The notes under the pieces are model-generated. The model was not told the origin of the DNA. It did not search any database and saw nothing but the letters and a program-made list of their open reading frames with translations. A stretch of 64,000 bases of DNA from Fibrobacter sp. UWB11 (GTDB lineage: Bacteria > Fibrobacterota > Fibrobacteria > Fibrobacterales > Fibrobacteraceae), in NCBI RefSeq assembly GCF_900143015.1, contig NZ_FSRT01000002.1, positions 496,001 through 560,000 on the forward strand. Reading direction: 5' to 3'. A program made the translations under genes and the position numbers. This document shows positions 1 through 64,000 of the stretch, one piece after another. Positions within the stretch are counted from its first letter, which is position 1. Every line of letters begins with the position of its first letter.

Positions 1-331
1 GAATATGCTCCATGCTGCAGGCGTCCTTGTCAGCAATAGCTTCGGAAACGCCCAGACGGATCAAAAAACCCTTCAAAAGAATATGGCGGTTCAGCACATC
101 GGCAGCCGCCTTACGCCCTTCTTCGGTGAGTTCCACACCGCTATAGGGTTCCTGAGTCACAAGGCCCAGCTTTTTAAGTTCAAGAATCGCTTTTGCCACA
201 GAAGGCATCTTCACAGAAAGGGCGGCGGCAATATCCTTGACACGGGCAATCCCGTTCGCCAAGCGAAGCATGTGCACCATTTCCAAGTAGTCTTCGAGAC
301 TCTGGCTGAGCTTCACGTGATTGTTTTCCAT
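1..331 (-). CDS. DtxR/MntR-family metal-dependent repressor (N-terminal part, cut by window edge)
   Basis: The reverse strand opens with ATG at 331 and reads through to base 1 without a stop, so only about 110 N-terminal residues are visible. They contain a winged-helix region (residues about 8-65, with LSQSLEDYLEMVHML and MPSVAKAILELKKLGLV) followed by a dimerisation/metal-binding helix ending in DKDACSMEHI, the D-x-C-x-x-E-H ligand signature of DtxR, IdeR and MntR. Such proteins bind Mn(II) or Fe(II) and repress metal uptake genes. Three palindromic boxes lie 40-87 bp upstream of the start, which suggests autoregulation. Whether the metal is iron or manganese cannot be told from this fragment. 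Confidence 0.85.
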   Translation of the reverse strand, partial: MENNHVKLSQSLEDYLEMVHMLRLANGIARVKDIAAALSVKMPSVAKAILELKKLGLVTQEPYSGVELTEEGRKAAADVLNRHILLKGFLIRLGVSEAIADKDACSMEHI

Positions 332-370
332 ATTTGATGATCCTTTAAACGTTAACGTCGCCTAATTTTA

Positions 371-418
371 TTAGACAAGACTAAAATTAGTAAGCCTAGG
401 CTAATTAGTCAAGGCTAA
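371..418. promoter_or_regulatory. Three tandem DtxR/MntR-like operator boxes
   Basis: Three 14-bp elements fit TTAGNCNNGNCTAA: TTAGACAAGACTAA (371-384), TAAGCCTAGGCTAA (391-404, one mismatch) and TTAGTCAAGGCTAA (405-418). Each has dyad symmetry and the last two abut. They resemble the DtxR/IdeR box core (TTAGG..AGCCTAA). They lie between the divergent repressor gene (start 331) and xpt (start 587), much nearer the repressor, so they are probably its own operator. The assignment rests on sequence pattern and position. Confidence 0.6.
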
Positions 419-586
419 ACTTTTATAATTTTTTACTATTACCCTAGCAAAAGCCCCGCTATAACGGGCGTAAATCCTTATCTTTTACATATATATGGAG
501 AATTTGACCATTTCTAAGGAAATTTGGGCATCCCCTTATTAATATGCGGTCTTTGCAAAAAATTTGCCTTTTGCTAGATTTCAAAC

Positions 587-1168
587 ATGAACTTTCTTGA
601 GCAGAAAATCCTTGCCGATGGCGTCGTCAAGCCCGGCAACGTTCTTAAGGTTGACAGTTTCCTGAACCATCAAATTGATATTCGCCTGATGCACAAAATC
701 GGCGAAGAGTTCAAGCGTCGTTTTGCCGATGTTGAGTTCAACAAGGTTCTCACCATCGAAGCTAGCGGCATCGCCATCGCGGCATTTATCGCCTATCTAA
801 ACGATGTTCCGGTCGTTTTCGCAAAGAAAGGTCAGACCGTCAACAGCACCGACGATAAATACGTGGCAAAGGCCTACTCTTTCACGCACAAAAAATTCAA
901 CGATATTTTCGTTTCGCGCCCGTACCTCAAGCCGACCGACAAGATTCTGATTGTTGACGACTTCCTTGCGGATGGTGAAGCAAGCAAGGCGCTTATCGAT
1001 CTCGTGAAGCAAGCAGGCGCCGAACTCGTCGGTGTCGGCATCGCCATCGAAAAGGGCATGCAGCCCGGTGGCGCAAAGCTCCGTGCTGCAGGCATACGCC
1101 TGGAATCCATAGCCATCGTCGATAGCATGGACCCCGAAACCGGATTTATCAAGTTCCGCGAACAATAA
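587..1168 (+). CDS. xpt: Xanthine phosphoribosyltransferase
   Basis: This 193-residue protein matches the usual length of Xpt (about 194). It converts xanthine and PRPP to XMP in purine salvage. The PRPP-binding loop is ILIVDDFLADGEASKAL (residues about 121-137), with the acidic pair D124-D125 typical of phosphoribosyltransferases. The N-terminal MNFLEQKILADGVVKPGNVLK and the IEASGIAIAA segment are also typical of Xpt. A purine permease follows 93 bp downstream, as in the xpt-pbuX operon of Bacillus. I found no purine riboswitch in the leader. Confidence 0.95.
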   Translation: MNFLEQKILADGVVKPGNVLKVDSFLNHQIDIRLMHKIGEEFKRRFADVEFNKVLTIEASGIAIAAFIAYLNDVPVVFAKKGQTVNSTDDKYVAKAYSFTHKKFNDIFVSRPYLKPTDKILIVDDFLADGEASKALIDLVKQAGAELVGVGIAIEKGMQPGGAKLRAAGIRLESIAIVDSMDPETGFIKFREQ

Positions 1169-1210
1169 AATCATAGATTGCTTCGCCCCATTCGGGGCTC
1201 GCAATGACGA
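1169..1210. repeat. Dispersed palindromic repeat inside the xpt-permease operon
   Basis: The element begins AATCATAGATTGCTTCG, has a hairpin core GCCCC-ATTC-GGGGC, and ends CGCAATGACG. A second copy with a different hairpin core lies at 6165-6207. It sits in the 93-bp gap between xpt and the permease gene. Confidence 0.7.
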
Positions 1211-1261
1211 AATAAAACATTCAAAGTTCGCAATGGCAAAACAAAGCATTTAAGGTGAAGC

Positions 1262-2572
1262 ATGAAGACTTCGGACAACATTTATCAACTTGACGGACGC
1301 GTTCCGCTTTTGCAGGCGATACCTTTCGGCTTACAGCATGTACTCGCCATGTTCGTGAGCAACATTACCCCCATCATCATCCTTGCAAATGTTGTCGGGA
1401 TCGAAAAGGGCATCACCGCTTCGCTTATCCAAAATTGCATGATTATCGCGAGCATCGGCACACTCATCCAGCTCTACCCCATCTGGAAAATCGGTTCCAG
1501 GCTCCCTATCGTAATGGGCATCAGCTTTACGTTTCTCTCCGTTTCCATTGCAATCGGCACTACGCAAGGCATGGGAACGCTCATGGGAGCGGTTATCGTT
1601 GGCGGTATTGTCGAAGGTTTGCTCGGTCTTTGCGCTAAATACTGGCTCAAGCTCATCCCGCACATCGTTGCGGCCACGGTCGTCACATCCATCGGATTTT
1701 CGCTTTTGCCCATCGGCGCAAACTCATTTGCCGGCGGCCAAGGCGCCGCTGACTTCGGTTCCGCACAGAACTGGATTGTTGGTAGCGTCACACTCCTCAC
1801 TTGCTTGCTCACGCAGATTTTTGCAAAAGGATTCCTGCGTTCACTCTCCGTTTTGGTTGGCCTCATCGTGGGTTACGTTCTCGCACTTTGCATGGGCATG
1901 GTTGATTTCTCCGGACTTGCCAACAGCAGCATTATCGCGCTCCCGAAGATTCTCCCGTTCACTCCGGAATTCCACCTCGGTGCAATCCTCTCCGTTGTCG
2001 CGATTTACCTTGTCTCCGCTACAGAAACAGTCGGTGACTCCAGCGCCCTTTGCAGCGGTGCCCTCAAGCGCCAGATCCACAAAGTCGAAATGGGAGGCGC
2101 CATCAGCTGTGACGGCTTCGTAAGCACCATCTCCGGCCTCTTCGGTTGCACACCGATTACGTCCTTCAGCCAGAACGTTGGTCTCGCTTCACTCTCCGGC
2201 GTCGTGAACCGCTTTGCCATTGCGACAAGCGCAGGCATCATGCTCCTCGGCGGCCTCTTCCCGCCTATCGGCACGCTCCTCACGACCATCCCGCAAGCTG
2301 TTCTCGGCGGCTGCACCATCATGATGTTCGGCTCCATCCTCTTCGCCGGTTTCGGCATGATCGCCAAGAGCGGATTCTCGCAGCGCAACATGATTATCGT
2401 CAGCATGTCGCTCAGCGTGGGCCTCGGCTTTACTTCGGCCTCCAAGATGTTCCAAATCTTCCCGCAAACCATCCAGACCATCTTCGCAGAAAACTGCGTG
2501 GCCGTCGTATTCCTCCTCGCCGTAGCATTGAACCTGGTGCTCCCCAAAGAGAAAGAAGAACAAACAAAATAA
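1262..2572 (+). CDS. Xanthine/uracil-family (NCS2) purine permease
   Basis: This 436-residue polytopic membrane protein belongs to the nucleobase:cation symporter-2 family. It has about 12-14 hydrophobic segments, an early QHVLAMFVSNITPI segment, and the family signature around residues 260-300 (SATETVGDSSAL followed by CDGFVSTISGLFG). It probably imports xanthine or a related purine by proton symport, feeding the Xpt reaction encoded just upstream. The start is supported by AAGGTGAAGC before the ATG. Substrate is inferred from the neighbour; PbuX or UraA/PucK-like specificities cannot be separated by eye. Confidence 0.88.
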   Translation: MKTSDNIYQLDGRVPLLQAIPFGLQHVLAMFVSNITPIIILANVVGIEKGITASLIQNCMIIASIGTLIQLYPIWKIGSRLPIVMGISFTFLSVSIAIGTTQGMGTLMGAVIVGGIVEGLLGLCAKYWLKLIPHIVAATVVTSIGFSLLPIGANSFAGGQGAADFGSAQNWIVGSVTLLTCLLTQIFAKGFLRSLSVLVGLIVGYVLALCMGMVDFSGLANSSIIALPKILPFTPEFHLGAILSVVAIYLVSATETVGDSSALCSGALKRQIHKVEMGGAISCDGFVSTISGLFGCTPITSFSQNVGLASLSGVVNRFAIATSAGIMLLGGLFPPIGTLLTTIPQAVLGGCTIMMFGSILFAGFGMIAKSGFSQRNMIIVSMSLSVGLGFTSASKMFQIFPQTIQTIFAENCVAVVFLLAVALNLVLPKEKEEQTK

Positions 2573-2660
2573 AGCCGCTCTCGATTATAAGAAAAAACTA
2601 TACCAAGTTACCTTTCCTCTGCAATATTTTCTATTTTCAAAAACTGGAAAGGTAGTCTAT

Positions 2661-3470
2661 ATGAACATTTTAAAAAAAAGCTTTTTCTCAAACGCAATCG
2701 CATTTGCTACAGCGGCAGTCCTTGCCGTAGGTAGCGTTTCGCAGGCACAAGCAAAGAACACAGATAGCGAAGACATTCGAATCGTCAAAGTAGATGACAG
2801 CAATTTCGAAAAAGAAATTCTGCACTCCAAGACACCGGTCATCCTTGAAATTTCATCGACCAGCTGCCCTCCGTGTCTCGTGATGATTCCGACTCTCATT
2901 GGCATCGCCAAGAACTACCGCGACATCAAAGTGGCCTCCGTCGGCATTGACGAGCCCGGCATAGACAAAATAAAGAACACACTCCCAATCCAAGCATTCC
3001 CTACATTTTTCCTCATCAAAAACGGACAAATCGTAAACCGTCTCGTCGGCGTTGTTAAAGAAGAACAACTCTTGCAGGCGCTCGATTACACGCCCAAAGC
3101 CGTCAAGCAGCAAGCCAAGAAGCCTGCGAAAAAGACCGGCAAAGACAGAAATCTTGTCTGCAAAGTAAACGGTCAATTTCATGGACTCAAAAACCTCGTC
3201 ACAATTTCATTCGTATTCGGCGACACCGAAATCAAAAATGTCGACATCGTTACAGACGTATTCGTTCCACCAGAGATGTACGACAAGCGCGAAGAAATGA
3301 TGGCACACATACAAGCAAGCGGCAAAGGCGAAGTCACCCCGACCATGGCCGGATTCCAAATGCACATCGACAACGATTGCCGCTTTATGAAAGCGATGGA
3401 CATGAAACGCACATCCACCTATGGCGAAATGCGCGCCGGTCTCGAGCTGCAAGGTTTTAAGTGCGAATAA
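2661..3470 (+). CDS. Secreted thioredoxin-fold protein with CPPC active site
   Basis: Residues 1-31 form a Sec signal peptide ending near VSQAQA. A thioredoxin domain follows (about residues 40-145), with the redox motif CPPC in SSTSCPPCLVMIP and the cis-proline in IQAFPTFFLIKNGQ. A Lys-rich linker (about 147-165) leads to an unrecognised C-terminal domain of about 100 residues with three cysteines. The protein should act in the envelope as a disulfide reductase or isomerase, or hold a metal-dependent partner. The gene is monocistronic, with a terminator just downstream. Confidence 0.85.
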   Translation: MNILKKSFFSNAIAFATAAVLAVGSVSQAQAKNTDSEDIRIVKVDDSNFEKEILHSKTPVILEISSTSCPPCLVMIPTLIGIAKNYRDIKVASVGIDEPGIDKIKNTLPIQAFPTFFLIKNGQIVNRLVGVVKEEQLLQALDYTPKAVKQQAKKPAKKTGKDRNLVCKVNGQFHGLKNLVTISFVFGDTEIKNVDIVTDVFVPPEMYDKREEMMAHIQASGKGEVTPTMAGFQMHIDNDCRFMKAMDMKRTSTYGEMRAGLELQGFKCE

Positions 3471-3492
3471 GTGTGGAGTAAGAAATTAAGGA

Positions 3493-3520
3493 AGGCGTTG
3501 CCATCGGCAACGCCTAATTT
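3493..3520 (+). terminator. Rho-independent terminator of the thioredoxin-like gene
   Basis: A perfect 10-bp stem AGGCGTTGCC/GGCAACGCCT with a 3-nt loop is followed by AATTTTC, about 20 bp after the stop codon. Confidence 0.8.
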
Positions 3521-3618
3521 TCGCATAAGATATCAAAAAGCTATCTTTGCAGAGTCCGTTTAGCTAGATGTGAAATTTTCGCTGATTCCTGTCTGTTAAG
3601 CGGATTTTTTATTTGATT

Positions 3619-3789
3619 TCACCATTGTCTTTGATTACTCGTTATATGCCAGCCGCCGCCTTCGGGACAACGATAAACGTGCATTGTAATGCCCGTTACA
3701 AACCGACGTTCACTAGCAACCGCATTTGCATCATATTCGGTAAGATAAAGATTCTTTCTCTTACCGTCTTTACCACAACAAGTACACAT
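3619..3789 (-). CDS. Small Cys-rich protein (56 aa), possible zinc-binding
   Basis: This reverse-strand ORF encodes 56 residues starting MCTCCGKDGKRKNLYL and ending with a CPEGGGWHITS segment. The N-terminal C-x-C-C and the later C...H are spaced like a small zinc-ribbon. GGAGG lies 13 bases before the ATG, inside the end of the upstream ORF, and only 2 nt separate that ORF's stop from this start, so translation is probably coupled. The GWHITS ending resembles small proteins of mobile elements, but I do not recognise a named family. The gene is below usual length cut-offs and easily missed. Confidence 0.65.
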   Translation of the reverse strand: MCTCCGKDGKRKNLYLTEYDANAVASERRFVTGITMHVYRCPEGGGWHITSNQRQW

Positions 3790-3791
3790 GG

Positions 3792-3923
3792 CTATTTACC
3801 TCCATTTCTCGTCCTTGTTTCTTGAATCTGCCTGCCACGATTTCCTTGGACCTTGTCCCAGGTTATATTCGTTCCACGCGTACCCCAGTTTCCGTTTTTC
3901 TGATCACTTTCATTATTAGGCAT
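3792..3923 (-). CDS. Small Gly/Arg/Asn-rich protein (43 aa)
   Basis: This reverse-strand ORF begins MPNNESDQKNGNWGTRG and ends RNGGK. It is hydrophilic with two Trp and many Gly/Arg/Asn, and has no predicted helix core or membrane segment. GAGG lies 9 nt before the ATG. Its stop is 2 nt from the start of the Cys-rich ORF, so the two form a small operon downstream of the terminator at 3978-4010. No function is recognised. Confidence 0.55.
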   Translation of the reverse strand: MPNNESDQKNGNWGTRGTNITWDKVQGNRGRQIQETRTRNGGK

Positions 3924-3977
3924 AATTGTTTTCCTCTTTTTTCACCTTAGGCGGAATTGCCCTTGATGCAAAACAAA

Positions 3978-4010
3978 AATACCTTGTTCGCTTTTGAAGA
4001 ACAAGGTATT
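3978..4010 (-). terminator. Terminator of the 518-aa orphan gene
   Basis: A perfect 12-bp stem AATACCTTGTTC/GAACAAGGTATT with a 9-nt loop is followed on the minus strand by TTTTTGTTTT. It lies about 100 bp past the stop at 4107. Confidence 0.75.
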
Positions 4011-4106
4011 CGAGTCGATAGAAATTTTCAAAAAAAAGGGGTAAAAGAAAAAAAGAGGGGATAGAGGAAAAATGTGAAAAAAAACGGGGGTATATGATGA
4101 ACGAAA

Positions 4107-5663
4107 CTAGACTAATCGTCGAACAATATCCTCCACTACCTTTTGCATTTCCCTTGGAGAAGTTTGTAGTTCACGCATGTCAAAATGAGTAAGTAAGCCA
4201 ACTCCCGATTTTTGAACAGAAAGTACTGCAGAGAGAGAAATGCCTGCATCTCCCATTATTTTTAAGATGTTGATTTTGGGGCCAAGAAGATCACGCTTGA
4301 GACCTTCTCTATAGTCCGCATCAACATAACCCTTTTCGCTCATAGCATCAAAAATATCAAAGATACTTTCTGGAATTTGTTCCGTAGATTTTATTTCCGG
4401 AATTTTTATTTTGCCTAAGTTAGAAATAGATTTAACCTTTTCCGTATTTACCCCTAATGCGCCTAAGGTATCAGCAATGTATCTTGGAACTTCTTGAACT
4501 GATTTTATTTCTGGGATTCTTGAAACGTCAAAGCAAGAAACAAGTTTTGTCGTTAATGATTCGTAATTATCACCCTGCTCTATTGGAATAGGATTAGAAA
4601 ATTGCGTCATTAAGCGTTCAATATCAATTTTAGGAGCTTTCTTACCATAAAGTTCTTTTTCGCTCGACTCAGACATTTTTCCTGAAATATTCTTCCTTTT
4701 CGCTTCTTCAACTTCTTCTTTTGACGTCAATTTTAGTTTGCAGATACGCCGCCAAGTTTCATGCGCTATGCATTCCAAAGTACTTCTTTCTTTTTTTACA
4801 TAAAGCAATCGAAGTAGCTGTACGTTATAGTATCGACCTAAGTAGAATAAATTTTTCAACGGAACGCGAAAACCTTTGACGTCTCCAGTTTTTTCAGAGG
4901 AAACATTACCAAAGGCAACAAACATTTCCTTGAAGAAAATTGATTTATTTTCCTCGCTAAGTTTGGCAAAATCAACTTTATCCAATTGTTCTTTAAACCA
5001 CTCACGAACATTATGTAATTCATCCGATGGGGAATCTATATAGTTTTTTATTGTTTCGAACTTTTGATTATGGTTCTCAAGCCATTCCCTATTATAGTCA
5101 CATGGGGTGTCTTCTCTATCGTATGGATAATTAAAGAAGAACCTTTTAAAAAACTCTACAGACTCTATTCTTCTGTATTTGTATATAAAGGACGAAAACG
5201 TCCGAACGAATATAAATTGTTCAATTAAATATTGAAGCAGTTTTTTATCATCTGAAGAAAAATCCTTTGAATACAAGCAACGATTTACATTTTCAAATAA
5301 TTTAAGACATTTGAGTTCTGATTCAAATAAAGATTGCTTTAATTCGCTCGGATTTGATGGTGTTGAGGAGACCTTAAAGAAAGTACGATAGCAAAAATCA
5401 AAAATCTTTTTTGAAAGAGAACTTCTTTTTTTCGTTTCTTCTGGAGAGATGATTTGTGGATCAAATTTTTCAAACTTTATAAAATCAATAAATGATTCAA
5501 CGACAGCCTTATGAGCGTGTTCTATTGATTGAATTTCTTCAAATTTTGTTTTGAAGAAGAAAAAGAATTGTGCATGAAATCCCATATTTTTCAATATGGA
5601 ATCGTAAGCGTTAAAAAATTCAATACAACAAGGCTCTTTATATTTTTTGAACATAGAACGCAA
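4107..5663 (-). CDS. Hypothetical protein, 518 aa, AT-rich orphan
   Basis: No family is recognised. The protein is Lys/Glu/Phe-rich and mostly helical in appearance, with no signal peptide or clear membrane segment. The N-terminal half carries aromatic clusters, including a run of five Phe near residue 35. The C-terminal third contains two repeated segments: SRIPEIKSVQEVPRYIADTL, and IPEIKSTEQIPESIFDIF about 40 residues later. Base composition is visibly more AT-rich than the flanking housekeeping genes, and the gene stands alone with its own terminator. Both suggest horizontal acquisition. Confidence 0.6.
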   Translation of the reverse strand: MRSMFKKYKEPCCIEFFNAYDSILKNMGFHAQFFFFFKTKFEEIQSIEHAHKAVVESFIDFIKFEKFDPQIISPEETKKRSSLSKKIFDFCYRTFFKVSSTPSNPSELKQSLFESELKCLKLFENVNRCLYSKDFSSDDKKLLQYLIEQFIFVRTFSSFIYKYRRIESVEFFKRFFFNYPYDREDTPCDYNREWLENHNQKFETIKNYIDSPSDELHNVREWFKEQLDKVDFAKLSEENKSIFFKEMFVAFGNVSSEKTGDVKGFRVPLKNLFYLGRYYNVQLLRLLYVKKERSTLECIAHETWRRICKLKLTSKEEVEEAKRKNISGKMSESSEKELYGKKAPKIDIERLMTQFSNPIPIEQGDNYESLTTKLVSCFDVSRIPEIKSVQEVPRYIADTLGALGVNTEKVKSISNLGKIKIPEIKSTEQIPESIFDIFDAMSEKGYVDADYREGLKRDLLGPKINILKIMGDAGISLSAVLSVQKSGVGLLTHFDMRELQTSPREMQKVVEDIVRRLV

Positions 5664-5814
5664 TATACTTAATCCGTATGTTATAGAACAAGCGATTAAG
5701 GTTAAAAGAGTCGTTTATCATAAGCCCGAACGTTATAGGGCTAGAGCGAGGAGCACATTTAGGGGTTAAAACGACCAAAAATTTCGCTTTTTCGAAACAA
5801 AACAATCAAACAGT

Positions 5815-5979
5815 TTACAACCCCTCGGCTTCACGGGCCCACAGGTCATCCAAATCAGGGTGTTCCTTACGGAATCGCCTTAGCGCTTTATGGATTTCCC
5901 AATTTAAGTTCAGACCCTCAGTTTGGCACTTGGGTTTCAGTTCGTTATACAGTTCCTTCACTTTTTCTTCGAGTGTCAT
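5815..5979 (-). CDS. Small hypothetical protein (54 aa)
   Basis: The ATG at 5979 is preferred over the longer reading (start 6033) because AAGGAG sits 6 nt upstream. The protein begins MTLEEKVKELYNEL and ends DLDDLWAREAEGL, charged and helical, with HKALRRFRKEHPDL in the middle. No family is recognised. It could be a small DNA-associated or antitoxin-like protein, but nothing adjacent on the same strand supports a toxin partner. Confidence 0.5.
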   Translation of the reverse strand: MTLEEKVKELYNELKPKCQTEGLNLNWEIHKALRRFRKEHPDLDDLWAREAEGL

Positions 5980-6079
5980 ATTAGCTCCTTGTTTGAGCAT
6001 AATATATGAAAACAATATGACAAATATTGTCACATTAAAAACTGTGATAAAGATACTATAAAAAAGGGTGCATACAAAT

Positions 6080-6105
6080 AGACCGCAGCGAATAAGCTAC
6101 GGTCT
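6080..6105 (-). terminator. Probable leuS terminator
   Basis: On the minus strand AGACCGTAGC and GCTGCGGTCT form a 10-bp stem with one G-U pair and a 6-nt loop, followed by ATTTGT. It lies about 250 bp beyond the leuS stop, after the repeat cluster. Confidence 0.5.
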
Positions 6106-6115
6106 TCTTGTAAAT

Positions 6116-6356
6116 CACTGGATCCTTCGACTTCGGCGCGATGTGCCTCCGCTCAGGATGACATAATCATAGATTGCTTCGTCGCCTTTCGGCTCCTCGC
6201 AATGACGTAATTCTAGTTGCGACTTCGTCGCAGTAGCCTGCGCCTCGGCAATGGACTCGCAAGCGATTCCGCTGCACTCGGCTTGCGGCTACTTCACCAC
6301 AATGTTCACGAGTTTGCCCGGAACCACCCCGGAACAAGTCCGGGGCAGGCTCAATA
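6116..6356. repeat. Cluster of dispersed intergenic repeats downstream of leuS
   Basis: This 240-bp non-coding stretch contains several repeat types. One is CACTGGATCCTTCGACTTCG...CTCAGGATGACA (6116-6163), related to 62196-62229. A second is the AATCATAGATTGCTTCG...CGCAATGACG element (6165-6207), related to 1169-1210. A third, at 6325-6356, has CCCCGGA...TCCGGGG. No gene is visible. Confidence 0.7.
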
Positions 6357-9050
6357 TTATGCCGGCTTGACAACGATATTGACCAACTTACCCGGCACAA
6401 CAATCGACTTGACAACCTGCATACCCTTGGTAAATTCCTTGACGCGATCGTTGTCAAGTGCAAGCTTTTCCAAAGCAGCCTTGTCCAAGTCCTTGGCGAC
6501 AGATGCCTTCGCGCGGACCTTGCCGTTCACCTGGAACACGACTTCCACGGTGTTTTCCACAGCCTTGGAGTGGTCGGCTTCGGGCCAGGCGACGTTCGTG
6601 AGCGATTCGTTGTGGCCGAGGATGCTCCACATTTCTTCGGCGATGTGCGGGGCAAACGGGTGCAACAACTTGACGAAGGTTTCGCACGGTTCGCGGTAGC
6701 GCTTGTCCATCTTCATCATTTCGTTGTTGAAGATCATCAGCTGGCTAATCGCGGTGTTGAAGTTCATGTTTTCGATGTCGCTCGTGACCTTGATGACGGT
6801 CTGGTGCATCACCTTCTCGATTGTCTCGGGAGCAGTTTCGTCAACGAACACCGGGGCTTCATCGCTGTCGCCGACAACAGAACGCCAGGCGCGGCCGAGG
6901 AAGCGGTTCATGCCTTCAATGCCCTTGGTCTGCCACGGCTTCACGGCGTCCAGCGGGCCCATGAACATTTCGTACAAACGAAGGCTGTCAGCACCGTAGT
7001 CGCGCACAACGTCATCGGGGTTCACGACGTTCTTGAGGGACTTACTCATCTTCGCCACGATCTGCTTGAGTTCGATGTCAGTACCCTTCTTGAAGTACTT
7101 GCCGTTCTTTTCTTCGACTTCGTCAGTCGGGACCTTGGAGCCAGCGGCATCTTCGTATGCAAAGGCAAGAATCATGCCCTGGTTGAAGAGCTTCTGGAAC
7201 GGTTCGTCGGTAGAGACGAGGCCGAGATCGAACAAAACCTTGTGCCAGAAACGGCTGTAGAGCAAGTGAAGCACGGCGTGTTCGGCACCACCCACATAGA
7301 GGTCCACCGGCATCCAGTACTTTTCAAGTTCCTTTGCCACAAATGCGTCGCCGTTGCAAGCGTCGATGTAGCGGAGGTAATACCAGCAAGAACCTGCCCA
7401 CTGCGGCATGGTGTTCGTTTCGCGGATACCCTTGCGGCCGTTCTTGTCCGTAACCTGGAGCCATTCGGTGGCGTTTGCGAGCGGGGACTGTCCGCCGTCA
7501 CCCGGCTTGTAGTCCTTGAGTTCCGGCAAGAGCACCGGAAGTTCGGCATCGTCCACCGTAGAGATTTCGCCATCTTCCCAGTGGATAATCGGGAACGGTT
7601 CACCCCAGTAGCGCTGACGGCTGAAGAGCCAGTCGCGGAGCTTGTAGTTCACGGTAGCCTTACCGATCTTGTTGGCTTCGAGCCATTCGATGACCTTGGC
7701 GATACCCTGCTTCTTGTTGAGACCGTTCAGGCAGAGCGTTGCATTTTCGCTGTTGATGTAGGTGCCGTCGGCAGCCCAGCAAGCGTCCCCTGCAAGGACC
7801 TTCGGGCGAACGTCTTCGGGGCAGCTTGCATCCGGTTCCATGATGCAGATCACCGGGAGGTTGAACTTCTTTGCAAAGTCAAAGTCGCGAGTATCGTGAG
7901 CCGGCACAGCCATGATAGCGCCAGTGCCATAGCCCGTCAAAACGTAGTCAGCAACCCACACCGGAATCTTCGTGCCAGTGAGCGGGTTCACAGCGTAAGA
8001 ACCAGTAAACACGCCGGTCTTTTCCTTGGCGAGTTCGGTACGGTCAAGATCGCTCTTCAAGGCGGCGGCGTGCACGTATTCTTCCACGGCGGCCTTCTGT
8101 TCGGCAGTCGTGAGTTCCGGCACCATAGCGTGTTCCGGGGCGACGACCATGTAGGTTGCACCGAACAGCGTATCGCAACGGGTTGTGTAAACGCGGAGCT
8201 TCTTTTCTGTCGGCTTGCCGTTAGCGTCGGCAATCGGGAAATCCACTTCGGCACCGTAGCTCTTGCCGATCCAGTTCTTCTGCATGTCCTTCACGCCCTG
8301 CGGCCAGTCGAGTTTGTCGAGGCCCTTCAAGAGGCGGTCGCCATAATGCGGGATACGCATGAGCCACTGCTTGAGGTTACGGCGTTCGACTTCCTTGGTA
8401 CCGCACTTTTCGTGAGAACCGTCGTTCAAAACTTCTTCGTTAGCGCAGACAATCTTGCAGTGCTTGCACCACCACACCTGTGCATCGGCGTAATAAGCGA
8501 GGCGTTTGCCATCGCGGTACTTGCGGACTTCGTCCTTGCCCTTGGCTTCTACATCGGCCGGGATCGGGAGTTCTTCAATCGGGCGGCCCTTCTGCTGGTC
8601 TTCATCGAACCAGGTGCCGTAAAGGCGCTTGAAAATCCACTGCGTCCACTTGTAATACTTCGGGTCGGTGGTGTTGACTTCCTTGTTCCAGTCGTAAGAA
8701 AGACCGAGGCGCTTGATCTGGCGGCGGAAATTGTCGCAGTTCTTCTTGGTGGTAATGGCCGGGTGCGTACCGGTCTGAATGGCGTACTGTTCAGCGGGGA
8801 GGCCGAAAGCGTCCCAACCCATCGGGTGAAGCACATTGAAACCGCGGCTGCGCTTATAGCGGCAAATGATATCCGTTGCAGTGTAACCTTCCGGGTGGCC
8901 CACATGGAGGCCAGCACCACTCGGGTACGGGAACATATCCAAGCAGTAATACTTCGGCTTGGACTTGTCTTCGCCAGTCTTAAACGTCTGATGTTCTTCC
9001 CAGTAGGCTTGCCACTTGGTTTCGATTTCTTGCGGATTATACTTTGCCAT
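6357..9050 (-). CDS. leuS: Leucyl-tRNA synthetase
   Basis: This 897-residue class I aminoacyl-tRNA synthetase charges tRNA-Leu. The HIGH-type motif is in [19 protein letters not shown] (residues about 39-57) and the KMSKS motif in [14 protein letters not shown] (about 672-685). The editing (CP1) domain lies between, with [13 protein letters not shown] and [15 protein letters not shown]. The C-terminal tRNA-binding region ends near residue 897. Length fits the family. The ATG is preceded by AGAGGA. It is a housekeeping gene with no operon partner. Confidence 0.97.
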
Positions 9051-9123
9051 TATTTATTCCTCTAACGCCACAGCGAAACCGCCGCGACCTCATTAAATTT
9101 CGAGGCAAAATTTAGAAAAATAT

Positions 9124-10077
9124 CTAGAAGGATTCACATTCTTCCCAGTCGTTCTGCTCATTGAACCTGTAGCATTTCGTGCCATCAGACATTTCCACAG
9201 AACAAGTATCGCCGACAACGGTATCCTCTTTTTGGCAATTAGCGATTATTTGAGCCTTATCCGTGAGCGAAAGTGAAGCTTCTCTCCAAGCACCATTCCC
9301 AACATACGTGTAAGAATACTGGGAGCATCCTACACCTACAAAACATTCTTCCTTAGTGCACACGTCACCAACAGCAACACCCGTCGTATCACAGGTTATT
9401 CTCCGGTCTCTTAAGGTCCACAGCCCCTTTTCGCACCTATAATACTTTGTTTGTCCAACATAATGGAATCTAGGATTATTCGCCCCCACCCAAGCAGAAT
9501 CCACCTTGCCTTCTTCTTCGGCAGAGCACGCCAACTCAGACAAACTATGGTATTCCTCATATCCAATTTGCACCCACTGATTGTTAGTGCACTTGTAATA
9601 TAAGTTGCCTGGCCAGTGCGTATTGAAAAAGGCATAAAGTTCCTTGCGGCCTTCATTTTCGGCATTGCATTTTACTTCTTGCCATCCATTTTCTGCATAG
9701 GTATAAAGAGAAATTTCAGCATGGTCCAAAATCGAAAACGTTTCTTCGATTTTAGGGCCATAGGCTTCGAGCAAACAAAAATACTCCGTCTTCACGCCGT
9801 CAAACGCAGCAATACTAACAGCATCATGTTGTTCTCTACATTTTTCATTCATTTTTTCCAACGACGGGCGCTCAATTTCTTGAACAGAACTACTCGAAGC
9901 CACATCACTAGAAGATATTGGATTTGAAAAGGTTTCGCTGCTCGAAGATTCAGCCGCCGAAGATTCGGTTGCCATGGGCATCGGGTTATTCACCACATCG
10001 TCGCTGCATGCCGTAAAAGACAAAAACGAAAAAGATGCAAGCATCGCTAGCGCATAGCCATGATTCCTTCCGAACAT
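9124..10077 (-). CDS. Ser-linker lipoprotein, Fibrobacter type (317 aa)
   Basis: The ATG at 10077 (MFGRNHG) is chosen because it gives a proper lipoprotein signal with lipobox LSFTAC and has GGGAG upstream. The longer frame to 10182 would add an unrelated hydrophobic stretch. After the lipidated Cys comes a Ser-rich linker (about residues 35-65), then a Cys-rich C-terminal region of short repeats (CEKGLW, CDTTGVAVGDVC, WEECESF). It is a paralogue of the next gene. It is probably surface-exposed; function unknown. Ser-rich linkers of this kind are characteristic of Fibrobacter envelope proteins. Confidence 0.8.
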   Translation of the reverse strand: MFGRNHGYALAMLASFSFLSFTACSDDVVNNPMPMATESSAAESSSSETFSNPISSSDVASSSSVQEIERPSLEKMNEKCREQHDAVSIAAFDGVKTEYFCLLEAYGPKIEETFSILDHAEISLYTYAENGWQEVKCNAENEGRKELYAFFNTHWPGNLYYKCTNNQWVQIGYEEYHSLSELACSAEEEGKVDSAWVGANNPRFHYVGQTKYYRCEKGLWTLRDRRITCDTTGVAVGDVCTKEECFVGVGCSQYSYTYVGNGAWREASLSLTDKAQIIANCQKEDTVVGDTCSVEMSDGTKCYRFNEQNDWEECESF

Positions 10078-10163
10078 AAAAACAACTCCCATTATGTTCC
10101 AAAATTTATCAGTAAAATACAAACTCACAATTTCAAAAACCATTTTTACAAAAATTTGTAAGA

Positions 10164-10193
10164 AAAAAAGAAGCCCAGGCATTTGCCCAGGCT
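10164..10193 (-). terminator. Terminator for the 261-aa lipoprotein gene
   Basis: On the minus strand AGCCTGGGC-AAAT-GCCTGGGCT forms a 9-bp stem with two G-U pairs, followed by TTCTTTTTTT. It stems properly only as minus-strand RNA, which fixes its direction. Confidence 0.7.
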
Positions 10194-10215
10194 CATTTGC
10201 AAGTCTAGAGAAACT

Positions 10216-11001
10216 TTACGGGGCATCTTCACCCGAATCAACATTGGTTACTCTATTCCAAGTACCGCTTACACATTTAAAAAGAATGACCACATTGCCT
10301 GTTTCATTTCCCAACGTCATCTTTTCTAGCGAACCTTCATTTTCAGCGGAACACTCTTTGGGCACAACTATACGATTTCTGTCCATAATACCGCCAGGCA
10401 CATCACTCAAAGTACCCAAAGTACTCCAAATGCCACCTCCTTCATAAGTGTAGAAATACTCAGTAGATCCTAATCCAGCCATCCATTCCGTCTTGGAGCA
10501 AACCGCCCCCGGCGTAAGTCCGGTCGTATCACATGCGAGCCACTTATCTCCATGAATCCACGAGCCCTTTTCGCAACGATAATACTCCTCGGTACCCACA
10601 AAACGGAATCTAGGATTACCGTCATTCCCTGTCCATAAAGAATCGACTTCACCTTCGTTTTCATCATTGCATACTCTGTCAATCGGAGATTTAACAGACG
10701 ACGAAGATTCCGGAGTCGCAGACGATGATTCAGGTATCAAAGACTTGATACTGCTCGACGAACTAAGCGGCAAAGGCTCTGAACTGCTGGACGATTCCAA
10801 CAGCAAAATTTCCGAGCTGCTCGAAACCACATCGCTAGAAGACTCCTGAGCCGACGACTCCACAGCGCCCGATTCCGACGAAGACGATTCCGCAATTAAC
10901 TGAAATGGACCGCTTACGATATCGTCATTGCACGCCGTGAACGGCAACAACGAGAAAGACGCCAGCATAGCCAGCACAGAAACACGATTCCTTTTGAACA
11001 T
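10216..11001 (-). CDS. Ser-linker lipoprotein, Fibrobacter type (261 aa)
   Basis: The signal peptide ends in lipobox LPFTAC, followed by an unusually long Ser/Glu-rich linker (residues about 38-105) with several runs of four or five Ser. The C-terminal region shares YYRCEKGSW, CDTTGLTPGAVC and a YFYTYEGGGIW segment with the downstream paralogue, so the two arose by tandem duplication. The protein is expected on the outer membrane. No enzymatic domain is seen; it may be a ligand- or substrate-adhesion protein. Confidence 0.8.
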   Translation of the reverse strand: MFKRNRVSVLAMLASFSLLPFTACNDDIVSGPFQLIAESSSSESGAVESSAQESSSDVVSSSSEILLLESSSSSEPLPLSSSSSIKSLIPESSSATPESSSSVKSPIDRVCNDENEGEVDSLWTGNDGNPRFRFVGTEEYYRCEKGSWIHGDKWLACDTTGLTPGAVCSKTEWMAGLGSTEYFYTYEGGGIWSTLGTLSDVPGGIMDRNRIVVPKECSAENEGSLEKMTLGNETGNVVILFKCVSGTWNRVTNVDSGEDAP

Positions 11002-11256
11002 AAAAAGGGCCCATCCTTTTTAAATACTACTTGATAAAATAGCATATTAAGCGTCATTTTATTTAAAATTTTATCAAAAATATATGATAAACAAGAGAAC
11101 GGCTCTAGGTGGAATAGAGACTTTTCATCCCAATTAGCCTTTATTCCCTTTAAATAGCGCATTTCCGCCCTTCTGTAAACATTTTTTTCTTTTTATTTCA
11201 GCCGTATTAAAATATTTTTAAGTCGTTGAACCTCCACGATTTGTTATAATTTTGCC

Positions 11257-12108
11257 ATGCTTTTAAGAAAATCTTGTTTACTTGCGTCCATGGTTTTAGC
11301 ACTTACCACAAGTGCATTCGCTCAAAGTTCAGACGATGACGAATGGGTCTCTGCCGACTCCAACAATTCGGGTTGGTCAGAAAACAAACAGTCCGGTTCT
11401 TACGACGGATCGAATGACAGCGAATTCGCAAACGACGAAGAATACGCAAGTGCATACGCAAGATACAAGACCCAAACAACTTCCCGCTCCGAAATTAGCA
11501 AGCAGCGCAGCGAAGGCTTTTCGCAATCTGTTTTCTTGGGAGCTCGTTTACAGGGTGGTTTTAACACATTCCTCGGTTCCAATTCCGAAGGGTGGGGCGC
11601 AGGTTGGAACGCCGGTGCAGGTCTTATCATCAAGATTTCCATGTTCTCGAAGAACTTCAGCCTCGTGCCGGAACTTACGTTCAACTACCGTCAGTACAAT
11701 TACGAAAAAAACATGGGCGTTTACACGAACAAGGCAAAGCTCAACATTATGCTATTTGAGCTTCCGATCATGTTCCGTTACACGTTCGAACAATACGACT
11801 TTTTTGCAGCCGCCGGTTTGCACCTCGGGCTTAAGCTAATGGGCGATACAGAATTCAGCTCCGAAGCTAATGGCGGCGTGGTCACCGGAAACGTAGACAA
11901 GAGCACCAACACATTTGTTTCGACGAATATGGAAGTGGGCCTCGCTCTTGAAGGCGGCTACATGCTCACGCGTAACGTTCACTTGAACCTCCGCATTGTC
12001 CAGAGCTTTACGAACTTGCTGAACCAAGGCTTGACGGTGGAACAGTCGTTTGCGAACTCGACACTCCTCACGTTCTACACCAACGTCGGTATCGCATTCT
12101 TGTTCTAA
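11257..12108 (+). CDS. Outer-membrane beta-barrel protein (porin-like)
   Basis: Residues 1-22 are a signal peptide ending SAFAQ. A low-complexity Asp/Ser region follows (about 23-85), then a barrel domain of alternating amphipathic strands (about 90-283) that ends VGIAFLF with the terminal Phe needed for outer-membrane assembly. It resembles the OmpA/PorT-like outer membrane protein beta-barrel families. The gene is divergent from the lipoprotein pair, with a 255-bp AT-rich promoter region between, and is followed by a strong hairpin terminator. Confidence 0.8.
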   Translation: MLLRKSCLLASMVLALTTSAFAQSSDDDEWVSADSNNSGWSENKQSGSYDGSNDSEFANDEEYASAYARYKTQTTSRSEISKQRSEGFSQSVFLGARLQGGFNTFLGSNSEGWGAGWNAGAGLIIKISMFSKNFSLVPELTFNYRQYNYEKNMGVYTNKAKLNIMLFELPIMFRYTFEQYDFFAAAGLHLGLKLMGDTEFSSEANGGVVTGNVDKSTNTFVSTNMEVGLALEGGYMLTRNVHLNLRIVQSFTNLLNQGLTVEQSFANSTLLTFYTNVGIAFLF

Positions 12109-12161
12109 TCGAATAGTTATTGGCCAGTGGTCACCAGTCAATAGTTAGAACTATGAAAAGC

Positions 12162-12192
12162 AAAAAAGGAAGCGTCAAACGCTTCCTTTTTT
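12162..12192. terminator. Bidirectional terminator between OMP and the membrane/spermidine-synthase gene
   Basis: AAAAAAGGAAGCGT and ACGCTTCCTTTTTT form a 14-bp symmetric stem with a 3-nt loop. It has A/T tracts on both sides and so serves both convergent genes. Confidence 0.85.
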
Positions 12193-12236
12193 ATAACTGA
12201 ACAACGCTCGCCTCGCCCAGGACACCACACGGGCAC

Positions 12237-15200
12237 TTACCTTCTGCGGAGTCTCGGGATTTCCTTCTGGATAAGGAGTTTCTCGATCGGGGCAAATTCT
12301 TCGTGCGGCTTGATCGCTTCCTTGTAGAGCACGTTAGCAAGCGTCGGGTTGTGCGCCAGGAACGCAATCAAAATTGCGTTGCGCAAGAAGAATTCATCCA
12401 TCGCAGCGACTTCGTACTTCTCGTAGAATTTTGCAACATATTCCGCTGCAAGCCTGTAATTCTTGGCGCGGGCTGCTTCCATGATGTTGAACTCATCCAC
12501 GAACGATTCCGGCAATGCCCCCGCATTCACAAGCTTGCGAACCTTAACATAGACCTTGTTCGTGTCGCGAGCTTCCATCGGCACGCCACGCATCCATTCC
12601 ACATACTCTTCGCGGAATTTTTTCCAATCTGGGGAAGTTTCATCCACTTTGAATTTCGGGCGAACGAGGCTATCCACCGCCGTCGCTGAATTTTCTGCTT
12701 TTTCCTCACCGGCAACCGTCACCGTGACCGCAGCGGAAGAGACTGCCGCAGAAGAGACAGCCGCGGAATCCGCATCATTGTTAGAATCGTCAGCATTCGC
12801 GTCAAGCATCGCCGAGATGCCATCGAACGCCTTTTTGCGTTTTTTCACTTCTTTGATATAAGCGAGCAAAGCGCGTTCGCGGTACTTGTCCGTACCCGCC
12901 TTGAGCATGGATTGCACCTTTATCGGGCGGCGCAATGCATAATCTGCCGAGTCCAAATATTCCGGCCAGCAAATTTCGCAGCTGTCAAACACCTGCACAA
13001 TACGCGCATTCGAATGCACGAAGCGAGCTTCTTCAGCCTTGTTGTCGACAATCGGGATAAACGTGCTATTCGGTTCCACGCCATCCAGGAGCGACGTAAT
13101 CATCTTTGACGTAAAGAGGAAATTCTGTTCGCCAAAGAAATCCGGTTCGCGGTGAATGCGCTTGAATTCCTTCACGAGCGTCGGATCCGTGCTGAAGCGA
13201 CCAATGGCACGCTGCATCACCGGTTCATCACTTGCAACAATGATAATGTCCGGTTCTTCAGGAGCCTTGTACAAACTCACGTACGGGAACGTCACGTCGA
13301 GCGCCTTCAAGATGTTGAGGAACAGCAAGTCATTGAATTCATATGTCTGGATCCATTGCACCCAAAGTCCGCCCGGTTTCATGTAGCGGCGCATCTTGGT
13401 GTAAAATTCATGACTGAACAAGCTTGCGACACCGCTCACCCACGGGTTCGAAGGTACGCTAATCATCAAGTCGTACTTGCGGCGGTTCGTGAGGAAGAAC
13501 GTCTGTGCGTCATCAATGAAAATGTGAATTCGCGGGTCATCATAACCACGAGCGTTCCACGGATAAAATCCGCGAGCGAGGTTCATCATTTCTTCTTCGA
13601 TTTCTACGCAGTCAAAATCGCGCACCAGCGGGTCGGCAAGCAAGTAATGCGCACCCATGCCGCTTCCAAAGCCGACCATTGCTGCATCGTAAGGCTTGTC
13701 CTTCATGGCCATCGGCATAAATGCAGTCGCCGCCTGCGTGAGTTCGTCGCCTTCAATCGGGCGTTCACGATTCTTGCTCATGCTCGCATCGGCCTTGCCG
13801 TTCGTCTTCACGTAATAATGCACGTCGGATTCGTGGAAGCTGATTGTCGCCGTCTTGCCGTCACGCACGATAATCTTCTCATCCGGATGCAAATTCTTGA
13901 ACGCACGGAACGCACCCGACGTAATCATGTGCGGATCAAAATTCACAAAGAACGAAGGCAAAATCATAATCGCCGTCATCACGTAGAACAGCACGCTATA
14001 GCGAAACTTTTTGCGATAAATGACAAGCAAGACAAAGCCAATCATAAAGTCGAGTACAGCCGCGAGCACAAGCGAACCCTTGAGCTGCAAAAGCGGCAAC
14101 AGCAAAAGTCCACCGCCGGCAGAACCGAGAATCGAACCGACCGTATTCCAGCCGTAAACCTTACCAATCGGAGCCTCGCTCTTGAACGCACGCGTTAAGA
14201 TCAACGTAATCAGCGGGAGCGTCATGCCCGCAAAGAAACTCGTCGGCACCATCCACAAAATCGAAAGTACGTACTTGAAAATGCTCCAGCAAACATAACC
14301 GTCATTCGTCGTATTGAAAATCTGGTTTGCAATGTTCATGCCTTCCCAGAACGGCTTGTAAAAATACAGAGTGCAAAGCGCAAAGAATCCCATGAAAATC
14401 TGCGCGAGCGAAAGCACCACCAGCGAATCTTTTTTCAAGAGCTTTCCGCTCACGGCACTGCCAATCGCAAGGCCAAGAATAAATGCCGAAAGCATCTGGT
14501 CAAAGCTGTGGCTCGAAGATCCCATCAACAGCGAAAGCAAACGGATCCAGACAATTTCATAGACAAACGAAGTAAGGCCCGTAATTCCCGCTATCCAGAA
14601 CCACATGTTCTTCGGAGGCATCGCAAGCTTGTGTTCCGCCACATAATCTTCATTGAGCGGTTCCGCGCGCATTTCGCGAACACTCGCCGCATCCCCGCCA
14701 GCCGTTGCCAGCGCCCCAGCGCCCTCTTCTTCAAGTTCTTCTTCGTACGTTGAAGGCGTCGTATATCCGATAAAGCAGAACACCGCCGCGAGCAAGAAGT
14801 TGATTGAAGCCGCGACGCAAAGCGTGATGTGGTTTCCGAGTTCCGGAATCAAGATGTAACTTGTGAACAAAATACCAATTGCACTGCCGAGGCTATTCGT
14901 AAAGTAAAGCATCGGGAGCGAGACTTCGGCACCGCTCTTGCGCATAAGACCCGCCGCGATGAACGGGAACGTCATGCCCACCGCAATCGCAATCGGGAGC
15001 GTCGAACCCGTCGCCAGCACCACCTTCAAAATTTCCGCCGCCCGCGAGCTCAACCCCGCCACAAAATTCGAATCGTAAAAGTAATCCGTAATCCAGATGT
15101 ACATCGGGTGGTAAATCAACCCGCCAATGCCAATCGCAAGCTCCACCGCCGCATATCCGAGCAGCGGCCTCTTCACGCGCTCCACAAGCTTGCCCGCGAC

Positions 15201-15362
15201 AAAACTGCCAATCGCAAGCCCGCCCATGTAAATGCAGAGCGTGAGCACCTGACCATAGCTCGAATGTCCGAGGAAAAGTTTAAGGTACCTGGCCCACGAC
15301 CCCTCGTAAATGAGACCCGCAAAACCAGAGAGAGCAAAAAGCGCATAAATGACGATATTCAT
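12237..15362 (-). CDS. Membrane transporter-like/spermidine synthase-like fusion protein
   Basis: This 1041-residue protein has two parts. Residues 1-470 carry about 12-14 transmembrane helices in two related halves, each starting with a similar motif (GFAGLIYEGSWARYL near residue 13; GLTSFVYEIVWIRLL near 261). Residues about 485-740 form a spermidine-synthase-like Rossmann domain with a SAM/dcSAM loop (AAMVGFGSGMGAHYLL), an acidic VEIEEEMM, and the segment SVPSNPWVSGVASLFS. The rest is a helical C-terminal tail with an Ala/Val-rich spacer. Such fusions are known but biochemically little characterised. No speD/speA gene is adjacent, so polyamine synthesis is not assured. Confidence 0.85.
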   Translation of the reverse strand: MNIVIYALFALSGFAGLIYEGSWARYLKLFLGHSSYGQVLTLCIYMGGLAIGSFVAGKLVERVKRPLLGYAAVELAIGIGGLIYHPMYIWITDYFYDSNFVAGLSSRAAEILKVVLATGSTLPIAIAVGMTFPFIAAGLMRKSGAEVSLPMLYFTNSLGSAIGILFTSYILIPELGNHITLCVAASINFLLAAVFCFIGYTTPSTYEEELEEEGAGALATAGGDAASVREMRAEPLNEDYVAEHKLAMPPKNMWFWIAGITGLTSFVYEIVWIRLLSLLMGSSSHSFDQMLSAFILGLAIGSAVSGKLLKKDSLVVLSLAQIFMGFFALCTLYFYKPFWEGMNIANQIFNTTNDGYVCWSIFKYVLSILWMVPTSFFAGMTLPLITLILTRAFKSEAPIGKVYGWNTVGSILGSAGGGLLLLPLLQLKGSLVLAAVLDFMIGFVLLVIYRKKFRYSVLFYVMTAIMILPSFFVNFDPHMITSGAFRAFKNLHPDEKIIVRDGKTATISFHESDVHYYVKTNGKADASMSKNRERPIEGDELTQAATAFMPMAMKDKPYDAAMVGFGSGMGAHYLLADPLVRDFDCVEIEEEMMNLARGFYPWNARGYDDPRIHIFIDDAQTFFLTNRRKYDLMISVPSNPWVSGVASLFSHEFYTKMRRYMKPGGLWVQWIQTYEFNDLLFLNILKALDVTFPYVSLYKAPEEPDIIIVASDEPVMQRAIGRFSTDPTLVKEFKRIHREPDFFGEQNFLFTSKMITSLLDGVEPNSTFIPIVDNKAEEARFVHSNARIVQVFDSCEICWPEYLDSADYALRRPIKVQSMLKAGTDKYRERALLAYIKEVKKRKKAFDGISAMLDANADDSNNDADSAAVSSAAVSSAAVTVTVAGEEKAENSATAVDSLVRPKFKVDETSPDWKKFREEYVEWMRGVPMEARDTNKVYVKVRKLVNAGALPESFVDEFNIMEAARAKNYRLAAEYVAKFYEKYEVAAMDEFFLRNAILIAFLAHNPTLANVLYKEAIKPHEEFAPIEKLLIQKEIPRLRRR

Positions 15363-15613
15363 GAGTGCAAATCTATACTAATTAAGTAGTTATAAGTTTG
15401 ACCGCACCTCATTTCCCTGTAATTTTTTCGAGACACGAACACAACCTATCATTCTCGACCCCAGCAGTCATCCCCGACTTGATCGGGGATCACCTTTCAC
15501 TTTTAAATAGGATATATTATTATACAGCTAGTGACAGCAATTCTAGCATTTTTTATTTTTATGCATAAAAACAAATATACGCATAAATTCGAATTTTAAA
15601 CACGGAACTTAAA
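15363..15613. other. Divergent promoter region with one dispersed repeat
   Basis: This 250-bp AT-rich gap contains GTCATCCCCGACTTGATCGGGGATCACC-type repeat sequence at 15467-15494. The rest shows no gene. I looked for a cobalamin riboswitch before metH and saw no B12-box-like sequence. Confidence 0.5.
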
Positions 15614-18600
15614 ATGACTCTTCGCGAAGCGTTCGAATCAAAGATGATGCTGCTCGATGGCGGCATGGGCTCTGTTATCCAGACTTACGGGATCAAGGGC
15701 GCCAACAACGACATGCTTTCCATCGAAAAGCCCGACATCATTCTCGACATCCAGCGTCGTTACGTGGATGCAGGCGTGGATTGCCTCACCACGAACACGT
15801 TCTCGAGCCAGCGCGTGAGCCAACACGAATACCACCAAGAACATCGCATCGCCGAGATGAACCGAGCTTCCGTGAAAATTGCGAAGCAGGCCGCCGAAGA
15901 AGGTTTCAAGAAATACGGACGCAAGGTCTATATTTTGGGCGACGTCGGCCCCACAAGCAAGATGCTCTCCATGAGCGAAGACGTGAACGACCCGGCTAGC
16001 CGCGCCATCACTTTTGACGAACTTGAAGATGCGTATTTGGAACAAATTTCCGTGCTCATGGAAGAAGGCGTTGACGCCATCCTCATTGAAACGATTTTCG
16101 ATACGCTGAATGCAAAGGCAGCTCTCAGCGCTTACAGCAAGGCAAACGATGCACGCATTGAAGCCGCCAAGGCTGCAGGCACTCCCGAAGCCGACATCAA
16201 GCCAATCGAGGTGATGCTTTCGATGACCGTGAGCGACGCCTCCGGCCGTACGCTTTCGGGCCAGACCGTTGAAGCATTCGCCGTGAGCGTGATGCACATG
16301 CACCCACTTTCCATCGGCTTAAATTGCGGCCTCGGTGCAGACGGCATGGTGCCGTACCTCCGCCGCATGGGAGCTATTGCTCCGTGCTACCTCAGTTGCC
16401 ATCCGAACGCAGGTCTTCCGAACCAGTTCGGCGGTTACGACGATACGCCCGAAGACATGGTGCGCCTGATGCGCGTTTATCTGGACGACAAGCTCGTGAA
16501 CATGATTGGCGGTTGCTGCGGTACGACTCCGGAACACATCGCCGCGATGCGCCAGATGCTTGATGCGCTCCCGGCCGATTACAAGCGCCGTGAACCCGCG
16601 CCGAAGTACGTCACTAGCCCGCGCCTCCGCCTTGCGGGGCTCGAACCGTTGTTCAGAGAACAGGTTCGCCCGAGCAACGGCGCCGACAGCTGCAATGCCG
16701 ATGATTTCGTGAAGGTCGGCGAACGTTGCAACGTCGCGGGCTCCAAGAAGTTCCTGCGTCTCATCAACGAGAAGAATTACGAAGAAGCGCTCGACATCGC
16801 CCGTAAGCAAGTCGATGACGGCGCCGACGTCATTGACGTCAACATGGACGATGGCCTCCTCGACGCCACCGCCGAAATGCGCACTTTCTTGAACTTGATT
16901 GCCTCCGACCCTGCCGTGAGCCGCGTGCCTATCATGGTTGACAGCTCCCGTTTCGAAGTCATCGAAGAAGGCCTCAAGTGCATTCAAGGCAAGAGCATCG
17001 TGAACTCGATTTCCCTCAAGATGGGCGAAAAAGCGTTTATCGAACATGCGCTCACCGTAAAGCGCCTCGGCGCCGCCGTAATCGTGATGCTCTTCGACGA
17101 AGAAGGTCAGGCCACGAACTACGAGCGCCGCGTACAAATTGCGTCCCGCGCTTACGATATCATGGTGAAGCAGCTGCACTTCGACCCTTCCGATATCATT
17201 TACGACCCGAACGTTTTGACAGTCGCTACCGGCATGGCAGAACACAATGCCTATGCCATAGACTTTATCCGTGCCGTCCGCTGGATTATGGACAACCTCC
17301 CCGGTGTCCGCATTTCGGGCGGTCTTTCGAACCTTTCGTTTGCATTCCGCGGCAACAACTACTTGCGCGAAGCGATGCACACCACGTTCTTGCATTACGC
17401 CATCCCGAACGGCATGGGCATGGCGATTATGAACCCGAGCGCGATTATCAAGTACAAGACAATTCCGCTTGAACTCCGCATGGCGATTACCGAAGTTATC
17501 TTCAACACGGAACCGGAAGCAAGCGAAGAACTCATCGAAATTGCAAGCCGCATGAACGCAGCCGCTGCAGCCGCCAAAGAAGCAGGCACCAAGTACGATC
17601 CAAAGGCCATTTTTGCCGTAAGCACAGGTGCAAGCAGCTCTTCTGACGAAGGCAATGCAGCCGCTGACGACAAGCCCACCACGCCCGAAGAACGCTTGCA
17701 AGAAGCACTCCTCAAGGGAACTTCTACAACGCTCCAGCCCGATTTGATGGAACTCATCAACCGTGGCGATAGCCCGGTCGGCATTATTTCAGGTCCGCTC
17801 ATGGACGGCATGAACGAAGTCGGCCGTCGTTTCGGTGAAGGCAAGATGTTCCTCCCGCAAGTCGTGAAAACCGCACGTACGATGAAAAAAGCTGTGGAAA
17901 TTTTGCAGCCTTACATCGAAGCAGGCAAAGATGCAAACGCATCGAGCCGCGGTAAAATCGTCATCGCCACCGTCAAGGGCGACGTGCACGATATCGGCAA
18001 GAACATCGTTTCTGTGATTATGGCTTGTAACGGCTATGACATGGTGGACCTCGGCGTGATGGTTCCCGAAGATGTGATTGTCAAGGCCGCGATTGAAAAC
18101 AAAGCAGATATCTTGAGCCTTTCCGGTCTTATTACGCCGTCTCTCGAAGAAATGTGCACGGTTGCAAAGGCCATGCAGGCCGCCGGTCAGCGCATTCCAA
18201 TTATTGTCGGTGGCGCCACCACCTCGCCCACGCATACCGCCGTGAAAATCGCTCCATGCTATGACGGCCCTGTTTTCCATGTGCGCGACGCCGCAAGCAA
18301 TCCGGGCCTCGCCCAAAAATTGCTCGACCCCGCCACCCGCGAACAAACGATTCAAGAAAACCGCGAAGAGCAGCAGCGCATCCGCGACAAGCAAAACGGC
18401 ATCAAGACCGAGGCTGCAAACGCCATGGCCGCAGCAACCTCCACACCGGAAGAACGCCGCTATAAATGCGACTGGAGCAAGTACCAGCCAGCAGAACCGC
18501 CGTTCATGGGCGAAAGCAAGCTCCCGCCGATTCCTATCGAAAAGATTATCCCGCTCATCAGCTGGGAATACTTCTTCTTCACTTGGAAAATCAAGCCCGA

Positions 18601-19264
18601 AGAGGAAGAAGCGAAAAAACTCAAGGCCGATGCCGAAGCACTCATCAAGTCGCTCACAAAGCCCGAATACGCGCTCCGCGCCGTTCAGGCATTCTACCCT
18701 GCAGCCGGTACTGAAAAGTCCGTTATCTTCAACACGGGCCGCACAGGCACAGACGCTGACCTTGTCGAAGTTTCGACCGCACGCCAGCAGAATCCCGAAG
18801 GCACTTGCCTTGCCCTCTGCGACTACATCGCTCCGGCAAACGCCAATACCGCAAGCGTTTTCGCATCCCCCGCAGGCAAGGACGTTTTCCGCGACATCGT
18901 CGGTGCATTTGCAGTGACCATGAGCGACACGTTCGTCAAGCGTTTAGAAAAGCTGAAAGCCGAACAGGGCGGCAGCGACTACGACGTTCTCCTCATGCAG
19001 ACCGTTGCAGATCGCCTCGCCGAAGCAGGCGCAGAATACTTGAGCAAGGAACTCGAACGAAACAACGGTTGGAAGGGCATCCGCCCAGCCGTCGGTTACC
19101 CCGTGCTCCCGAACATCAAGGAAATCTTCAACATTGCAAAGCTCATCGATTTTGGCAGCGTAGGCATCAGCCTCACCGAAAACGGCGCCATGTACCCGCA
19201 AGCCTCCGTCAGCGGCCTCTACATCAGCCACCCCGAAATCGAATACTTCAATGTAAAGGTGTAA
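15614..19264 (+). CDS. metH: Cobalamin-dependent methionine synthase
   Basis: This 1216-residue protein is close to the 1227 of E. coli MetH and has all four modules. The homocysteine-binding domain carries zinc cysteines in LNCGLGADG and GGCCGTTPEH. The pterin-binding domain follows (about 355-620, KVGERCNVAGSKKF onward). The B12 domain has the canonical D-x-H-x-x-G motif in GDVHDIGKNIV (about residue 793). The C-terminal SAM-binding activation domain has RPAVGYPVLPN. It methylates homocysteine from methyltetrahydrofolate. An Ala/Ser-rich insert near residues 670-695 lies just before the B12 module. Confidence 0.97.
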   Translation: MTLREAFESKMMLLDGGMGSVIQTYGIKGANNDMLSIEKPDIILDIQRRYVDAGVDCLTTNTFSSQRVSQHEYHQEHRIAEMNRASVKIAKQAAEEGFKKYGRKVYILGDVGPTSKMLSMSEDVNDPASRAITFDELEDAYLEQISVLMEEGVDAILIETIFDTLNAKAALSAYSKANDARIEAAKAAGTPEADIKPIEVMLSMTVSDASGRTLSGQTVEAFAVSVMHMHPLSIGLNCGLGADGMVPYLRRMGAIAPCYLSCHPNAGLPNQFGGYDDTPEDMVRLMRVYLDDKLVNMIGGCCGTTPEHIAAMRQMLDALPADYKRREPAPKYVTSPRLRLAGLEPLFREQVRPSNGADSCNADDFVKVGERCNVAGSKKFLRLINEKNYEEALDIARKQVDDGADVIDVNMDDGLLDATAEMRTFLNLIASDPAVSRVPIMVDSSRFEVIEEGLKCIQGKSIVNSISLKMGEKAFIEHALTVKRLGAAVIVMLFDEEGQATNYERRVQIASRAYDIMVKQLHFDPSDIIYDPNVLTVATGMAEHNAYAIDFIRAVRWIMDNLPGVRISGGLSNLSFAFRGNNYLREAMHTTFLHYAIPNGMGMAIMNPSAIIKYKTIPLELRMAITEVIFNTEPEASEELIEIASRMNAAAAAAKEAGTKYDPKAIFAVSTGASSSSDEGNAAADDKPTTPEERLQEALLKGTSTTLQPDLMELINRGDSPVGIISGPLMDGMNEVGRRFGEGKMFLPQVVKTARTMKKAVEILQPYIEAGKDANASSRGKIVIATVKGDVHDIGKNIVSVIMACNGYDMVDLGVMVPEDVIVKAAIENKADILSLSGLITPSLEEMCTVAKAMQAAGQRIPIIVGGATTSPTHTAVKIAPCYDGPVFHVRDAASNPGLAQKLLDPATREQTIQENREEQQRIRDKQNGIKTEAANAMAAATSTPEERRYKCDWSKYQPAEPPFMGESKLPPIPIEKIIPLISWEYFFFTWKIKPEEEEAKKLKADAEALIKSLTKPEYALRAVQAFYPAAGTEKSVIFNTGRTGTDADLVEVSTARQQNPEGTCLALCDYIAPANANTASVFASPAGKDVFRDIVGAFAVTMSDTFVKRLEKLKAEQGGSDYDVLLMQTVADRLAEAGAEYLSKELERNNGWKGIRPAVGYPVLPNIKEIFNIAKLIDFGSVGISLTENGAMYPQASVSGLYISHPEIEYFNVKV

Positions 19265-19308
19265 CGCAAAACGTCGAACTTTCATAACCATTATAAATTG
19301 ATTAATCA

Positions 19309-19379
19309 GTGATTAAATCGATTAATCACTTTTTCGCAAATTGCAATTTGCCGTTTTTCGCGTGAAAACGGCAATTTTT
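19309..19379 (+). terminator. metH terminator pair
   Basis: GTGATTAA/TTAATCAC (19309-19329) runs into TTTTT. A second stronger hairpin TTGCCGTTTT/AAAACGGCAA (19348-19374) is followed by TTTTT. The second is a classical Rho-independent terminator. Confidence 0.75.
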
Positions 19380-19512
19380 CTGTTGGCATGTTTTTTGCAT
19401 CATTGACACTGATGAAATTATTATTTATCTTAAATATATCAGAGTCAAGAGTACTGCCTTTATGCGGTGCGTCAGGTTATCCTGCTTGGCTCTCTTTTAT
19501 TTTGGAGGGCTG

Positions 19513-20199
19513 ATGTATCTGTTGTATGCAGATGATTCAGGAGTCGCCTCTGATCCCAATGCCAAATACAGCGTATTAGCAGGTTTTGCAACATACGAAA
19601 ACCAAACATATTGGATTCAAAAAGAAATTGATACCATTATGGAAAAATATCTAGGGCGTGCCGATATTGAATTGCACGCTAGTCCAATAAGAAGCGGGAA
19701 AGGATTTTGGCGAAGCGTACCCAAGCAAACAAGAGAAACTTTATTAAAAGAAAGCCTTAGCTACATAAAGGCGAATTACCCTCGCCAGTTTATTTTATTT
19801 GGAGCTGTCGTGAATAACAAAAAAGAAAGTGTGTCGGAGGAATTATTTTCGCAATTAACGAGTCGGTTTGACAAGTTCCTAAAGAGAAAGTTTATTAAGC
19901 ATGGGGATTCTGCGAGGGGTCTTTGTATTTTTGATAAGTCAAAAATGGAAAATCAATACCAGAACTGGTCACGAATATACCAAACGTTAGGGAACCGCTG
20001 GAATGAAAAACTAAATAATTTTGCTGAAGTTCCATTATTTTTGGAATCATCGATATCTCGTTCTATCCAAATTGCCGATTTAGTAGCTTTCTCCCTATAC
20101 CGTTATTTTGTACACAATGATAATTCGTATTATTCAATTATTGAAAGTTGCTTTGATAAAGAGAATAGCCAAAATCACGGTTTATTTGTTTTGGAATAA
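19513..20199 (+). CDS. DUF3800-family protein
   Basis: The start at 19513 (MYLLYADDSG) is chosen because GGAGG lies 4 nt upstream and the family begins with exactly this kind of strand; the ORF extension upstream is not family-like. Acidic residues D7 and D8 in YADDSG and a C-terminal SIQIADLVAFSLYRY helix are the family landmarks of DUF3800, thought to have an RNase H-like fold. Members occur in mobile and defence contexts, and function is unproven. It is flanked by metH and a convergent PII-like operon, and is more AT-rich than both. Confidence 0.75.
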   Translation: MYLLYADDSGVASDPNAKYSVLAGFATYENQTYWIQKEIDTIMEKYLGRADIELHASPIRSGKGFWRSVPKQTRETLLKESLSYIKANYPRQFILFGAVVNNKKESVSEELFSQLTSRFDKFLKRKFIKHGDSARGLCIFDKSKMENQYQNWSRIYQTLGNRWNEKLNNFAEVPLFLESSISRSIQIADLVAFSLYRYFVHNDNSYYSIIESCFDKENSQNHGLFVLE

Positions 20200-20217
20200 T
20201 TAACGCGAAAAGTTCCC

Positions 20218-20568
20218 TTACTTTTTCTCTTCTGGTGCTTTGTGCTCCACCTTCCACGGCGTGAGCCCCACCACGTTATCGACCGGGAGTGCAAACGCGA
20301 TTCCCTGCCCCATCGTATCAAGGCCTGCTTTTTCGTACAAAGCATGTAACACAGCATCTTTCACGTTCAGCGGCACAAGAATCATCACCACTTCTTTTTC
20401 AGGCTGGATAGCGATATGAAAAAATGCTTCCGCTTCTTTGTTCGCCGTACCACGGGCGTTCAAGACCGTGCCGCCACGAGCACCAGCCTCTTTAGCGGCC
20501 TCCATCACAGTGTCAGAGAATCCGTTATTCACAATGCAAATAATTAATTCATGTGTATTCGCTTTCAT
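20218..20568 (-). CDS. PII-like signalling protein (second copy)
   Basis: This 116-residue protein has a ferredoxin-like alpha/beta pattern: IICIVNNGFSDTVMEAAKEAGARGGTVLNARG, then FFHIAIQPEKEVVMILVP, with GQGIAFALPVDNVVGL near the end. This is the PII/GlnB-like fold with a T-loop region around ARGTANKEAE. It starts 2 nt after the upstream PII-like gene. It probably senses a nucleotide or metabolite and controls the DUF1538 membrane protein encoded at the head of the operon. Confidence 0.75.
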   Translation of the reverse strand: MKANTHELIICIVNNGFSDTVMEAAKEAGARGGTVLNARGTANKEAEAFFHIAIQPEKEVVMILVPLNVKDAVLHALYEKAGLDTMGQGIAFALPVDNVVGLTPWKVEHKAPEEKK

Positions 20569-20570
20569 GA

Positions 20571-20984
20571 TTATCCTCTCCCCACCTGAGAACGGTTGTC
20601 GCTCAAAAAGTTAAATACGGACTTGCCAATCACACTCGACATCGGAATCGTGTAGGCAATCCCCTTTCCATTCACAATCGTCCTGAATTTTTCTTCAAGA
20701 CATTCCAAAACAGCAGGCACATGGTCTTCGCCAATGATGCTTATAATCACGGCACGTTCCGAATCAGCAAGGCCAAGTGCCGTCATGATTTCACGCGGTG
20801 CAGTTCCATGCCCGTAAAACACGAATTGCATATTTGCGCCAAAAGATTGGATGTAATCCATGTAAAAGTCAGCCTTTGCGCGGTTCACCGTTGTTACGAG
20901 AATCTTCAAGCGATTCATCGAAACCTTTGAATGGACCTTCTGAGGCGTACTTCTTTTCAAAACTTTTTTCACAGTTTCAACCAT
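20571..20984 (-). CDS. PII-like signalling protein (first copy)
   Basis: The 137 residues have a basic N-terminal extension of about 22, then a PII-like core: RLKILVTTVNRAKADFYMDYIQ, a T-loop area around GHGTAPREIM, and a C-terminal GKGIAYTIPMSSVIG. The latter parallels the GQGIAFALP segment of the downstream copy. AGAGG precedes the ATG. The extension is not usual for PII and could instead mean translation begins at the internal Met before NRLKIL. Gene order (membrane protein, then two PII-like) points to a regulated transporter. Confidence 0.75.
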   Translation of the reverse strand: MVETVKKVLKRSTPQKVHSKVSMNRLKILVTTVNRAKADFYMDYIQSFGANMQFVFYGHGTAPREIMTALGLADSERAVIISIIGEDHVPAVLECLEEKFRTIVNGKGIAYTIPMSSVIGKSVFNFLSDNRSQVGRG

Positions 20985-20992
20985 AATAGCCT

Positions 20993-22525
20993 CTACACAA
21001 AGTCAATAATTTGTTCATCATCAGCATCTTGCAAGCGACGCATCATAATTCTGTTGCGCCAAAGCCTTGCCACAATCGCCTTGAAACCAAGCACCTGAAT
21101 CGTAATGAGCGGAGTCATCGCAACCATAGCCACAATACCGAATGCATAATTCAAAATCGAATCGCCGCCATCGTGAATCACGGAGCAGGCACCAATAGCC
21201 AAAGGCAAAATAAAGCTCGAAGTCAAAGGACCACTTGCAACACCACCGGAGTCAAATGCAATCGCCGTATAAAGTTTCGGCACAAAGAACGAAAGCCCCA
21301 GTGAAATAAAGTAACCGGGCAACAAGTAATAAATAATCGGGAATCCGATAATAATGCGGAGCATTGAAAGTCCAATCGAAATGCCGACGCCTACCGAGAG
21401 CGCAATCAGCATGGAGCGTTTGGTCACAAGGCCACCCGTCACTTCCTCGACTTGCTTGTTGAGCACATGCACCGCCGGTTCTGCAAGCACGACCACCATA
21501 CCAATGATAAAGCCCGCCGTCACAAGCGCATGCGGACGCGCAGCCAGTTCACGGCCAATTTCAAAACCAATCGGCATGAACCCGACCGTCACAGCCGTCA
21601 AGAAAATTACAAGACCTATAAACGTGTAGCAAATTCCAACGCCCACCTGCACAAGTTTTGCCATCGGGAGTTTCAGCACCGTAAACTGGAGAGCACAGAA
21701 AGAGGCAACAATCAGCGCAAGCGCAATAAACACCTCTTTTGCAACAGTCAGGACAACCGGCCAAAAGTGTTCGCCAAGGCTAGCTTCAATAGAATATGCC
21801 GCAGTCGAAAGTTCATAAGTCAAATCGCCCTTCGAAAAAACGACCAAGCCCATCAAAGCCAAAATCGGACCCACGGAGCAAAGCGCAATCAAGCCGAAAC
21901 TGTTTTCCGATGCATTCTTACCACCAATCGCACCTGCGACACCCACGCCAAGAGCCATGATAAACGGCACCGTAATCGGCCCCGTCGTCACGCCACCCGA
22001 GTCAAACGCAAGCGGTACAAACGAATTCCGCCCGACAGACACCATGAGCATCCCGAGCATGAACAGTACCATGTAAAAGAAAATGATAATCAGCGAAAGG
22101 TCTTTCTTGAATACAATCTTCAAAATCGCAAGGAGCAAAAAAATCCCGACGCCCACACCAATTGTCGAAATCAGCAAAATCGGTTTTACGGCATTTTTCA
22201 CCTGTTCAGCCAGCACAGACAAATCCGGTTCCGCAATTGTAATGAGCACCCCCATCACAAAGCACACCGAAACAAGCAACAATAGACGCCGCGACTTGGT
22301 AAGCCCAGACCCCACATACGCCCCCATCGGCGTCATGGCCAGGTCCGCCCCCAAGTTAAAAAGACCTATCCCCACAATCAAAAAAACAGCGCTAATCGAA
22401 AAAACAACCAGTTCCTTCACCGAAAAAGAGACAAGTGGAGTATGCGAAACCAGCAACACAATAAGCGTGATGGGCAAAACGGAGGCAAAAGCCTCTTTTA
22501 ATTTTTCAAAAAGGATTTTTTGCAT
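20993..22525 (-). CDS. DUF1538-family membrane protein
   Basis: This 510-residue polytopic protein has two homologous halves (residues about 1-240 and 255-490). Each has a Phe/Leu-rich helix pair and the repeated signature AFDSGGV(T/A)(T/S)GP (FDSGGVTTGPITVPF in the first half, FDSGGVASGPLTSSF in the second), plus ITIAEPDLSVL and VVLAEPAVHVL. This inverted or tandem repeat layout is typical of secondary transporters, and DUF1538 proteins are regarded as probable ion transporters. It leads an operon with two PII-like proteins, which probably gate it. Confidence 0.85.
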   Translation of the reverse strand: MQKILFEKLKEAFASVLPITLIVLLVSHTPLVSFSVKELVVFSISAVFLIVGIGLFNLGADLAMTPMGAYVGSGLTKSRRLLLLVSVCFVMGVLITIAEPDLSVLAEQVKNAVKPILLISTIGVGVGIFLLLAILKIVFKKDLSLIIIFFYMVLFMLGMLMVSVGRNSFVPLAFDSGGVTTGPITVPFIMALGVGVAGAIGGKNASENSFGLIALCSVGPILALMGLVVFSKGDLTYELSTAAYSIEASLGEHFWPVVLTVAKEVFIALALIVASFCALQFTVLKLPMAKLVQVGVGICYTFIGLVIFLTAVTVGFMPIGFEIGRELAARPHALVTAGFIIGMVVVLAEPAVHVLNKQVEEVTGGLVTKRSMLIALSVGVGISIGLSMLRIIIGFPIIYYLLPGYFISLGLSFFVPKLYTAIAFDSGGVASGPLTSSFILPLAIGACSVIHDGGDSILNYAFGIVAMVAMTPLITIQVLGFKAIVARLWRNRIMMRRLQDADDEQIIDFV

Positions 22526-22559
22526 CGTTCTAAAATATATTTTATTTCTTACTCATCTT

Positions 22560-22587
22560 GTCATGCCCGCCTCCGAGCGGGCACCTC
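22560..22587. repeat. Dispersed palindromic repeat
   Basis: GTCATGCCCGC-CTCCGA-GCGGGCACCTCC is a short hairpin repeat of the GTCAT class, located in the gap between the divergent DUF1538 and sigma factor genes. Confidence 0.55.
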
Positions 22588-22652
22588 CTTTTCAAAAAAA
22601 ATTTCAAAACCCATGCAACCTACCCCCACCCCCATGCATCAAAAATAACGAA

Positions 22653-23198
22653 ATGGACGAAAAAGTCATCATACAGAAAATCAAAGAAGGTAGCCGCGAA
22701 GCGCTTGGCATGCTGTGGAAAGCCCACAGTACAAACGTGCTGAACCTGGCGTTCAGAATGCTCAAGAACCGCGACGAGGCCGAAGATGTGCTGATGGACA
22801 TTTTCGTTTCAGTTCCAGGGAAAATCAACAAGTTCCGCGGCGAGAGCGCACTCAACACTTGGTTGTACCGCCTCACCGTCAACGAATGCCTGATGAGGCT
22901 ACGCTCCAAAAAGCGCCACGCCGAACTCGAAGAGGAACATATCGAGCTCGTGACGGTTTCCGCACTCGGGAGCAAACACGAGGAACAAACGGATTACGAC
23001 CCGGAACTCTTGGAAATGGGCCTGTCAAAGCTCTCCGCCGAAACGCGAAGCATGCTTTGGCTCAAAGATGCCGAAGACCTCGGTATCAAGGACTTATCCG
23101 AGATTTACAACATGCCCGAAGGAACCATCAAAGCAAGGCTCAGTCGTGCACGTACTGTTGTCAAGAACTATTTACAGGAGAACGTGAACTATGCGTGA
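22653..23198 (+). CDS. ECF-type RNA polymerase sigma factor
   Basis: The ATG at 22653 (MDEKVIIQKIKEG) is preferred over a much longer upstream frame, which is only the antisense of the DUF1538 gene. The 181-residue protein has sigma region 2 (about residues 20-90: NLAFRMLKNRDEAEDVLMDIF, then FRGESALNTWLYRLTVNECL) and region 4 (about 125-175: LSKLSAETRSMLWLKD, helix-turn-helix PEGTIKARLSRAR). Its end overlaps the next ORF by 8 bp. With the two downstream genes it makes a typical sigma/anti-sigma/target operon, perhaps responding to metal or envelope stress. Confidence 0.9.
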   Translation: MDEKVIIQKIKEGSREALGMLWKAHSTNVLNLAFRMLKNRDEAEDVLMDIFVSVPGKINKFRGESALNTWLYRLTVNECLMRLRSKKRHAELEEEHIELVTVSALGSKHEEQTDYDPELLEMGLSKLSAETRSMLWLKDAEDLGIKDLSEIYNMPEGTIKARLSRARTVVKNYLQENVNYA

Positions 23199-23532
23199 TC
23201 AAATCGATTTTTCAAAACTCGATAGAATCAAGCCCAGAGAAGATTCTTGGGAAAAGGTCTGCGCAAGACTCGATTCTTCGAACCAGAAAAAGTTTATCAA
23301 ATTCATCCAGGCGAGAACCATGTACGCCCTCGCCGCAAGCCTTATAGTTGTCTCGTTCCTCGCCGTCTTTACGGTATTCAACCGCATGGACTCCGAAACG
23401 CTCCTCATAACGAACGCCGCATCCGATGAACTTGTCTCGTGGTACAGCGAACTCGGTGAAACGAGCGATGACGAACTTGAAAATTTGGATACATACACTT
23501 CCATCAGCTATTTATTACAGGAGACAAAATAA
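23191..23532 (+). CDS. Single-pass membrane protein, probable anti-sigma factor
   Basis: This 113-residue protein has a cytoplasmic N-terminus of about 45 residues, one membrane helix (MYALAASLIVVSFLAVFTVF, about 47-66) and an acidic outside tail of about 45 residues. Position and topology fit an anti-sigma factor although no ZAS zinc motif is visible. It overlaps the sigma gene at its start and the next gene at its stop (TAATG). Confidence 0.7.
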   Translation: MRDQIDFSKLDRIKPREDSWEKVCARLDSSNQKKFIKFIQARTMYALAASLIVVSFLAVFTVFNRMDSETLLITNAASDELVSWYSELGETSDDELENLDTYTSISYLLQETK

Positions 23533-24263
23533 TGAACGCATCCACTAAAACCTTCTTTGCAAGCTTGATTATTTTCGCTTGCTCTCTTGGCTTCTTCATT
23601 GGAGCATTCGCATTCAACAACGCAGGTTTCTCGCCTTGCTCTAAAAATGGAATTTGCGAATTCCAGCCTGGCGATTGCTGCAAAAAGAATTTAGACTGCT
23701 GCAAGAAAAAGGCAGATTGTTGCAAGAAGAAAGCCCCTTGCGGCCCGGATTGCAAATGCCCACACTGCATGCGCCACGGTCAAGAATTCGGTGAAGGCCC
23801 ACACCACCACAAGGGCGACCACTTCCGTGGTGAACCGCCGCGCGATCCGAATTTCAAGGGCAAAGATTTCGACAAGAAGTTCGATTTCAAGAAGGGCGAA
23901 GCCTTCATGGACTCTGTATTGCAAGTGACCCACGAACAGAAGACCGCACTCGAACAGCAGCGTCGCGTTACGGACTCTACGTTCAAGGCACTCCGCAAGC
24001 AAAAGAAAGAAGCTGAAAAGTCTCTCCGCGAAGCACTCGATGCCAACGACGACAAGAAAATTGCAGCCGCCAAAGCTGAAATTCTCAAGGCTCAAGAAGC
24101 TTTGCTCAACCACAGAATTAAGGGTGTCAAGGACTTCAACAAGATTCTTACCAAGGAACAGTTGGAAAAGTTCAAGACAATGCGGTTCGAACACATGAAG
24201 CACGACAAGCACCACAAAGGCGAACACGGCCCAGAACACGACAACGGTCAACCTCGCGATTAA
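23532..24263 (+). CDS. Cys/His-rich envelope protein, Spy/ZraP-like
   Basis: An N-terminal signal/anchor (residues about 8-30) is followed by a striking Cys block (about 35-85) with three DCCKK-type repeats and CGPDCKCPHC. His-rich stretches follow (HHHKGDH and a KHDKHHKGEHG tail). The middle (about 105-220) is a long charged helical hairpin with a LTKEQLEKFKTMR segment, resembling the LTxxQ motif of Spy/CpxP/ZraP periplasmic metal-sensing chaperones. It probably binds Cu, Zn or Ni and signals to the sigma/anti-sigma pair. The Cys array is not part of the ordinary Spy fold. Confidence 0.75.
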   Translation: MNASTKTFFASLIIFACSLGFFIGAFAFNNAGFSPCSKNGICEFQPGDCCKKNLDCCKKKADCCKKKAPCGPDCKCPHCMRHGQEFGEGPHHHKGDHFRGEPPRDPNFKGKDFDKKFDFKKGEAFMDSVLQVTHEQKTALEQQRRVTDSTFKALRKQKKEAEKSLREALDANDDKKIAAAKAEILKAQEALLNHRIKGVKDFNKILTKEQLEKFKTMRFEHMKHDKHHKGEHGPEHDNGQPRD

Positions 24264-24311
24264 GATTTTCTAAAACGCAACACATTTGATTTTCATGATT
24301 CCTTGATTAAC

Positions 24312-24339
24312 AAGCCTTCGGTCGACCAGCCGAAGGCTT
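24312..24339 (+). terminator. Terminator of the sigma factor operon
   Basis: AAGCCTTCGG/CCGAAGGCTT forms a 10-bp stem with an 8-nt loop followed by TCTGTTTTTT. Confidence 0.8.
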
Positions 24340-24370
24340 TCTGTTTTTTGCAAAAAGATATATTGTACTC

Positions 24371-27300
24371 ATGCTGTACCTGAAATTTGCACTGAACCTC
24401 GAAAACCTCGCCGACGAAATGATTGACACCGTTTCCAAAGCATGGACAAACCCGTTTGAAGCACCGGCAGTTCTATTCCCGGACCCAAAACTGGAGCAAT
24501 GGTTCAGGTTAAAATGGGTGCAAAAAAAGAAATCTCTTGTCGGTTTCAATTCCATGATGATCGACCGCTTTCTCATGGAAATCCTTATTGGCGATGACAC
24601 GCACAAGAAAAAATTGAACTCCGACATGCTGAGAAACGTCATCCTTGCGCATCTTGTCAAGGAGACTAACGGCATCCCGAACTATCTGCAAATGGACGAA
24701 GAAGTCAAGCGTTACTTGGTGATTGACGGCAAGCTTGACGAGACGCATCTGTTTGATTTTGCAAGCAAGATGGCTTCGCTATTTTTGGAATACGAGACAA
24801 GCAGGCCGAGCAATTTCATCCGTCGCATTGACGGCACTTCGGCGCCGGGCATTCTCGACAAGTGGAAACAAGGGAAACTCGATTCATTTTTCGGACTCAC
24901 GAACCGCGAAATTTCACAGCGTGAAAAATGGCAGCGCGATTTGTACTCCGCGATTTTCCATGCGCACGATAGCAAGCCTTCGCTTTTATCTGAAGTTTTC
25001 GAGAACGAGGCCAAACGCAAAAACGGCGAAAGTACGGAATATCTGACAATCCCGTATCTGTACATTGCATGTCACGACAATGCAGGCAACGTCAACTTCC
25101 ACACAGAGCATATCGGCAATACACCGCTATTCATTTTCGGTCTTGGCGGCATGGGTCAATTCTACCGCGTTATCTTGCAGAAATACGCCGAGACACATGA
25201 CGTTTACGCTTACATTCAAAACCCCTGCATGGAATTCTGGGAAGACACTTCAACCGTCCACAATCAAAGCGCGACTATCCACAGGAATTGGGTCTCACGA
25301 GACGGGCAATGGAGCGATAACACAGGAAGCATAGACAAAGTTCGTGAAAAGATGTCCGTTGATATTTCTGAAGCGGGCGACAGCAATGATGTGGACGACA
25401 TTCCCGAATACACCCACGAAGAAGCGGAATCTGAAAACACGCTGCTTTGCAATTGGGGACGCTCCGGGCGCGACAATATCAAGCTTTGGTGCCAAGCCGC
25501 TAATTACGATTTTGACTTTCGTGCAGGCGACGAAATTAGCGATGCAAGCGAGCTACCGCACGACACGCTTTTGCACAAAGTGCAATACGCCATTGCAAAC
25601 CGCATCAACACATTGCCCGACTTTAGCGCTGATGATTGCAAGCGCACAGATACTTCTTTAGACGTAACAGCTGCGCCAACCAAAATTCGCGAAGTCGAAG
25701 CATTGCACACTTCTATCTGCAAGCTCATGCAGCAAGGCGCGCGTGTGAACGATATTCTTGTAGTATCGCCCGATTTAGATGGTTACCGCACTGCCATCAA
25801 GACGATTTTTGACCAAACGCCTGAAAAGAAAAAATACGCCAGCGAGAACGATAAAGACAGTTTTTTGCACATTCCGTTTGCCATTGTCGACTCGCCTGCT
25901 AGAAGTTCGCAAACCGAAAACGTATTGGACAACTTGTTTACGATTCTCGAACAAGGGACTATCACACGCCCTACATTCTTTGCACTATTGCGCAATCCAG
26001 TGGTACAGCAAACGCGACACATCTGCGAAGATGACGTAGGCAAATGGGAAAGTTGGATCGAAGGCACCAACGTCTATCGCGACCGTGAGCATAAAAAAGA
26101 AGATTGGCTCGGCGGCGTGCGTCGACTGCTCCTTGCAAAAATGACGAAGAATCCTGTCATGACTTCGAGCGATATCCTTATGCCGTATTCCGACATGGCA
26201 ACTAGTGACAACCGCTCACTCTGCAAGTTTGTCGATTGCATTGATTCACTCAAAAAATGGATGGATTTCGGAAAGGCCGGGCTAGTCGCAGACTTAGACA
26301 AGCTCACCGATTTTCTCAATGAATGGATATCGATGCCCGGCGCTCCGGAAGGATTTGCAAGCGAAACAATTATCGTAAGCAACGTCATGCAAGCCATCGA
26401 AGGCCTCCGCAACCAAATAGACGCTGGTCTCGAAAGCATCTCGTGGAAAATCATCAAGCAAACGCTCCTCACGGCAGCACAATCATCTGCTTACAGTTGC
26501 GGCACATTGTTCGTGAACGGCGTTACCTTCATGAACTTTATCCCGAACAGAATCATCCCCGTAAAGCATTTGTTCTTTATCGGCGGAGATTCCATGAACT
26601 TCCCGGGAGCAAAGCAGCACAACACGCTCGACCTCCGCAAATCTTGCCGCCCGTGGCCTGGCGATGATTCACCCATTGCAAAGCGCCGTTACGCATTCCT
26701 CTGCCAACTCATGAGTACAAGCGAAAGTTTCCACGTGAGCTACGTGAATCAAGATATTCGCAAGGATGCTGAACTTTACCCGACCTCCGTTGTAAACGAC
26801 ATCCGCAAATTCTTGGCAAATGCCGTGGGAAATGCCGCAGATGGGCCTGTCGCATCCGAAACTGCCGCGAAAATCAGCCCATCAGAAGTATGGCCCGAAA
26901 ATAAAATATCGCTTGACGAAACACGTAATTTCGATGAGCTGTTCACGCAAAAAAGCCTTCGCAACAAACATGCATTCCTGAACATGATGCAAGACGGATT
27001 TGCACACGTAAATCCGAAAACGGGCGCCATGCAAACCGCGACAGAGAACGTCAACTTCAAATGCCCCGAACGCGTTCCGCTGTACATGCTCAGCGAATTC
27101 TTGAAAGATCCGTTCGAATTCCGCATCAGCCAAATGCTTGCGGCCTCAAATGCTGATGACCCCGAAAAGGAAATGTTCGAGCCCATCCATTTTGACGCAC
27201 TGCAAAAAAGCGAACTTCTCAAAATGATGGTCGCTGCAGAACTTTCGCACAAGTCCGATGAACTCGAAAAATTCAAAAAGGAATCGGCACTTCAGGGAAA

Positions 27301-28072
27301 CATGCCAGACGGCATTTTCGGAACAAAACTGCTTGCCGAAATCGAATCGAACAAAGCACAAATTCTAGAGCAAATGGGCGACACGCTCATTAATGAAATC
27401 AAGGATTCCTGGAGCTACAAAGCTAAAATTCAGGACATCCAGCTCAATCGCAAAAACGCCACCGGCAAGTGGACACTTTCGGGTACGCTAGATTGGTGCG
27501 ACAACAACGATCTCGACAAAGTCACAAAAATGATTTCGGTCTCTTCGTCCGATAAAAATCCAAACTTATCCAAGTTCTTGCCCTCTTACATCAAGGCACT
27601 CGCCATTATTGCACAAAGAGCAAGTAACGAAAGCACCGCAGAAAAAGAACAAACTATTAAAATTGCAATCTACAACGGCGACATTTCAAAAGACGCGACA
27701 AGCGCCACCGTTGCCATGACGCCGCGAAAAGCAAACGAAATCTTGCAAGATATTTACACGGCTGCATTTGGCGATGAATCACAACTTCCGTATTCCAAGG
27801 CGGTTCCCGCAAGCATGCTCGACGCATCGGGAATCATCAACATTCGCGCCTTTAAAGAAAAACTGCTCAGCGAATCCTGGAAATACTTCGATAAAAAAAC
27901 GCTATTCGATCCCATCACAGATGTGGGCTTTGACGCAATTAACTTTACAGATCAGTGGAAAGAAGCCACACAAAAAATGCGCGGCCTTATGCAATTTACG
28001 ATAGATGAAGGCTCCAAGGCAAAAACATCTGAAAGTTCCGCTAGCAAAACTGTAAAAAAGAAGAAGGCATAA
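24371..28072 (+). CDS. recC: Exodeoxyribonuclease V gamma subunit
   Basis: This 1233-residue protein encodes RecC. It begins with LEQWFRLKWVQKK in the place of the RecC FPDPKLEQW-type motif (DPKLEQWF), has FIFGLGGMGQFYRVIL in the inactive helicase domain, and a C-terminal nuclease-like fold. RecC recognises Chi in the RecBCD complex, which resects double-strand breaks and degrades linear foreign DNA. It is first in a compact recC-recB-recD operon with 2-nt and 1-nt gaps, so the three subunits are co-translated. Confidence 0.92.
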   Translation: MLYLKFALNLENLADEMIDTVSKAWTNPFEAPAVLFPDPKLEQWFRLKWVQKKKSLVGFNSMMIDRFLMEILIGDDTHKKKLNSDMLRNVILAHLVKETNGIPNYLQMDEEVKRYLVIDGKLDETHLFDFASKMASLFLEYETSRPSNFIRRIDGTSAPGILDKWKQGKLDSFFGLTNREISQREKWQRDLYSAIFHAHDSKPSLLSEVFENEAKRKNGESTEYLTIPYLYIACHDNAGNVNFHTEHIGNTPLFIFGLGGMGQFYRVILQKYAETHDVYAYIQNPCMEFWEDTSTVHNQSATIHRNWVSRDGQWSDNTGSIDKVREKMSVDISEAGDSNDVDDIPEYTHEEAESENTLLCNWGRSGRDNIKLWCQAANYDFDFRAGDEISDASELPHDTLLHKVQYAIANRINTLPDFSADDCKRTDTSLDVTAAPTKIREVEALHTSICKLMQQGARVNDILVVSPDLDGYRTAIKTIFDQTPEKKKYASENDKDSFLHIPFAIVDSPARSSQTENVLDNLFTILEQGTITRPTFFALLRNPVVQQTRHICEDDVGKWESWIEGTNVYRDREHKKEDWLGGVRRLLLAKMTKNPVMTSSDILMPYSDMATSDNRSLCKFVDCIDSLKKWMDFGKAGLVADLDKLTDFLNEWISMPGAPEGFASETIIVSNVMQAIEGLRNQIDAGLESISWKIIKQTLLTAAQSSAYSCGTLFVNGVTFMNFIPNRIIPVKHLFFIGGDSMNFPGAKQHNTLDLRKSCRPWPGDDSPIAKRRYAFLCQLMSTSESFHVSYVNQDIRKDAELYPTSVVNDIRKFLANAVGNAADGPVASETAAKISPSEVWPENKISLDETRNFDELFTQKSLRNKHAFLNMMQDGFAHVNPKTGAMQTATENVNFKCPERVPLYMLSEFLKDPFEFRISQMLAASNADDPEKEMFEPIHFDALQKSELLKMMVAAELSHKSDELEKFKKESALQGNMPDGIFGTKLLAEIESNKAQILEQMGDTLINEIKDSWSYKAKIQDIQLNRKNATGKWTLSGTLDWCDNNDLDKVTKMISVSSSDKNPNLSKFLPSYIKALAIIAQRASNESTAEKEQTIKIAIYNGDISKDATSATVAMTPRKANEILQDIYTAAFGDESQLPYSKAVPASMLDASGIINIRAFKEKLLSESWKYFDKKTLFDPITDVGFDAINFTDQWKEATQKMRGLMQFTIDEGSKAKTSESSASKTVKKKKA

Positions 28073-28074
28073 TC

Positions 28075-31000
28075 ATGGAAAATTTCAGTCTCCAAAAATT
28101 CGACCCTTCCAAAAGCCTTTTTATCGAAGCTTCTGCAGGCACAGGCAAAACATACACCATCCAATTGATGGTGGCGAAACTCATTAGCCTCGGGACGCCG
28201 CTAAAAAAAATTCTCATCGTCACTTATACTGAAAAAGCGGCAGGTGAATTAAAAGACCGCATCCGCAAAAAAATTGACGAAGTTCTTATCAGCAAAAAAC
28301 TGGATAAGACCAACGAAAGCGAAAAAGAACTCGACAGTGAAACACTTGCACTTTTTTCAAAAGCATACCAAGACGTCGATAACGCCGCCATTTTCACCAT
28401 TCATTCATTCTGCCAAAAAGCGTTAAAGGAATACGCCTACGATGCAGGCAGGCCCTTTGACATGTCGATGATTGACGATGCCGAAGTCGAAAATCTCATC
28501 GAGCAATTTATTCGAGACCGTTGGTGCGACAATTCAGATTTTCAGTTCTTGATTAAGCACGATTCTGCGCAAGCGATTACAAGAAAAATCACTGAAGGCC
28601 TCAAGAGCATCACGAACATTTACAAAGGGAGCGAAGGCAACCGCGAAATTATTCCGCTGGACAAGCCCGAAGAAATTGCAATTGGCGAAACGATTTTAAG
28701 CACAGAGGATTTGCACGTCATCGCAGCAGTCAGCAAATTTGACGAAATCCTCGCCATTCCCGCATTTAACGAAGCATACGCAACACTTGAAAAATATCCG
28801 TCTGAAAAATTCAGCAAGACTTCCAAAAACTGCATCGAAGACTTTTTGAACATACTCAAGCAATGGCAAAAAGGCAGTTCGCTATTTTCAGCCGTTTCGT
28901 TCAAGGATAACGAGTTTATTAGAACAAACTGGCCAGCAGATGCATACGAAGCATTTATCGCGTTTAAAAACCTGAAAGATTTGCTCGGTTCTATCAACAG
29001 CTTTTTACTGAACAAATTCTTGATAACGCAAGCCGCCAACGTTTTTGACGAATGGCAATCCTATAAAACCGAAATGAAATACCAGTCGTTCAACGACATG
29101 ATTCTATCGGTTCATCGTGCAGCGCTTGACACAAGCAAAGGCGAATCCCTGCTAAAGACAAGACTCCGCGCACAATACGCCTATGCCATTATTGATGAAT
29201 TCCAAGACACCAACCAATTGCAATGGGATATATTCAGTGCCGTATTCGACAAGATATTTGTCGTCGGCGACCCCAAACAATCCATTTACAGTTTCCAAAG
29301 CGCCGATGTGAACGTCTATCAAAAAGCGATTCACGAAATCAAAAACGGCATGTCGTTGCAAACAAACTTTAGATCTACTACAGGAATCATCAACGGTTGC
29401 AACGAACTTTTCAAAGGCGATTTTTTCACGCCCAACGAAGGCGCAACAAAGCTCGTAGATTTTGAGCCATCGCTCCCGCCGCAAAATAGTTCGCAAATCA
29501 AGGCACCGCCTCAAATCAACGGCAAAGAAATCGCCCCAATTTGGATTAGCGACGAGGACATTAACGAAGTAGATTTTGCACGTGCGGCCGTTCAAAAAAT
29601 TGTAGACTGGTGTACATTTATCGATGATAAAAAAACAGCCTTGCAAGTATTCGACAAAAAAGACTGCACCAAATACAGAAACGTTACATTCAAGGATTTT
29701 GCCGTACTCGCACGCAGCCGTGCCGAAATGGATTCCATCGAAGATGCCATGCGTTCTGCAGGTGTACCCTTCAGCCGTTACAAAGACAGCAACCTTTTCA
29801 GCTGCCGCGAATGCGCCGAATGGATTGCCATTTTTAAAGCCATTGACGCCCCTGATTATTCCGCTTGGAACCGAAGACTTTTAAGCGAAGCACTCATCAC
29901 GGACTTTTTCAGAATCGCAAAGCAAGACATTCACTATGCCGAAAGTAGTGCGTTTGACGACCCGAACAATCCTGTGCGTTTGCAATTGAACGCCTGGCGC
30001 GAACTTGCCCAAAGACGTCGCTACGCCGAAATGCTCGAACGCATTTACGGTGACACACAAGTCGAAGAACGCCTCACAGAAATTTCCAGATTGCAAAACT
30101 TGGCAAGACTCCGCCAAATCGGAAATTATGCCATCGAATACCTTTACAATCACAATTGCTCTATTGAAGACCTTGTCCGCCATCTAGAAGCGCTTGCAAA
30201 CTACAGCGACAACGCCGATGATGAAGACGGCAACCTTGTAGAAAAAAGCAGCGACTATGACGCCGTACAAGTCATGACCATTCATGCGTCCAAGGGCCTC
30301 GAATTTCCGGTTGTGATTTCTGTTGCAGGGTTCAAAGGCAAAAGACCGGGAACAGGCCCGTTCCTTTATCATGACAACGATGAAATTCGCCTCGGGTTCA
30401 GCGAAAAAGCTAAAACAACTCGCGAACGCGAAGAACTCGAAGAATGGAAACGACTTTTCTACGTCGATTTCACACGTGCATCTTCGATCTTGATGTTGCC
30501 GCGCTACGAAAAATGGAAAAACACCAAAGGCGTCAAGGAAGAATACAGATTCCTCGAAGGCTCTATTAGAGGCCTGCTTGAAACAGCGCCGCAATTGACA
30601 ACACATTTACCTAAAATCGAAAATTGGAATCCGCAACAGTTAAGCGAGACTGTCAAGGAACGCATCCTCAAGCCGTTCAATGCTCTTTCTGGAATCGGGA
30701 ACGCATTGACCGCAGACGAAATTAAGAACAACATTACAAATCAAAAAAACGAAATGGTCCGCTTGCAGCAAAAGCTCGCCGATGCAAGCATCATGCAATA
30801 TTCCTACAGTTCGCTTTCTGGCAAAGCCGATTCCGTAGTCGATACAGACGAAGGCGACCGTTTGAATCCAGAGGGTGCCGAAATAGCGACAGCGCGTACG
30901 CCAATTGTACAAATTCGGGATATTGACACCGAAGCGCACGATTGCACCATCGCATTTGACGAATCGCTCGATTACCAAACGCACCTCAACGAAACAGCGC

Positions 31001-31773
31001 AGAGATTCCCGCGCGGTTCGCACGCCGGTAATGCCTTCCATCGCATTTTCGAACGTACAAAGTTCCATCAATTCGGTTTGGAAAACAAGACGCTCGAAAA
31101 CGCACTTGCCAACCCACAAACAAAGAACATCATCGAAGAAGAATTCAAACGCGAATCGCTCCCCATCTGGAATCATCGCGACTCTTGGATCGACATTGCC
31201 ACACGCTATACTCGGAACACGCTAAACGCAAGGTTGCCGGAAATCGCGGGCTGTTCTAAAACGACCGATACATTCGCGCTTATAGACATTCCCGAAAGCG
31301 ACCACAAGCCCGAAGTACAATTCAACCAAAATGCAAGCGACGAAAGCGATTTACTCAAGCGCTTCTGCAAAGGCTTTATCGACTTGCTGTTCGTCCGCAG
31401 CGTCAACGGCAAAAAGCGCTACTCCATTCTCGACTGGAAATCGGACCTGCTCGAAAACAGCACCTACACACCCGAAGCGCTCAAAGAAAAAGTCGATAAC
31501 GACTACTCCATCCAACGAGTTCTTTACAGCTATTGCCTTATCCAATGGCTCAAGCAATTCTACGGTGAAGGCACTGCCGAAAACTTAAGCGAAGCCGAAA
31601 TTTTTGAACAACATTTTGGTGGTATCTATTACGCATTCATTCGCGGTACCGAAGGAAACACACCCAAAGGCATTTACGCGCAAACTTGGAACAACTTTGC
31701 AGACCTTGAACACGCTTATAAGAAAATCAAAGACCTTATGATAAAGCCCTCCCACAGCAAGGAGGAAAATTAA
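28075..31773 (+). CDS. recB: Exodeoxyribonuclease V beta subunit (helicase/nuclease)
   Basis: This is a 1232-residue UvrD-type superfamily 1 helicase. Walker A is EASAGTGKTYTIQ (residues about 19-31), motif II is AIIDEFQDTNQLQW, and motif III/IV has VGDPKQSIYSFQ. Motif VI is near LFYVDFTRASS. The C-terminal RecB nuclease domain carries RFCKGFIDLLFV followed by YSILDWKSD (about 1105-1125), with D and K of the catalytic centre in place. It is the 3'-to-5' motor and only nuclease of RecBCD. Confidence 0.95.
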   Translation: MENFSLQKFDPSKSLFIEASAGTGKTYTIQLMVAKLISLGTPLKKILIVTYTEKAAGELKDRIRKKIDEVLISKKLDKTNESEKELDSETLALFSKAYQDVDNAAIFTIHSFCQKALKEYAYDAGRPFDMSMIDDAEVENLIEQFIRDRWCDNSDFQFLIKHDSAQAITRKITEGLKSITNIYKGSEGNREIIPLDKPEEIAIGETILSTEDLHVIAAVSKFDEILAIPAFNEAYATLEKYPSEKFSKTSKNCIEDFLNILKQWQKGSSLFSAVSFKDNEFIRTNWPADAYEAFIAFKNLKDLLGSINSFLLNKFLITQAANVFDEWQSYKTEMKYQSFNDMILSVHRAALDTSKGESLLKTRLRAQYAYAIIDEFQDTNQLQWDIFSAVFDKIFVVGDPKQSIYSFQSADVNVYQKAIHEIKNGMSLQTNFRSTTGIINGCNELFKGDFFTPNEGATKLVDFEPSLPPQNSSQIKAPPQINGKEIAPIWISDEDINEVDFARAAVQKIVDWCTFIDDKKTALQVFDKKDCTKYRNVTFKDFAVLARSRAEMDSIEDAMRSAGVPFSRYKDSNLFSCRECAEWIAIFKAIDAPDYSAWNRRLLSEALITDFFRIAKQDIHYAESSAFDDPNNPVRLQLNAWRELAQRRRYAEMLERIYGDTQVEERLTEISRLQNLARLRQIGNYAIEYLYNHNCSIEDLVRHLEALANYSDNADDEDGNLVEKSSDYDAVQVMTIHASKGLEFPVVISVAGFKGKRPGTGPFLYHDNDEIRLGFSEKAKTTREREELEEWKRLFYVDFTRASSILMLPRYEKWKNTKGVKEEYRFLEGSIRGLLETAPQLTTHLPKIENWNPQQLSETVKERILKPFNALSGIGNALTADEIKNNITNQKNEMVRLQQKLADASIMQYSYSSLSGKADSVVDTDEGDRLNPEGAEIATARTPIVQIRDIDTEAHDCTIAFDESLDYQTHLNETAQRFPRGSHAGNAFHRIFERTKFHQFGLENKTLENALANPQTKNIIEEEFKRESLPIWNHRDSWIDIATRYTRNTLNARLPEIAGCSKTTDTFALIDIPESDHKPEVQFNQNASDESDLLKRFCKGFIDLLFVRSVNGKKRYSILDWKSDLLENSTYTPEALKEKVDNDYSIQRVLYSYCLIQWLKQFYGEGTAENLSEAEIFEQHFGGIYYAFIRGTEGNTPKGIYAQTWNNFADLEHAYKKIKDLMIKPSHSKEEN

Positions 31774-31774
31774 A

Positions 31775-33913
31775 ATGGATAATAAATTAATCGCCACCGA
31801 ATTCCTCGACGAATTCATCGATGCGCTCATAGAAATGCGCGGTCTCATTGCGCTTGACAAACATCTACTCCATTTACTTTTCGAAATCAAAAAAGACGTT
31901 CCTCTGCAAACGCAAAAATTCTTAACGCTCTGCCTGTCGCTCCTTGACGATGGCAACACGCGCGTTCCGCTAGATGCATCGCAGTTCACAGACATGTGGA
32001 CCCGCAAATGGAACGGCCTAGTCACACTCCGCATCAGCACCGTCGAAGAAGACATTGATGAAAGCAATTTCGCAAGTGTCGCCGATTTCGCCCACATTAT
32101 TCGCGATGGCATTCAAGACATTCTGACAAACGACTTTTCTGCAATCATGGAAAGCCGCGAAACTGACACAACTTCCATCGAAGATGCATTAAGTTGTCCG
32201 TTCGTCCTCGCTAAACGCGAAAGCGGAGCGCACCTCTACTTTACCAAGCACTTCGATGCCAAATGCATCATCGAGCAATCCGCAAAAATCTTATTTAAAA
32301 ACGGCAATACACCCACCGACGACGAAATCGAAAACTGCAAACAAAAAATTGCAAACATCTGTAAGCCATTCAGCAATGGCAAACCTTTCCTTATCAAGAA
32401 ACGCCAAGCCGAAGCCATCATCCGCGGGCAAACAGAAAACCTCGTCATTACAGGTGGCCCCGGCACTGGCAAAACAACAGTAGTCCTTTACATTTTGTGG
32501 AATTTACTCGAAAGCCATAGCGACATGCTTGATTGGAACATTTACCTTGCAGCACCGAGTGGCAAAGCCGCCGACCGCATGCGTGAAAGCCTCATCGACG
32601 GCCTCGCAAGAATCCGCGAAGAACAAAAGACCAACAACGAACCCATATTCCGCAAGCTGAACGAACTCGAAAGTAGCACCATACACCGCCTACTCCGATT
32701 CTCCAAAAGCAAAGGCGGCTTTTCGTTCAACCGCGAAGAACAATTCCCCAAAAATTCAATTTTCGTCATTGACGAAGCAAGCATGATCGACATCGAAATG
32801 TTCGCCGCCCTCCTCGAAGCCATTCCCGAAGGCGCACGAATATTCATTCTCGGCGACCCGTTCCAGCTCCCCTCTGTTGACTCAGGAGCCGTCCTCGGCG
32901 AAATCCTCAAAGTGAACGAAAGCGGCAGCAACTTTTCTGTCAAGCTCAACGAATCCAACCGATTCGACGACCGTTCCAACATCGGAAAACTCGCTGCCGA
33001 AATCAAAACCGTTGCAGAAACAAAAGACAACACAAAGTTTGTTCCGCACAAGTTCACGAGCAGCGACGCATCTGCGAATGACATTTCGCACAGCTCAAAC
33101 GAAACGGGAAGCGCTACGAACTTTAAAGATAAAGTTTTCTACAAGCAACTCGAAACCGACTCCGCACCGCTTTCGAAAAAAGAAGAAGACAAACGCATTG
33201 AAAACTTCATCGCCGAATGGTCCCGCGACTTTGCACAACTCCCCGCACTTGCAGAAAACATCCACCCTGAGCGCACCGGCACCGAAGCAAGCGACACCGA
33301 CCACAGCGAAACCGCCCGCCGTAATGAAATCTGGCAGCTCTCGCTGACAAAGCGCATCCTCTGCGCCGAACGCCGAGGACTCCGCGGCATCGAAAACATC
33401 AATAAAAAAGTTTGTAGTAAAATCAAGAGCCTTTGGCGAGCGCAAAAGAAAAAGCAAGGCGAAACAATCCAATGGGACGACTCCGGCTACTTCCCCGGAC
33501 AACTGCTCATCATCACCAAGAATCAGGAAATGTTCAAACTCTACAATGGTGACACAGGCATCGTAGTATTCGACGATAACACCCCCTGCCTCATGCTCAA
33601 AAAGGCGCCCCTGCAAAACAGCGAACTCACCGGAAAAACGCGCGATGACTTTGTCTTTTATCCGCTCTCGATTCTCCCCGAAGATTCGCTCACAACCGCA
33701 TTCGCCATCACCATCCATAAATCGCAGGGCTCCGAATACAAACACGTTACCATGTTCCTCCCGACAAAAATCGGGCACCCGCTACTGACAAACCAAATTC
33801 TGTATACAGGAATCACCCGCGCCAAGGAAAGCGTCACCATCATCGCAAACGACGACACATTCAAAGCCGCAGTTACCACCGTCAGCGAGCGCAATACGGG
33901 AATTTCGCTATAG
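31775..33913 (+). CDS. recD: Exodeoxyribonuclease V alpha subunit (5'-3' helicase)
   Basis: This 712-residue SF1B helicase has Walker A TGGPGTGKTTVVLYIL (about 225-240), Walker B VIDEASMID, motif III LGDPFQLPSVDSG, and C-terminal motifs AITIHKSQGSEY and LYTGITRAKE. It is the fast 5'-to-3' motor of RecBCD. The region around residues 420-490 is a Ser/Asn-rich insert longer than in E. coli RecD (608 aa), which accounts for much of the extra length. ATG follows the recB stop by 1 nt. Confidence 0.94.
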   Translation: MDNKLIATEFLDEFIDALIEMRGLIALDKHLLHLLFEIKKDVPLQTQKFLTLCLSLLDDGNTRVPLDASQFTDMWTRKWNGLVTLRISTVEEDIDESNFASVADFAHIIRDGIQDILTNDFSAIMESRETDTTSIEDALSCPFVLAKRESGAHLYFTKHFDAKCIIEQSAKILFKNGNTPTDDEIENCKQKIANICKPFSNGKPFLIKKRQAEAIIRGQTENLVITGGPGTGKTTVVLYILWNLLESHSDMLDWNIYLAAPSGKAADRMRESLIDGLARIREEQKTNNEPIFRKLNELESSTIHRLLRFSKSKGGFSFNREEQFPKNSIFVIDEASMIDIEMFAALLEAIPEGARIFILGDPFQLPSVDSGAVLGEILKVNESGSNFSVKLNESNRFDDRSNIGKLAAEIKTVAETKDNTKFVPHKFTSSDASANDISHSSNETGSATNFKDKVFYKQLETDSAPLSKKEEDKRIENFIAEWSRDFAQLPALAENIHPERTGTEASDTDHSETARRNEIWQLSLTKRILCAERRGLRGIENINKKVCSKIKSLWRAQKKKQGETIQWDDSGYFPGQLLIITKNQEMFKLYNGDTGIVVFDDNTPCLMLKKAPLQNSELTGKTRDDFVFYPLSILPEDSLTTAFAITIHKSQGSEYKHVTMFLPTKIGHPLLTNQILYTGITRAKESVTIIANDDTFKAAVTTVSERNTGISL

Positions 33914-33988
33914 TTTTGAATTCTTTTGTACCTGCGCCCTCTTTTCTGTGTATATTTAAATAGTAAATAAGTAAACAAAGGACGAAAA

Positions 33989-34693
33989 ATGGCAACAATT
34001 AAAGAACTCAAAGCAAATGGCGCCCCCCGTTTTAAAGTCCCGGGCAAAGAAGCAATCTACGAAGCCTTCGACCAGTTCCTCGCAGAAAACTTCCTCGGCG
34101 AAACCGTCGAAGCAATCCCCGCCGCCCCGGCCAACGGCGGCGAATTCGCACCACAGGCAATCGCACTCTACGCCATCGCCAACACCGCCAAAGGCAACGC
34201 AGGCCTCTGGAAAGCCGGCACCGGCACATCTTCCAAGAATTGGGACCTCAGCTTTTTGCAGGGCATCCTGAACCAGTTCTCGACCCTCCCGGCAGCAACC
34301 CGCGGCAAAACAGTCTCCGAAATCAAGGAACAGCTCGAAGACTTCGCCTCCAAGAAGTTCGCCAAGAACCCGGCAAACGCACGCAACGGCCTTTTGCACC
34401 TCTGCAACCCGAACATCTACCCGGCAATCTATTCGTTTGCAGACAAACTTGCAATTTGCAAGGAACACGCACGCCTGCTCGAAGACTTCAAACTTTCGAA
34501 CCGCTGGGATAGCGGCCTCCTGAAGCTCAAGGTATTCCGCAAAGACGGCTATATCGCCATCCAGACCGACGAACAACTCTGCTGGATTTTCGACAAGCTC
34601 TCCGTGATGCACAAAATCGAAGACGAAGAATTCGACGAATTCATGAAGAACTACTTCACCGCCCCGAAAAAGAGCACCGCAAAGAAGAAGTAA
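33989..34693 (+). CDS. Hypothetical protein, 234 aa, Lys-rich tail
   Basis: No family is recognised. The protein is soluble, with a helical N-terminal part (residues 1-60) and a central Ala/Asn/Gly-rich region. A segment NARNGLLHLCNPNIYPAIYSFADKLAICKEHA (about 131-162) reads in two parts, NARNGLLHLCNPNI and YPAIYSFADKLAICKEHA. The tail KKSTAKKK is basic. Codon choice is strongly biased (AAC, CTC, GGC, AAG) as in highly expressed genes of this genome. AAGGACG precedes the ATG. It lies behind recD with its own promoter gap, ends in a strong terminator, and marks the left edge of the accessory island. Confidence 0.75.
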   Translation: MATIKELKANGAPRFKVPGKEAIYEAFDQFLAENFLGETVEAIPAAPANGGEFAPQAIALYAIANTAKGNAGLWKAGTGTSSKNWDLSFLQGILNQFSTLPAATRGKTVSEIKEQLEDFASKKFAKNPANARNGLLHLCNPNIYPAIYSFADKLAICKEHARLLEDFKLSNRWDSGLLKLKVFRKDGYIAIQTDEQLCWIFDKLSVMHKIEDEEFDEFMKNYFTAPKKSTAKKK

Positions 34694-34707
34694 GCATTAG
34701 AACGAAG

Positions 34708-34731
34708 GCCCGCGAAAGCGGGCTATTTTTT
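34708..34731 (+). terminator. Terminator of the 234-aa gene
   Basis: GCCCGC-GAAA-GCGGGC followed by TATTTTTTT is a tetraloop hairpin with U-tract. Confidence 0.9.
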
Positions 34732-34888
34732 TAGTTTCCGCTTTTGGCTGCGGTGATGTCGGAGTTGATTTCGTTATTCACCTCCCAATGACCACCATTC
34801 TGACCACCCATTCCATTTGCAATCTCTGCATCAAACGAATAGTTTTCGTTCAGCGGTTAATGACGTTCTCGAATTTTGCAAGATCCAT
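34731..34888 (-). pseudogene. Frameshifted small gene with antitoxin-like tail
   Basis: ATG at 34888 overlaps the stop of the upstream YhcG remnant (TAATG) and gives only MDLAKFENVINR before a stop. In the next frame the reading continues ENYSFDAEIANGMGGQ...NNEINSDITAAKSGN to a stop at 34731. The ending resembles the E-I-N-A-E-I-x-A-A-R tails of the antitoxin and PIN genes at 36-37 kb. I take it as a decayed antitoxin-like gene. The evidence is short. Confidence 0.35.
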
Positions 34889-35493
34889 TACGTGACCTCC
34901 CTACCATCTTGCGTTTCGAATTCATTTACCCATTCCTTGACCTTCGCCTGCAATAATTTCTTGTCCGGCAGGTACAGCTCATAGGCGGAGGCGTAAATAT
35001 TCGCATCTTCGGGCAAAGTCAGCTTCACAAGGGTATCCTTCTTCTCCTTGCAAAGCAAAATACCGATGGTAGGCTTTTCAAAATCCTGCTTTACATAGCG
35101 GTCGTAATAGTTTACGTACATCTGCATCTGGCCGAGATCCTGGTGCGTCAACTTGTCAACCATCAAGTCAACGAACACATAGCACTGCAACAGACGATTG
35201 TACAGGCTTGAACCATACTGCCGCTGCAACTCGCGAACCGACCAATTTCCGGAAGTAGCCTCTATCTCGTAAAAACGACGTTCATCATCATTCTTGATGC
35301 GCATGAGAACCAGATAATGGGTCCAACTTAACGTAAAATCAGGGGGATCGGAGATTTGACAATCACTGATTGTCAAATTGCCATATACCAAGAAAAACTG
35401 CCTCACCTGCCTCAAATTCGAAACCTTATTGAACAACGATTCCACCGCTTTTGCAGGGAAGTTCTCTTTATTATTAGCCATGTTAGCCTCCAT
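34888..35493 (-). pseudogene. DUF1016/YhcG nuclease remnant with internal deletions
   Basis: The 201-residue reading clearly belongs to the DUF1016 (YhcG, PD-(D/E)XK) family: TLSWTHYLVLMRI, FYEIEATSGNWSVRELQRQ, LTHQDLGQMQMYVNYYDR and PTIGILLCKEKKD are all family segments. Two blocks are missing. The N-terminal region is shortened to a few residues before SNLRQVRQFF. The catalytic core is also gone: SLYNRLL runs directly into QCYVFVDLMVDKL, skipping about 70 residues with the Y-x-D-L strand, and the expected Lys of D-L-K is Met. Nuclease activity is therefore unlikely. A perfect palindrome lies inside it at 35354-35378. Confidence 0.7.
35354..35378. repeat. Perfect palindrome inside the YhcG remnant
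   Basis: ATTTGACAATCA and TGATTGTCAAAT form a 12-bp stem around a single base. It is in frame in the remnant and encodes NLTISDCQIS. A diverged copy with an 8-bp stem lies at 35978-36002, at the same protein position in the second remnant. Confidence 0.8.
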
Positions 35494-35856
35494 GTGGTCA
35501 CGACTTGTGACCGGTTGATGTTAGAGGCGTCCCCTAATTCTGAAATTACAGAATAAAAAAAGCGCACTAAGCCGAGAGCAGCGAAAATAAGCTTGCTTAT
35601 TTTCATTGCCGAGGCGAATGCGTTAGCGTTCTAAAAACGCAAAACGCGGTTCTCCATTTGACAGAGAATCGCGTCGGGCATTAATGTACCTATTATTCAA
35701 AAAAAATGGCACAAATGCGTAAGGCGAGAGTCGCAGCCATGCTTGCATGGATATGACCGAGCCTAGCATTTGGCGCTTGCGCAACGGGGGCAAGAAAACT
35801 TTACAAGAGGAACTTGTAAGCAATCCTTACAAGTTGGGAACCACGAAAGGGTGAAC
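35494..35856. other. Non-coding stretch rich in short hairpins between two YhcG remnants
   Basis: No convincing gene is present. Hairpins include GAAAATAAGC-TT-GCTTATTTTC (about 35582-35603), CCATGC-TT-GCATGG (about 35738-35751), and AACTTGTAAG-CAATC-CTTACAAGTT (35811-35835). Hairpins of the same build also surround the intact YhcG gene at 53-54 kb. Confidence 0.55.
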
Positions 35857-36072
35857 TTATGTTCTCCCTCTATTTCGTAAACACCGTTTCCGAAATTCGG
35901 AGAAGTCCAAATCGTTCGCCAATGGCGAACGATTTATAAAATGAATCCAGCTTAATGTGAAATTTGGGGTATCCGAGATTTGACAATCACCGTCTGTCAA
36001 ATTGCTGTATATTTTCCCAGCCATTTCACCGGATTGGGTGGTATTGGGTAGTTTATTGGGTAAATCCTTCAC
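35857..36072 (-). pseudogene. Second DUF1016/YhcG fragment
   Basis: The 71-residue frame contains NLTDGDCQISDTPNFTLSW, which matches the segment NLTISDCQISDPPDFTLSW of the first remnant, and then NRSPLANDLDF. After that the frame is lost. Another frame continues VYEIEGEHKFTLSW, recalling the family FYEIEA segment. A hairpin with arms AAATCGTTCGCC and GGCGAACGATTT (35909-35935) encodes the NRSPLAND part. It is an older, more decayed copy of the same gene type. Confidence 0.55.
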
Positions 36073-36650
36073 TTCCCGCTCCGGGCGGCGGCTATCTCGG
36101 CGTTTATCTCGTCGAGCGTCATACCTGCGGAACCGGCCTTCTCGGCATCGGCAGATAGCTGTTGCATGGTACGGAGCATGCGGCTTGCAACCGGGTTCGC
36201 ATTATAGAACATTCGCCTGTCATTCACGAACATCGTACGCAGCGGAGCATCAACGATATCAAGAAATTCTCGTGGAGTAACAACAAAACCGCAGACCGGG
36301 AAATGTTTGGTGTTACCTGTAACCAAGTACGCGCCGTCGTCTCGCTTGGCCAGGACCACATTGTAAAACACAACGTCCTTTGGGTCGGGGAGCACGACTC
36401 CACTTGGCGGAGCATCGACATTCAGGCTGTGCTTCAACAACTCGGAAATAACAGTCTCAACGGTTTCCTGCTCCAGATTGAATTTAGGACGCGCAAGAAC
36501 TTCCTTGTATTCGGCAAGAATCTCATTGTTCACAAGCATGCAAACGCGGCCAGATAAAATTCTCTGAATAACCTGCAACACTGGCGATTGCGGAGACCTG
36601 GTGATCAAGGCGGACACAATGACATTAGTGTCAATGACTGCATAAACCAT
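36069..36650 (-). CDS. PIN-domain toxin with an antitoxin-like C-terminal tail
   Basis: The ATG at 36650 (MVYAVIDTNVIVSAL) is chosen: GAGG lies 6 nt upstream, and the 4-residue extension relies on TTG. Residues 1-135 are a PIN domain of the 'putative toxin-antitoxin system toxin component, PIN family' type, with acidic residues in VIDTNV, the middle E in NNEILAEYKEVL, and DPKDVVFYN. Members cleave RNA. The last 60 residues are unusual: NANP...RMLRTM followed by GMTLDEINAEIAAARSGK is like the C-terminus of the partner antitoxin (DANPGWRAFMELRR, GMSEAEIEAEIAAYRAGK). Confidence 0.85.
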   Translation of the reverse strand: MVYAVIDTNVIVSALITRSPQSPVLQVIQRILSGRVCMLVNNEILAEYKEVLARPKFNLEQETVETVISELLKHSLNVDAPPSGVVLPDPKDVVFYNVVLAKRDDGAYLVTGNTKHFPVCGFVVTPREFLDIVDAPLRTMFVNDRRMFYNANPVASRMLRTMQQLSADAEKAGSAGMTLDEINAEIAAARSGK

Positions 36651-36667
36651 GAGCCACCTCAACTAAG

Positions 36668-36961
36668 TTACTTGCCTGCTCGATAAGCGGCGATCTCGGC
36701 CTCGATTTCAGCCTCGCTCATGCCTGCGGCGGGGCCTCGCTGGGCCTGCCTGCGCAATTCCATGAAGGCCCTCCATCCGGGATTGGCATCGTAAACGGCG
36801 GACGGCTCGCGCAGTTCGAACGGGATGCCCTTCTCGGCGACGGCGCGCTTGAAAAAGATGCGGATTGCCGTGGGGATGTCGATTCCCAGGTTTTCGAAAA
36901 GCTCGGCGGCCTCGTTCTTTAGTTCTTCGTCCACGCGGACCTGCAACACGGTAGTAGCCAT
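36668..36961 (-). CDS. RelB/DinJ-type antitoxin
   Basis: The ATG at 36961 (MATTVLQVRVDEELKNEA) is preceded by GGAGG; the longer frame runs into a GC-rich repeat and is rejected. The 97 residues start with a ribbon-helix-helix motif (residues about 4-45, LQVRVDEELKNEAAELFENLG then IPTAIRIFFKRAV), typical of RelB/DinJ. The C-terminal part (about 60-97) wraps the toxin and ends GMSEAEIEAEIAAYRAGK. The toxin gene follows within 20 bp. Antitoxin and toxin should jointly repress their own promoter. Confidence 0.9.
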   Translation of the reverse strand: MATTVLQVRVDEELKNEAAELFENLGIDIPTAIRIFFKRAVAEKGIPFELREPSAVYDANPGWRAFMELRRQAQRGPAAGMSEAEIEAEIAAYRAGK

Positions 36962-37284
36962 ATCAACCTCCGTTCTATTACAAATATAATACAAAACATT
37001 ACACACGTCAAGCACTAAATGCTGGAATATAGGCAGATTTATAGACAGGCGTTCCCCGGCCCAGGCCCCTGAGCTTGCCGAAGGGCCGGGTCGGGCTATA
37101 TCGCAAGGCGCCCCGTGCGCGCCTACGGCACCCCCGCGCCGCTCTTGCAACGGAGCCGCGCAAGCGCGTCTCCGCCCCAAGGGGTCACTATCCCTAACGT
37201 AAATGCGGGATTACCTTACAGAACTTATTCGATGGCGAAACTGATGCGAAGGTTTAAACAGTTCATACCTTTGAAGAAAATTTT
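36962..37284. other. GC-rich intergenic repeat sequence upstream of the antitoxin
   Basis: There is no gene here. An AT-rich antitoxin promoter (36965-37020) is followed by a very GC-rich block (about 37045-37175). Its piece CCCCTGAGCTTGCCGAAGGG is repeated, inverted, near 51747-51777 as CCCTTCGGCAGGCTCAGGGG, and a related form occurs at 63341-63361. Composition is far from that of both neighbours. Confidence 0.55.
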
Positions 37285-38211
37285 TTAAGGCTTTTTAAAA
37301 ATAAATCTTTGGGACATTTGCTCTATCACCTTGTTGTAGTAATCTACCTGAACTTGATTCAAAGATATGGGCATCCATTTAGTATAACACTCCCTTGGAG
37401 AGATTAAGATTGCAACTTCAGGCGACATAGGATAATAAAGCTCCAAATCCTTATAGGTTAATTCCCCTTTACCCTTATACGAAGCACACACATTGACCAC
37501 TGGTTGGTCTGATGTTATAAACAATGTTCCGGTTTTATTAACCAGCGGGAAAATTTTCATATCATCCGACATGATTATATTATGAGCCAATCTAGTCGCA
37601 AAAATCCAGCGATAAACATTTTGTGTATTCAGTGACAATCTTTCAATTTCGCCACCCACCTGCTTTGCACATGAAATATATTTTTCTTGCATAAGAGGCG
37701 TCCGTATGTATTGTAAAACAACCCAAAGAATAAATTCCATCTCGTTATCTTCAATCGACCAATATGAGGGCGAAAAAGTTTCTATATTAGTTCGCCATTC
37801 TGGGATTTTCCCCTCAATAACGGAAAAAAGTTTTTCCTCGGTATTCTTTTCTAACCAATTCGCCGCGGCCTCCCATTTCACCTGTTTGCAAAATGCCCAA
37901 AATTCGTCTTTCAAAGAAAAACATTTTAACCAACCCATCAATAGGCCTTTCAAAGGTTCTTGAGAATCCTCTATCCAAGCACGATAAAGAAAGTTAAGCT
38001 GTTCGCCTGTCAATGGAGTGGTCTTATAAAAATACTGCTGATTTGCAACATTTTCAACTTTTGGGGTGAATGTATTGCCGTTAGTTTTATCTTGGCACTC
38101 TAAATGTTCGTTTACATCTACCCATGCTTTCAAATAGCATCTTGGTACATAGTGCTGACGACGAACGATATCATCTTCTAACTTTTTTTCGACTTCTTCA
38201 AATTCAGACAT
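37285..38211 (-). CDS. DUF4238 domain protein
   Basis: This 308-residue protein has the DUF4238 landmarks: RRQHYVPRCYLKAW near the N-terminus (residues about 17-30), LFITSDQPVVNV in the C-terminal third (about 230-241) and LYYPMSPEVAILI (about 258-270). Members are often found in defence islands and mobile elements; biochemical function is not known. The gene is AT-rich and stands alone, separated by about 190 bp from the restriction operon on the same strand. Confidence 0.85.
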   Translation of the reverse strand: MSEFEEVEKKLEDDIVRRQHYVPRCYLKAWVDVNEHLECQDKTNGNTFTPKVENVANQQYFYKTTPLTGEQLNFLYRAWIEDSQEPLKGLLMGWLKCFSLKDEFWAFCKQVKWEAAANWLEKNTEEKLFSVIEGKIPEWRTNIETFSPSYWSIEDNEMEFILWVVLQYIRTPLMQEKYISCAKQVGGEIERLSLNTQNVYRWIFATRLAHNIIMSDDMKIFPLVNKTGTLFITSDQPVVNVCASYKGKGELTYKDLELYYPMSPEVAILISPRECYTKWMPISLNQVQVDYYNKVIEQMSQRFIFKKP

Positions 38212-38397
38212 ACATAATCCTGCTCACAAAAAAATGCGAAATTTAAGGGAGCAATCTCAAATCACGCCTATAGACTAACTTTAGTTTATATTATTGTTAT
38301 TTCAAAAGTCGTAAAAAGTAAATTATATTTTGCTTACAATAAAATGTACAAACTAAATAGTTTATATCTAATTATCGTCATTATTTTGCGCAAATTG

Positions 38398-38553
38398 CTA
38401 CAAGTTTGCTAGAATTTCTTCTGACATTTGGCGAGCTTCTGGATAATCGGCGTTGATTCGCTTAGAATCTCTTATCTTTTCAAGAGCGTCCTTGGAACGG
38501 CCTTCGCTAATAATTCTTAATGGGAATTTAACCGTGTTCTCGTTCCGTTTATT
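38398..38553 (-). pseudogene. C-terminal gene fragment after the LlaJI-like gene
   Basis: An open frame without a start codon reads KFPLRIISEGRSKDALEKIR...EARQMSEEILANL to a stop at 38398. Just upstream, another frame gives EFDVEINGTRTRLN. Together they look like the end of a frameshifted gene directly following the restriction operon. Family unknown. Confidence 0.35.
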
Positions 38554-38567
38554 TCAACGTCAAATTC

Positions 38568-40487
38568 TTAATTAATCACATCAATTACTTTCGGAGAATG
38601 TGCGTTTGTTGCATCATTTCCCTTATACGCATTGATGGATTCCTTTAACTCGCTTACACTAATAGAATCGTCAATTTTATAATTGCAGATTTCCACAACG
38701 ATATAGTCTTCAGCGGAATGTGCGCTGCCAGAAAATCCATTTTTCCCCAATTCTATCTGCAATTTTTCAGCATCCATAACAGAGATGTTTTTCGAAATAT
38801 CCCCTCGAATAATTCGACCGTCATCTGCATAGCCGATAAATTTTTTGCAGCGTTTCAAATCGGGATGAATCGGGTATTTGAATCCGTCTTTTGTTCTGTA
38901 GAAATAAAATAGAAACGACTCAGGCTTTAATGCATCGGCAATAAAGTTGAAATAAGGTTGTTTTAAATAACCGATCATAGTCAGCTGATTGTCAACATTT
39001 TCTTTTGACTTTCTCTGCAAAGTCTGTGAAGTATCGAGTATTCCTGAAAAAACATCTTGGAATTGAACTTCGCCTCTTACCTTATTGAGTTCGTCTTTGC
39101 AGGATTTTCCTTTTATATACGCATCCCACACAAAAGACGGCCTTAAAAACAGCAGATATAATGGGACAAGAGTTTCAACACCCCAATCCATCATAGTCAC
39201 ATGCCCGCGAAGCTTTATGTTTTCCGTTTCATCAGAATCAGAAAGCATTGGGAACAAGAATGCGTTAAAGACGGTGCAATGATATTGACTGAAAATGTAA
39301 TCAAGGAAAGCTTTATGATAGACAAACTGCTTTACAACATCTTGAACACCGGGATTTCCACTAATTTTATTATTGGTTATACGAGGTAAATAGTATTTCC
39401 CGTCCAGAATGTAAAAGAGTTCTGAACCATCAGGATAATTGTATCTTGTAACAATGTCTGGAATTAGCGTCTCAACATTTTTGTCAAAGTTGCCATCTAA
39501 TTTCCACAACGGCTTTGGAATATGCCTTTTCAATGTTTCATACTCATTCCCAAATATCTGTCCGCAGGCTTTTTCCCAAACCAGGTTCATGCAGTTTGTC
39601 CCATAGAGACTATAAGAGTTCTCCTGCGAACTTGTTCCGGATGTGGCGACAAATGTGTAAAGCGTTTTTAAAAGATTCTGCTTTCTTGTGATAAATTGGT
39701 TTGCAATTTCTCGTTCTAGACGGTAGAGGATATAATCCGTATCGCCAAAGTCCTTCAAATCTAATTCACTTAGAAGGACCTCCGGCATATCAAAGAAATC
39801 CAATATCGTCAATTCCTTAAGATATTTGGAGCATTGAGTAACGATGCATTCATGAAGGCGCTTGAAATAATCAAAATCATCATTTTGCGACGAGCGTGTT
39901 TTCAGTTCCAGATAATAAGGGCGATTGTCTTTTATATAGGCAAAGGTTTCGTTAATTGTTCGGTCCCAGTCGATTTCACCATCGCCATTGGTTTCTATGA
40001 TTTCCTGAATGTTTGTATAGACACCGTTCTCGAAGTAATCCTGCAAAATGTGCAACGACAAAGCCAATTTGTTATACTCGTCTTTATCGTCCCTATTATG
40101 CAAATGAACCAATTCGCCTTTAGAATCGTATTTGCGAATAGCTTTAATTGCCAACTTCAATTCTTCGAGAATCTTTTCTTTATCGGAATATGTAGTGTAT
40201 TTAGGGTAGCAGAAGACTACTTTATCTTTTACAGCGACAATGCCAACAAAGTCAAACTTGTAGCTTGCTCCTGAAACTTCTTCTGCAGAATCCGCTATGA
40301 CAAGGTCGTCGTTGGTCAAATCCGCGAAATCAAGACTGTCTTTCTTGACAATTTTCACAATCCCGTATTTACGGAGTGTATTTATGTAGGCTTTTACATT
40401 TTCAGAGGTACATCCCAGACGCTCCCTAATCTCATTTAGGGAGTATCGCTTCAATTCTTGAAATAGGGATGGTTCTACTTTTGTCAT
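38568..40487 (-). CDS. LlaJI/McrC-like restriction nuclease subunit
   Basis: This 639-residue protein resembles the LlaJI restriction endonuclease family (McrC-like partner of a McrB-type GTPase). An N-terminal winged-helix-like part has LNEIRERLGCTSENVKAYINTLRKYGIV (about 14-41; read as LNEIRERLGCTSENV plus KAYINTLRKYGIV). The putative PD-(D/E)XK centre is LIPDIVTRY followed by YILDGKYYLPR (about 340-375), giving PD...DxK. It overlaps the GTPase gene by 4 bp (ATGA). With that GTPase and the methyltransferases it should cleave unmodified DNA by GTP-driven translocation. Recognition sequence cannot be read from sequence. Confidence 0.82.
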   Translation of the reverse strand: MTKVEPSLFQELKRYSLNEIRERLGCTSENVKAYINTLRKYGIVKIVKKDSLDFADLTNDDLVIADSAEEVSGASYKFDFVGIVAVKDKVVFCYPKYTTYSDKEKILEELKLAIKAIRKYDSKGELVHLHNRDDKDEYNKLALSLHILQDYFENGVYTNIQEIIETNGDGEIDWDRTINETFAYIKDNRPYYLELKTRSSQNDDFDYFKRLHECIVTQCSKYLKELTILDFFDMPEVLLSELDLKDFGDTDYILYRLEREIANQFITRKQNLLKTLYTFVATSGTSSQENSYSLYGTNCMNLVWEKACGQIFGNEYETLKRHIPKPLWKLDGNFDKNVETLIPDIVTRYNYPDGSELFYILDGKYYLPRITNNKISGNPGVQDVVKQFVYHKAFLDYIFSQYHCTVFNAFLFPMLSDSDETENIKLRGHVTMMDWGVETLVPLYLLFLRPSFVWDAYIKGKSCKDELNKVRGEVQFQDVFSGILDTSQTLQRKSKENVDNQLTMIGYLKQPYFNFIADALKPESFLFYFYRTKDGFKYPIHPDLKRCKKFIGYADDGRIIRGDISKNISVMDAEKLQIELGKNGFSGSAHSAEDYIVVEICNYKIDDSISVSELKESINAYKGNDATNAHSPKVIDVIN

Positions 40488-42169
40488 TTCTTGAAGTTAA
40501 AAATGCCTTGGCCGATTTCGTCAAACTTTTTGCATATATCCGAGAAACGCAACTTGCCAACAGCATTTTCATCGAAAAGGTCGCCAGGACGCATTTTTAC
40601 GGCATCTTCAAAGAGATACATCAGCACCTTGCTCTTGAAGGATTTGACAAATTCGTCGGCATTATCTTCTTTTTTGCCCTCAACCAACTTTAGTTTTTCT
40701 TCGGAAATAAAATAAGGACCAAGCAACTTATCTTCGTTGATTTTCATTTCTGTCAATTTGTCATTGATTGAATGACGAAGATCGTTCCACTTTACCCATT
40801 CACGACCAATGACTTTGCCGTCCGCATCTTTTTTGATTTCTACCGGAATGTCGTATTTTTCAATTCCCTCTTGGTTGTCATCAATACCGATGTATTCAAA
40901 TTCCCAACGACGCTTGAATGCGGTATCCATCGGGAATACGCCCTGGTCGGCACTGTTCATTGTCGCCCAGATGTACATATTGGAAGGAATGCAAAGTTCC
41001 TTTTCGTTAATTCCATTATCAGCAAGAAAATTCCTAATATCTTCGCTAGCAGCAATGGGATATTCGCTTACACCATTTTTACGATCAAGAAGTTGGAATA
41101 CGTCGCCAAAAACGGCAGCAACATTAGCCCGGTTAATTTCCTCAATAATAAGCAAAAAGTCATTATTGGAATTTTTCTTAGCGGCACAATACATACGCAT
41201 GAATGGGCCGGGAACATATTCGTATTTTATTTGCTTTTTATCATCGCTGTCTTGAACCGGCTTATATGTCCCGACAAATTGTGCATAACTATAATTGGGA
41301 TGAAATGTAACTCTTTCAACATACTTTATTTCAGTTTCTATTTCTGACGATCTTATTTGTGAAGCCTGCGCGCCCCTATAAATCCACCACATTTGGGGTT
41401 CAGAAAGTTCAAAGGTCTTTCGCAGTTCGTCAAGAGTCCAATCTTTTAAGAAATCTCCAAATTTAAAACCGATTGCATTTGCCCATTTGAGCGAATCGTT
41501 ACCTCCCTTTTTATTCTGAATGAGATCCTTAATAAAATCAATATCTGTCAGTTGCTCATCTTTCTCTATTTGAATTTCATCTGAAATCGGCTTTGCATTG
41601 GATCCTATATAAAGTTCATCTATTTTATCATACTCACAATAACTAGACAAATCTTTCCTCTGAATACTTTTCAACTCATCGGAATATTTGAATCCAATAG
41701 AATTTAACAAAGTTAATTTTCTGGATTTTGTAATAGCTTCAGCAATCGCGTTCCTAATTTCATCTTTTTTATCTTTACTAATCTTTTTTTGGTCTTCAAA
41801 AGGAGAAGATTGTTTATTTATTGTAAAACTTTTTCCGGTGCCTGGGGCTCCAAAAACAACTCGCTGCAAAGGAATGCCAGATAATTGGGTATTTGCGTTA
41901 AAACTTTGATTTGCGGCCCCATCTAGTTCTTCTTTTTGGACATCAATAATTTTCCCGCTTAAATTGTTTTTAGAAATAAATTTTCCCAAATCAGAACTAT
42001 TTGGAATATATGAAAGAAAATATTCTGTACTAGAACTCTTCGCCAATGTAAAGAAATCATCTTTATTTGCGGCCAAAGATAATCCAAGTTCATGAATAAA
42101 AAAATCTTTTATAAAAAGTGATTCGTCTAAATTTTGATAGACTTTATAATCACCTCGTGCAGGGCTCAA
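40484..42169 (-). CDS. McrB-like GTPase restriction subunit (AAA+)
   Basis: The visible 561-residue frame begins with TTG at 42169 and has no obvious ribosome site. A preceding 58-residue ORF in another frame probably supplies the true N-terminus. The AAA+ core has Walker A VVFGAPGTGKSFTI (about 103-116), Walker B FLLIIEEINRANVAAVFGDV, and the McrB hallmark MNSADQGVFPMDTAFKRRWEF (read as MNSADQG then AFKRRWEF), the equivalent of MNTADRS that marks GTP-using McrB. It powers the LlaJI/McrC-like subunit encoded next. Confidence 0.88.
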   Translation of the reverse strand: MSPARGDYKVYQNLDESLFIKDFFIHELGLSLAANKDDFFTLAKSSSTEYFLSYIPNSSDLGKFISKNNLSGKIIDVQKEELDGAANQSFNANTQLSGIPLQRVVFGAPGTGKSFTINKQSSPFEDQKKISKDKKDEIRNAIAEAITKSRKLTLLNSIGFKYSDELKSIQRKDLSSYCEYDKIDELYIGSNAKPISDEIQIEKDEQLTDIDFIKDLIQNKKGGNDSLKWANAIGFKFGDFLKDWTLDELRKTFELSEPQMWWIYRGAQASQIRSSEIETEIKYVERVTFHPNYSYAQFVGTYKPVQDSDDKKQIKYEYVPGPFMRMYCAAKKNSNNDFLLIIEEINRANVAAVFGDVFQLLDRKNGVSEYPIAASEDIRNFLADNGINEKELCIPSNMYIWATMNSADQGVFPMDTAFKRRWEFEYIGIDDNQEGIEKYDIPVEIKKDADGKVIGREWVKWNDLRHSINDKLTEMKINEDKLLGPYFISEEKLKLVEGKKEDNADEFVKSFKSKVLMYLFEDAVKMRPGDLFDENAVGKLRFSDICKKFDEIGQGIFNFKK

Positions 42170-42183
42170 TTTTAAATAGCCCT

Positions 42184-42360
42184 TTATATTTTTTTATCAA
42201 GTGAGGGCTTGAAATTATAATCATTATAAACAAAGGTGATGTATTCCTCAGTATTTTTAAACTCAAAGAACTCTTGAACATTCTTTGAGCTAAACTCCAC
42301 TTGTTTTCCATAACTTGGATCTAAGTCGTTTGTTCGAAATTTAACGATAAGGATCTTCAT
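42184..42360 (-). CDS. N-terminal piece of the McrB-like protein, out of frame at an A7 run
   Basis: ATG at 42360 overlaps the upstream methyltransferase stop (ATGA) and is preceded by GGAGG. It encodes MKILIVKFRTNDLDPSYGKQ ... NDYNFKPSLDKKI, 58 residues. The frame ends right after seven A (minus strand, 42189-42195). One added A would join it directly to the GTPase frame (KK-NIKGYLKLSPARG). Either this is a real frameshift, or slippage at A7 makes full-length and short forms. The piece looks like the DNA-reading N-terminal domain of McrB-like proteins. Confidence 0.7.
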   Translation of the reverse strand: MKILIVKFRTNDLDPSYGKQVEFSSKNVQEFFEFKNTEEYITFVYNDYNFKPSLDKKI

Positions 42361-43541
42361 TTAGTCCTCCTTTTCTTTAAAAATTCCATTAAGCTTTCGC
42401 CCATCGCTTTCCCTAAAAGCGGGGGAACTGCATTTCCTACTTGAACATAGGTCTCTTGTTGATTTCCAACAAAAACAAAATCATCTGGGAAAGACTGCAA
42501 TCGTGCCGCTTCACGAACAGAAAGGGTTCTGTTTTCTGTCGGATGGATATACATGTATCCATCCATTCCAATGTGCGCAATAACAGTCCAAGAAGGTTGG
42601 TCCATTATCAGACGTTTCAGTCTATCATGGAAAATATCTTCTCTAAACGGCAAAATTCTTCGGATTTCAGGAGGTAAATCCATATATTTACCTCCTTGAG
42701 GCATATGAGGAAAAACCTGTTTAGCTCTGTCATTAGACATTCTACAAATGTTGTTAGAGACAAATCTCGAGCTATGATTTGAACGCATTATTTTCTGATA
42801 TTCATTTAAGCGAGTATATTTAGAATACTCAACTTCCGAAACACGCCAATTATCCGTAATTCTAGGCAAATCACCAATAGCATCGCCAACGGTTACAAAA
42901 TGTTTCAAACCTTTCTTATCTTCTTGATCATAATAATGAGTTGGCTTTGGATAGGAAAATTTCAGTTTCGATTTCTTTTGGGCGACCAAAAGCATTCTTT
43001 TTCTTGTCTGTGGCACTCCATAATATACGCTGTTCAAAACTTGAACAGGCTTGATTACTTCATAGAGTCCTTCTCCACCATTTTCTTCTTTTCCAATACT
43101 TTCAATAATCTTGACAGCTGTATTAAATATCTTGCCGTTATACTTTGTTATAAAATTCGGAACATTCTCAATAACAAATATTTCGGGACGAAAATATTCA
43201 ACATACTTTAGGTATTCTAAAAACAGCTGATTTCTAGGATCCTTTTCTGTTGGCAAACCCGTAACAGAACGAATTTTTGCGTCTCCAATGGTTGAAAAAG
43301 TCGGGCAAGGAGGCCCTCCGATAATGACATCAACCTTTTTTTTACCAATAATCTTCGCAAATTTTTCGGGCGGAATCTCTCTTATGTCACCACAAATGGA
43401 TTTTGAATGTTTGTGATTTAGTGCGTGAGTTTTTACAATGGTTTCTATATTATCTATTCCTCCAATGCACCTAAAACCAGCCAATTCAAGCCCTGTTGAA
43501 AAGCCTCCTGCACCACAGAACAAATCAATAAATTCGTACAC
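42357..43541 (-). CDS. DNA cytosine-5 methyltransferase (copy 1, PCP motif)
   Basis: This 394-residue enzyme shows the m5C methyltransferase motifs in order: I FCGAGGFSTGLELAGF (about 7-22), IV GGPPCPTFSTIG (catalytic Cys, about 76), VI ENVPNF, VIII YGVPQTRKRMLLVAQ, and X VQVGNAVPPLLGKAMG. Motif IV reads PCP rather than the usual PCQ. It abuts the next methyltransferase gene with no gap. In LlaJI two such enzymes modify the two strands of an asymmetric site, and this pair may do the same. Confidence 0.93.
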   Translation of the reverse strand: MYEFIDLFCGAGGFSTGLELAGFRCIGGIDNIETIVKTHALNHKHSKSICGDIREIPPEKFAKIIGKKKVDVIIGGPPCPTFSTIGDAKIRSVTGLPTEKDPRNQLFLEYLKYVEYFRPEIFVIENVPNFITKYNGKIFNTAVKIIESIGKEENGGEGLYEVIKPVQVLNSVYYGVPQTRKRMLLVAQKKSKLKFSYPKPTHYYDQEDKKGLKHFVTVGDAIGDLPRITDNWRVSEVEYSKYTRLNEYQKIMRSNHSSRFVSNNICRMSNDRAKQVFPHMPQGGKYMDLPPEIRRILPFREDIFHDRLKRLIMDQPSWTVIAHIGMDGYMYIHPTENRTLSVREAARLQSFPDDFVFVGNQQETYVQVGNAVPPLLGKAMGESLMEFLKKRRTK

Positions 43542-44744
43542 TTAATTAACCTTTTTCAAAAATTTTTTGATAGCCTTTGCTAAAGCCTGTGCCATTAAGG
43601 GAGGCACGGCATTCCCAACTTGACGATACTGCTCTGTTTTAGAACCTTCAAAGAAAAAGTCATCTGGGAAAGATTGAACTCGAGCCGCTTCACGCACAGT
43701 AAAAGTTCGTTCCTGATTTGGATCAGGATGAATGAATAGATTTCCATCCTTGTAAAGGTGCGCGCAAATCGTTTTTCCTGGCTTACCCCATTCTTGAACA
43801 GTATATCTGTTTCCAAAATGCTTCGGATCGTGATTTACCAAATCGGGACGAACACACTGCAAATCTTTTAATTGCCAATTTTGATGCTCACTCAAAATAC
43901 GATAGCGCTCTCGATCTTTCTCATTCTGAGTTCTTGCCGTATGGTTATAAACAGACTTAAAACCATCAGGTTTTATTTTAGAAAGAAAATCGTTATGAAT
44001 ATCTGTTTCGTAATTTTCCCAAACTTCTTTGCCTTCAGAAGGGAGTACAAAAGGCAAATCCGAAATTGCATCCCTAATTGTCACATAAGGCGGCAACTTT
44101 GATTTTTCATCGTTGCTATTGGTCTTTACAACACTCTTATATATCTCTTCGGGCTCAATATCAAGATCGTTTCTGACGCCAATGAGTATGACTCTTTCTC
44201 GAATTTGTGGGACACCGTAATCAGCGGCGTTCAAGAGAATGATTTTAGAATCATCACAAACCTTATAAGTCTTACGCATTTTTGAAATTATTTCGTCAAA
44301 AATTCTTTTTCCCTTCGGTTTTGCTGTAAGGATTCCACGAACATTTTCAAAAACAAAAAACTTTGGTTTAAAATGATTCAACACCAGCAAATAATTTTCA
44401 AACAAGTAATTACGCGGATCATCCTTCATTGAATTTGGATCCTGAGCTCGACCCTGTGTCGAAAACGCCTGACAAGGAGGGCCTCCAACTAAGATGTCTA
44501 CATTCGAATCAATCCGTGATGACAATTCTTCCACAATATCTGGACGAGTAATATCATCGCATACAACGGCTTTCTCAATATCTGGAGCCTTGTAGCCATA
44601 GTGTTTCATTCTTGTCCGCAGAGTCTGGCAAGCAGTAGCATCCCATTCTAAGTGCAACAAAGCCTTAAAACCTTCTCGATAGAAGCCTTCAGATAACCCA
44701 CCACATCCGGCAAATAAATCAATAAATGTAAACTTCTTAGGCAT
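43542..44744 (-). CDS. DNA cytosine-5 methyltransferase (copy 2)
   Basis: This 400-residue m5C methyltransferase has motif I FAGCGGLSEGFYREGF, IV GGPPCQAFSTQGRAQD (catalytic Cys about 90), VI ENVRGILTA, VIII DYGVPQIRERVILIG and X RQVGNAVPPLMAQAL. The target recognition domain lies between VIII and IX (about 200-340) and differs from copies 1 and 3, so the three enzymes probably read different sequences or strands. Its start overlaps the end of the small helical protein gene by 8 bp. Confidence 0.94.
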   Translation of the reverse strand: MPKKFTFIDLFAGCGGLSEGFYREGFKALLHLEWDATACQTLRTRMKHYGYKAPDIEKAVVCDDITRPDIVEELSSRIDSNVDILVGGPPCQAFSTQGRAQDPNSMKDDPRNYLFENYLLVLNHFKPKFFVFENVRGILTAKPKGKRIFDEIISKMRKTYKVCDDSKIILLNAADYGVPQIRERVILIGVRNDLDIEPEEIYKSVVKTNSNDEKSKLPPYVTIRDAISDLPFVLPSEGKEVWENYETDIHNDFLSKIKPDGFKSVYNHTARTQNEKDRERYRILSEHQNWQLKDLQCVRPDLVNHDPKHFGNRYTVQEWGKPGKTICAHLYKDGNLFIHPDPNQERTFTVREAARVQSFPDDFFFEGSKTEQYRQVGNAVPPLMAQALAKAIKKFLKKVN

Positions 44745-45045
44745 CTTTCTTCAGTTGCTCAGACAGAGCTTTAATAAATTCAGCATAACGCTTTAACGCA
44801 TTGATTACGGTCGAATGTCCTTGTTTTCCGACTAACTCTTTTTCTCCGCCAACATCATACTTCTTGACAATTTGGTCAATACATTTTGGAAGTGTAATTA
44901 GAGAAACACGTTCTGCATCACATACTTTCTTTATTGCGTGAATATATTGAGGCACAGTTGATGGCAAACCAGATGGCGTGACTTGAGAATACCCACAATC
45001 AATAAGAAATTCTTCAAATAAATCCAAAAGTTTATTATCAGCCAT
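44737..45045 (-). CDS. Small helical protein, 102 aa, unknown
   Basis: ATG at 45045 (MADNKLLDLFEEFLID) is chosen for a GAGG 9 nt upstream; the longer frame reads back into the receiver gene. The all-helical pattern (LLDLFEEFLIDCGYS, then VPQYIHAIKKVCDAERVSL, then STVINALKRYAEFIKALS) recalls the SAM-like core-binding domain of tyrosine recombinases without a catalytic part. It overlaps the receiver gene by 8 bp upstream and methyltransferase 2 by 9 bp downstream, so it is an integral part of the operon. It might be a DNA-binding adaptor or regulator. Confidence 0.75.
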   Translation of the reverse strand: MADNKLLDLFEEFLIDCGYSQVTPSGLPSTVPQYIHAIKKVCDAERVSLITLPKCIDQIVKKYDVGGEKELVGKQGHSTVINALKRYAEFIKALSEQLKKDA

Positions 45046-45976
45046 TTGATGAGACCTCATTTGAAAGGTTTTTAAACACATTATGATATTTAATAATATT
45101 TTTTCGTATATTAATAATATCCTCGAAATTAAACTTTTTATCTTCTTTTGAAGTTTTCAGAATTTCATTTCCTTCAGCATCATATGCCGCCTGACAATGC
45201 GCTAATATATTTCGATTATCAATAATCTCAGATTTGTATGACTCGAGATTAAACTCTATGTCGCTTTCAGAGTCTTTCGCCTTTATCTTTTGAACAATGT
45301 AGTTAATAGCTCTAGCCGTTGTATACGACTCAAAACCTTGTTTAAATACAACATCCTTGATATTCTTAGTTCGCCAGACATGCGTACATTGCTTCTTACA
45401 ACTTGAACTCTCTAAAGAAGTCTTGTTACGTTCTTCAATTGTTCCAACAATGTAATCACGCATATTTTTCTCATTTTCTGAATCATTGCAATAGTCGGAA
45501 ACAATTTTTTTCATCACTACATCAAGTTCACTCACCTCGGACATGACAAGTCCACGAAGATTGCTTAGATCATTTAGTTTTTCCAAAGTTAAATTGATGA
45601 CTGATTTCATTTTTTCTTTTAGCTCATCATAGGAGCGATTGTCTTTTAAACGAAGAAATGAAATCCTGTCCAAATTCGTTGCAGGCGGATTATGAAGAGC
45701 TGAATAGAACAAAACTTCAGCATTAACACATTTCTTTCGAATCGCCGTTATGAAATCAAGACCGTCCCCGCCTTCGCCAATATTGTAATCAGAGAAAATA
45801 ACATCATATTTTTTTGACGGCGCTTTTTCTTCCGCCTCTCTTATGTTATCATACATATCAATACAAGGGTTGAAAAAAAGCCCTTGAACATAGGATTTAA
45901 TTTCTCCATCCATTTCTAAAGATTGATATTCTTCTTTTCTATCATCGACCCAAAGGATGTTGTATTGTAAACTCAT
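45038..45976 (-). CDS. Receiver-domain protein with HEPN-like C-terminal domain
   Basis: ATG (MSLQYNILWVDD) with GAGG upstream is preferred over a TTG 8 codons earlier. Residues 1-125 are a response-regulator receiver: acidic pair in LWVDDRKEEY (D11, D12), phospho-acceptor in VIFSDYNIGEGG (D63), S92 in LFYSA and K111 in LRLKDN. The C-terminal 180 residues have no DNA-binding motif. They are helical and contain EIIDNRNILAHCQ (R255-x4-H260), the Rx4-6H signature of HEPN RNases, plus a C-x3-C-x-H cluster (SCKKQCTH). The histidine-kinase-like partner is encoded directly upstream. I infer a phosphorylation-controlled effector. Confidence 0.78.
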   Translation of the reverse strand: MSLQYNILWVDDRKEEYQSLEMDGEIKSYVQGLFFNPCIDMYDNIREAEEKAPSKKYDVIFSDYNIGEGGDGLDFITAIRKKCVNAEVLFYSALHNPPATNLDRISFLRLKDNRSYDELKEKMKSVINLTLEKLNDLSNLRGLVMSEVSELDVVMKKIVSDYCNDSENEKNMRDYIVGTIEERNKTSLESSSCKKQCTHVWRTKNIKDVVFKQGFESYTTARAINYIVQKIKAKDSESDIEFNLESYKSEIIDNRNILAHCQAAYDAEGNEILKTSKEDKKFNFEDIINIRKNIIKYHNVFKNLSNEVSSNG

Positions 45977-45986
45977 TACGATAACC

Positions 45987-48377
45987 TCACTTAAACGCAA
46001 ATATAAATTTTACGCCATGACATTTATTGTCAATTTGTATGTCAACATTCATTTTTTTACAAATTTCCTGCACATGGTACAAGCCTAATCCTCCGCCATT
46101 CGTAGTAGAAAAGCGATAGTCAAAAACCTTTGGAAGAATTTCGTCAGAGATCCCGTGTCCATCGTCACTAAAGTTCAGCAAAACCGTTGAACCTTTTTCT
46201 TCCCATTGGATAGTAATGTTTTTTGCCTCCGCTTTTCGAGAGTTATCAAGCAGGCTATCCAGAACAACAATGAGATCAATCGGAGCAAATTGCAATTCAT
46301 GCGAAATGGTCGTTTCTGCTACTGAAATATTCATGTCCTCATTAGCCAACGAATACACGTTGTTCATATATTCGTTAACAAAAGCAACAATATCTTTTGT
46401 TATTTTTTTTGACATCAAGTCAAATTTTGCTTTGCTTACAAAATTGGAAAGTGTCGCAATTTTGGTATTCTCAAAAATAATTCGCTGAATAAACGATATT
46501 GATTTCTCTTTGTTGTCTGAATTTATCGCATCAATCGCTTTTAGTGCTAAAGCATGAATAAAACTAGATGTATGCGTTATGTGGTGTTGCAAAGAGGCTA
46601 GCTGCTTGACATCTTTATTAACATCCGAAGACAAGAATAGATTTTCCGAACGCATCCTTTTATTTTCGGATTCGGCCTTATTCTGCTTCGCCTCGGCTAT
46701 TTGGGCGTTATATTGCGCCTGGTCTCGTTCTTGGCTCGCCTTTTCCGCACGAAGATTCGCTTCCTCGGCTCTTTTTTCAGCATCTTCTTTTTGCTTCTGT
46801 AATTCAGCAATTTTTTTTCTGGCATCTTCTACAGATGCCATCAATTTGCCATCTTTTGTATTTTCTGCGATCCGTTCTAAATCGGTAATAACTTGAGGAT
46901 TGGCATTATCGAACAAATTCGGCTCTTCAAAAATGTTTGCCAAGTCCTTATTGTAGTATATGACATCGATATTTTCATCGCTAATTAGGGTCTTTACCAA
47001 CTGAACAAAGTCAATCTTACTCCCCAGACTAGAGTTGATTACATATTCTGCGGAATCTGAGTCCTTATCCTGACTTAATAAGGCCCTATTCCTTTCAACT
47101 TCGGCCTTATCTTTAAAATACTGTCTTCTTAAGAAGGCTTCGCCCCATAATACACCAGAAACATATCGCTCTAGTCGATGGTGGACCACATCGAACAACC
47201 TTAACAACTGAATGGTTGTCTCCGATTCAATTAGGCCACCATCGCGGCTAGAGACCTCTTTAAATTCGTCAATTTTGTCTGTCTGAATATCAACACGACC
47301 AAACAAATCACGAGTTCCAAGAAAACGATTATAACCCTGTTGAGCTCTATAATCGAGTTTCCAGCTATCATCTCCAGGATTACCAAAAGGAAGGATTCTA
47401 AAACCATTACGGAACAGAAAAACTGATCCATATTTAACGGGCTGGATGCCCATTTCTTCTGTGAAATTCTTCTTTGCCGCTCTGTTGAGAAAATAGAGAC
47501 TTATTTTTACAGCCTTAAGTTTGTCGAAAGTATTCTTTTCCTTGATCTGATAAATTTTCGTATCACGGTCAATCAAAAGAGTTTCGATACTATCGGCATT
47601 TAATGAAACATCAATCTTTGTGGTCTTTAATCCGATAACTTTGGCAATACTATTTTTTAGTACGCCATTGACTATATCACGATCGTGTGCGTTCTTCTTT
47701 ATTTCTTCGGCATCTTGCTTCTTTTCGTTTTCGCAAACGATTTCGATAGAAAAACTAGAAGTATCGGATAGCGGATTAATTAATTTTTCAAGTGAACGTT
47801 TTAATTCAAGAATCTTGGGGCGATCCCAATTTTCTCGAAGTCCACTTATCTCCAAAATAGTTCCCGTATTTTTTCTCTCTGGGAACGATACTTTTTCATC
47901 TAAAGAATCGTGTTCTACATTGATGTCAATAAATTCTTTTTTTTGGTCTTTCTCAAAATCCTTCCAATGTACAATTAGCCGTTCAGTTTGTTTTGACTCT
48001 TTCTTTTTTGTGGTTAATTGGAGATTTTCTCCCAACCTATCACACGAAAAACGACCTACGCCTTTTGCACCAGCATAATGCCTGCCAATTTTATCGCGAT
48101 AAGACTGCTGTTTTTCATCTTCTGCATCTTCCGAGCCGTCTTTCTTTGCGGAATAAGCCAAAAAAAGCCACTTGTTTTTCAAGTCATCAAAAGTCATTCC
48201 CTTACCATTATCGGCAATCGTAATCTTATCGGATTCAAATATTATGACAACTTTTGAAGCGAACGCATCATAGGAATTTTTGACAAGTTCAAAAACCGCA
48301 ATGTTATCATTGCGAATCAAATCTTTACCGACTAAATCCTTGATGGCTGAACTGACTTTAAATTGGACTTTATCCAT
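45987..48377 (-). CDS. Double-GHKL ATPase: MutL/MORC-like domain fused to histidine-kinase-like domain
   Basis: This 796-residue protein has two Bergerat ATP sites. The N-terminal one resembles Hsp90/MutL/MORC: FELVKNSYDA (29-38), ADNGKGM (55-61) and GAKGVGRFSCDRLG (about 102-115). A middle domain leads to a long coiled coil (about 510-575, Glu/Lys/Ala/Gln heptads). Then a possible phospho-His helix, SLQHHITHTSSFIHAL, comes before a kinase-type ATP site: DSLLDNSRKAEA, SDDGHGIS, VFDYRFST and GGGLGLYHVQEI. Its start overlaps methyltransferase 3 by 8 bp, and the receiver gene follows 10 bp downstream. It looks like a cytoplasmic DNA-engaged sensor kinase. Confidence 0.82.
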   Translation of the reverse strand: MDKVQFKVSSAIKDLVGKDLIRNDNIAVFELVKNSYDAFASKVVIIFESDKITIADNGKGMTFDDLKNKWLFLAYSAKKDGSEDAEDEKQQSYRDKIGRHYAGAKGVGRFSCDRLGENLQLTTKKKESKQTERLIVHWKDFEKDQKKEFIDINVEHDSLDEKVSFPERKNTGTILEISGLRENWDRPKILELKRSLEKLINPLSDTSSFSIEIVCENEKKQDAEEIKKNAHDRDIVNGVLKNSIAKVIGLKTTKIDVSLNADSIETLLIDRDTKIYQIKEKNTFDKLKAVKISLYFLNRAAKKNFTEEMGIQPVKYGSVFLFRNGFRILPFGNPGDDSWKLDYRAQQGYNRFLGTRDLFGRVDIQTDKIDEFKEVSSRDGGLIESETTIQLLRLFDVVHHRLERYVSGVLWGEAFLRRQYFKDKAEVERNRALLSQDKDSDSAEYVINSSLGSKIDFVQLVKTLISDENIDVIYYNKDLANIFEEPNLFDNANPQVITDLERIAENTKDGKLMASVEDARKKIAELQKQKEDAEKRAEEANLRAEKASQERDQAQYNAQIAEAKQNKAESENKRMRSENLFLSSDVNKDVKQLASLQHHITHTSSFIHALALKAIDAINSDNKEKSISFIQRIIFENTKIATLSNFVSKAKFDLMSKKITKDIVAFVNEYMNNVYSLANEDMNISVAETTISHELQFAPIDLIVVLDSLLDNSRKAEAKNITIQWEEKGSTVLLNFSDDGHGISDEILPKVFDYRFSTTNGGGLGLYHVQEICKKMNVDIQIDNKCHGVKFIFAFK

Positions 48378-49560
48378 TCATCACCTCCATCAAGGCTCTT
48401 CCCACCTGTTCTGCAAACAATGGCGGCACCGCGTTTCCGACTTGTGTATATCGAGGAACTTCTTTTTTCCTTAACTTTCCGCCCGAAGTATATTTTCCCT
48501 TAAATTCAAACCAATCGGGGAAACTTTGAATTCGAGCCTGCTCGCGCACTGTAAGAATTCGCGGTTCTTCGTAATGAACGAGTTCATCTGGAATTGACGT
48601 TATTGTCGGTGCTTGAGAATTCGCATCAAGGACTGTAACACCACGCCTTTTCAGATTTTCTATTAAGCCATCTTTGGGCGTTATTCGCTTGCCTTTGGGG
48701 GCATTCTGCAACAAATCGTTGTGCAATTTTATCACTGCGGCAGAATGATTGACAAAACGATGACTGTCAACGGCACCCTGATGATTCCGAAGTCCTTGAC
48801 GCATCAGCCTTTGATAACCTGAATCGGCTCGACCATAGAACCCGGCTTGGAACCGTTTGGTATCGGGAGACTGGCATGTGCCGTTCGCTTCTTCCAAATC
48901 GCCAATAGCATCTCGAATAGTTGTAGATTGTCTGATTCCTTTTTCTCGGCAGAAATTATTTTTGTTGCCCTCCAAATGAGCAAATACTTCGGATGGGTCA
49001 GAATTCCGCATAGCAACAAGGATAAACCTACGCCGTTTTTGAGGAACACCGTATTGGGAGACATCAATAACTTTGGAATCCGTACGATAACCAAGTTCTT
49101 CAAGCTTCTTTATGACATAAGACGAATATTGGGATATTCGTCCCTTTTGGCTTTGAAAATGAACGGTAAAGCCATGTACATTTTCGAATATGAGCGCCCT
49201 GGGCTTGACTAACTCGACAAACCTTATATACTGTTTAACAAGCTTGTTACGCGAATCGCTCAGATCCCTTTTTCCAGCAAGTGAGAATCCCTGACAAGGC
49301 GGGCCCCCTGCTACCAAATCCACCTGGCCTTCCAGCTCACGAAGTTTATCTTCGTTTTCATCCAAAAATTTTTTGATATCATGTTCTTTCACATCCAACC
49401 AATCGGGCCACTGGAAATGATGACCATGATCAATCAAATTATACTTCAATGTAGAGAACGCATCTTTATTTTTTTCAATAGCGAATATGCCTTGCCAACC
49501 GGCATTTTGCAAACCAACGGACAAGCCGCCGCACCCTGCGAATATGTCGATATAGCGCAT
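48370..49560 (-). CDS. DNA cytosine-5 methyltransferase (copy 3, first in operon)
   Basis: This 396-residue enzyme has motif I FAGCGGLSVGLQNAGW (about 6-21), IV GGPPCQGFSLAGKRD (catalytic Cys about 88), VI ENVHGF, VIII QYGVPQKRRRFILVA, and X TQVGNAVPPLFAEQVG. It is the first gene of the operon, with GGAGG 7 nt before the ATG. Putting modification first protects host DNA before the nuclease subunits appear. It probably modifies a site read by this system, but may pair with the GHKL protein instead of the LlaJI-like nuclease. Confidence 0.94.
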   Translation of the reverse strand: MRYIDIFAGCGGLSVGLQNAGWQGIFAIEKNKDAFSTLKYNLIDHGHHFQWPDWLDVKEHDIKKFLDENEDKLRELEGQVDLVAGGPPCQGFSLAGKRDLSDSRNKLVKQYIRFVELVKPRALIFENVHGFTVHFQSQKGRISQYSSYVIKKLEELGYRTDSKVIDVSQYGVPQKRRRFILVAMRNSDPSEVFAHLEGNKNNFCREKGIRQSTTIRDAIGDLEEANGTCQSPDTKRFQAGFYGRADSGYQRLMRQGLRNHQGAVDSHRFVNHSAAVIKLHNDLLQNAPKGKRITPKDGLIENLKRRGVTVLDANSQAPTITSIPDELVHYEEPRILTVREQARIQSFPDWFEFKGKYTSGGKLRKKEVPRYTQVGNAVPPLFAEQVGRALMEVMNG

Positions 49561-49779
49561 TTATGCCTCCATGCCTTTCACGAGGTTGCCAGGCCTTTTG
49601 GCCTTGTTGTCAAGAAATGTTGAATGCATACAATATCTCAAGTTTAATATACATATTTTCACCATTTAGGTAAATAGGAACATCTTTTTTCACTTACGTA
49701 GAGCCGGGGCGTTGCGGGGCCGGCGTATGAGGCCCCGCAGAGGGGGTGGTGAGCAACGGAGTGCGAGCCAGGGGGATTC
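49561..49779. other. Upstream region of the restriction operon plus GC-rich repeat
   Basis: 49561-49690 is the operon leader on the minus strand, with GGAGG next to the start and a small AGGCC-TTTT-GGCCT hairpin. TTGACA is present in the minus-strand leader, but I could not pair it with a clear -10. 49700-49779 is GC-rich, with GGGGCGTTGCGGGG, which recurs at 51705-51720. No gene is visible. Confidence 0.4.
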
Positions 49780-50062
49780 TTCCCCCACCAAGTAAAAAGG
49801 CGGCGTCATTCTTCCATCAGTACCGCGATGTCGTCCTTGTCGAGGTCGGTGCCGAAGGCTTGCCGGTAGCTCGATTCCAGCGCCTCTCCGGGGGTGCAGT
49901 TTTCCCTGAACAGGACCATGCCGCTGTCCAGGCATTCCATGTCCAGCTCGCCGTCGATGTCGATGCTTTCCGGCCGGAACGTGGACCATAGGCAATAGTC
50001 GGTGAACCCTTCCCGAATGTCTTCTTCGAGCAGGTTGTCGCCCGTGCCCGCCTGGACTTTCA
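49780..50062. repeat. 280-bp direct repeat, copy A
   Basis: Near-identical (about 95% by eye) to 51802-52084 in the same orientation. It covers the C-terminal 80 codons of a small gene and the sequence just beyond its stop. Confidence 0.85.
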
Positions 50063-50123
50063 GGAACGCCTTTGCGCTCTTGACCCATGCGAGTATCGCG
50101 CCGCCGAACGTGTCGTTTTCCAT
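49806..50123 (-). CDS. Hypothetical protein, 105 aa (paralogue A)
   Basis: The protein begins MENDTFGGAILAWVKSAKAF and is acidic, with LLEEDIREGFTDYCLWSTF and DKDDIAVLMEE at the end. It is soluble and of unknown family. It shares about 80 C-terminal residues almost unchanged with the 103-residue protein at 51829-52140, while the first 20 differ. This shows a recent segmental duplication or gene conversion. Base composition is more GC-rich than the restriction operon next to it. Confidence 0.7.
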   Translation of the reverse strand: MENDTFGGAILAWVKSAKAFLKVQAGTGDNLLEEDIREGFTDYCLWSTFRPESIDIDGELDMECLDSGMVLFRENCTPGEALESSYRQAFGTDLDKDDIAVLMEE

Positions 50124-50323
50124 AGAGCCTCCGCCCCGAAAGATAGATAATGCTAGTGACAGAAAATGACTTGTTAATTATGGCGATTTCGCCACAATTG
50201 ATTTTCGAGAAATCTCTTGACAGGGCCCGTGCAAGGATGTATATTTAGTGAACAAATGTTCTAGTGCTCAAAATTTCAAAAAGAGTTGCGGTTTTACGCT
50301 TGTCCGCAGCGAAGGAGTGAAAA

Positions 50324-51121
50324 ATGAAGATAAAGGTAATGGACGCCGAGATTTCGGTGCAGAGAATCGGGAACGAGGATTACATCTCGCTAACAGATAT
50401 GGCTCGTAGCCAAATGCAGGAACACATTATTTTCAAATGGCTTAGCACCAAAAGTACAATCGAATATTTAGGTGAGTGGGAGTCCCTCTACAATCCAGAT
50501 TTTAATTATACCGAATTCGGTACAATTAAAAATATGGCAGGAAGCAACAATTTCGTCCTTTCGACAAAACAATGGATACTTTCCACTAATGCCCTTGGCA
50601 TAGTGGCAAAAACAGGCCGATATGGAGGAACATTCGCCCATAGGGATATCGCCTATCATTTCGGAATGTGGATTAGCCCACGATTTCACCTACTTCTCAT
50701 TCACGAATACCAGCGTCTCAAGGCTGCAGAACAGGCTCAATTGGGCTGGTCCGTGCGGCGAGAACTGTCAAAAATCAACTACCATATCCATACGGACGCA
50801 ATCAAGCAAAACTTGATTCCCGCGACGCTTTCGAAGCAGCAGATGAGCATGGTTTATGCAAGCGAGGCAGACGTTTTGAATGTCGCCCTGTTTGGCTTTA
50901 CCGCGAAGGAATGGCGCGATGCCCATGCCGACTTGCAGGGGAATGTCCGCGACTATGCGACGGTGAACCAGCTGATTTGCCTTTCGAATATGGAATCGCT
51001 GAATTCCGTATTGATTAAGGAGGGGCTGCCGCAACCCGAACGCCTGCAAAAGCTGAACCAGATAGCCATTTCTCAGATGACTGTGCTGGAATCGATTGGG
51101 GAAAACAAGTTGTTGAAATAA
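50324..51121 (+). CDS. KilA-N domain protein
   Basis: This 265-residue protein begins MKIKVMDAEISVQRIGNEDY followed by ISLTDMARSQ, the entry strand and helix of KilA-N. It continues FKWLSTKSTIEYLGEWE and, near residue 95-125, TGRYGGTFAHRDIAYHFGMWISPRFHL, the conserved G-G-T-x-A-H-x-D-I-A/F region. KilA-N is a DNA-binding domain of phages and large DNA viruses. The C-terminal part (about 140-265) is helical and resembles the extension of bacterial chromosomal KilA-N proteins. AAGGAG lies 6 nt before the ATG. It is flanked by the two 280-bp direct repeats. Confidence 0.85.
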   Translation: MKIKVMDAEISVQRIGNEDYISLTDMARSQMQEHIIFKWLSTKSTIEYLGEWESLYNPDFNYTEFGTIKNMAGSNNFVLSTKQWILSTNALGIVAKTGRYGGTFAHRDIAYHFGMWISPRFHLLLIHEYQRLKAAEQAQLGWSVRRELSKINYHIHTDAIKQNLIPATLSKQQMSMVYASEADVLNVALFGFTAKEWRDAHADLQGNVRDYATVNQLICLSNMESLNSVLIKEGLPQPERLQKLNQIAISQMTVLESIGENKLLK

Positions 51122-51184
51122 GTTGTCTCGGGATTCTTTTGTATGGTCGCCGCAGATTTACCCCAGTGTGGTCCACATTACGCT

Positions 51185-51640
51185 TCACGTCATTTCTGAC
51201 ATGTGTCGTACGCCGAGGCCGCCCGGAGATTCTATCCACTCGGATTCCGGCCAGAGTTTGAATTTCAGTACGGACACGCCCAAGAAACCATTGTAAGTGG
51301 CAACATCCCCCGTCAGAATTTCGCCGATTATCATGCCGCATCCGTTTGTCTTGCCGAACAGCTTTTCGGCCTTGGCGCAGTTTTTCTTGAGTTTTGCGAG
51401 CGCGGTTTCGCGGTCTTTTGCGGTTGCTTTCTTCAGGAATTTGCTCCACAGTTTTTCCCACTTGGCGATGTCGTTTTGCAGGTCGTCTTCATGCGCGCGG
51501 GATTTGGAGACTGCGACAGCGAGGCGCTTGTTCGCAAACATTTTTGCGTTTGTCCGCCATTCAAATGTCTTTACGCCGGTAAGCACCAGCTGGGCGTATG
51601 GCGAGCGGATGACGAAGTAGTGTGACGGTTTACCTTGCAT
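51185..51640 (-). CDS. ASCH (PUA-like) domain protein
   Basis: This 151-residue protein has an ASCH-type beginning, HYFVIRSPYAQLVLTGVKTFEWRT (read as YFVIRSPYAQLVLTGVK and TFEWRT). It continues with the strand MIIGEILTGDVATYNG and an acidic-aromatic end. ASCH domains bind RNA or modified nucleotides. A Lys-rich helical insert (about 50-95) separates the strands. It lies convergent with the KilA-N gene inside the repeat-bracketed cassette. Confidence 0.75.
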   Translation of the reverse strand: MQGKPSHYFVIRSPYAQLVLTGVKTFEWRTNAKMFANKRLAVAVSKSRAHEDDLQNDIAKWEKLWSKFLKKATAKDRETALAKLKKNCAKAEKLFGKTNGCGMIIGEILTGDVATYNGFLGVSVLKFKLWPESEWIESPGGLGVRHMSEMT

Positions 51641-51801
51641 TTGGCGGGTCTCCGGAGAATGTTTGACTTTATTTAAAATACTCTAATGGCTGTCTGCGGT
51701 CAAGCGGGGCGTTGCGGGGTGTCCCCGCAGAGGGGGTGTCCGGAAGACCCGGCCCTTCGGCAGGCTCAGGGGCCTTAGCCGGGGCTGCAGGCAGGGGGAG
51801 G

Positions 51802-52084
51802 CTTCCCCCACCAAGTAAAAAGGCGGCGTCATTCTTCCATCAGTACCGCGATGTCGTCCTTGTCGAAGTCGGTGCCGAAGGCTTGCCGGTAGCTCGATTC
51901 CAGCGCCTCTCCGGGGGTGCAGTTTTCCCTGAACAGGGCCATGCCGCTGTCCAGGCATTCCATGTCAAGCACGCCGTCGGTGTCGATGCTTTCCGGCCGG
52001 AACGTGGACCATAGGCAATAGTCGGTGAACCCTTCCCGAATGTCTTCTTCGAGCAGGTTGTCGCCAGTCCCGCTTTGAACTTTC
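51802..52084. repeat. 280-bp direct repeat, copy B
   Basis: Same orientation and nearly the same sequence as 49780-50062. The two copies bracket 1.74 kb holding the KilA-N and ASCH genes. Confidence 0.85.
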
Positions 52085-52140
52085 AGAAATACTTTCTCAT
52101 CTTTCAGCCAAGCGAGTAAAGCGTTGAACATCAAATACAA
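51829..52140 (-). CDS. Hypothetical protein, 103 aa (paralogue B)
   Basis: The N-terminus MYLMFNALLAWLKDEKVF differs from paralogue A, but from LKVQSGTGDNLLEEDIREGF onward only a few residues differ. ATG is preceded by AAGGAGA. It is acidic, soluble and of unknown function. The sharp switch from unlike to near-identical sequence marks the edge of the duplicated or converted tract. Confidence 0.7.
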   Translation of the reverse strand: MYLMFNALLAWLKDEKVFLKVQSGTGDNLLEEDIREGFTDYCLWSTFRPESIDTDGVLDMECLDSGMALFRENCTPGEALESSYRQAFGTDFDKDDIAVLMEE

Positions 52141-52211
52141 TCTCCTTTTTGCATATTGATTTTCAAATCACCAATTCAGCCATCAGTGGACTTAATTTGT
52201 AACAATCATAA

Positions 52212-52234
52212 ATCGGTAGCAGTTGGCTGCCGAT
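52212..52234. repeat. Short hairpin of the YhcG-associated type
   Basis: ATCGGTAGCA-GTT-GGCTGCCGAT forms a 9-bp stem with one G-U pair and one closing mismatch. It closely resembles the hairpin inside the intact yhcG gene at 54038-54060. Confidence 0.6.
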
Positions 52235-52286
52235 AAAACGAAAATGCGAAAACAGCAACAACCCGTTAGAGAATTTTTAATCTTGA

Positions 52287-53072
52287 TTAATTTAACGGCT
52301 CTATCGGAACATCCCACAGAATCGTTTCTTCATGCTTTTCAGAGGCCTTCTTTAAATACACTTTTACGGGAGGCAAATTCGACTTCGAAACATTAAATAC
52401 ACACCATCTGTCAAAATAATCTATCAGGCCACCATTTTTTTTATAAAAAATATCGAGCGGAAAATCTTTTTTACTCAACGTAGTCAAAACATTCTCTAAA
52501 TCAAGTCCACTAGAATCAAGCATTTCTTTAAAATCAAGATCTTCTTTCGGATATTCATATAAGACTTCTTTCAAATAAGCCATCTCCATCTCATAACGAA
52601 CACATAAGTCTGTATCATCTTTTCCGAGTATGTCAGGGCGCGATTCAGGATTATCCCTAAAATAATTCATACGCGCAAGCGCATAGGCCAATGGTATTTT
52701 CTGCTTTAGCAAATCAGGCTTTATGTAATACCAGTGATTATCAGAGTCAAATAAATAGCAGTAGTCGGTAAACATCACTTTCGGATTAATATCTTTTTCA
52801 CTTCGGCATATTTCATGCGGACAATAGTCACGCCAAACCCTTGTGCAAAAAGTTCTTGTATTACGATCCATTATAGCGGAATTATGTTCTGTACCAGGTG
52901 CACCAAGGACTTCCAATTGGCCAAGAGAAAACAATTTTTCCACTTTTTCCGGTGTATCGTAGTACTTTTGCAAAACAAAGCCGGCATATTCTAAATAACC
53001 GTCATTGATAACACTGCCGAACTGAATTACATCAGGTGAAACTCGACGTGCAATAACAGCATGTGTGCCCAT
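52287..53072 (-). CDS. Hypothetical protein, 261 aa
   Basis: The start at 53072 (MGTHAVIARRV) is chosen because AAGGAG lies 7 nt upstream; the earlier ATG has no such site. The N-terminal domain (about 1-60: MGTHAVIARR, then FGSVINDGYLEYAGFVLQKYY) resembles small phage or plasmid proteins that begin MGT and describe a beta-rich fold. The middle is Cys/aromatic-rich (CTRVWRDYCPHEICRSEKD), and the end is acidic-helical with IDYFDRWCVF. No family is recognised with confidence. It is AT-rich, and hairpins flank it on both sides. Confidence 0.6.
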   Translation of the reverse strand: MGTHAVIARRVSPDVIQFGSVINDGYLEYAGFVLQKYYDTPEKVEKLFSLGQLEVLGAPGTEHNSAIMDRNTRTFCTRVWRDYCPHEICRSEKDINPKVMFTDYCYLFDSDNHWYYIKPDLLKQKIPLAYALARMNYFRDNPESRPDILGKDDTDLCVRYEMEMAYLKEVLYEYPKEDLDFKEMLDSSGLDLENVLTTLSKKDFPLDIFYKKNGGLIDYFDRWCVFNVSKSNLPPVKVYLKKASEKHEETILWDVPIEPLN

Positions 53073-53643
53073 AATAACTCCTTGATTGTTCATTTAACTG
53101 ACAATACATGAAACTACATCCATCAAACAAGCCCCGTCAAGGGGTCGCTTTGTTGCCTAAATTTTCTATAAAACCTTCAAACAAGCACGAAATTCTGCAA
53201 CGACCTGTTGCAGAATTCAAAAAAAATGCACCAAGCTGGTGCAGAATTAGACTAGCCTAAAAGAAAATTTTGCCGTCATTGCAGCCCCTTGATTCCGTCA
53301 AAGCGTTTATTTATATTGTTATCGTAATTCGATAATCCTCGCGACAGTCGACATAGACCTCTTGGTCCGTACGTGCATTCGCGGTGAGGCCCATCAACCT
53401 TCTTGTTGATGCTGTTGGATAGCTGGTAGGAACACGACCTACTCGAGAGCGTCCGCCAAACGGGCGCCAAGTAACGCCGGGGAAAACCCCCGCCAACAGT
53501 ACCGCAAGAGCATCCCATTTTCAGCGCAACGCGCTGGAAATCCCCCACACAAAAGCAACCAGTTGTCGCAAAATCTGCGACAACTAACAACGCGCATTTT
53601 TTGCGTGTTGTTTGCACCACATTTCACAAAAAAGGATATCAAA
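53073..53643. other. Palindrome-flanked GC-rich block upstream of yhcG (possible structured RNA or mini-element)
   Basis: The gap holds a run of strong hairpins. They are AATTCTGCAAC-GACCT-GTTGCAGAATT (53191-53217), TGCACCA-AGC-TGGTGCA (53227-53243), ATTTTCAGCGC-AAC-GCGCTGGAAAT (53517-53541), AGTTGTCGCA-AAATC-TGCGACAACT (53561-53585) and an 11-bp stem at 53586-53612. Between them lies a GC-rich block (about 53276-53515) with open minus-strand frames of 61 and 114 codons in different phases. Neither has a recognisable domain or a good ribosome site. CATCAAC-CTTCTT-GTTGATG inside the block adds another stem. I cannot decide between RNA, small gene and insertion. Confidence 0.5.
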
Positions 53644-54798
53644 ATGACTGAAAAATCACCCGTAGATGTTCGCCAAGCCGTCAATACGATAAAAAACGCC
53701 ATCCTTCAAAGCCAATATAGGGCGGCGAAGGTTGTGAATAGGGAACAATTGTCGCTTTACTTCGGAATAGGCCGATATGTTTCGGAACATTCTAGGAAAG
53801 GAGTATGGGGAACTGGTGCTATTGAACGCATCAGCGAACAATTGCAAAAGGAATTGCCTGGATTGAGGGGTTTTTCTGGCACAAGCATTAAGAAAATGCG
53901 CCAATTTTATGAAGAATGGGGCTTTATAATTCGACCGCCCACGGCGGGCGATTTGTCGAAATTTGATCAAAAATGCAATTTTTCCACTTCGTTAACCGAT
54001 TTGGAAGGCATTGACTATACCTTACTCCTGGCACAAAATCGGCAGCCGATGGCTGCCGATATGATGAACAAATTTCTGTCAATTAGTTTTACTCATCATA
54101 TAGAAATAATTACCAAATCAAAAGACCTGCAAGAACGCCTCTTCTACATCCACCAGACATTCGTCAATCATTGGGACAAAAACAAGCTCCGCGATATGCT
54201 CAAATCGGATCTTTTCCACCATCAAGGAAAATTGCCTAATAACTTTACAAACACGATGAACAGTTCAAAGAATGCTTTGCAGGCTATCGGAATGTTCAAG
54301 GACGAATATCTGCTCGATTTTATCAATGTCGAGGAATTGGGCGTTCGCGACAAGGCGGATATTGACGAGCGAGTTGTCGAAAAAGCTATTGTCAACAATG
54401 TTAAAAACTTCATCATGACCTTCGGACGTGACTTCGCATTTGTCGGTAATCAGTACCATCTAGAAAAGTTCGGGCATGACGAATATCCTGATTTGCTTTT
54501 CTACAACCGGGAATTGACGGCTCTTGTTGCAGTCGAATTGAAGCAAGGGGCTTTCAAGCCGGCTTATCTCGGACAACTAAGTGCTTACCTGCGCATTCTC
54601 GATAGCGAAGTCAAGAAGCCGTTCGAAAATCCGAATATTGGCATTGTACTTTGCAAGGAAGCGGATAAAACATTTGTGGAGTTTCTCATACAAGGTTACG
54701 ATAATCCAATGGGGGTAGCCACTTATAAATCAGCTGAAGATGTTCGCAAGGTTCTGCCTTCGGAAGAAGACCTACGCAAAGCGATGGAAGAGGGGTAA
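53644..54798 (+). CDS. DUF1016/YhcG PD-(D/E)XK nuclease
   Basis: The start at 53644 (MTEKSPVDVRQAV) has AAGGA upstream; the upstream extension is rejected. The 384-residue protein has a DUF1016 N-terminal helical domain (about 10-110, FGIGRYVSEHSRKGVWG, GFSGTSIKKMRQFYEEW). The C-terminal nuclease carries FAFVGNQYHLEKFG followed by YPDLLFYNRELTALVAVELKQG (read YPDLLFYN, then LVAVELKQG, about 288-315), giving the D...E-x-K centre intact. Two in-frame inserts, RPPTAGDLSK and NRQPMAADMM, are encoded by DNA palindromes. YhcG is linked to restriction and RNA or DNA cleavage in mobile islands. Confidence 0.87.
   Translation: MTEKSPVDVRQAVNTIKNAILQSQYRAAKVVNREQLSLYFGIGRYVSEHSRKGVWGTGAIERISEQLQKELPGLRGFSGTSIKKMRQFYEEWGFIIRPPTAGDLSKFDQKCNFSTSLTDLEGIDYTLLLAQNRQPMAADMMNKFLSISFTHHIEIITKSKDLQERLFYIHQTFVNHWDKNKLRDMLKSDLFHHQGKLPNNFTNTMNSSKNALQAIGMFKDEYLLDFINVEELGVRDKADIDERVVEKAIVNNVKNFIMTFGRDFAFVGNQYHLEKFGHDEYPDLLFYNRELTALVAVELKQGAFKPAYLGQLSAYLRILDSEVKKPFENPNIGIVLCKEADKTFVEFLIQGYDNPMGVATYKSAEDVRKVLPSEEDLRKAMEEG
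53935..53947. repeat. In-frame palindrome 1 in yhcG
   Basis: CCGCC-CAC-GGCGG is the core of a longer imperfect stem (about 53929-53954) that encodes the RPPTAGDL part of the protein, just after the N-terminal domain. Confidence 0.5.
54038..54060. repeat. In-frame palindrome 2 in yhcG
   Basis: ATCGGCAGCC-GAT-GGCTGCCGAT is a perfect 10-bp stem with a 3-nt loop. It encodes NRQPMAAD, immediately before the conserved FLSISFTHH (LSWSHF-equivalent) segment. Confidence 0.8.
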
Positions 54799-55058
54799 AC
54801 ACTCCCCATTTCAAATTGATCCACCGGATGTTTCACGCGCGAAACACAGGCCGTTAATTTCTGAAATACCCGCATCGTCCGCGACGTTCCAACCGCATTT
54901 TTTAGCCTTTTCCGCTCACATTTCTGCGCATCCCTGGCCACTTTTATCCGCAAAAATCTCGTTTTTTCATCAAATTTCGACATTTCCGGGGCATTTTTGG
55001 AGCAATCATCGATACCACACAAAAAAATTTTTCCGCGCAACCCGCAAAAACGAAAAAG
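54799..55058. other. Non-coding stretch between yhcG and the hsp20 promoter
   Basis: No gene is supported here. A TGTTTC-ACGCGC-GAAACA palindrome lies at 54829-54846. The rest is pyrimidine-rich on the plus strand, with no recognisable repeat. It marks the right edge of the accessory island. Confidence 0.4.
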
Positions 55059-55076
55059 TTGGCACGGCTTTCGCTT
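55059..55076 (+). promoter_or_regulatory. Sigma-54-type (-24/-12) promoter for hsp20
   Basis: TTGGCACGGCTTTCGCTT matches the YTGGCACG-N4-TTGCW consensus with a single change (TCGC for TTGC). It keeps the invariant GG (55061-55062) and GC (55073-55074) with the required 10-nt spacing. It lies 68 bp upstream of the hsp20 ATG. I did not find an enhancer-binding protein site. Confidence 0.7.
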
Positions 55077-55143
55077 AAGGTAGGGTGTAAAACAAAAGGG
55101 CCAACGGTAAACGCCGAGCCCGCAACAAAAAGAGGTTAAAATT

Positions 55144-55521
55144 ATGATGAACACACAGATTCTTCCGAACGCTTTCTATGGTATCCAGAATTTCATTGAC
55201 AGCTTGAACGCAGCAAACGCACAGGGCGAATGCACTTACACGCCGAAGGCTGACTACTACGAAACCGAAAACGGCTTTGCTCTCGAAGTTGAGCTGCCGG
55301 GCGTCAAGAAAGAAGATATGGACATCCAAGTAGAAAAGAATATTTTGACTGTCAAGGCCACTCGCGCCCGCAAGGACGAAAAGTTCACTTACGAACGCAG
55401 CTTCCGCTTGGCAGACGATATTAATACAGACAACATCAAGGTCTCCTTGGAAAACGGTATCTTGAAATTTGACCTTACCAAGAAAGCTCAGGCCGCAGCC
55501 CGCAAAATCACGATTGCCTAA
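55144..55521 (+). CDS. Small heat-shock protein, Hsp20/alpha-crystallin family
   Basis: This 125-residue protein is near-minimal Hsp20. A short N-terminal arm (1-30) is followed by the alpha-crystallin domain (about 32-120): PKADYYETENGFALEVELPGVKKED, VEKNILTVKATR and the family-ending VSLENGILKFDL. It is an ATP-independent holdase for unfolded proteins. AGAGG lies 6 nt before the ATG. It is expressed alone from the upstream sigma-54-like promoter and ended by a hairpin terminator. The usual C-terminal I-x-I anchor is present as ITIA. Confidence 0.95.
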   Translation: MMNTQILPNAFYGIQNFIDSLNAANAQGECTYTPKADYYETENGFALEVELPGVKKEDMDIQVEKNILTVKATRARKDEKFTYERSFRLADDINTDNIKVSLENGILKFDLTKKAQAAARKITIA

Positions 55522-55590
55522 CCGGCAATCGGGCTAACGCCTAAAAAATTTCATAAGCTCCTTTTTCATACAACTCCTCCTTAGAACAAC

Positions 55591-55626
55591 AAAAGGGTTC
55601 CCAACATCTGCTGGGAGCCCTTTTTT
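55591..55626 (+). terminator. Terminator of hsp20
   Basis: AAAAGGGTTCCCA and TGGGAGCCCTTTT pair as a long stem with an 8-nt loop, ending in T6. Confidence 0.8.
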
Positions 55627-55662
55627 GATTGCCAAAGAACATGGTTTTTACTATCTTTTAAT

Positions 55663-55679
55663 TTGAGAATCATTCTCAA
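55663..55679. promoter_or_regulatory. Fur-family (Zur/Fur) operator upstream of the zinc cluster
   Basis: TTGAGAATCATTCTCAA is a perfect palindrome and contains the 7-1-7 arrangement TGAGAAT-C-ATTCTCA typical of Fur-family sites. It lies 25 bp before the His-rich ORF and about 385 bp before znuA. Given the zinc genes downstream, Zur is the likeliest repressor, though Fur cannot be excluded. Confidence 0.7.
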
Positions 55680-55703
55680 TTCAAATTTATTCAGAGAGAT
55701 AAC

Positions 55704-55970
55704 GTGTTTCACATACTAGACAAGTTAATGGTCACATTGGCGTTGCTCTACACAGAGCACCACATAGACCATCATTGCCATGGCGAGCACTGCCATACTT
55801 GTCACCATATACACCACTGTCTCAACCTTATTTCGGAATTTTGCTTTGAACTCGTCGAAGCCCCGATAGAGCTCATTTGCCGTTGTTTTCTTTTTAAACT
55901 GGTGCGGTTCGCGGTCATTGTTCTGCGGCCGATTACGCTCGTTTCGCAAAAAATCCTTTTACTGAATTAG
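55704..55970 (+). CDS. His/Cys-rich small protein (88 aa), putative zinc-binding
   Basis: This GTG-start frame has an early hydrophobic stretch and then HHIDHHCHGEHCHTCHHIHH (about 20-39), a dense His/Cys metal-binding block. More Cys and a hydrophobic C-terminal half follow. It is the first frame after the Fur-family palindrome and ahead of znuA, so a role in zinc handling is likely. Caution: the opposite strand (55725-55949) also encodes a plausible 74-residue single-pass membrane protein, with AAGGA before a TTG. Only one of the two may be real. Confidence 0.5.
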   Translation: MFHILDKLMVTLALLYTEHHIDHHCHGEHCHTCHHIHHCLNLISEFCFELVEAPIELICRCFLFKLVRFAVIVLRPITLVSQKILLLN

Positions 55971-56064
55971 ACTAATTATCGTCAATAAGCGTCTGCGCTT
56001 ACGCAAAAATATTCAAATAAAATCACGGCTCAAAGCCTTAAATTCAATTTTAAAAGGATTAAAA

Positions 56065-57102
56065 ATGAAAAAGATTTCATTTTGTGGTTTGGCATTCGCA
56101 CTTTTTGCAGCAACGCTCAGTTCCCTCGTCGCTTGCAACAATGTCGAAAAGAAACCGGAACAAAGCAAGCTCTCTATCGTCACAACAATTTATCCGGAAT
56201 ACGCATGGACTAAAGAAATTCTCGGTTCACGCGCAGACTCTGTAAATCTCACGCTTTTGATGAAGAACGGTGTTGATTTGCATAGCTACAAGCCCACGGC
56301 ACAGGATATTGCAAAGATTGCAAGTGCTGACATGGTTGTTTACGTGGGTGGAGAATCGGATGAATGGATCAAGGATGCGCTCGAAGCATCCCCGAAAAAA
56401 GGCCGTTCCGAAATTAATTTGCTTGAAGCTCTCGGCGACCGCGTCAAGGCGGAAGAAGTTGTCGAAGGGATGCAGGCGGAACACGAAGAGCACGAGCATC
56501 ATGAACATCACGACGAGCATGCCGAAGAGCACCACCATCATCACGACCATGAAGAAGAAGTCGAAAACGATGAACACGTTTGGCTCTCGCTGAAGAACGC
56601 CGAAATTTTGGTACAAAAGATTGCAACAGAACTTGCAAAGAAAGACTCCGCACACGCAAAGCTCTACACCGAAAACGCAAAAGACTACATCGCAAAAATT
56701 CAATCGCTCGATGCAGAATACCGCACAACCATTGATAGTGCCGCCCGCAAGACAGTTCTTTTTGGCGATCGTTTTCCTTTTCGTTATTTGGTGGACGATT
56801 ATGGCCTTAAGTATTATGCTGCGTTTGTGGGCTGTTCCGCCGAAAGTGAAGCGAGCTTTGAGACAATTGCGTTCCTTGCGGGGAAGATGGATTCTCTATC
56901 GCTGCCGGCCATTTTCACCATCGAAAAAGGGAACCAGAAAATCGCACGCGCCATTCTCGAAGCAAGCAAAAGCTCAAAGGCAGCGCAAGTTCTTACCATC
57001 AATTCGATGCAATCGGTAACGGAACAGCAAATCGCCGAAGGGTTCAGCTATTTATCGATTATGGAATCGAATCTTGAAGTTCTGAAACAAGCAATTAAGT
57101 AA
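56065..57102 (+). CDS. znuA: Zinc ABC transporter substrate-binding lipoprotein
   Basis: This 345-residue cluster A-I solute-binding protein has a signal peptide with lipobox SLVAC. The fold has IVTTIYPEYAWTKEILG and DLHSYKPTAQDI (first metal His), later FPFRYLVDDYGLKY and IFTIEKGNQKIA. The zinc-type His-rich loop lies at about 133-170 (EHEEHEHHEHHDEHAEE, HHHHHDHEEE), followed by NDEHVWLSLKNA with the second ligand. Zn is favoured over Mn because Mn-binding homologues lack this loop. AAAAGGA precedes the ATG. Confidence 0.92.
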   Translation: MKKISFCGLAFALFAATLSSLVACNNVEKKPEQSKLSIVTTIYPEYAWTKEILGSRADSVNLTLLMKNGVDLHSYKPTAQDIAKIASADMVVYVGGESDEWIKDALEASPKKGRSEINLLEALGDRVKAEEVVEGMQAEHEEHEHHEHHDEHAEEHHHHHDHEEEVENDEHVWLSLKNAEILVQKIATELAKKDSAHAKLYTENAKDYIAKIQSLDAEYRTTIDSAARKTVLFGDRFPFRYLVDDYGLKYYAAFVGCSAESEASFETIAFLAGKMDSLSLPAIFTIEKGNQKIARAILEASKSSKAAQVLTINSMQSVTEQQIAEGFSYLSIMESNLEVLKQAIK

Positions 57103-57120
57103 TTGTTTAAGTAAAATGGA

Positions 57121-57147
57121 GATGTCCGGCTAAATCGGGCATGACAA
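57121..57147. repeat. Dispersed repeat between znuA and znuC
   Basis: GATGTCCGGCTAAATCGGGCATGACAA belongs to the GTCAT-ended hairpin class found between genes in this window (for example 22560, 62241). It is read here in the reverse sense and sits inside the operon. Confidence 0.5.
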
Positions 57148-57152
57148 GCTGA

Positions 57153-57806
57153 ATGAGCAACAATAAACCTCTTATTAAATGCAACCAAATTACGCTCGGT
57201 TACGGTAACAAGAACATCGTCAATAGTTTCAATTACGAAATCAACATAGGCGATTACCTTTGCATCATTGGCAGGAACGGTTGCGGAAAGACGACTTTTT
57301 TGCGCGGGCTTGCCGGCGTGTTGCGCCCCAAAGCTGGGAAAATCGAACTTCGCGACAATTTACAGCGAAAGCAAATTGGTTACTTGCCGCAAATTACGGT
57401 TACGCAAAAGGATTTTCCTGCTTCCGTCGAAGAGATTGTGCTTTCGGCATTTCAGGGTAAAAGTTTGCTGCTCCCGTTTTACGGTCGTGCCCTCCGGGAG
57501 CGCGCCAACGAATGTTTGGCGCTCACCCGAACCGAAAACTTGCGGAAAGCGTGTTTCCGCGAGCTTTCGGGTGGCCAAAAGCAGCGCGTGCTTTTGGCGA
57601 GGGCGCTCTGCGCCGCCGAACGCATGTTGCTGTTAGACGAGCCCGTTACCGGTCTTGATCCTGAATCTTCGCAAAACATGTACAACATCATCAAGGAACT
57701 TCACGAGCAAAAGAAAATGACAATCGTGATGGTCACGCATGATGTCGAAGCAGCCACAAAGTACGCCACGCGAGTATTGGATTTTAACACCATGTTCAAC
57801 AATTAA
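57153..57806 (+). CDS. znuC: Zinc ABC transporter ATP-binding protein
   Basis: This 217-residue ABC ATPase has Walker A IIGRNGCGKTTFLRGLAG (about 37-54), Q-loop LPQ in GYLPQITV, signature RELSGGQKQRVLLARAL (about 137-153), Walker B MLLLDEPVTGLDPES, and switch His in VMVTHDVEAATK. It lies between znuA and znuB, 50 bp after the former, and energises the metal permease. Confidence 0.93.
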   Translation: MSNNKPLIKCNQITLGYGNKNIVNSFNYEINIGDYLCIIGRNGCGKTTFLRGLAGVLRPKAGKIELRDNLQRKQIGYLPQITVTQKDFPASVEEIVLSAFQGKSLLLPFYGRALRERANECLALTRTENLRKACFRELSGGQKQRVLLARALCAAERMLLLDEPVTGLDPESSQNMYNIIKELHEQKKMTIVMVTHDVEAATKYATRVLDFNTMFNN

Positions 57807-57828
57807 TCTGTACGGTCACTCAATGCAT

Positions 57829-57912
57829 CTCGTCATTCTGAGAAGCGAACCGCTTCGAAGAATCCAGTCATTTTTTCCATTGGATTCTATCGGTTCAAGG
57901 CCGGAATGACAT
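57829..57912. repeat. Dispersed repeat between znuC and znuB
   Basis: CTCGTCATTCTGAGAAGCG ... CGCTTCGAAGAATCCAGTCA ... CCGGAATGAC is a member of the genome's GTCATTCTGA-type repeat family, located in the 130-bp gap inside the operon. Confidence 0.6.
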
Positions 57913-57937
57913 TAAAAAATTCCACTTTCTATTTCAA

Positions 57938-58780
57938 ATGCTCGACACTCTATTATTCTATCTCGACTTCCCGTTCGTGCGATACGCGATTATTGTCGGT
58001 ACGCTTATATCGCTTTGTTCATCGCTCTTGGGAGTAACGCTTGTTCTCAAGCATTATTCTTACATTGGCGATGGACTTTCGCATGTGGCATTCGGAGCAC
58101 TCGCCATTGCGTCCATTCTCAAAGTCACAAATAACATGTTCATTATTTTGCCAATAACTGTCGCGGTTGCGGTACTGCTCCTTTGCGGTGGAAAAGACGC
58201 AAGAATCAAGGGAGACGCCGCCATTGCAATGGTTTCCGCAGGAGCACTCGCCATCGGCTACTTGCTCATGAACATTTTCTCCGCTTCTGCAAATGTCGCA
58301 GGCGATGTTTGTACAACGCTTTTCGGCTCGATGTCCATACTTACGCTCAAGCCGACAGACGTTTATCTTTGCGTAGCCCTCTCGATTGTTGTCCTCGTAA
58401 CGTTCGTGCTTTTTTACCACAAGATTTTCGCCATCACCTTTGACGAAAATTTCGCGCGAGCCACAGGCGTGAACGTTAATTTATTCAATTTACTCATCGC
58501 CATTATTATCGCAGTCATCATCGTCCTTGCGATGAACCTCGTCGGCGCACTTTTAGTCTCCGCACTCGTCGTATTCCCGGCGCTTTCTGCCATGCGCGTT
58601 TTCAAGAGTTTTTTCACAGTGACCATTGCCGCAGCTATTATTTCGGTCGTTTGTTCTCTCACCGGAATTCTCGTCGCCATTTTGGCCGGAACTCCCGTGG
58701 GTTCAACGATTGTCGCGATGGACATTGTCGCATTTTTCGTTTGTTACATCACAAGCGCTATTCGCAACAGAAAAGCGTAA
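57938..58780 (+). CDS. znuB: Zinc ABC transporter permease
   Basis: This 280-residue ABC-3 family membrane protein has about 8 membrane helices. Typical segments are LLGVTLVLKHYSYIGDGLSHVAFG (about 30-53; the ABC-3 D-G-L-S-H-x-A-F motif), DENFARATGVNVNLFN (coupling helix near 170) and LVSALVVFPALSAMRV. It forms the channel for Zn supplied by ZnuA. There is no close ribosome site, and the start fits the family N-terminus. Confidence 0.92.
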   Translation: MLDTLLFYLDFPFVRYAIIVGTLISLCSSLLGVTLVLKHYSYIGDGLSHVAFGALAIASILKVTNNMFIILPITVAVAVLLLCGGKDARIKGDAAIAMVSAGALAIGYLLMNIFSASANVAGDVCTTLFGSMSILTLKPTDVYLCVALSIVVLVTFVLFYHKIFAITFDENFARATGVNVNLFNLLIAIIIAVIIVLAMNLVGALLVSALVVFPALSAMRVFKSFFTVTIAAAIISVVCSLTGILVAILAGTPVGSTIVAMDIVAFFVCYITSAIRNRKA

Positions 58781-58792
58781 TTGGGGTATCGC

Positions 58793-59245
58793 ATGAGAAA
58801 AAGTAATTTATATAAAATATTTAGAATTGCAGTCATTGTAACGCTTTGCTTATTTTCAATCACAAGCGCAAATGCAACCGATAAAGTTTCCGCCAACCGC
58901 GTTGACATAGACCTTTCTCGCATGAGCGCCACCATGGTCTATTCCATGGTTTATCAGATGGTAACCGAGCCCCAAAAATTCGTCGGCAAAACCATCAAAA
59001 TGAAGGGAGCTTTCTCCAGCTATCAAGACGAAGAAACCGGGCGACGCTTTTTCGGTTGCATCATAAAGGACGCACTCGCCTGCTGTTCACAAGGGCTCGC
59101 CTTCGAAACAGCAAAGCCTCGAAAGTATCCTAGTGAATATCCAAGCGAAGGAAGCACCATCATAATCGTCGGCATTTTCGAATACGAAAAAGAAGAAGAT
59201 GGAATCGGGTTCCCGATTATCAAGAACGCAAAACTTTTTAGATAA
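58793..59245 (+). CDS. Envelope OB-fold-like protein of zinc operons
   Basis: The start at 58793 (MRKSNLYKIFRIA) gives a clean signal peptide cleaving near SANA; GGGG lies just upstream. The mature part has VYQMVTEPQKFVGKTIKMKG, then GCIIKDALACCSQGLAFE with a Cys pair, and VGIFEYEKEEDG. This pattern (P-x-x-F-x-G-K then D-A-x-A-C-C-x-Q-G) recurs in small exported proteins encoded beside metal ABC transporters. It likely binds or passes zinc. It directly follows znuB. Confidence 0.7.
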   Translation: MRKSNLYKIFRIAVIVTLCLFSITSANATDKVSANRVDIDLSRMSATMVYSMVYQMVTEPQKFVGKTIKMKGAFSSYQDEETGRRFFGCIIKDALACCSQGLAFETAKPRKYPSEYPSEGSTIIIVGIFEYEKEEDGIGFPIIKNAKLFR

Positions 59246-59247
59246 GA

Positions 59248-59523
59248 ATGTTTCGTCTATCATACATGCACAAGTTCATCATCGTGCTGATTGCAGCATG
59301 CCTTTTGGCAGTTGCGCAGCACCATCATGATGATTTCGAGGAGCACGACGATTGCCCCGTTTGCGCGTTGATTCACGACGGATACAATCTAGATGATTTC
59401 ACGCCTGTCGCGGTCGTATTTTGGATTCTGCTATTTATTCTACAAGTGCAGTACGCCTCGCGAAATCCGCAAACTTTTGTTCATCGTTATAACCCTCGCG
59501 GCCCTCCCGCCATCAAGACTTAA
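59248..59523 (+). CDS. Small membrane protein with HHHDD and CPVC motifs (91 aa)
   Basis: The protein has an N-terminal hydrophobic segment (about 8-22), then AQHHHDDFEEHDDCPVCALIHDG, read as HHHDDFEEHDD then CPVC, and a second membrane helix (about 53-70) before a basic tail. Paired His/Asp and CPVC suggest a metal site in the periplasm between two helices. It starts 2 nt after the previous gene. A second Met (MHKF) at 59266 is a possible start. Confidence 0.6.
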   Translation: MFRLSYMHKFIIVLIAACLLAVAQHHHDDFEEHDDCPVCALIHDGYNLDDFTPVAVVFWILLFILQVQYASRNPQTFVHRYNPRGPPAIKT

Positions 59524-59565
59524 CTGGATCAGAATCCAATCAATTCCATAAACTTGTACAAAAAA

Positions 59566-59639
59566 AATGTTGTTAACCCCTATCAACAACATTTGCAACC
59601 TTCTAGGCGCTTAGGTACACCTCCCTAAGCGTTTAGAAG
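59566..59639 (+). promoter_or_regulatory. Two strong hairpins in the leader of the lipoprotein/receptor genes
   Basis: AATGTTGTT/AACAACATT (59566-59593) is followed by a 16-bp stem CTTCTAGGCGCTTAGG/CCTAAGCGTTTAGAAG (59600-59639, two G-U pairs, 8-nt loop). They end 45 bp before the next start. No T-run follows, so attenuation, an operator or mRNA processing are all possible. Confidence 0.5.
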
Positions 59640-59684
59640 CGTTGTCATTCTTCGCACACTTGTGCAAAAAACAAAGGATTTATA

Positions 59685-60188
59685 ATGAAAAAATTCCATT
59701 TCTTGGCTCTCGCCATTTTCGCTCTTGTGTTCGCCGCTTGCGGCGACAGCAACTCCACCTCCACCGATCAGCACGAACACTTCGAAGCCGAAGGTTGGAA
59801 CCTCTACTGGCCCGACTGGAAACTCGCCTACAGCGTTTACCAGGGCAAAGAAGACAAGAGCCTCGAAACGCTCCGCGTCAATGCAAACTGCCTTAGCGAA
59901 CATTTGACCGTCAAGTTCCTCGACGATGAAAAAAAAGAAGTTTCCGCACCCAAAGACGACGAGCACACACTCGGCTGGAGCATTGGCGATGAATCCATCC
60001 TCGACATCGAAGCATGTGGCAGCTGGGGCTTCCACCTGAAAGGCGTCAAGGAAGGCGAAACAACGTTGACGCTCAAAGTCAAGCATCACGACCATGCCGA
60101 CGCCCGCACGCCGGAAATCCGCGTCATTGTTGACAAAGCCTTGAAGGCAGAAGATTGTCCATTCCAGGACGATGACGATGATGAATAA
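59685..60188 (+). CDS. Acidic lipoprotein of the zinc cluster (167 aa)
   Basis: The signal peptide has lipobox VFAAC. The mature part starts with DQHEHFEAEGWNLYW, a possible metal-binding N-terminus. It continues with a beta-rich middle (LHLTVKFLDDEKKEV-like strands and GVKEGETTLTLKVKHHDHAD near 120-140), an Ig-like pattern, and ends DCPFQDDDDDE. The HEH and HHDHAD motifs plus the acidic tail suggest zinc binding at the cell surface. AAAGGA lies before the ATG. It overlaps the receptor gene by 17 bp. Confidence 0.7.
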   Translation: MKKFHFLALAIFALVFAACGDSNSTSTDQHEHFEAEGWNLYWPDWKLAYSVYQGKEDKSLETLRVNANCLSEHLTVKFLDDEKKEVSAPKDDEHTLGWSIGDESILDIEACGSWGFHLKGVKEGETTLTLKVKHHDHADARTPEIRVIVDKALKAEDCPFQDDDDDE

Positions 60189-62193
60189 CACCCTTATTAG
60201 GGCTGTAATGGGGAGCCTCCTTTGCGGAGGCTTCCTTCATTTTTCATTCGCCCAAGAATTTGTACAGGATTTAGGCAATTCGACAATTGTTGCCGAACAA
60301 TCCACCGAAACTATTTTAGACGGTTTGCGCAAAGACGAAGAACTGCAAGCCGAAAAACTCGATCGCAAAATTTCCACAACCATCGCAGAAACAATCAAAA
60401 ACGAGCCCGATATTGCCATCCGCTCCATGGGTCCTGCAGCCGCACGCCCTGTTATCAAAGGACTTTCAGGCAGTCACGTCGCCATTACCGAAGACGGTTC
60501 CTTTTGCGGAGACATGAGTGCCACCTCGCCCGATCACGCCGTCGCTTCTGAAGTCTTGACCGCACACAAGCTAAACATCGTCCGCGGCCCTAGAATTTTG
60601 AGTGAATCTTTCGCTACCGCAGGCGGCGTCATACACGTCAACCACCAAGATATACCCTTCGAAATCGCGACCGTCCACGATTCTTTATCTAGCGATTCAA
60701 GCAACTCGCAACTTCACGGCTACGTCACCGGTTACACCGAAACAGGGCAACCGGGATTCGCCACCGTCGTAGGCGTGAACGGCAACATCCACGGACTATC
60801 GTTCAAAGGCGAAGTTTCTGCACGTAACATGGGCGACATGCAAACGCCCAATGGCACGCTCAAAAACACGGATATCGAAAACAGGAGCATCGCCATCGGC
60901 GCCGCCTACAGCCTCGAACGCTTCAAATTCGGAGTATCCTTCCGCTCGTTCAATTCCAACTACGGAATTCCCGGCGGATTCATCGGCGGGCACCCCAACG
61001 GCGTTGATATCGACCTTTTCAAGCGCGACTTGACTTTGCTCGGGCTTTACCTCCCCGCCCAAAAGTCCAGCGACACCTTGAGCGTCACATTCCGATTCAA
61101 TCAGTACCACCACACGGAATACGAAACCAAGAAATACGTTGGCGCAGAATTCGCCGTCAATCAAGCAAACTTGCGCATTGAAAAATTCATCGCCAATAGC
61201 GGTCCATTTTTCGGTATTCGCCTCGGTACAGAACTCGACAGCCGCTCTGTCGAAATGGGCGGTTATGTCTTTACGCCTCCCACCAATTCTTACGCCGCAT
61301 CGCTATTTTCCATCGCAAGTTTGAACGGATGGGATGGTTTAGAAATTACATTGTCCGCACGACTTGGAGGAGCATTTTTCAGACCACGCGAAAGCATCGT
61401 TGCAGACAAAGACGCCATCGAAGACCGCAATTTTGCGTTATGGGCATTCGCTGCCGAATTTTCACAAATCGTTGCTCCCGGGAAATTCCTGACACTTGAT
61501 ATTTTCCGCACCACACGCGCCCCGTCCATCGAAGAACTCTACAACCAAGGTCCGCATCTCGCCGCCTACACTTACGAACGCGGCTATCACAAGCTCGATG
61601 ATGAAAGCGGTTACGGAGCAGAACTCGAATTTCGAGATTACGGCGAGCACATCAACTGGCGAGCCTCAACACACATCACCTGGTTCCTGAATCACTTGGC
61701 GCCACGCGCCACTGGAGACACCAACTGGTCCCAACTTTTGCCGATTTATCAAGTCAGCGGCGACGACGCGCTACTCATGGGTGCAAACGCATCCATTGAG
61801 ACTTCGGCAGAGCAGGGTTTCTACGCCCAAGCAGGTGCAAGCTACGTTTGCGGATTTTACCAGAACGAAAACTGGAGCGACATGCCGCAAATTCCGCCAT
61901 TCAAATTCCACGGCGAAATTGCTTACCTTTGGACACACGTTCGCGCGGGGCTCAACGCCGAATTTGCACTCGCGCAAAACCGTACCGACCGCTACGAAGA
62001 ACGCACTCCCGGCTACATAACCTTCGGAGCCTCCCTCGAATTCCACTGGTCGCTCGCACTCGCCCACTACAGCATCATCCTCCGTGGCGAAAACTTGTTC
62101 GATGCCGACGTGCGCAACCACCTTTCTCGCCTCAAGTCCGTGATGCCCGAAAAAGGCCGCAACCTAAGCCTTCTCGCCAAAGCGGAATTCTAA
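60172..62193 (+). CDS. TonB-dependent outer-membrane receptor (probable zinc)
   Basis: This 673-residue protein has a signal peptide ending FSFAQ and a plug domain (about 45-175, with DIAIRSMGPAAARPVIKGLSG and LNIVRGPRILSESFATAGGV). A 22-strand barrel with aromatic-rich turns follows and ends LSLLAKAEF with terminal Phe. The first Met may be MM at 60178-60181. Gene context (ZnuABC, Fur-family operator, His-rich proteins) points to zinc, as for ZnuD. Other substrates such as cobalamin cannot be ruled out by sequence alone. Confidence 0.85.
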   Translation: MTMMNNTLIRAVMGSLLCGGFLHFSFAQEFVQDLGNSTIVAEQSTETILDGLRKDEELQAEKLDRKISTTIAETIKNEPDIAIRSMGPAAARPVIKGLSGSHVAITEDGSFCGDMSATSPDHAVASEVLTAHKLNIVRGPRILSESFATAGGVIHVNHQDIPFEIATVHDSLSSDSSNSQLHGYVTGYTETGQPGFATVVGVNGNIHGLSFKGEVSARNMGDMQTPNGTLKNTDIENRSIAIGAAYSLERFKFGVSFRSFNSNYGIPGGFIGGHPNGVDIDLFKRDLTLLGLYLPAQKSSDTLSVTFRFNQYHHTEYETKKYVGAEFAVNQANLRIEKFIANSGPFFGIRLGTELDSRSVEMGGYVFTPPTNSYAASLFSIASLNGWDGLEITLSARLGGAFFRPRESIVADKDAIEDRNFALWAFAAEFSQIVAPGKFLTLDIFRTTRAPSIEELYNQGPHLAAYTYERGYHKLDDESGYGAELEFRDYGEHINWRASTHITWFLNHLAPRATGDTNWSQLLPIYQVSGDDALLMGANASIETSAEQGFYAQAGASYVCGFYQNENWSDMPQIPPFKFHGEIAYLWTHVRAGLNAEFALAQNRTDRYEERTPGYITFGASLEFHWSLALAHYSIILRGENLFDADVRNHLSRLKSVMPEKGRNLSLLAKAEF

Positions 62194-62267
62194 AAATCAC
62201 TGGATCCTTCACTATCGTTCAGGATGACAAAAACGCAATGTCATGCCGGACACCGTTCCGGCATCAC
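62194..62267. repeat. Dispersed repeats after the receptor gene
   Basis: CACTGGATCCTTCACTATCG...TTCAGGATGACA (to 62229) is related to 6116-6163. Next to it, GTCATGCCGGA-CACCGT-TCCGGCATCAC (62241-62267) is a hairpin of the GTCAT class. Confidence 0.65.
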
Positions 62268-62351
62268 CATTCTCCATTACATAGAAACGCATTTATGGTC
62301 TTTCCCGTGCGATATTTGTATATTCTTTAGCGAAAAAAAAGAAGAATTACG

Positions 62352-63257
62352 ATGGCCGATAAAGAATTGCTTGATAAAGAAGTTTTAAAGACCGTTAGCC
62401 GCATTGAACTTTCTGTGCGCGGCACGCTCGACACCGTGATGACCGGAGCTTACCACAGTTCCTTCAAAGGGAACGGTATGGAATTCAGCGAAGTTCGCGA
62501 ATACATGCCCGGCGATGATGTGCGCACGATTGACTGGAACGTGACCGCCCGAACCGGCACGCCTTACGTCAAAAAGTTCATCGAAGAACGCGAAATGACC
62601 ATGCTCCTCATGGTCGATGCTTCAAGCAGCTCCGAATTTGGTTCTGGCAAGCAAATGAAAGGTGAAGTCATGGCAACGCTCACGGCTCTCCTCGCATTCG
62701 CCGCCATCAAGAACAACGACAAGGTAGGCCTCCTCATTTACACCGACCAAGTCGAACTGTTCATCCCGCCCGAGAAAGGCCGCAAACACGTGTTGCGCCT
62801 CATCCGCGAAATTCTCTACTTCAAGCCGCAGCACCACGGCACCAACACGCAAGTCGCCCTCGAATATGCCGGCAAGATTCTAAACCGCAAGGCAGTCGTC
62901 GTTGTGATGAGCGACTTCTTGGACGAAGGTTTTGAAAATGCATTCCGCGTGTTGCGCAAGCGCCACGACGTTCTCGCCGTGTCCGTCGTTGACCCGCGTG
63001 AAATGGAACTCCCGCCTGCAGGCCTCGTAGAACTCGAAGACCCAGAAACCGGCGAAACACTCCTCATCGACACCGGTGACGCCGCCTTCCGCGAAGCATT
63101 CGCCCGCGAAGCCAAACGTCAAGGCAAAGCCACCAAGGAACTATTCCAGCGCATGTCGATTGACTTTGTTCGCATCGAGACGCACGACGACTTCAAGGAA
63201 ACAGTCGCCCCGCTCATCGAGCACTTCCGCCGCCGCGCTCGCGCTGCTAGCCGATAA
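62352..63257 (+). CDS. DUF58 domain protein
   Basis: This 301-residue protein has the DUF58 signature GMEFSEVREYMPGDDVRTIDWNVTAR (about 42-67, read as EFSEVREYMPGDD and RTIDWNVTAR). It continues into a von Willebrand A-like fold with LLMVDASSSSEFG (metal-site D-x-S-x-S) and VVVVMSDFLDEG. DUF58 proteins normally pair with a MoxR AAA+ ATPase and BatA/BatB. None of these lies within the window, though one could be just beyond. It is probably cytoplasmic and involved in envelope stress or complex assembly. Confidence 0.9.
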   Translation: MADKELLDKEVLKTVSRIELSVRGTLDTVMTGAYHSSFKGNGMEFSEVREYMPGDDVRTIDWNVTARTGTPYVKKFIEEREMTMLLMVDASSSSEFGSGKQMKGEVMATLTALLAFAAIKNNDKVGLLIYTDQVELFIPPEKGRKHVLRLIREILYFKPQHHGTNTQVALEYAGKILNRKAVVVVMSDFLDEGFENAFRVLRKRHDVLAVSVVDPREMELPPAGLVELEDPETGETLLIDTGDAAFREAFAREAKRQGKATKELFQRMSIDFVRIETHDDFKETVAPLIEHFRRRARAASR

Positions 63258-63280
63258 CTGTCAAAAAAACAATTACAAAC

Positions 63281-63310
63281 GCCCTCAATTAATATTGAGG
63301 GCTTATTGTT
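63281..63310 (+). terminator. Terminator of the DUF58 gene
   Basis: GCCCTCAAT-TAAT-ATTGAGGGC (9-bp stem) is followed by TTATTGTTTT. Confidence 0.85.
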
Positions 63311-63334
63311 TTACAGGTCGCTAGCAGATAACAT

Positions 63335-63395
63335 CAAGTACCCTGAGCTCGCCGAAGGGTACCGCGCGCAATCATCCTGAACGAATGCGAAGGTC
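63335..63395. repeat. Dispersed repeat between convergent genes
   Basis: GTACCCTGAGCTCGCCGAAGGGTAC is a hairpin, followed by CAATCATCCTGAACGAATGCGAAGG. It is a member of the same dispersed family as 6116 and 57829. Confidence 0.55.
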
Positions 63396-63398
63396 CAG

Positions 63399-64000
63399 TT
63401 ACATTCCTTCTAGCATCCCCTTCAACTCCCGCTTCACGGTCTCCAAATCGCTATTCGTAAGCACCGGAATCAGCGTATTGATTTCTTCGATGGATTTGTC
63501 CCACCATTTGAACTTCAGCAAGAGCGAAGTCAGTTCTTCGTCAAAGCGGTAGCGGATTGTCTCCGCCGGATTCCCGACCACAACCGTGTACGGTTCCACG
63601 TTGCTTCCGACAACGCTATTCGCACCGATAATAGCACCATCGCCAATATGCACGCCCGGCAAAACCACCGCGTTCTGCCCGATCCACACATCGTTCCCGA
63701 TGACGGTATCGCCCTTGAACGGCAAATCGCTTTTTGCAGGCGATTTCATATTCCAGCCTTCGAGCGTGTAGAACGGGAAAGTCGAAACAGCATTCATCTG
63801 GTGATTCGCGCCATTCATTACAAATTCCACACCAGCCGCAATCTGACAGAATTTGCCAATAATAAGTTTATCACCAATAAAGTCATAGTGGTGCGTCACA
63901 TGACTTTCGAATTCCGAATCCGCGATGTACGTAAAATCTCCGACGATAATATTCGGATTTTTAACCGTAGGCTTGACATAGATTTCCTTTTCATAGCCTG
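63399..64000 (-). CDS. Hexapeptide O-acetyltransferase, Vat/CatB type (N-terminus beyond window)
   Basis: The frame stays open to the window edge, so the true start lies beyond base 64000; an internal GTG at 63899 is not the start. Visible from the edge are KPTVKNPNIIVGDFTYIADS, then HYDFIGDKLIIGKFCQIA, with left-handed beta-helix hexapeptides in IGNDVWIGQNAVVLPG and IGDGAIIGANSVVG. The ending is VVVGNPAETIRYRF. This is the xenobiotic acetyltransferase (Vat/CatB) type, with the catalytic His likely in ANHQM. It acetylates a small molecule, unknown here; chromosomal copies often are not resistance genes. Confidence 0.88.
   Translation of the reverse strand, partial: GYEKEIYVKPTVKNPNIIVGDFTYIADSEFESHVTHHYDFIGDKLIIGKFCQIAAGVEFVMNGANHQMNAVSTFPFYTLEGWNMKSPAKSDLPFKGDTVIGNDVWIGQNAVVLPGVHIGDGAIIGANSVVGSNVEPYTVVVGNPAETIRYRFDEELTSLLLKFKWWDKSIEEINTLIPVLTNSDLETVKRELKGMLEGM

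What the first reader, a model, noticed from the sequence alone, without database searches (positions are those of the whole stretch)
42184..42360. McrB-like gene split at an A7 run: decay, or slippage producing two forms
A well-initiated 58-codon frame (GGAGG, ATG overlapping the previous stop) ends just after seven A on the coding strand. The main GTPase frame begins beyond with only TTG and no ribosome site. One extra A restores one continuous protein. E. coli McrB makes long and short forms that regulate each other. Here slippage at A7 could do the same, or the system may be phase-variable by indel.
Basis: partly seen in the sequence, partly recalled or inferred. Interest (0 to 1): 0.72.

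Follow-up and report, generated by a model that had tools for sequence, protein, structure and literature searches.

The report
Frameshifted specificity subunit of LlaJI-type restriction system
A rumen-type bacterium carries a phage-defence restriction system whose DNA-recognition subunit is broken by one missing base that its relatives still have, so restriction is probably off while the protective methylases remain; this is most likely ordinary gene decay rather than a regulated switch.

Summary
In detail: a well-initiated 58-codon frame (42184-42360, minus strand) ends just after A7, and the GTPase frame continues one base out of phase. The gene is not an McrB but the R1 subunit of a LlaJI-type Type II system (two m5C methylases, R1, R2; R2 hits Pfam RE_LlaJI). 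In all three homologues found that share this N-terminal domain (two in sister genome G018, one in an IMG/VR contig), the 58-residue part and the GTPase form one continuous protein. The nearest sister has the same A7 followed by a G that the window lacks, so the run is not shorter than in the sister. The break falls inside a predicted B3 DNA-recognition domain, and the TTG start would leave only half of it. The site is not conserved, the downstream hairpin is absent in relatives, and the operon holds 13 A/T runs of 7 or more, 12 of them without a break. Best reading: a recent one-base loss that disables restriction but leaves modification (M+R-). Assembly error is the main rival; slippage, reinitiation or phase variation is possible but has little positive evidence.

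The parts
42184..42360 (-). 58-codon frame: first 57 residues of the R1 DNA-recognition (B3-like) domain, then the frameshift and stop
   Evidence: 95% identical over 57 residues to the N-terminus of the continuous 557-aa R1 of G018
42189..42195 (-). A7 run; the sister has A7 followed by G at this point, the window does not
42161..42183 (-). predicted hairpin (6 bp, 11-nt loop), 5 nt after A7, holding part of AAAGGG and, in the loop, the TTG; not predicted in G018 or L090
40484..42169 (-). main frame: second half of B3-like domain plus McrB-like GTPase (R1), TTG start
   Evidence: AAA_5, 6.2e-8; PADLOC REase_II, 1.5e-83
38568..40487 (-). R2 nuclease subunit; ATG overlaps the R1 stop (ATGA), no visible ribosome site of its own
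   Evidence: (Pfam RE_LlaJI, 8e-62)
42357..43541 (-). m5C methylase, 98% identical to the one next to R1 in G018
43542..44744 (-). m5C methylase, 92% identical to its G018 counterpart
34700..54800 (.). variable island between conserved flanks, in which the operon sits
   Evidence: the flanks at 24.35-34.69 kb and 54.8-63.2 kb are about 0.2 kb apart in G063

Best explanation
The locus is a LlaJI-type restriction-modification operon (M, M, R1, R2). R1 finds the target with an N-terminal B3-like domain and R2 cuts. In this genome a recent loss of one base at the junction of A7 and the next codon puts R1 out of frame at residue 57, inside the B3 domain. Translation ends at once. Some ribosomes may restart at the TTG just after the stop and make a GTPase with half a recognition domain, which should not find the target. 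R2, whose start overlaps the R1 stop and has no ribosome site of its own, would then be made poorly or only through such restarts. The methylases lie upstream and stay intact, so the cell is predicted to be modification-plus, restriction-minus. Shown: the break, the continuous homologues, intact methylase and R2 frames; the domain hit is supported by a fold prediction of a homologue. Inferred: loss of restriction, polarity on R2, and that the base is truly missing from the cell's DNA.
For: 3 of 3 homologues with this N-terminal domain are continuous in one frame: G018 R1 (L097 6508-8181), G018 second R1 (L097 9849-11678) and L090 4806-6677. The base difference against G018 at the junction is exactly one. 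The 58 codons still look under strong constraint (dN/dS 0.034, 17 synonymous and 4 non-synonymous differences), so the break is young. The modelled L090 domain is B3-like (Foldseek best 6c5d, H. pylori LlaJI.R1 NTD, E 1.6e-3; 6c5d_A Z 8.2 over 110 residues) and the TTG start drops strands 2-9, 38-45 and 58-64 of the model. R1 is the specificity subunit and both R1 and R2 are needed for activity in LlaJI (PMC1459862, abstract and passages). No clean one-base break was seen in 64 G000 genes comparable with G063, and 19 A/T runs of 7 or more lie in frame in 55 intact orthologues.
Against: No reads were available, so the missing base may be an assembly error. Adjacency to an A7 is what one would also see for a homopolymer error. 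GeneTack's authors expect BLASTp-validated single frameshifts to be sequencing errors rather than true indels (PMC3711429, passages). The R2 frame and the methylases show no decay.
Confidence: 0.6

Rival explanations
1. Assembly or sequencing error: the cell's DNA has the extra base, R1 is intact and the system works normally.
For: One-base difference beside a homopolymer; everything else in the operon is intact and R1 codons look constrained. Literature: 109 of 138 Brucella genes with a frameshift or early stop were intact on resequencing, as quoted in PMC3488263 (passages).
Against: No clean one-base break in 64 comparable genes of this assembly; 19 long A/T runs in frame in 55 orthologues. 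The sister has A7 too, so the base concerned may not be part of the run.
Confidence: 0.22
2. Slippage at A7 (ribosomal -1 or transcriptional) or reinitiation at TTG gives some full-length or short R1, tuning restriction.
For: The heptamers T_AAA_AAA and AAA_AAA_A are among the A-rich frameshift motifs listed in PMC3711429 (passages). A hairpin begins 5 nt after A7 and AAAGGG overlaps the stop before the TTG. ATA, the next codon, is the least used Ile codon in conserved genes (159 of 2024). NTD-less R1 proteins exist elsewhere (4 of 51 loci).
Against: Break in 0 of 3 homologues. Hairpin not predicted in G018 or L090, and 30 of 155 A7+ runs have as stable a downstream fold. In phase, a tandem slip would leave a mismatch at the first codon position (own reasoning). 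The TTG start lies inside the B3 domain and is CTG in the sister. ATA is not rare within this operon (47 of 194 Ile).
Confidence: 0.1
3. Phase-variable ON/OFF switch by A7/A8 length change in DNA.
For: Restriction and methylase genes can be phase variable at homopolymers (PMC3936762, passages). A run one longer would restore the frame.
Against: A7 is below the >8 bp named in that paper as likely to switch; the sister keeps frame with A7 plus G, not with a pure tract. No second allele seen: 2 of 80 genus genomes hold this domain, none in plasmids or phages, and no further hit in viral contigs.
Confidence: 0.06

Closest known systems
LlaJI (Lactococcus lactis pNP40)
   Same: Two m5C methylases, then R1 (GTPase, specificity) and R2 (nuclease), same orientation
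   Different: R1 is split by a frameshift here; recognition sequence unknown; a third methylase with GHKL kinase-like and receiver-like genes lies upstream
H. [quoted passage not shown]
   Same: B3-like fold of the recognition domain
   Different: Low sequence identity (15-18%); fold inferred from L090, not from the broken window copy
E. coli McrBC, McrB-L / McrB-S
   Same: McrB-like GTPase; a form lacking the N-terminal part is conceivable
   Different: McrB-S starts at an in-frame internal site and lacks the N-terminus (PMC3874153, passages); here there is a frameshift within the domain and no ATG before the GTPase motif
LlaI and BsuMI three-ORF cassettes
   Same: GTPase subunit that is small (337 and 343 aa) and encoded in a three-ORF restriction cassette (PMC1459862, section 5 read)
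   Different: There the small subunit is the normal form; in the branch seen here R1 is fused in 3 of 3 relatives

Membership tests
LlaJI-type Type II RM | Two m5C methylase genes adjacent and co-oriented with R1 and R2 | tested here: met
LlaJI-type Type II RM | R2 with LlaJI nuclease domain | tested here: met
   Pfam RE_LlaJI 8e-62, residues 80-421; catalytic residues not checked
LlaJI-type Type II RM | R1 GTPase of McrB type | tested here: met
   GAPGTGKS in the translation
LlaJI-type Type II RM | R1 as one protein with N-terminal recognition domain | tested here: not met
   split in the window; continuous in 3 of 3 homologues. So it is filed as a broken copy of such a system
LlaJI-type Type II RM | B3 fold of the recognition domain | tested here: inconclusive
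   B3 matches for the L090 homologue, mean pLDDT 63, three-row alignment; window copy not folded
LlaJI-type Type II RM | Restriction of unmethylated target DNA | not testable with these tools
   needs the strain
McrBC (Type IV) | No associated methylase | tested here: not met
   two methylases directly upstream
McrB-L/McrB-S two-form system | In-frame internal start after the N-terminal domain | tested here: not met
   no in-frame ATG between TTG 42169 and the GTPase motif (translation); TTG lies mid-domain. Weaker starts (TTG codons) were not excluded
Programmed frameshift | Frameshift site conserved in homologues | tested here: not met
   0 of 3 homologues
Programmed frameshift | Downstream stimulatory structure, conserved | tested here: not met
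   hairpin predicted in the window only
Phase-variable RM gene | Both tract lengths in one population | not testable with these tools
   no reads held

The most novel reading that the evidence does not exclude
A7, the hairpin 5 nt downstream and the overlapping AAAGGG/TTG form a young recoding element: a small, adjustable share of ribosomes or transcripts yields full-length R1 (and, by coupling, R2), so that restriction is throttled by recoding while methylation is constant.
Probability: 0.06. Interest if true: 0.6.

Novelty: new member of a known kind. Interest (0 to 1): 0.2.

Why it matters
It shows what looks like an early stage of restriction-system loss in which the specificity subunit fails before the methylases, and warns that automatic annotation would list an orphan 58-aa gene and an NTD-less 'McrB'. 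If recoding were real, it would be a new way to set restriction strength.

Tried and rejected
Clean NTD-less form: such R1 proteins exist (L030, L055, L071, L075: 20-24 residues from first M to the GTPase motif; 4 of 51 loci with both motifs among L029-L093; a fifth short one, L053, lies at a contig edge), but the window has no matching ATG. Split B3 assembling from two pieces: the break is in a loop of the L090 model, but a TTG start would drop the next strand, so I rate it unlikely.

More homologues of this domain: viral contigs with P0001 (none), with alignment A1 (the same contig again), a DNA pattern (none); plasmids and phages (none); phylum (5 of 167 genomes match P0001, three of them only at the GTPase start).

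Frameshift control: one search flagged 2 of 64 genes (G063 to G000), 0 of 68 (reverse) and 2 of 71 (other relatives to window). The two of 64 were aligned: one has a 29-nt gap in a diverged stretch, the other differs upstream and has one-base gaps only in its poorly conserved end; I do not count either as a clean one-base break, a judgement by eye. The two window cases (53306-53702 and 55073-55521) were not aligned; the first looks like a small indel between near-identical sequences. The control was limited to 284 kb of G000.

Two orders of events give the window sequence (direct loss of G; or G to A, then run contraction) and were not separated. REBASE and reads were not available. The Hosford and Chappie paper on 6c5d is not held; its title and the B3 statement were seen only through PMC7680126 passages.

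Full report
What is there. On the minus strand the order is methylase (43542-44744), methylase (42357-43541), a 58-codon frame (42184-42360), the GTPase frame (40484-42169) and R2 (38568-40487). R2 matches Pfam RE_LlaJI at 8e-62, both methylases match the C5 family, and the GTPase matches AAA_5 and PADLOC REase_II models. This is a LlaJI-type system, not McrBC.

One protein in relatives. The 58 residues and the start of the GTPase frame align to a single continuous frame in G018 (557 aa; 95% and 79% identity) and in IMG/VR contig L090 (623 aa). A second R1 in G018 (609 aa) has a related domain, also continuous. Only 2 of 80 genus genomes, G000 and G018, hold the 58-residue part. So the split is private to the window among 4 known copies.

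The base. Around the junction G018 reads A7, G, TATAAAGGG and the window A7, TATAAAGGG. L090 has a serine codon at the same place, as G018 does. The run is the same length in window and sister. Either the G was lost, or it became A and the run then shrank; I cannot tell these apart.

What the break hits. The L090 domain was folded with the two window pieces as further rows (mean pLDDT 63.3, pTM 0.63; the other four models were poor, 34-37). Foldseek puts H. pylori LlaJI.R1 NTD first (E 1.6e-3, no match below 1e-3), and the second look is led by B3 domains (Z 8.5 and below). Middling Z is common, so this is support, not proof; the LlaJI literature agrees (PMC7680126, passages). The break follows residue 57 and the TTG is residue 65, so a restarted protein lacks about half of the domain.

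Specificity exchange. Similarity is mosaic: methylases, 58-mer and R1 up to the GTPase motif follow G018, while R2 follows G060 (95% identity; 80% to G018) and the R1 C-terminal part is near both. In G060 a different recognition domain and methylase sit beside nearly the same R2. This fits the recognition domain travelling with its methylases (inference).

Age and constraint. Window against G018: dN/dS 0.034 for the 57 codons, 0.118 for the rest of the domain, 0.137 for the GTPase, 0.298 for R2, 0.051 and 0.015 for the methylases. The break is young relative to this divergence.

Slippage. A hairpin starts 5 nt after A7 (z -2.0, 8 of 200 shuffles as stable), but 30 of 155 A7+ runs in 284 kb have as stable a downstream fold and 7 of 155 have a perfect stem of at least 5 bp (446 of 20,000 random places). 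It is not predicted in G018 or L090. Transcriptional slippage in bacteria was studied at runs of nine, with eight productive in some organisms (PMC1088944, passages); shorter runs were not excluded there. Programmed sites are recognised by conservation (PMC3711429, passages), which fails here.

Polarity. R2's ATG overlaps the R1 stop and has no ribosome-site-like sequence; the G018 junction is identical. I infer coupling, so the break may lower R2 as well.

Assembly quality. In 284 kb of this genome no clean one-base break was found in 64 comparable genes (the flagged cases are told under Tried and rejected), and 55 intact orthologues hold 19 A/T runs of 7 or more in frame. This lowers, but does not exclude, an assembly error.

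Print searches. LlaJI with frameshift gave 4 papers and Fibrobacter with restriction-modification and frameshift gave 6 (listings; PMC3488263 passages); nothing seen there describes this locus.

Verdict. Real observation, ordinary cause most likely: a recent one-base loss in R1, with assembly error next. Interest 0.2.

Noticed in passing
45038-49560 (-): A methylase, a 796-aa protein with a BbrUII/HgiDII-like GHKL N-terminus (NCBIfam 1.9e-21, below its cut-off) and a histidine-kinase-like ATPase C-terminus, and a receiver-like protein precede the LlaJI cassette; G060 (L098) has the same trio before its own cassette (92%, 33%, 22% identity).
   Followed up: partly
38492-44746, L097, L098: Mosaic cassette: recognition domain and methylases follow G018, R2 follows G060.
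   Followed up: partly
34700-54800: Variable island between flanks conserved in the genus; sister genomes carry other content or almost nothing there.
   Followed up: partly
34888-35493 and 53563-54798: A short YhcG/DUF1016 nuclease copy at one end of the island and a full copy at the other.
   Followed up: no
41320-41830 (-): R1 carries a stretch of about 150 residues between the Walker motif and TFHPNY, shared in part with L090 and absent from G018 at that place.
   Followed up: no
53306-53702: Possible small indel against G074 (L112) in a minus-strand frame.
   Followed up: no

Follow-up and report, generated by a model that had tools for sequence, protein, structure and literature searches.

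The window, i.e. the whole stretch of 64,000 nucleotides that was analysed, comes from Fibrobacter sp. UWB11 (contig NZ_FSRT01000002.1, positions 496,001 to 560,000). On its minus strand, genes for a C5-cytosine DNA methyltransferase, a histidine kinase and a response regulator form a three-gene module that is followed by a small ORF and by restriction-modification (R-M) genes. The following features were assigned:

48370-49560, minus strand: C5-cytosine DNA methyltransferase, first gene of the module (DNA_methylase, E 1.2e-59)
45987-48377, minus strand: double-GHKL soluble histidine kinase, 796 aa (HATPase_c_3 and HATPase_c; AlphaFold2 (AF2) model; Foldseek)
47838-48377, minus strand: N-terminal GHKL ATPase domain of the kinase, paraMORC-like, residues 1-180 (invariant motif residues in 86 proteins)
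47148-47750, minus strand: S5-like transducer/middle region, residues about 210-410 (AF2/DSSP, Foldseek, conservation)
46680-46850, minus strand: coiled coil, residues 510-566 (one long modelled helix rich in E, K, A and Q)
46431-46616, minus strand: DHp helical hairpin, residues 588-649 (modelled helices 588-619 and 623-649)
46584-46586, minus strand: H598, predicted phospho-acceptor His (86/86)
45990-46403, minus strand: histidine-kinase CA (ATP-binding) domain, residues 659-796 (HATPase_c; invariant N712, G763 and G765)
45038-45976, minus strand: receiver-HEPN response regulator, 312 aa (AF2 model; Response_reg and HEPN families in relatives)
45632-45976, minus strand: receiver (REC) domain, residues 1-115, with phospho-acceptor D63 at 45788-45790 (invariant D63; Foldseek)
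45041-45571, minus strand: HEPN-type domain, residues 136-312 (HEPN matches of the relatives' C-terminal regions)
45197-45214, minus strand: RNILAH, HEPN Rx4H motif with R255, N256 and H260 (R, N and H in 64/64)
44737-45045, minus strand: 102-aa ORF of no assigned function (8-base overlaps with the regulator gene and with M1)
38568-44744, minus strand: LlaJI-type R-M genes M1, M2, R1 (McrB-like) and R2 (RE_LlaJI) (RE_LlaJI E 8e-62, two DNA_methylase, AAA_5)

The kinase is a soluble protein in which two different, intact GHKL ATP sites are joined by a coiled coil. Pfam assigns residues 25-152 to HATPase_c_3 (E 2.5e-26) and residues 700-794 to HATPase_c (E 1.7e-21). In an AF2 model computed from 70 sequences (mean pLDDT 76, pTM 0.58), the order of elements is GHKL domain (1-180), S5-like region (~210-410), helical region, coiled coil, DHp-like hairpin and CA domain. 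Foldseek relates the N-terminal half to Hsp90, TRAP1, MutL LN40 and SMCHD1, the S5-like region to MutL LN40, Hsp90 and SMCHD1, and the C-terminal half to the histidine kinases ZraS, YycG and HK853. The maximum 19-residue hydropathy of the kinase is 1.12 and in none of 86 proteins does it exceed 1.8, so a membrane segment is lacking. Both the coiled coil, which corresponds to the long predicted helix 510-566, and the absence of a membrane anchor had been anticipated by the initial annotation.

Conservation was assessed in an alignment of 86 sequences, the window protein and its relatives. In the N-terminal ATP site, E30, N34, D56, G58, G60, M61, G103, K105, G106 and G108 are each found in 86/86 proteins. 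The same holds for N712, G763 and G765 of the C-terminal site, where D738 is present in 82/86; K302, R327 and R378 of the S5-like region are each kept in 84/86. The motifs by which both sites had been recognized initially are all present and essentially invariant. Since they are kept across 86 proteins, they are not chance features. In the N-terminal half, an S5-like domain comes after GHKL motifs I-IV, the arrangement of paraMORC/GHKL+S5 proteins, and the C-terminal half has a conserved putative phospho-His in a DHp hairpin before N, G1 and G2 boxes, that of histidine kinases. The initial annotation had also suggested that LQHHITHTSS could carry the phospho-acceptor His. The candidate in this segment is H598, the first His of QHHITH, which occurs in 86/86 proteins. 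HITH as phospho-site was ruled out, as its later His, H602, is shared by only 27/86. Neither the loss of a conserved His nor degenerate ATP sites, the two outcomes that would have refuted the idea of the initial annotation, were encountered among the 86 sequences. The residue that follows H598 is H in 32, Q in 27, S in 9, I in 6, D in 4, N in 3, T in 2, others in 3 and E in none of the 86 proteins. No Pfam DHp family matched the DHp segment in searches with 39 DHp regions.

The N-terminal half has a second likeness. Residues 14-228, and only these, match the BbrUII/HgiDII restriction-enzyme family NF050001 with 76.3 bits (E 1.9e-21), which is far under the curated cut-off of 550 bits and places the kinase outside this family; a PADLOC type II REase model reaches E 1.5e-6 on the N-terminal region. 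This likeness fits a DNA-reading module in which the nuclease has been swapped for a kinase. It could also be taken as a sign that the protein is a restriction-enzyme-like accessory factor whose paraMORC part loops DNA for a nuclease, as proposed for R-M paraMORCs (PMC2292703), and whose kinase half is a vestige or serves to control the ATPase cycle. We regard this as very unlikely: H598, N712, G763 and G765 (86/86) as well as the receiver Asp of the neighbouring regulator are invariant, so that the kinase half is no vestige, and the protein lacks a nuclease domain.

The initial annotation had named a receiver protein beside the kinase. Indeed, the regulator (AF2 pLDDT 91, pTM 0.83) carries D or E at position 11, D or N at position 12, the invariant phospho-acceptor D63 (64/64), S or T at position 92 (64/64) and a modelled (beta-alpha)5 fold; the usual conserved receiver Lys is not evident at 111-112. 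Response_reg (PF00072) was found in 50/59 relatives, and Foldseek retrieved PorX and CheY-like receivers. Across an alignment of 59 sequences, mean column identity is about 30%. D63, D58, W9, Y91, R141, G142 and R255-N256-H260, the latter within RNx[LF]AH, are present in all 64 HEPN-class relatives.

The output domain of the receiver, which the initial annotation had missed, appears to be a HEPN-type RNase domain. When the C-terminal regions of 57 relatives were compared with Pfam (E<=1), HEPN families were the most frequent matches: HEPN_Swt1 in 12, HEPN_RiboL-PSP in 10 (best 1.8e-6) and HEPN_MAE_28990 in 8 cases. HEPN domains are defined by a motif at the end of helix 3 and in the following loop (PMC3710099). 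RNILAH (255-260) is located exactly there, at the end of the modelled helix 244-258 and in the next loop. The window regulator itself is too divergent to match a HEPN model, a Foldseek search with the entire regulator yielded receivers and no HEPN protein, and a comparison of the HEPN-domain profile with the PDB did not find a HEPN either. Because both the own match and the PDB hit are lacking, HEPN membership is based on the relatives, the motif and its helix placement. On these grounds, the regulator most likely combines a receiver with a HEPN-type domain of predicted RNase activity.

The effector part is exchangeable. In 14 loci, the regulator comprises ~230 aa, retains the receiver Asp and lacks the HEPN motif, and the overlapping next gene encodes a 212-250 aa protein in which H64-G65 and C118-x-S120 do not vary (14/14). 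This HG...CxS dyad resembles that of caspase-fold peptidases. The fold is only proposed since profile similarity is weak, both to Peptidase_C25 (0.028, 3/14) and to caspase-1 (E 0.5). On the kinase tree, a quick tree that has to be read with care, well-supported branches force at least three independent changes between HEPN and caspase-like partners. Abortive systems swap toxic-type effectors on a constant sensor, and the exchange of HEPN and caspase-like proteins on a constant kinase follows this pattern. With a HEPN-type domain or a caspase-like protein as output, the pathway likely ends in the destruction of RNA or protein by an effector and goes beyond a mere report on DNA state. Within one kinase clade (L095, L109, L113 and L120), methylase and kinase are kept together with a stand-alone receiver of ~125 aa, and six-frame inspection revealed no HEPN or caspase gene behind these four receivers. 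Either the effector of this clade is encoded elsewhere, or the system has been stripped down. More distant double-GHKL kinases precede receivers with a C-terminal PxCD motif (TPECD, SPSCD, NPACD), encoded at L019 11167-12570, L020 6214-7626, L021 10295-11356, L023 10455-11741 and L026 9132-10205. No Pfam family beyond the receiver matched their C-terminal domains, which possibly represent a further effector type.

The related loci stem from a scan of genomes for which three related kinases served as seeds and which returned more than 583 pattern matches, at least 478 of them confirmed; 80 loci were kept. They originate from Bacteroidota, Spirochaetota, Planctomycetota, Pseudomonadota, Bacillota, Verrucomicrobiota, Campylobacterota, Calditrichota and methanogenic archaea. 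The window kinase clusters with a same-genus relative and with Treponema kinases, and is 72% identical to that of L048. Receiver-HEPN proteins are present in merely a handful of same-genus genomes. In a viral collection, an alignment-based scan detected 33 proviral loci, 12 of which encode a regulator with HEPN motif; a single-sequence scan of this collection found nothing, and the window regulator had no match in plasmid and phage collections. With its patchy spread across phyla, which extends to archaea and proviral contigs, the family has the hallmarks of an accessory defence gene that is mobile. The combination of methylase, kinase and regulator is not listed as a system in PADLOC.

The gene order is widely kept. 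In 70/77 loci, a Dcm-type gene immediately precedes the kinase gene at a spacing of -28 to +12 bases, and in the window both genes overlap by 8 bases. Several loci outside the 70 differ: L106 and L124 have a Dcm fragment upstream, and in L112, L118 and L122 a Dcm gene lies downstream. In 47/77 loci, a few of which are contig ends, no gene of the same direction is found within 250 bases behind the module. That the operon includes a conserved restriction enzyme was ruled out, as the downstream genes vary: the 35 scanned included C5 MTase (7), HNH_2 (3), Vsr (2) and single LlaJI, Eco29kI and BpuJI types. Since downstream genes are varied or absent, the core of the module consists of methylase, kinase and regulator, with or without the caspase-like gene, and does not comprise a conserved restriction enzyme.

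The tight coupling of methylase and kinase genes, which overlap or abut in 70/77 loci and might hence be expressed in equimolar amounts, invites comparison with PrrC/EcoprrI. In analogy, the kinase might guard the methylase in an addiction-like manner, its N-terminal domain sensing that the methylase is absent or inhibited instead of reading DNA; paraMORC-HEPN proteins have been proposed as analogues of PrrC and RloC (PMC3710099). A same-genus locus (L018, 7394-11757) bears on this point. Compared to the window (45038-49560), its methylase is 92% identical and its LlaJI R2 nearly identical, and its kinase is only 34% and its regulator about 23% identical. Judged from these identities, kinase and regulator seem to have been exchanged together, as one sensor-effector unit, beside the same methylase. 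Because a methylase of 92% identity is combined with a kinase of 34%, a tight one-to-one co-evolution of both is unsupported, and this speaks against a specific interface between the two proteins. A guard of this kind is quite unlikely in our view; it overlaps with the phosphorelay explanation favoured below and differs from it in the cue alone. The identity of the methylase target recognition domains (TRD) amounts to 0.31-0.41 compared to 0.60 for the catalytic core, with fixed TRD length and some invariant residues. This is suggestive of related specificities across loci, but not decisive.

Downstream of the module, the 102-aa ORF (44737-45045) has no family match and no relative in 85 loci and is probably a cassette passenger. 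The region 38568-44744 has the composition of a LlaJI system, i.e. two 5mC MTases, McrB-like R1 and R2 in one direction. Its pairing with the module recurs, with relatives of R1 at 13/85 and of R2 at 5/85 loci; these genes are associated and lie outside the core module. Their position directly after the module on the same strand would suit a regulatory two-component system that tunes how strongly the R-M genes next to it are expressed or how active they are, with HEPN as RNA-binding or protein-docking output and not as toxic RNase. A role in R-M control has indeed been suggested for the sister family HEF_HK/Response_reg_2 (PMC8011034). However, most loci lack an adjoining R-M nuclease, the retention of the catalytic R, N and H in 64/64 regulators exceeds the needs of docking, and replacement by an HG...CxS protein does not suit an RNA-binding regulator. 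Such tuning of R-M genes is unlikely.

Two PADLOC candidates, PDC-S22 at 50324-51121 (E 1.5e-123) and PDC-S02 at 53563-54798 (E 4.8e-117), are encoded on the methylase side of the module and place it in a defence island. On the downstream side, recC-, recB- and recD-like genes lie in a row (24371-33913); a DUF1016-like fragment (34888-35493) comes next in the numbering of the window, and then toxin-antitoxin-like genes (36069-37180). A pair of very similar ORFs of ~105 aa (FLKVQ.GTGDNLLEEDIREGFTDYCLWSTFRPESI...) at 49806-50123 and 51829-52140 are situated on the same strand 2 kb apart, with a KilA-N-type gene between them.

We consider it somewhat more likely than not that methylase, kinase and receiver-HEPN protein constitute a self-contained module, in which a methylase-linked His-Asp phosphorelay fires an abortive-infection effector. 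Points against it are the missing HEPN match of the window regulator, the four relatives whose receiver has no effector nearby, the absence of the system from PADLOC and the unequal identities of methylase and kinase in L018. The C5 methylase would mark host DNA as self. The N-terminal MutL/MORC-like ATPase could serve as a clamp gated by ATP and respond to a cue of infection, for which foreign DNA, wrongly methylated DNA and loss of the methylase are the most likely candidates. Clamp closure might rearrange coiled coil and DHp hairpin so that the C-terminal domain phosphorylates H598, from where the phosphate would be passed to D63 of the receiver; both residues are observed, and the reaction is presumed. 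Receiver dimerisation would then pair two HEPN domains to a composite RNase site with RNILAH. HEPN RNases and activated receivers are established dimers, which is the reason for assuming a site built from two chains. RNA cleavage at this site may cause growth stop or death of the infected cell. In the window, where the module precedes LlaJI-type genes, it could serve as second line behind restriction.

The domain make-up, the conserved catalytic residues, the gene order and the effector replacement are direct observations, from which we infer the anti-phage role. It is plausible that the kinase senses the DNA methylation state. The N-terminal site, which may clamp DNA or protein according to the initial annotation, might just as well respond to the methylase, to a different protein or to nucleotides. 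On the whole, that initial interpretation is partly supported, and it was in part anticipated in print (PMC8011034). More tentatively, and with less than even confidence, the loci may be viewed as a new, R-M-like class of immune system in which a His-Asp phosphorelay takes the place of the restriction nuclease: a MutL/MORC-type ATPase would read the DNA or its methylation state and trigger interchangeable suicide effectors, HEPN RNases or caspase-like proteases. If true, two-component signalling would trigger an abortive-infection effector instead of transcription, and DNA methylation as self mark would be tied to such signalling. Furthermore, the puzzling N-terminal paraMORC ATPase of hundreds of annotated 'sensor histidine kinases' beside methylases would obtain a testable role.

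Several known systems share parts of this module. The LlaJI R-M system (O'Driscoll et al. 2006) has the same make-up as the four genes downstream of the window module; the kinase module is extra in the window and absent from the four-gene LlaJI described (PMC1459862). In VcSduA (Shedu), the GHKL ATPase is required for defence, with E27A being inactive, and as in the window a GHKL clamp controls a C-terminal effector; in contrast, clamp and effector share one chain there, the effector is a nuclease that acts on DNA, and neither kinase nor receiver is involved (PMC12137116). PrrC/EcoprrI and RloC guard nucleases likewise employ a HEPN RNase as second line behind R-M, but contain an ABC ATPase, whereas the window module has a GHKL kinase and a predicted phosphorelay (PMC3710099). 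ParaMORCs of R-M systems, defined by Iyer et al. 2008, resemble the N-terminal half of the kinase in their GHKL + S5 module, their R-M/methylase neighbourhood and their sporadic distribution. They carry a nuclease, TIR or unknown domain where the window protein is extended by a histidine kinase (PMC2292703). In the vicinity of R-M genes, Anantharaman et al. 2013 noted fusions of HEPN (Ymh) domains to paraMORCs and likened these to PrrC/RloC. GHKL sensor, HEPN effector and methylase occur there as well, united in a single polypeptide as regards sensor and effector, while a predicted His-Asp phosphorelay links them here (PMC3710099). A figure legend of the DefensePredictor report names a predicted, unvalidated HATPase + REC candidate, a histidine-kinase-like ATPase with receiver flagged as probable defence, which could be related to the window family (PMC13092281).

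The closest counterpart was reported by Bellieny-Rabelo et al. 2021: proteins composed of HATPase_c_3, HEF_HK and HATPase_c, with links to Response_reg_2 receivers and to C5 methylases (PMC8011034). These proteins (PF19191/PF19192) share with the window family the N-terminal HATPase_c_3, the DHp, the C-terminal HATPase_c, the solubility and the adjoining genes for a receiver-like protein and a C5 methylase. A double-GHKL architecture with receiver and C5 methylase is therefore not new. However, Response_reg_2 proteins were reported to have no other known domains (PMC8011034), whereas the receiver here has a HEPN-type domain, and the phospho-His of HEF_HK is followed by Glu or Asp, whereas this position is mostly non-acidic in the window family. 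PF19191 matched neither the window kinase at E<=1 nor any protein of the window genome or of 60 same-genus genomes, and was absent among the reported matches of 39 DHp regions. PF19192 did not match the window regulator at E<=1 and did not appear in the list of the 25 families found most often in 59 relatives. Filing the module under HEF_HK/Response_reg_2 was ruled out, as neither the Pfam models nor the His-acidic rule apply; by sequence, the window family is a sister variant and not a member. In the literature searched, outside of which most subscription papers and preprints fall, we found neither the receiver-HEPN partner nor its pairing with such a kinase nor its exchange for a caspase-like protein. 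Relative to that literature, the receiver-HEPN effector and its swap are the new part, and the swap provides a functional handle, which was missing when the sister family was described in 2021.
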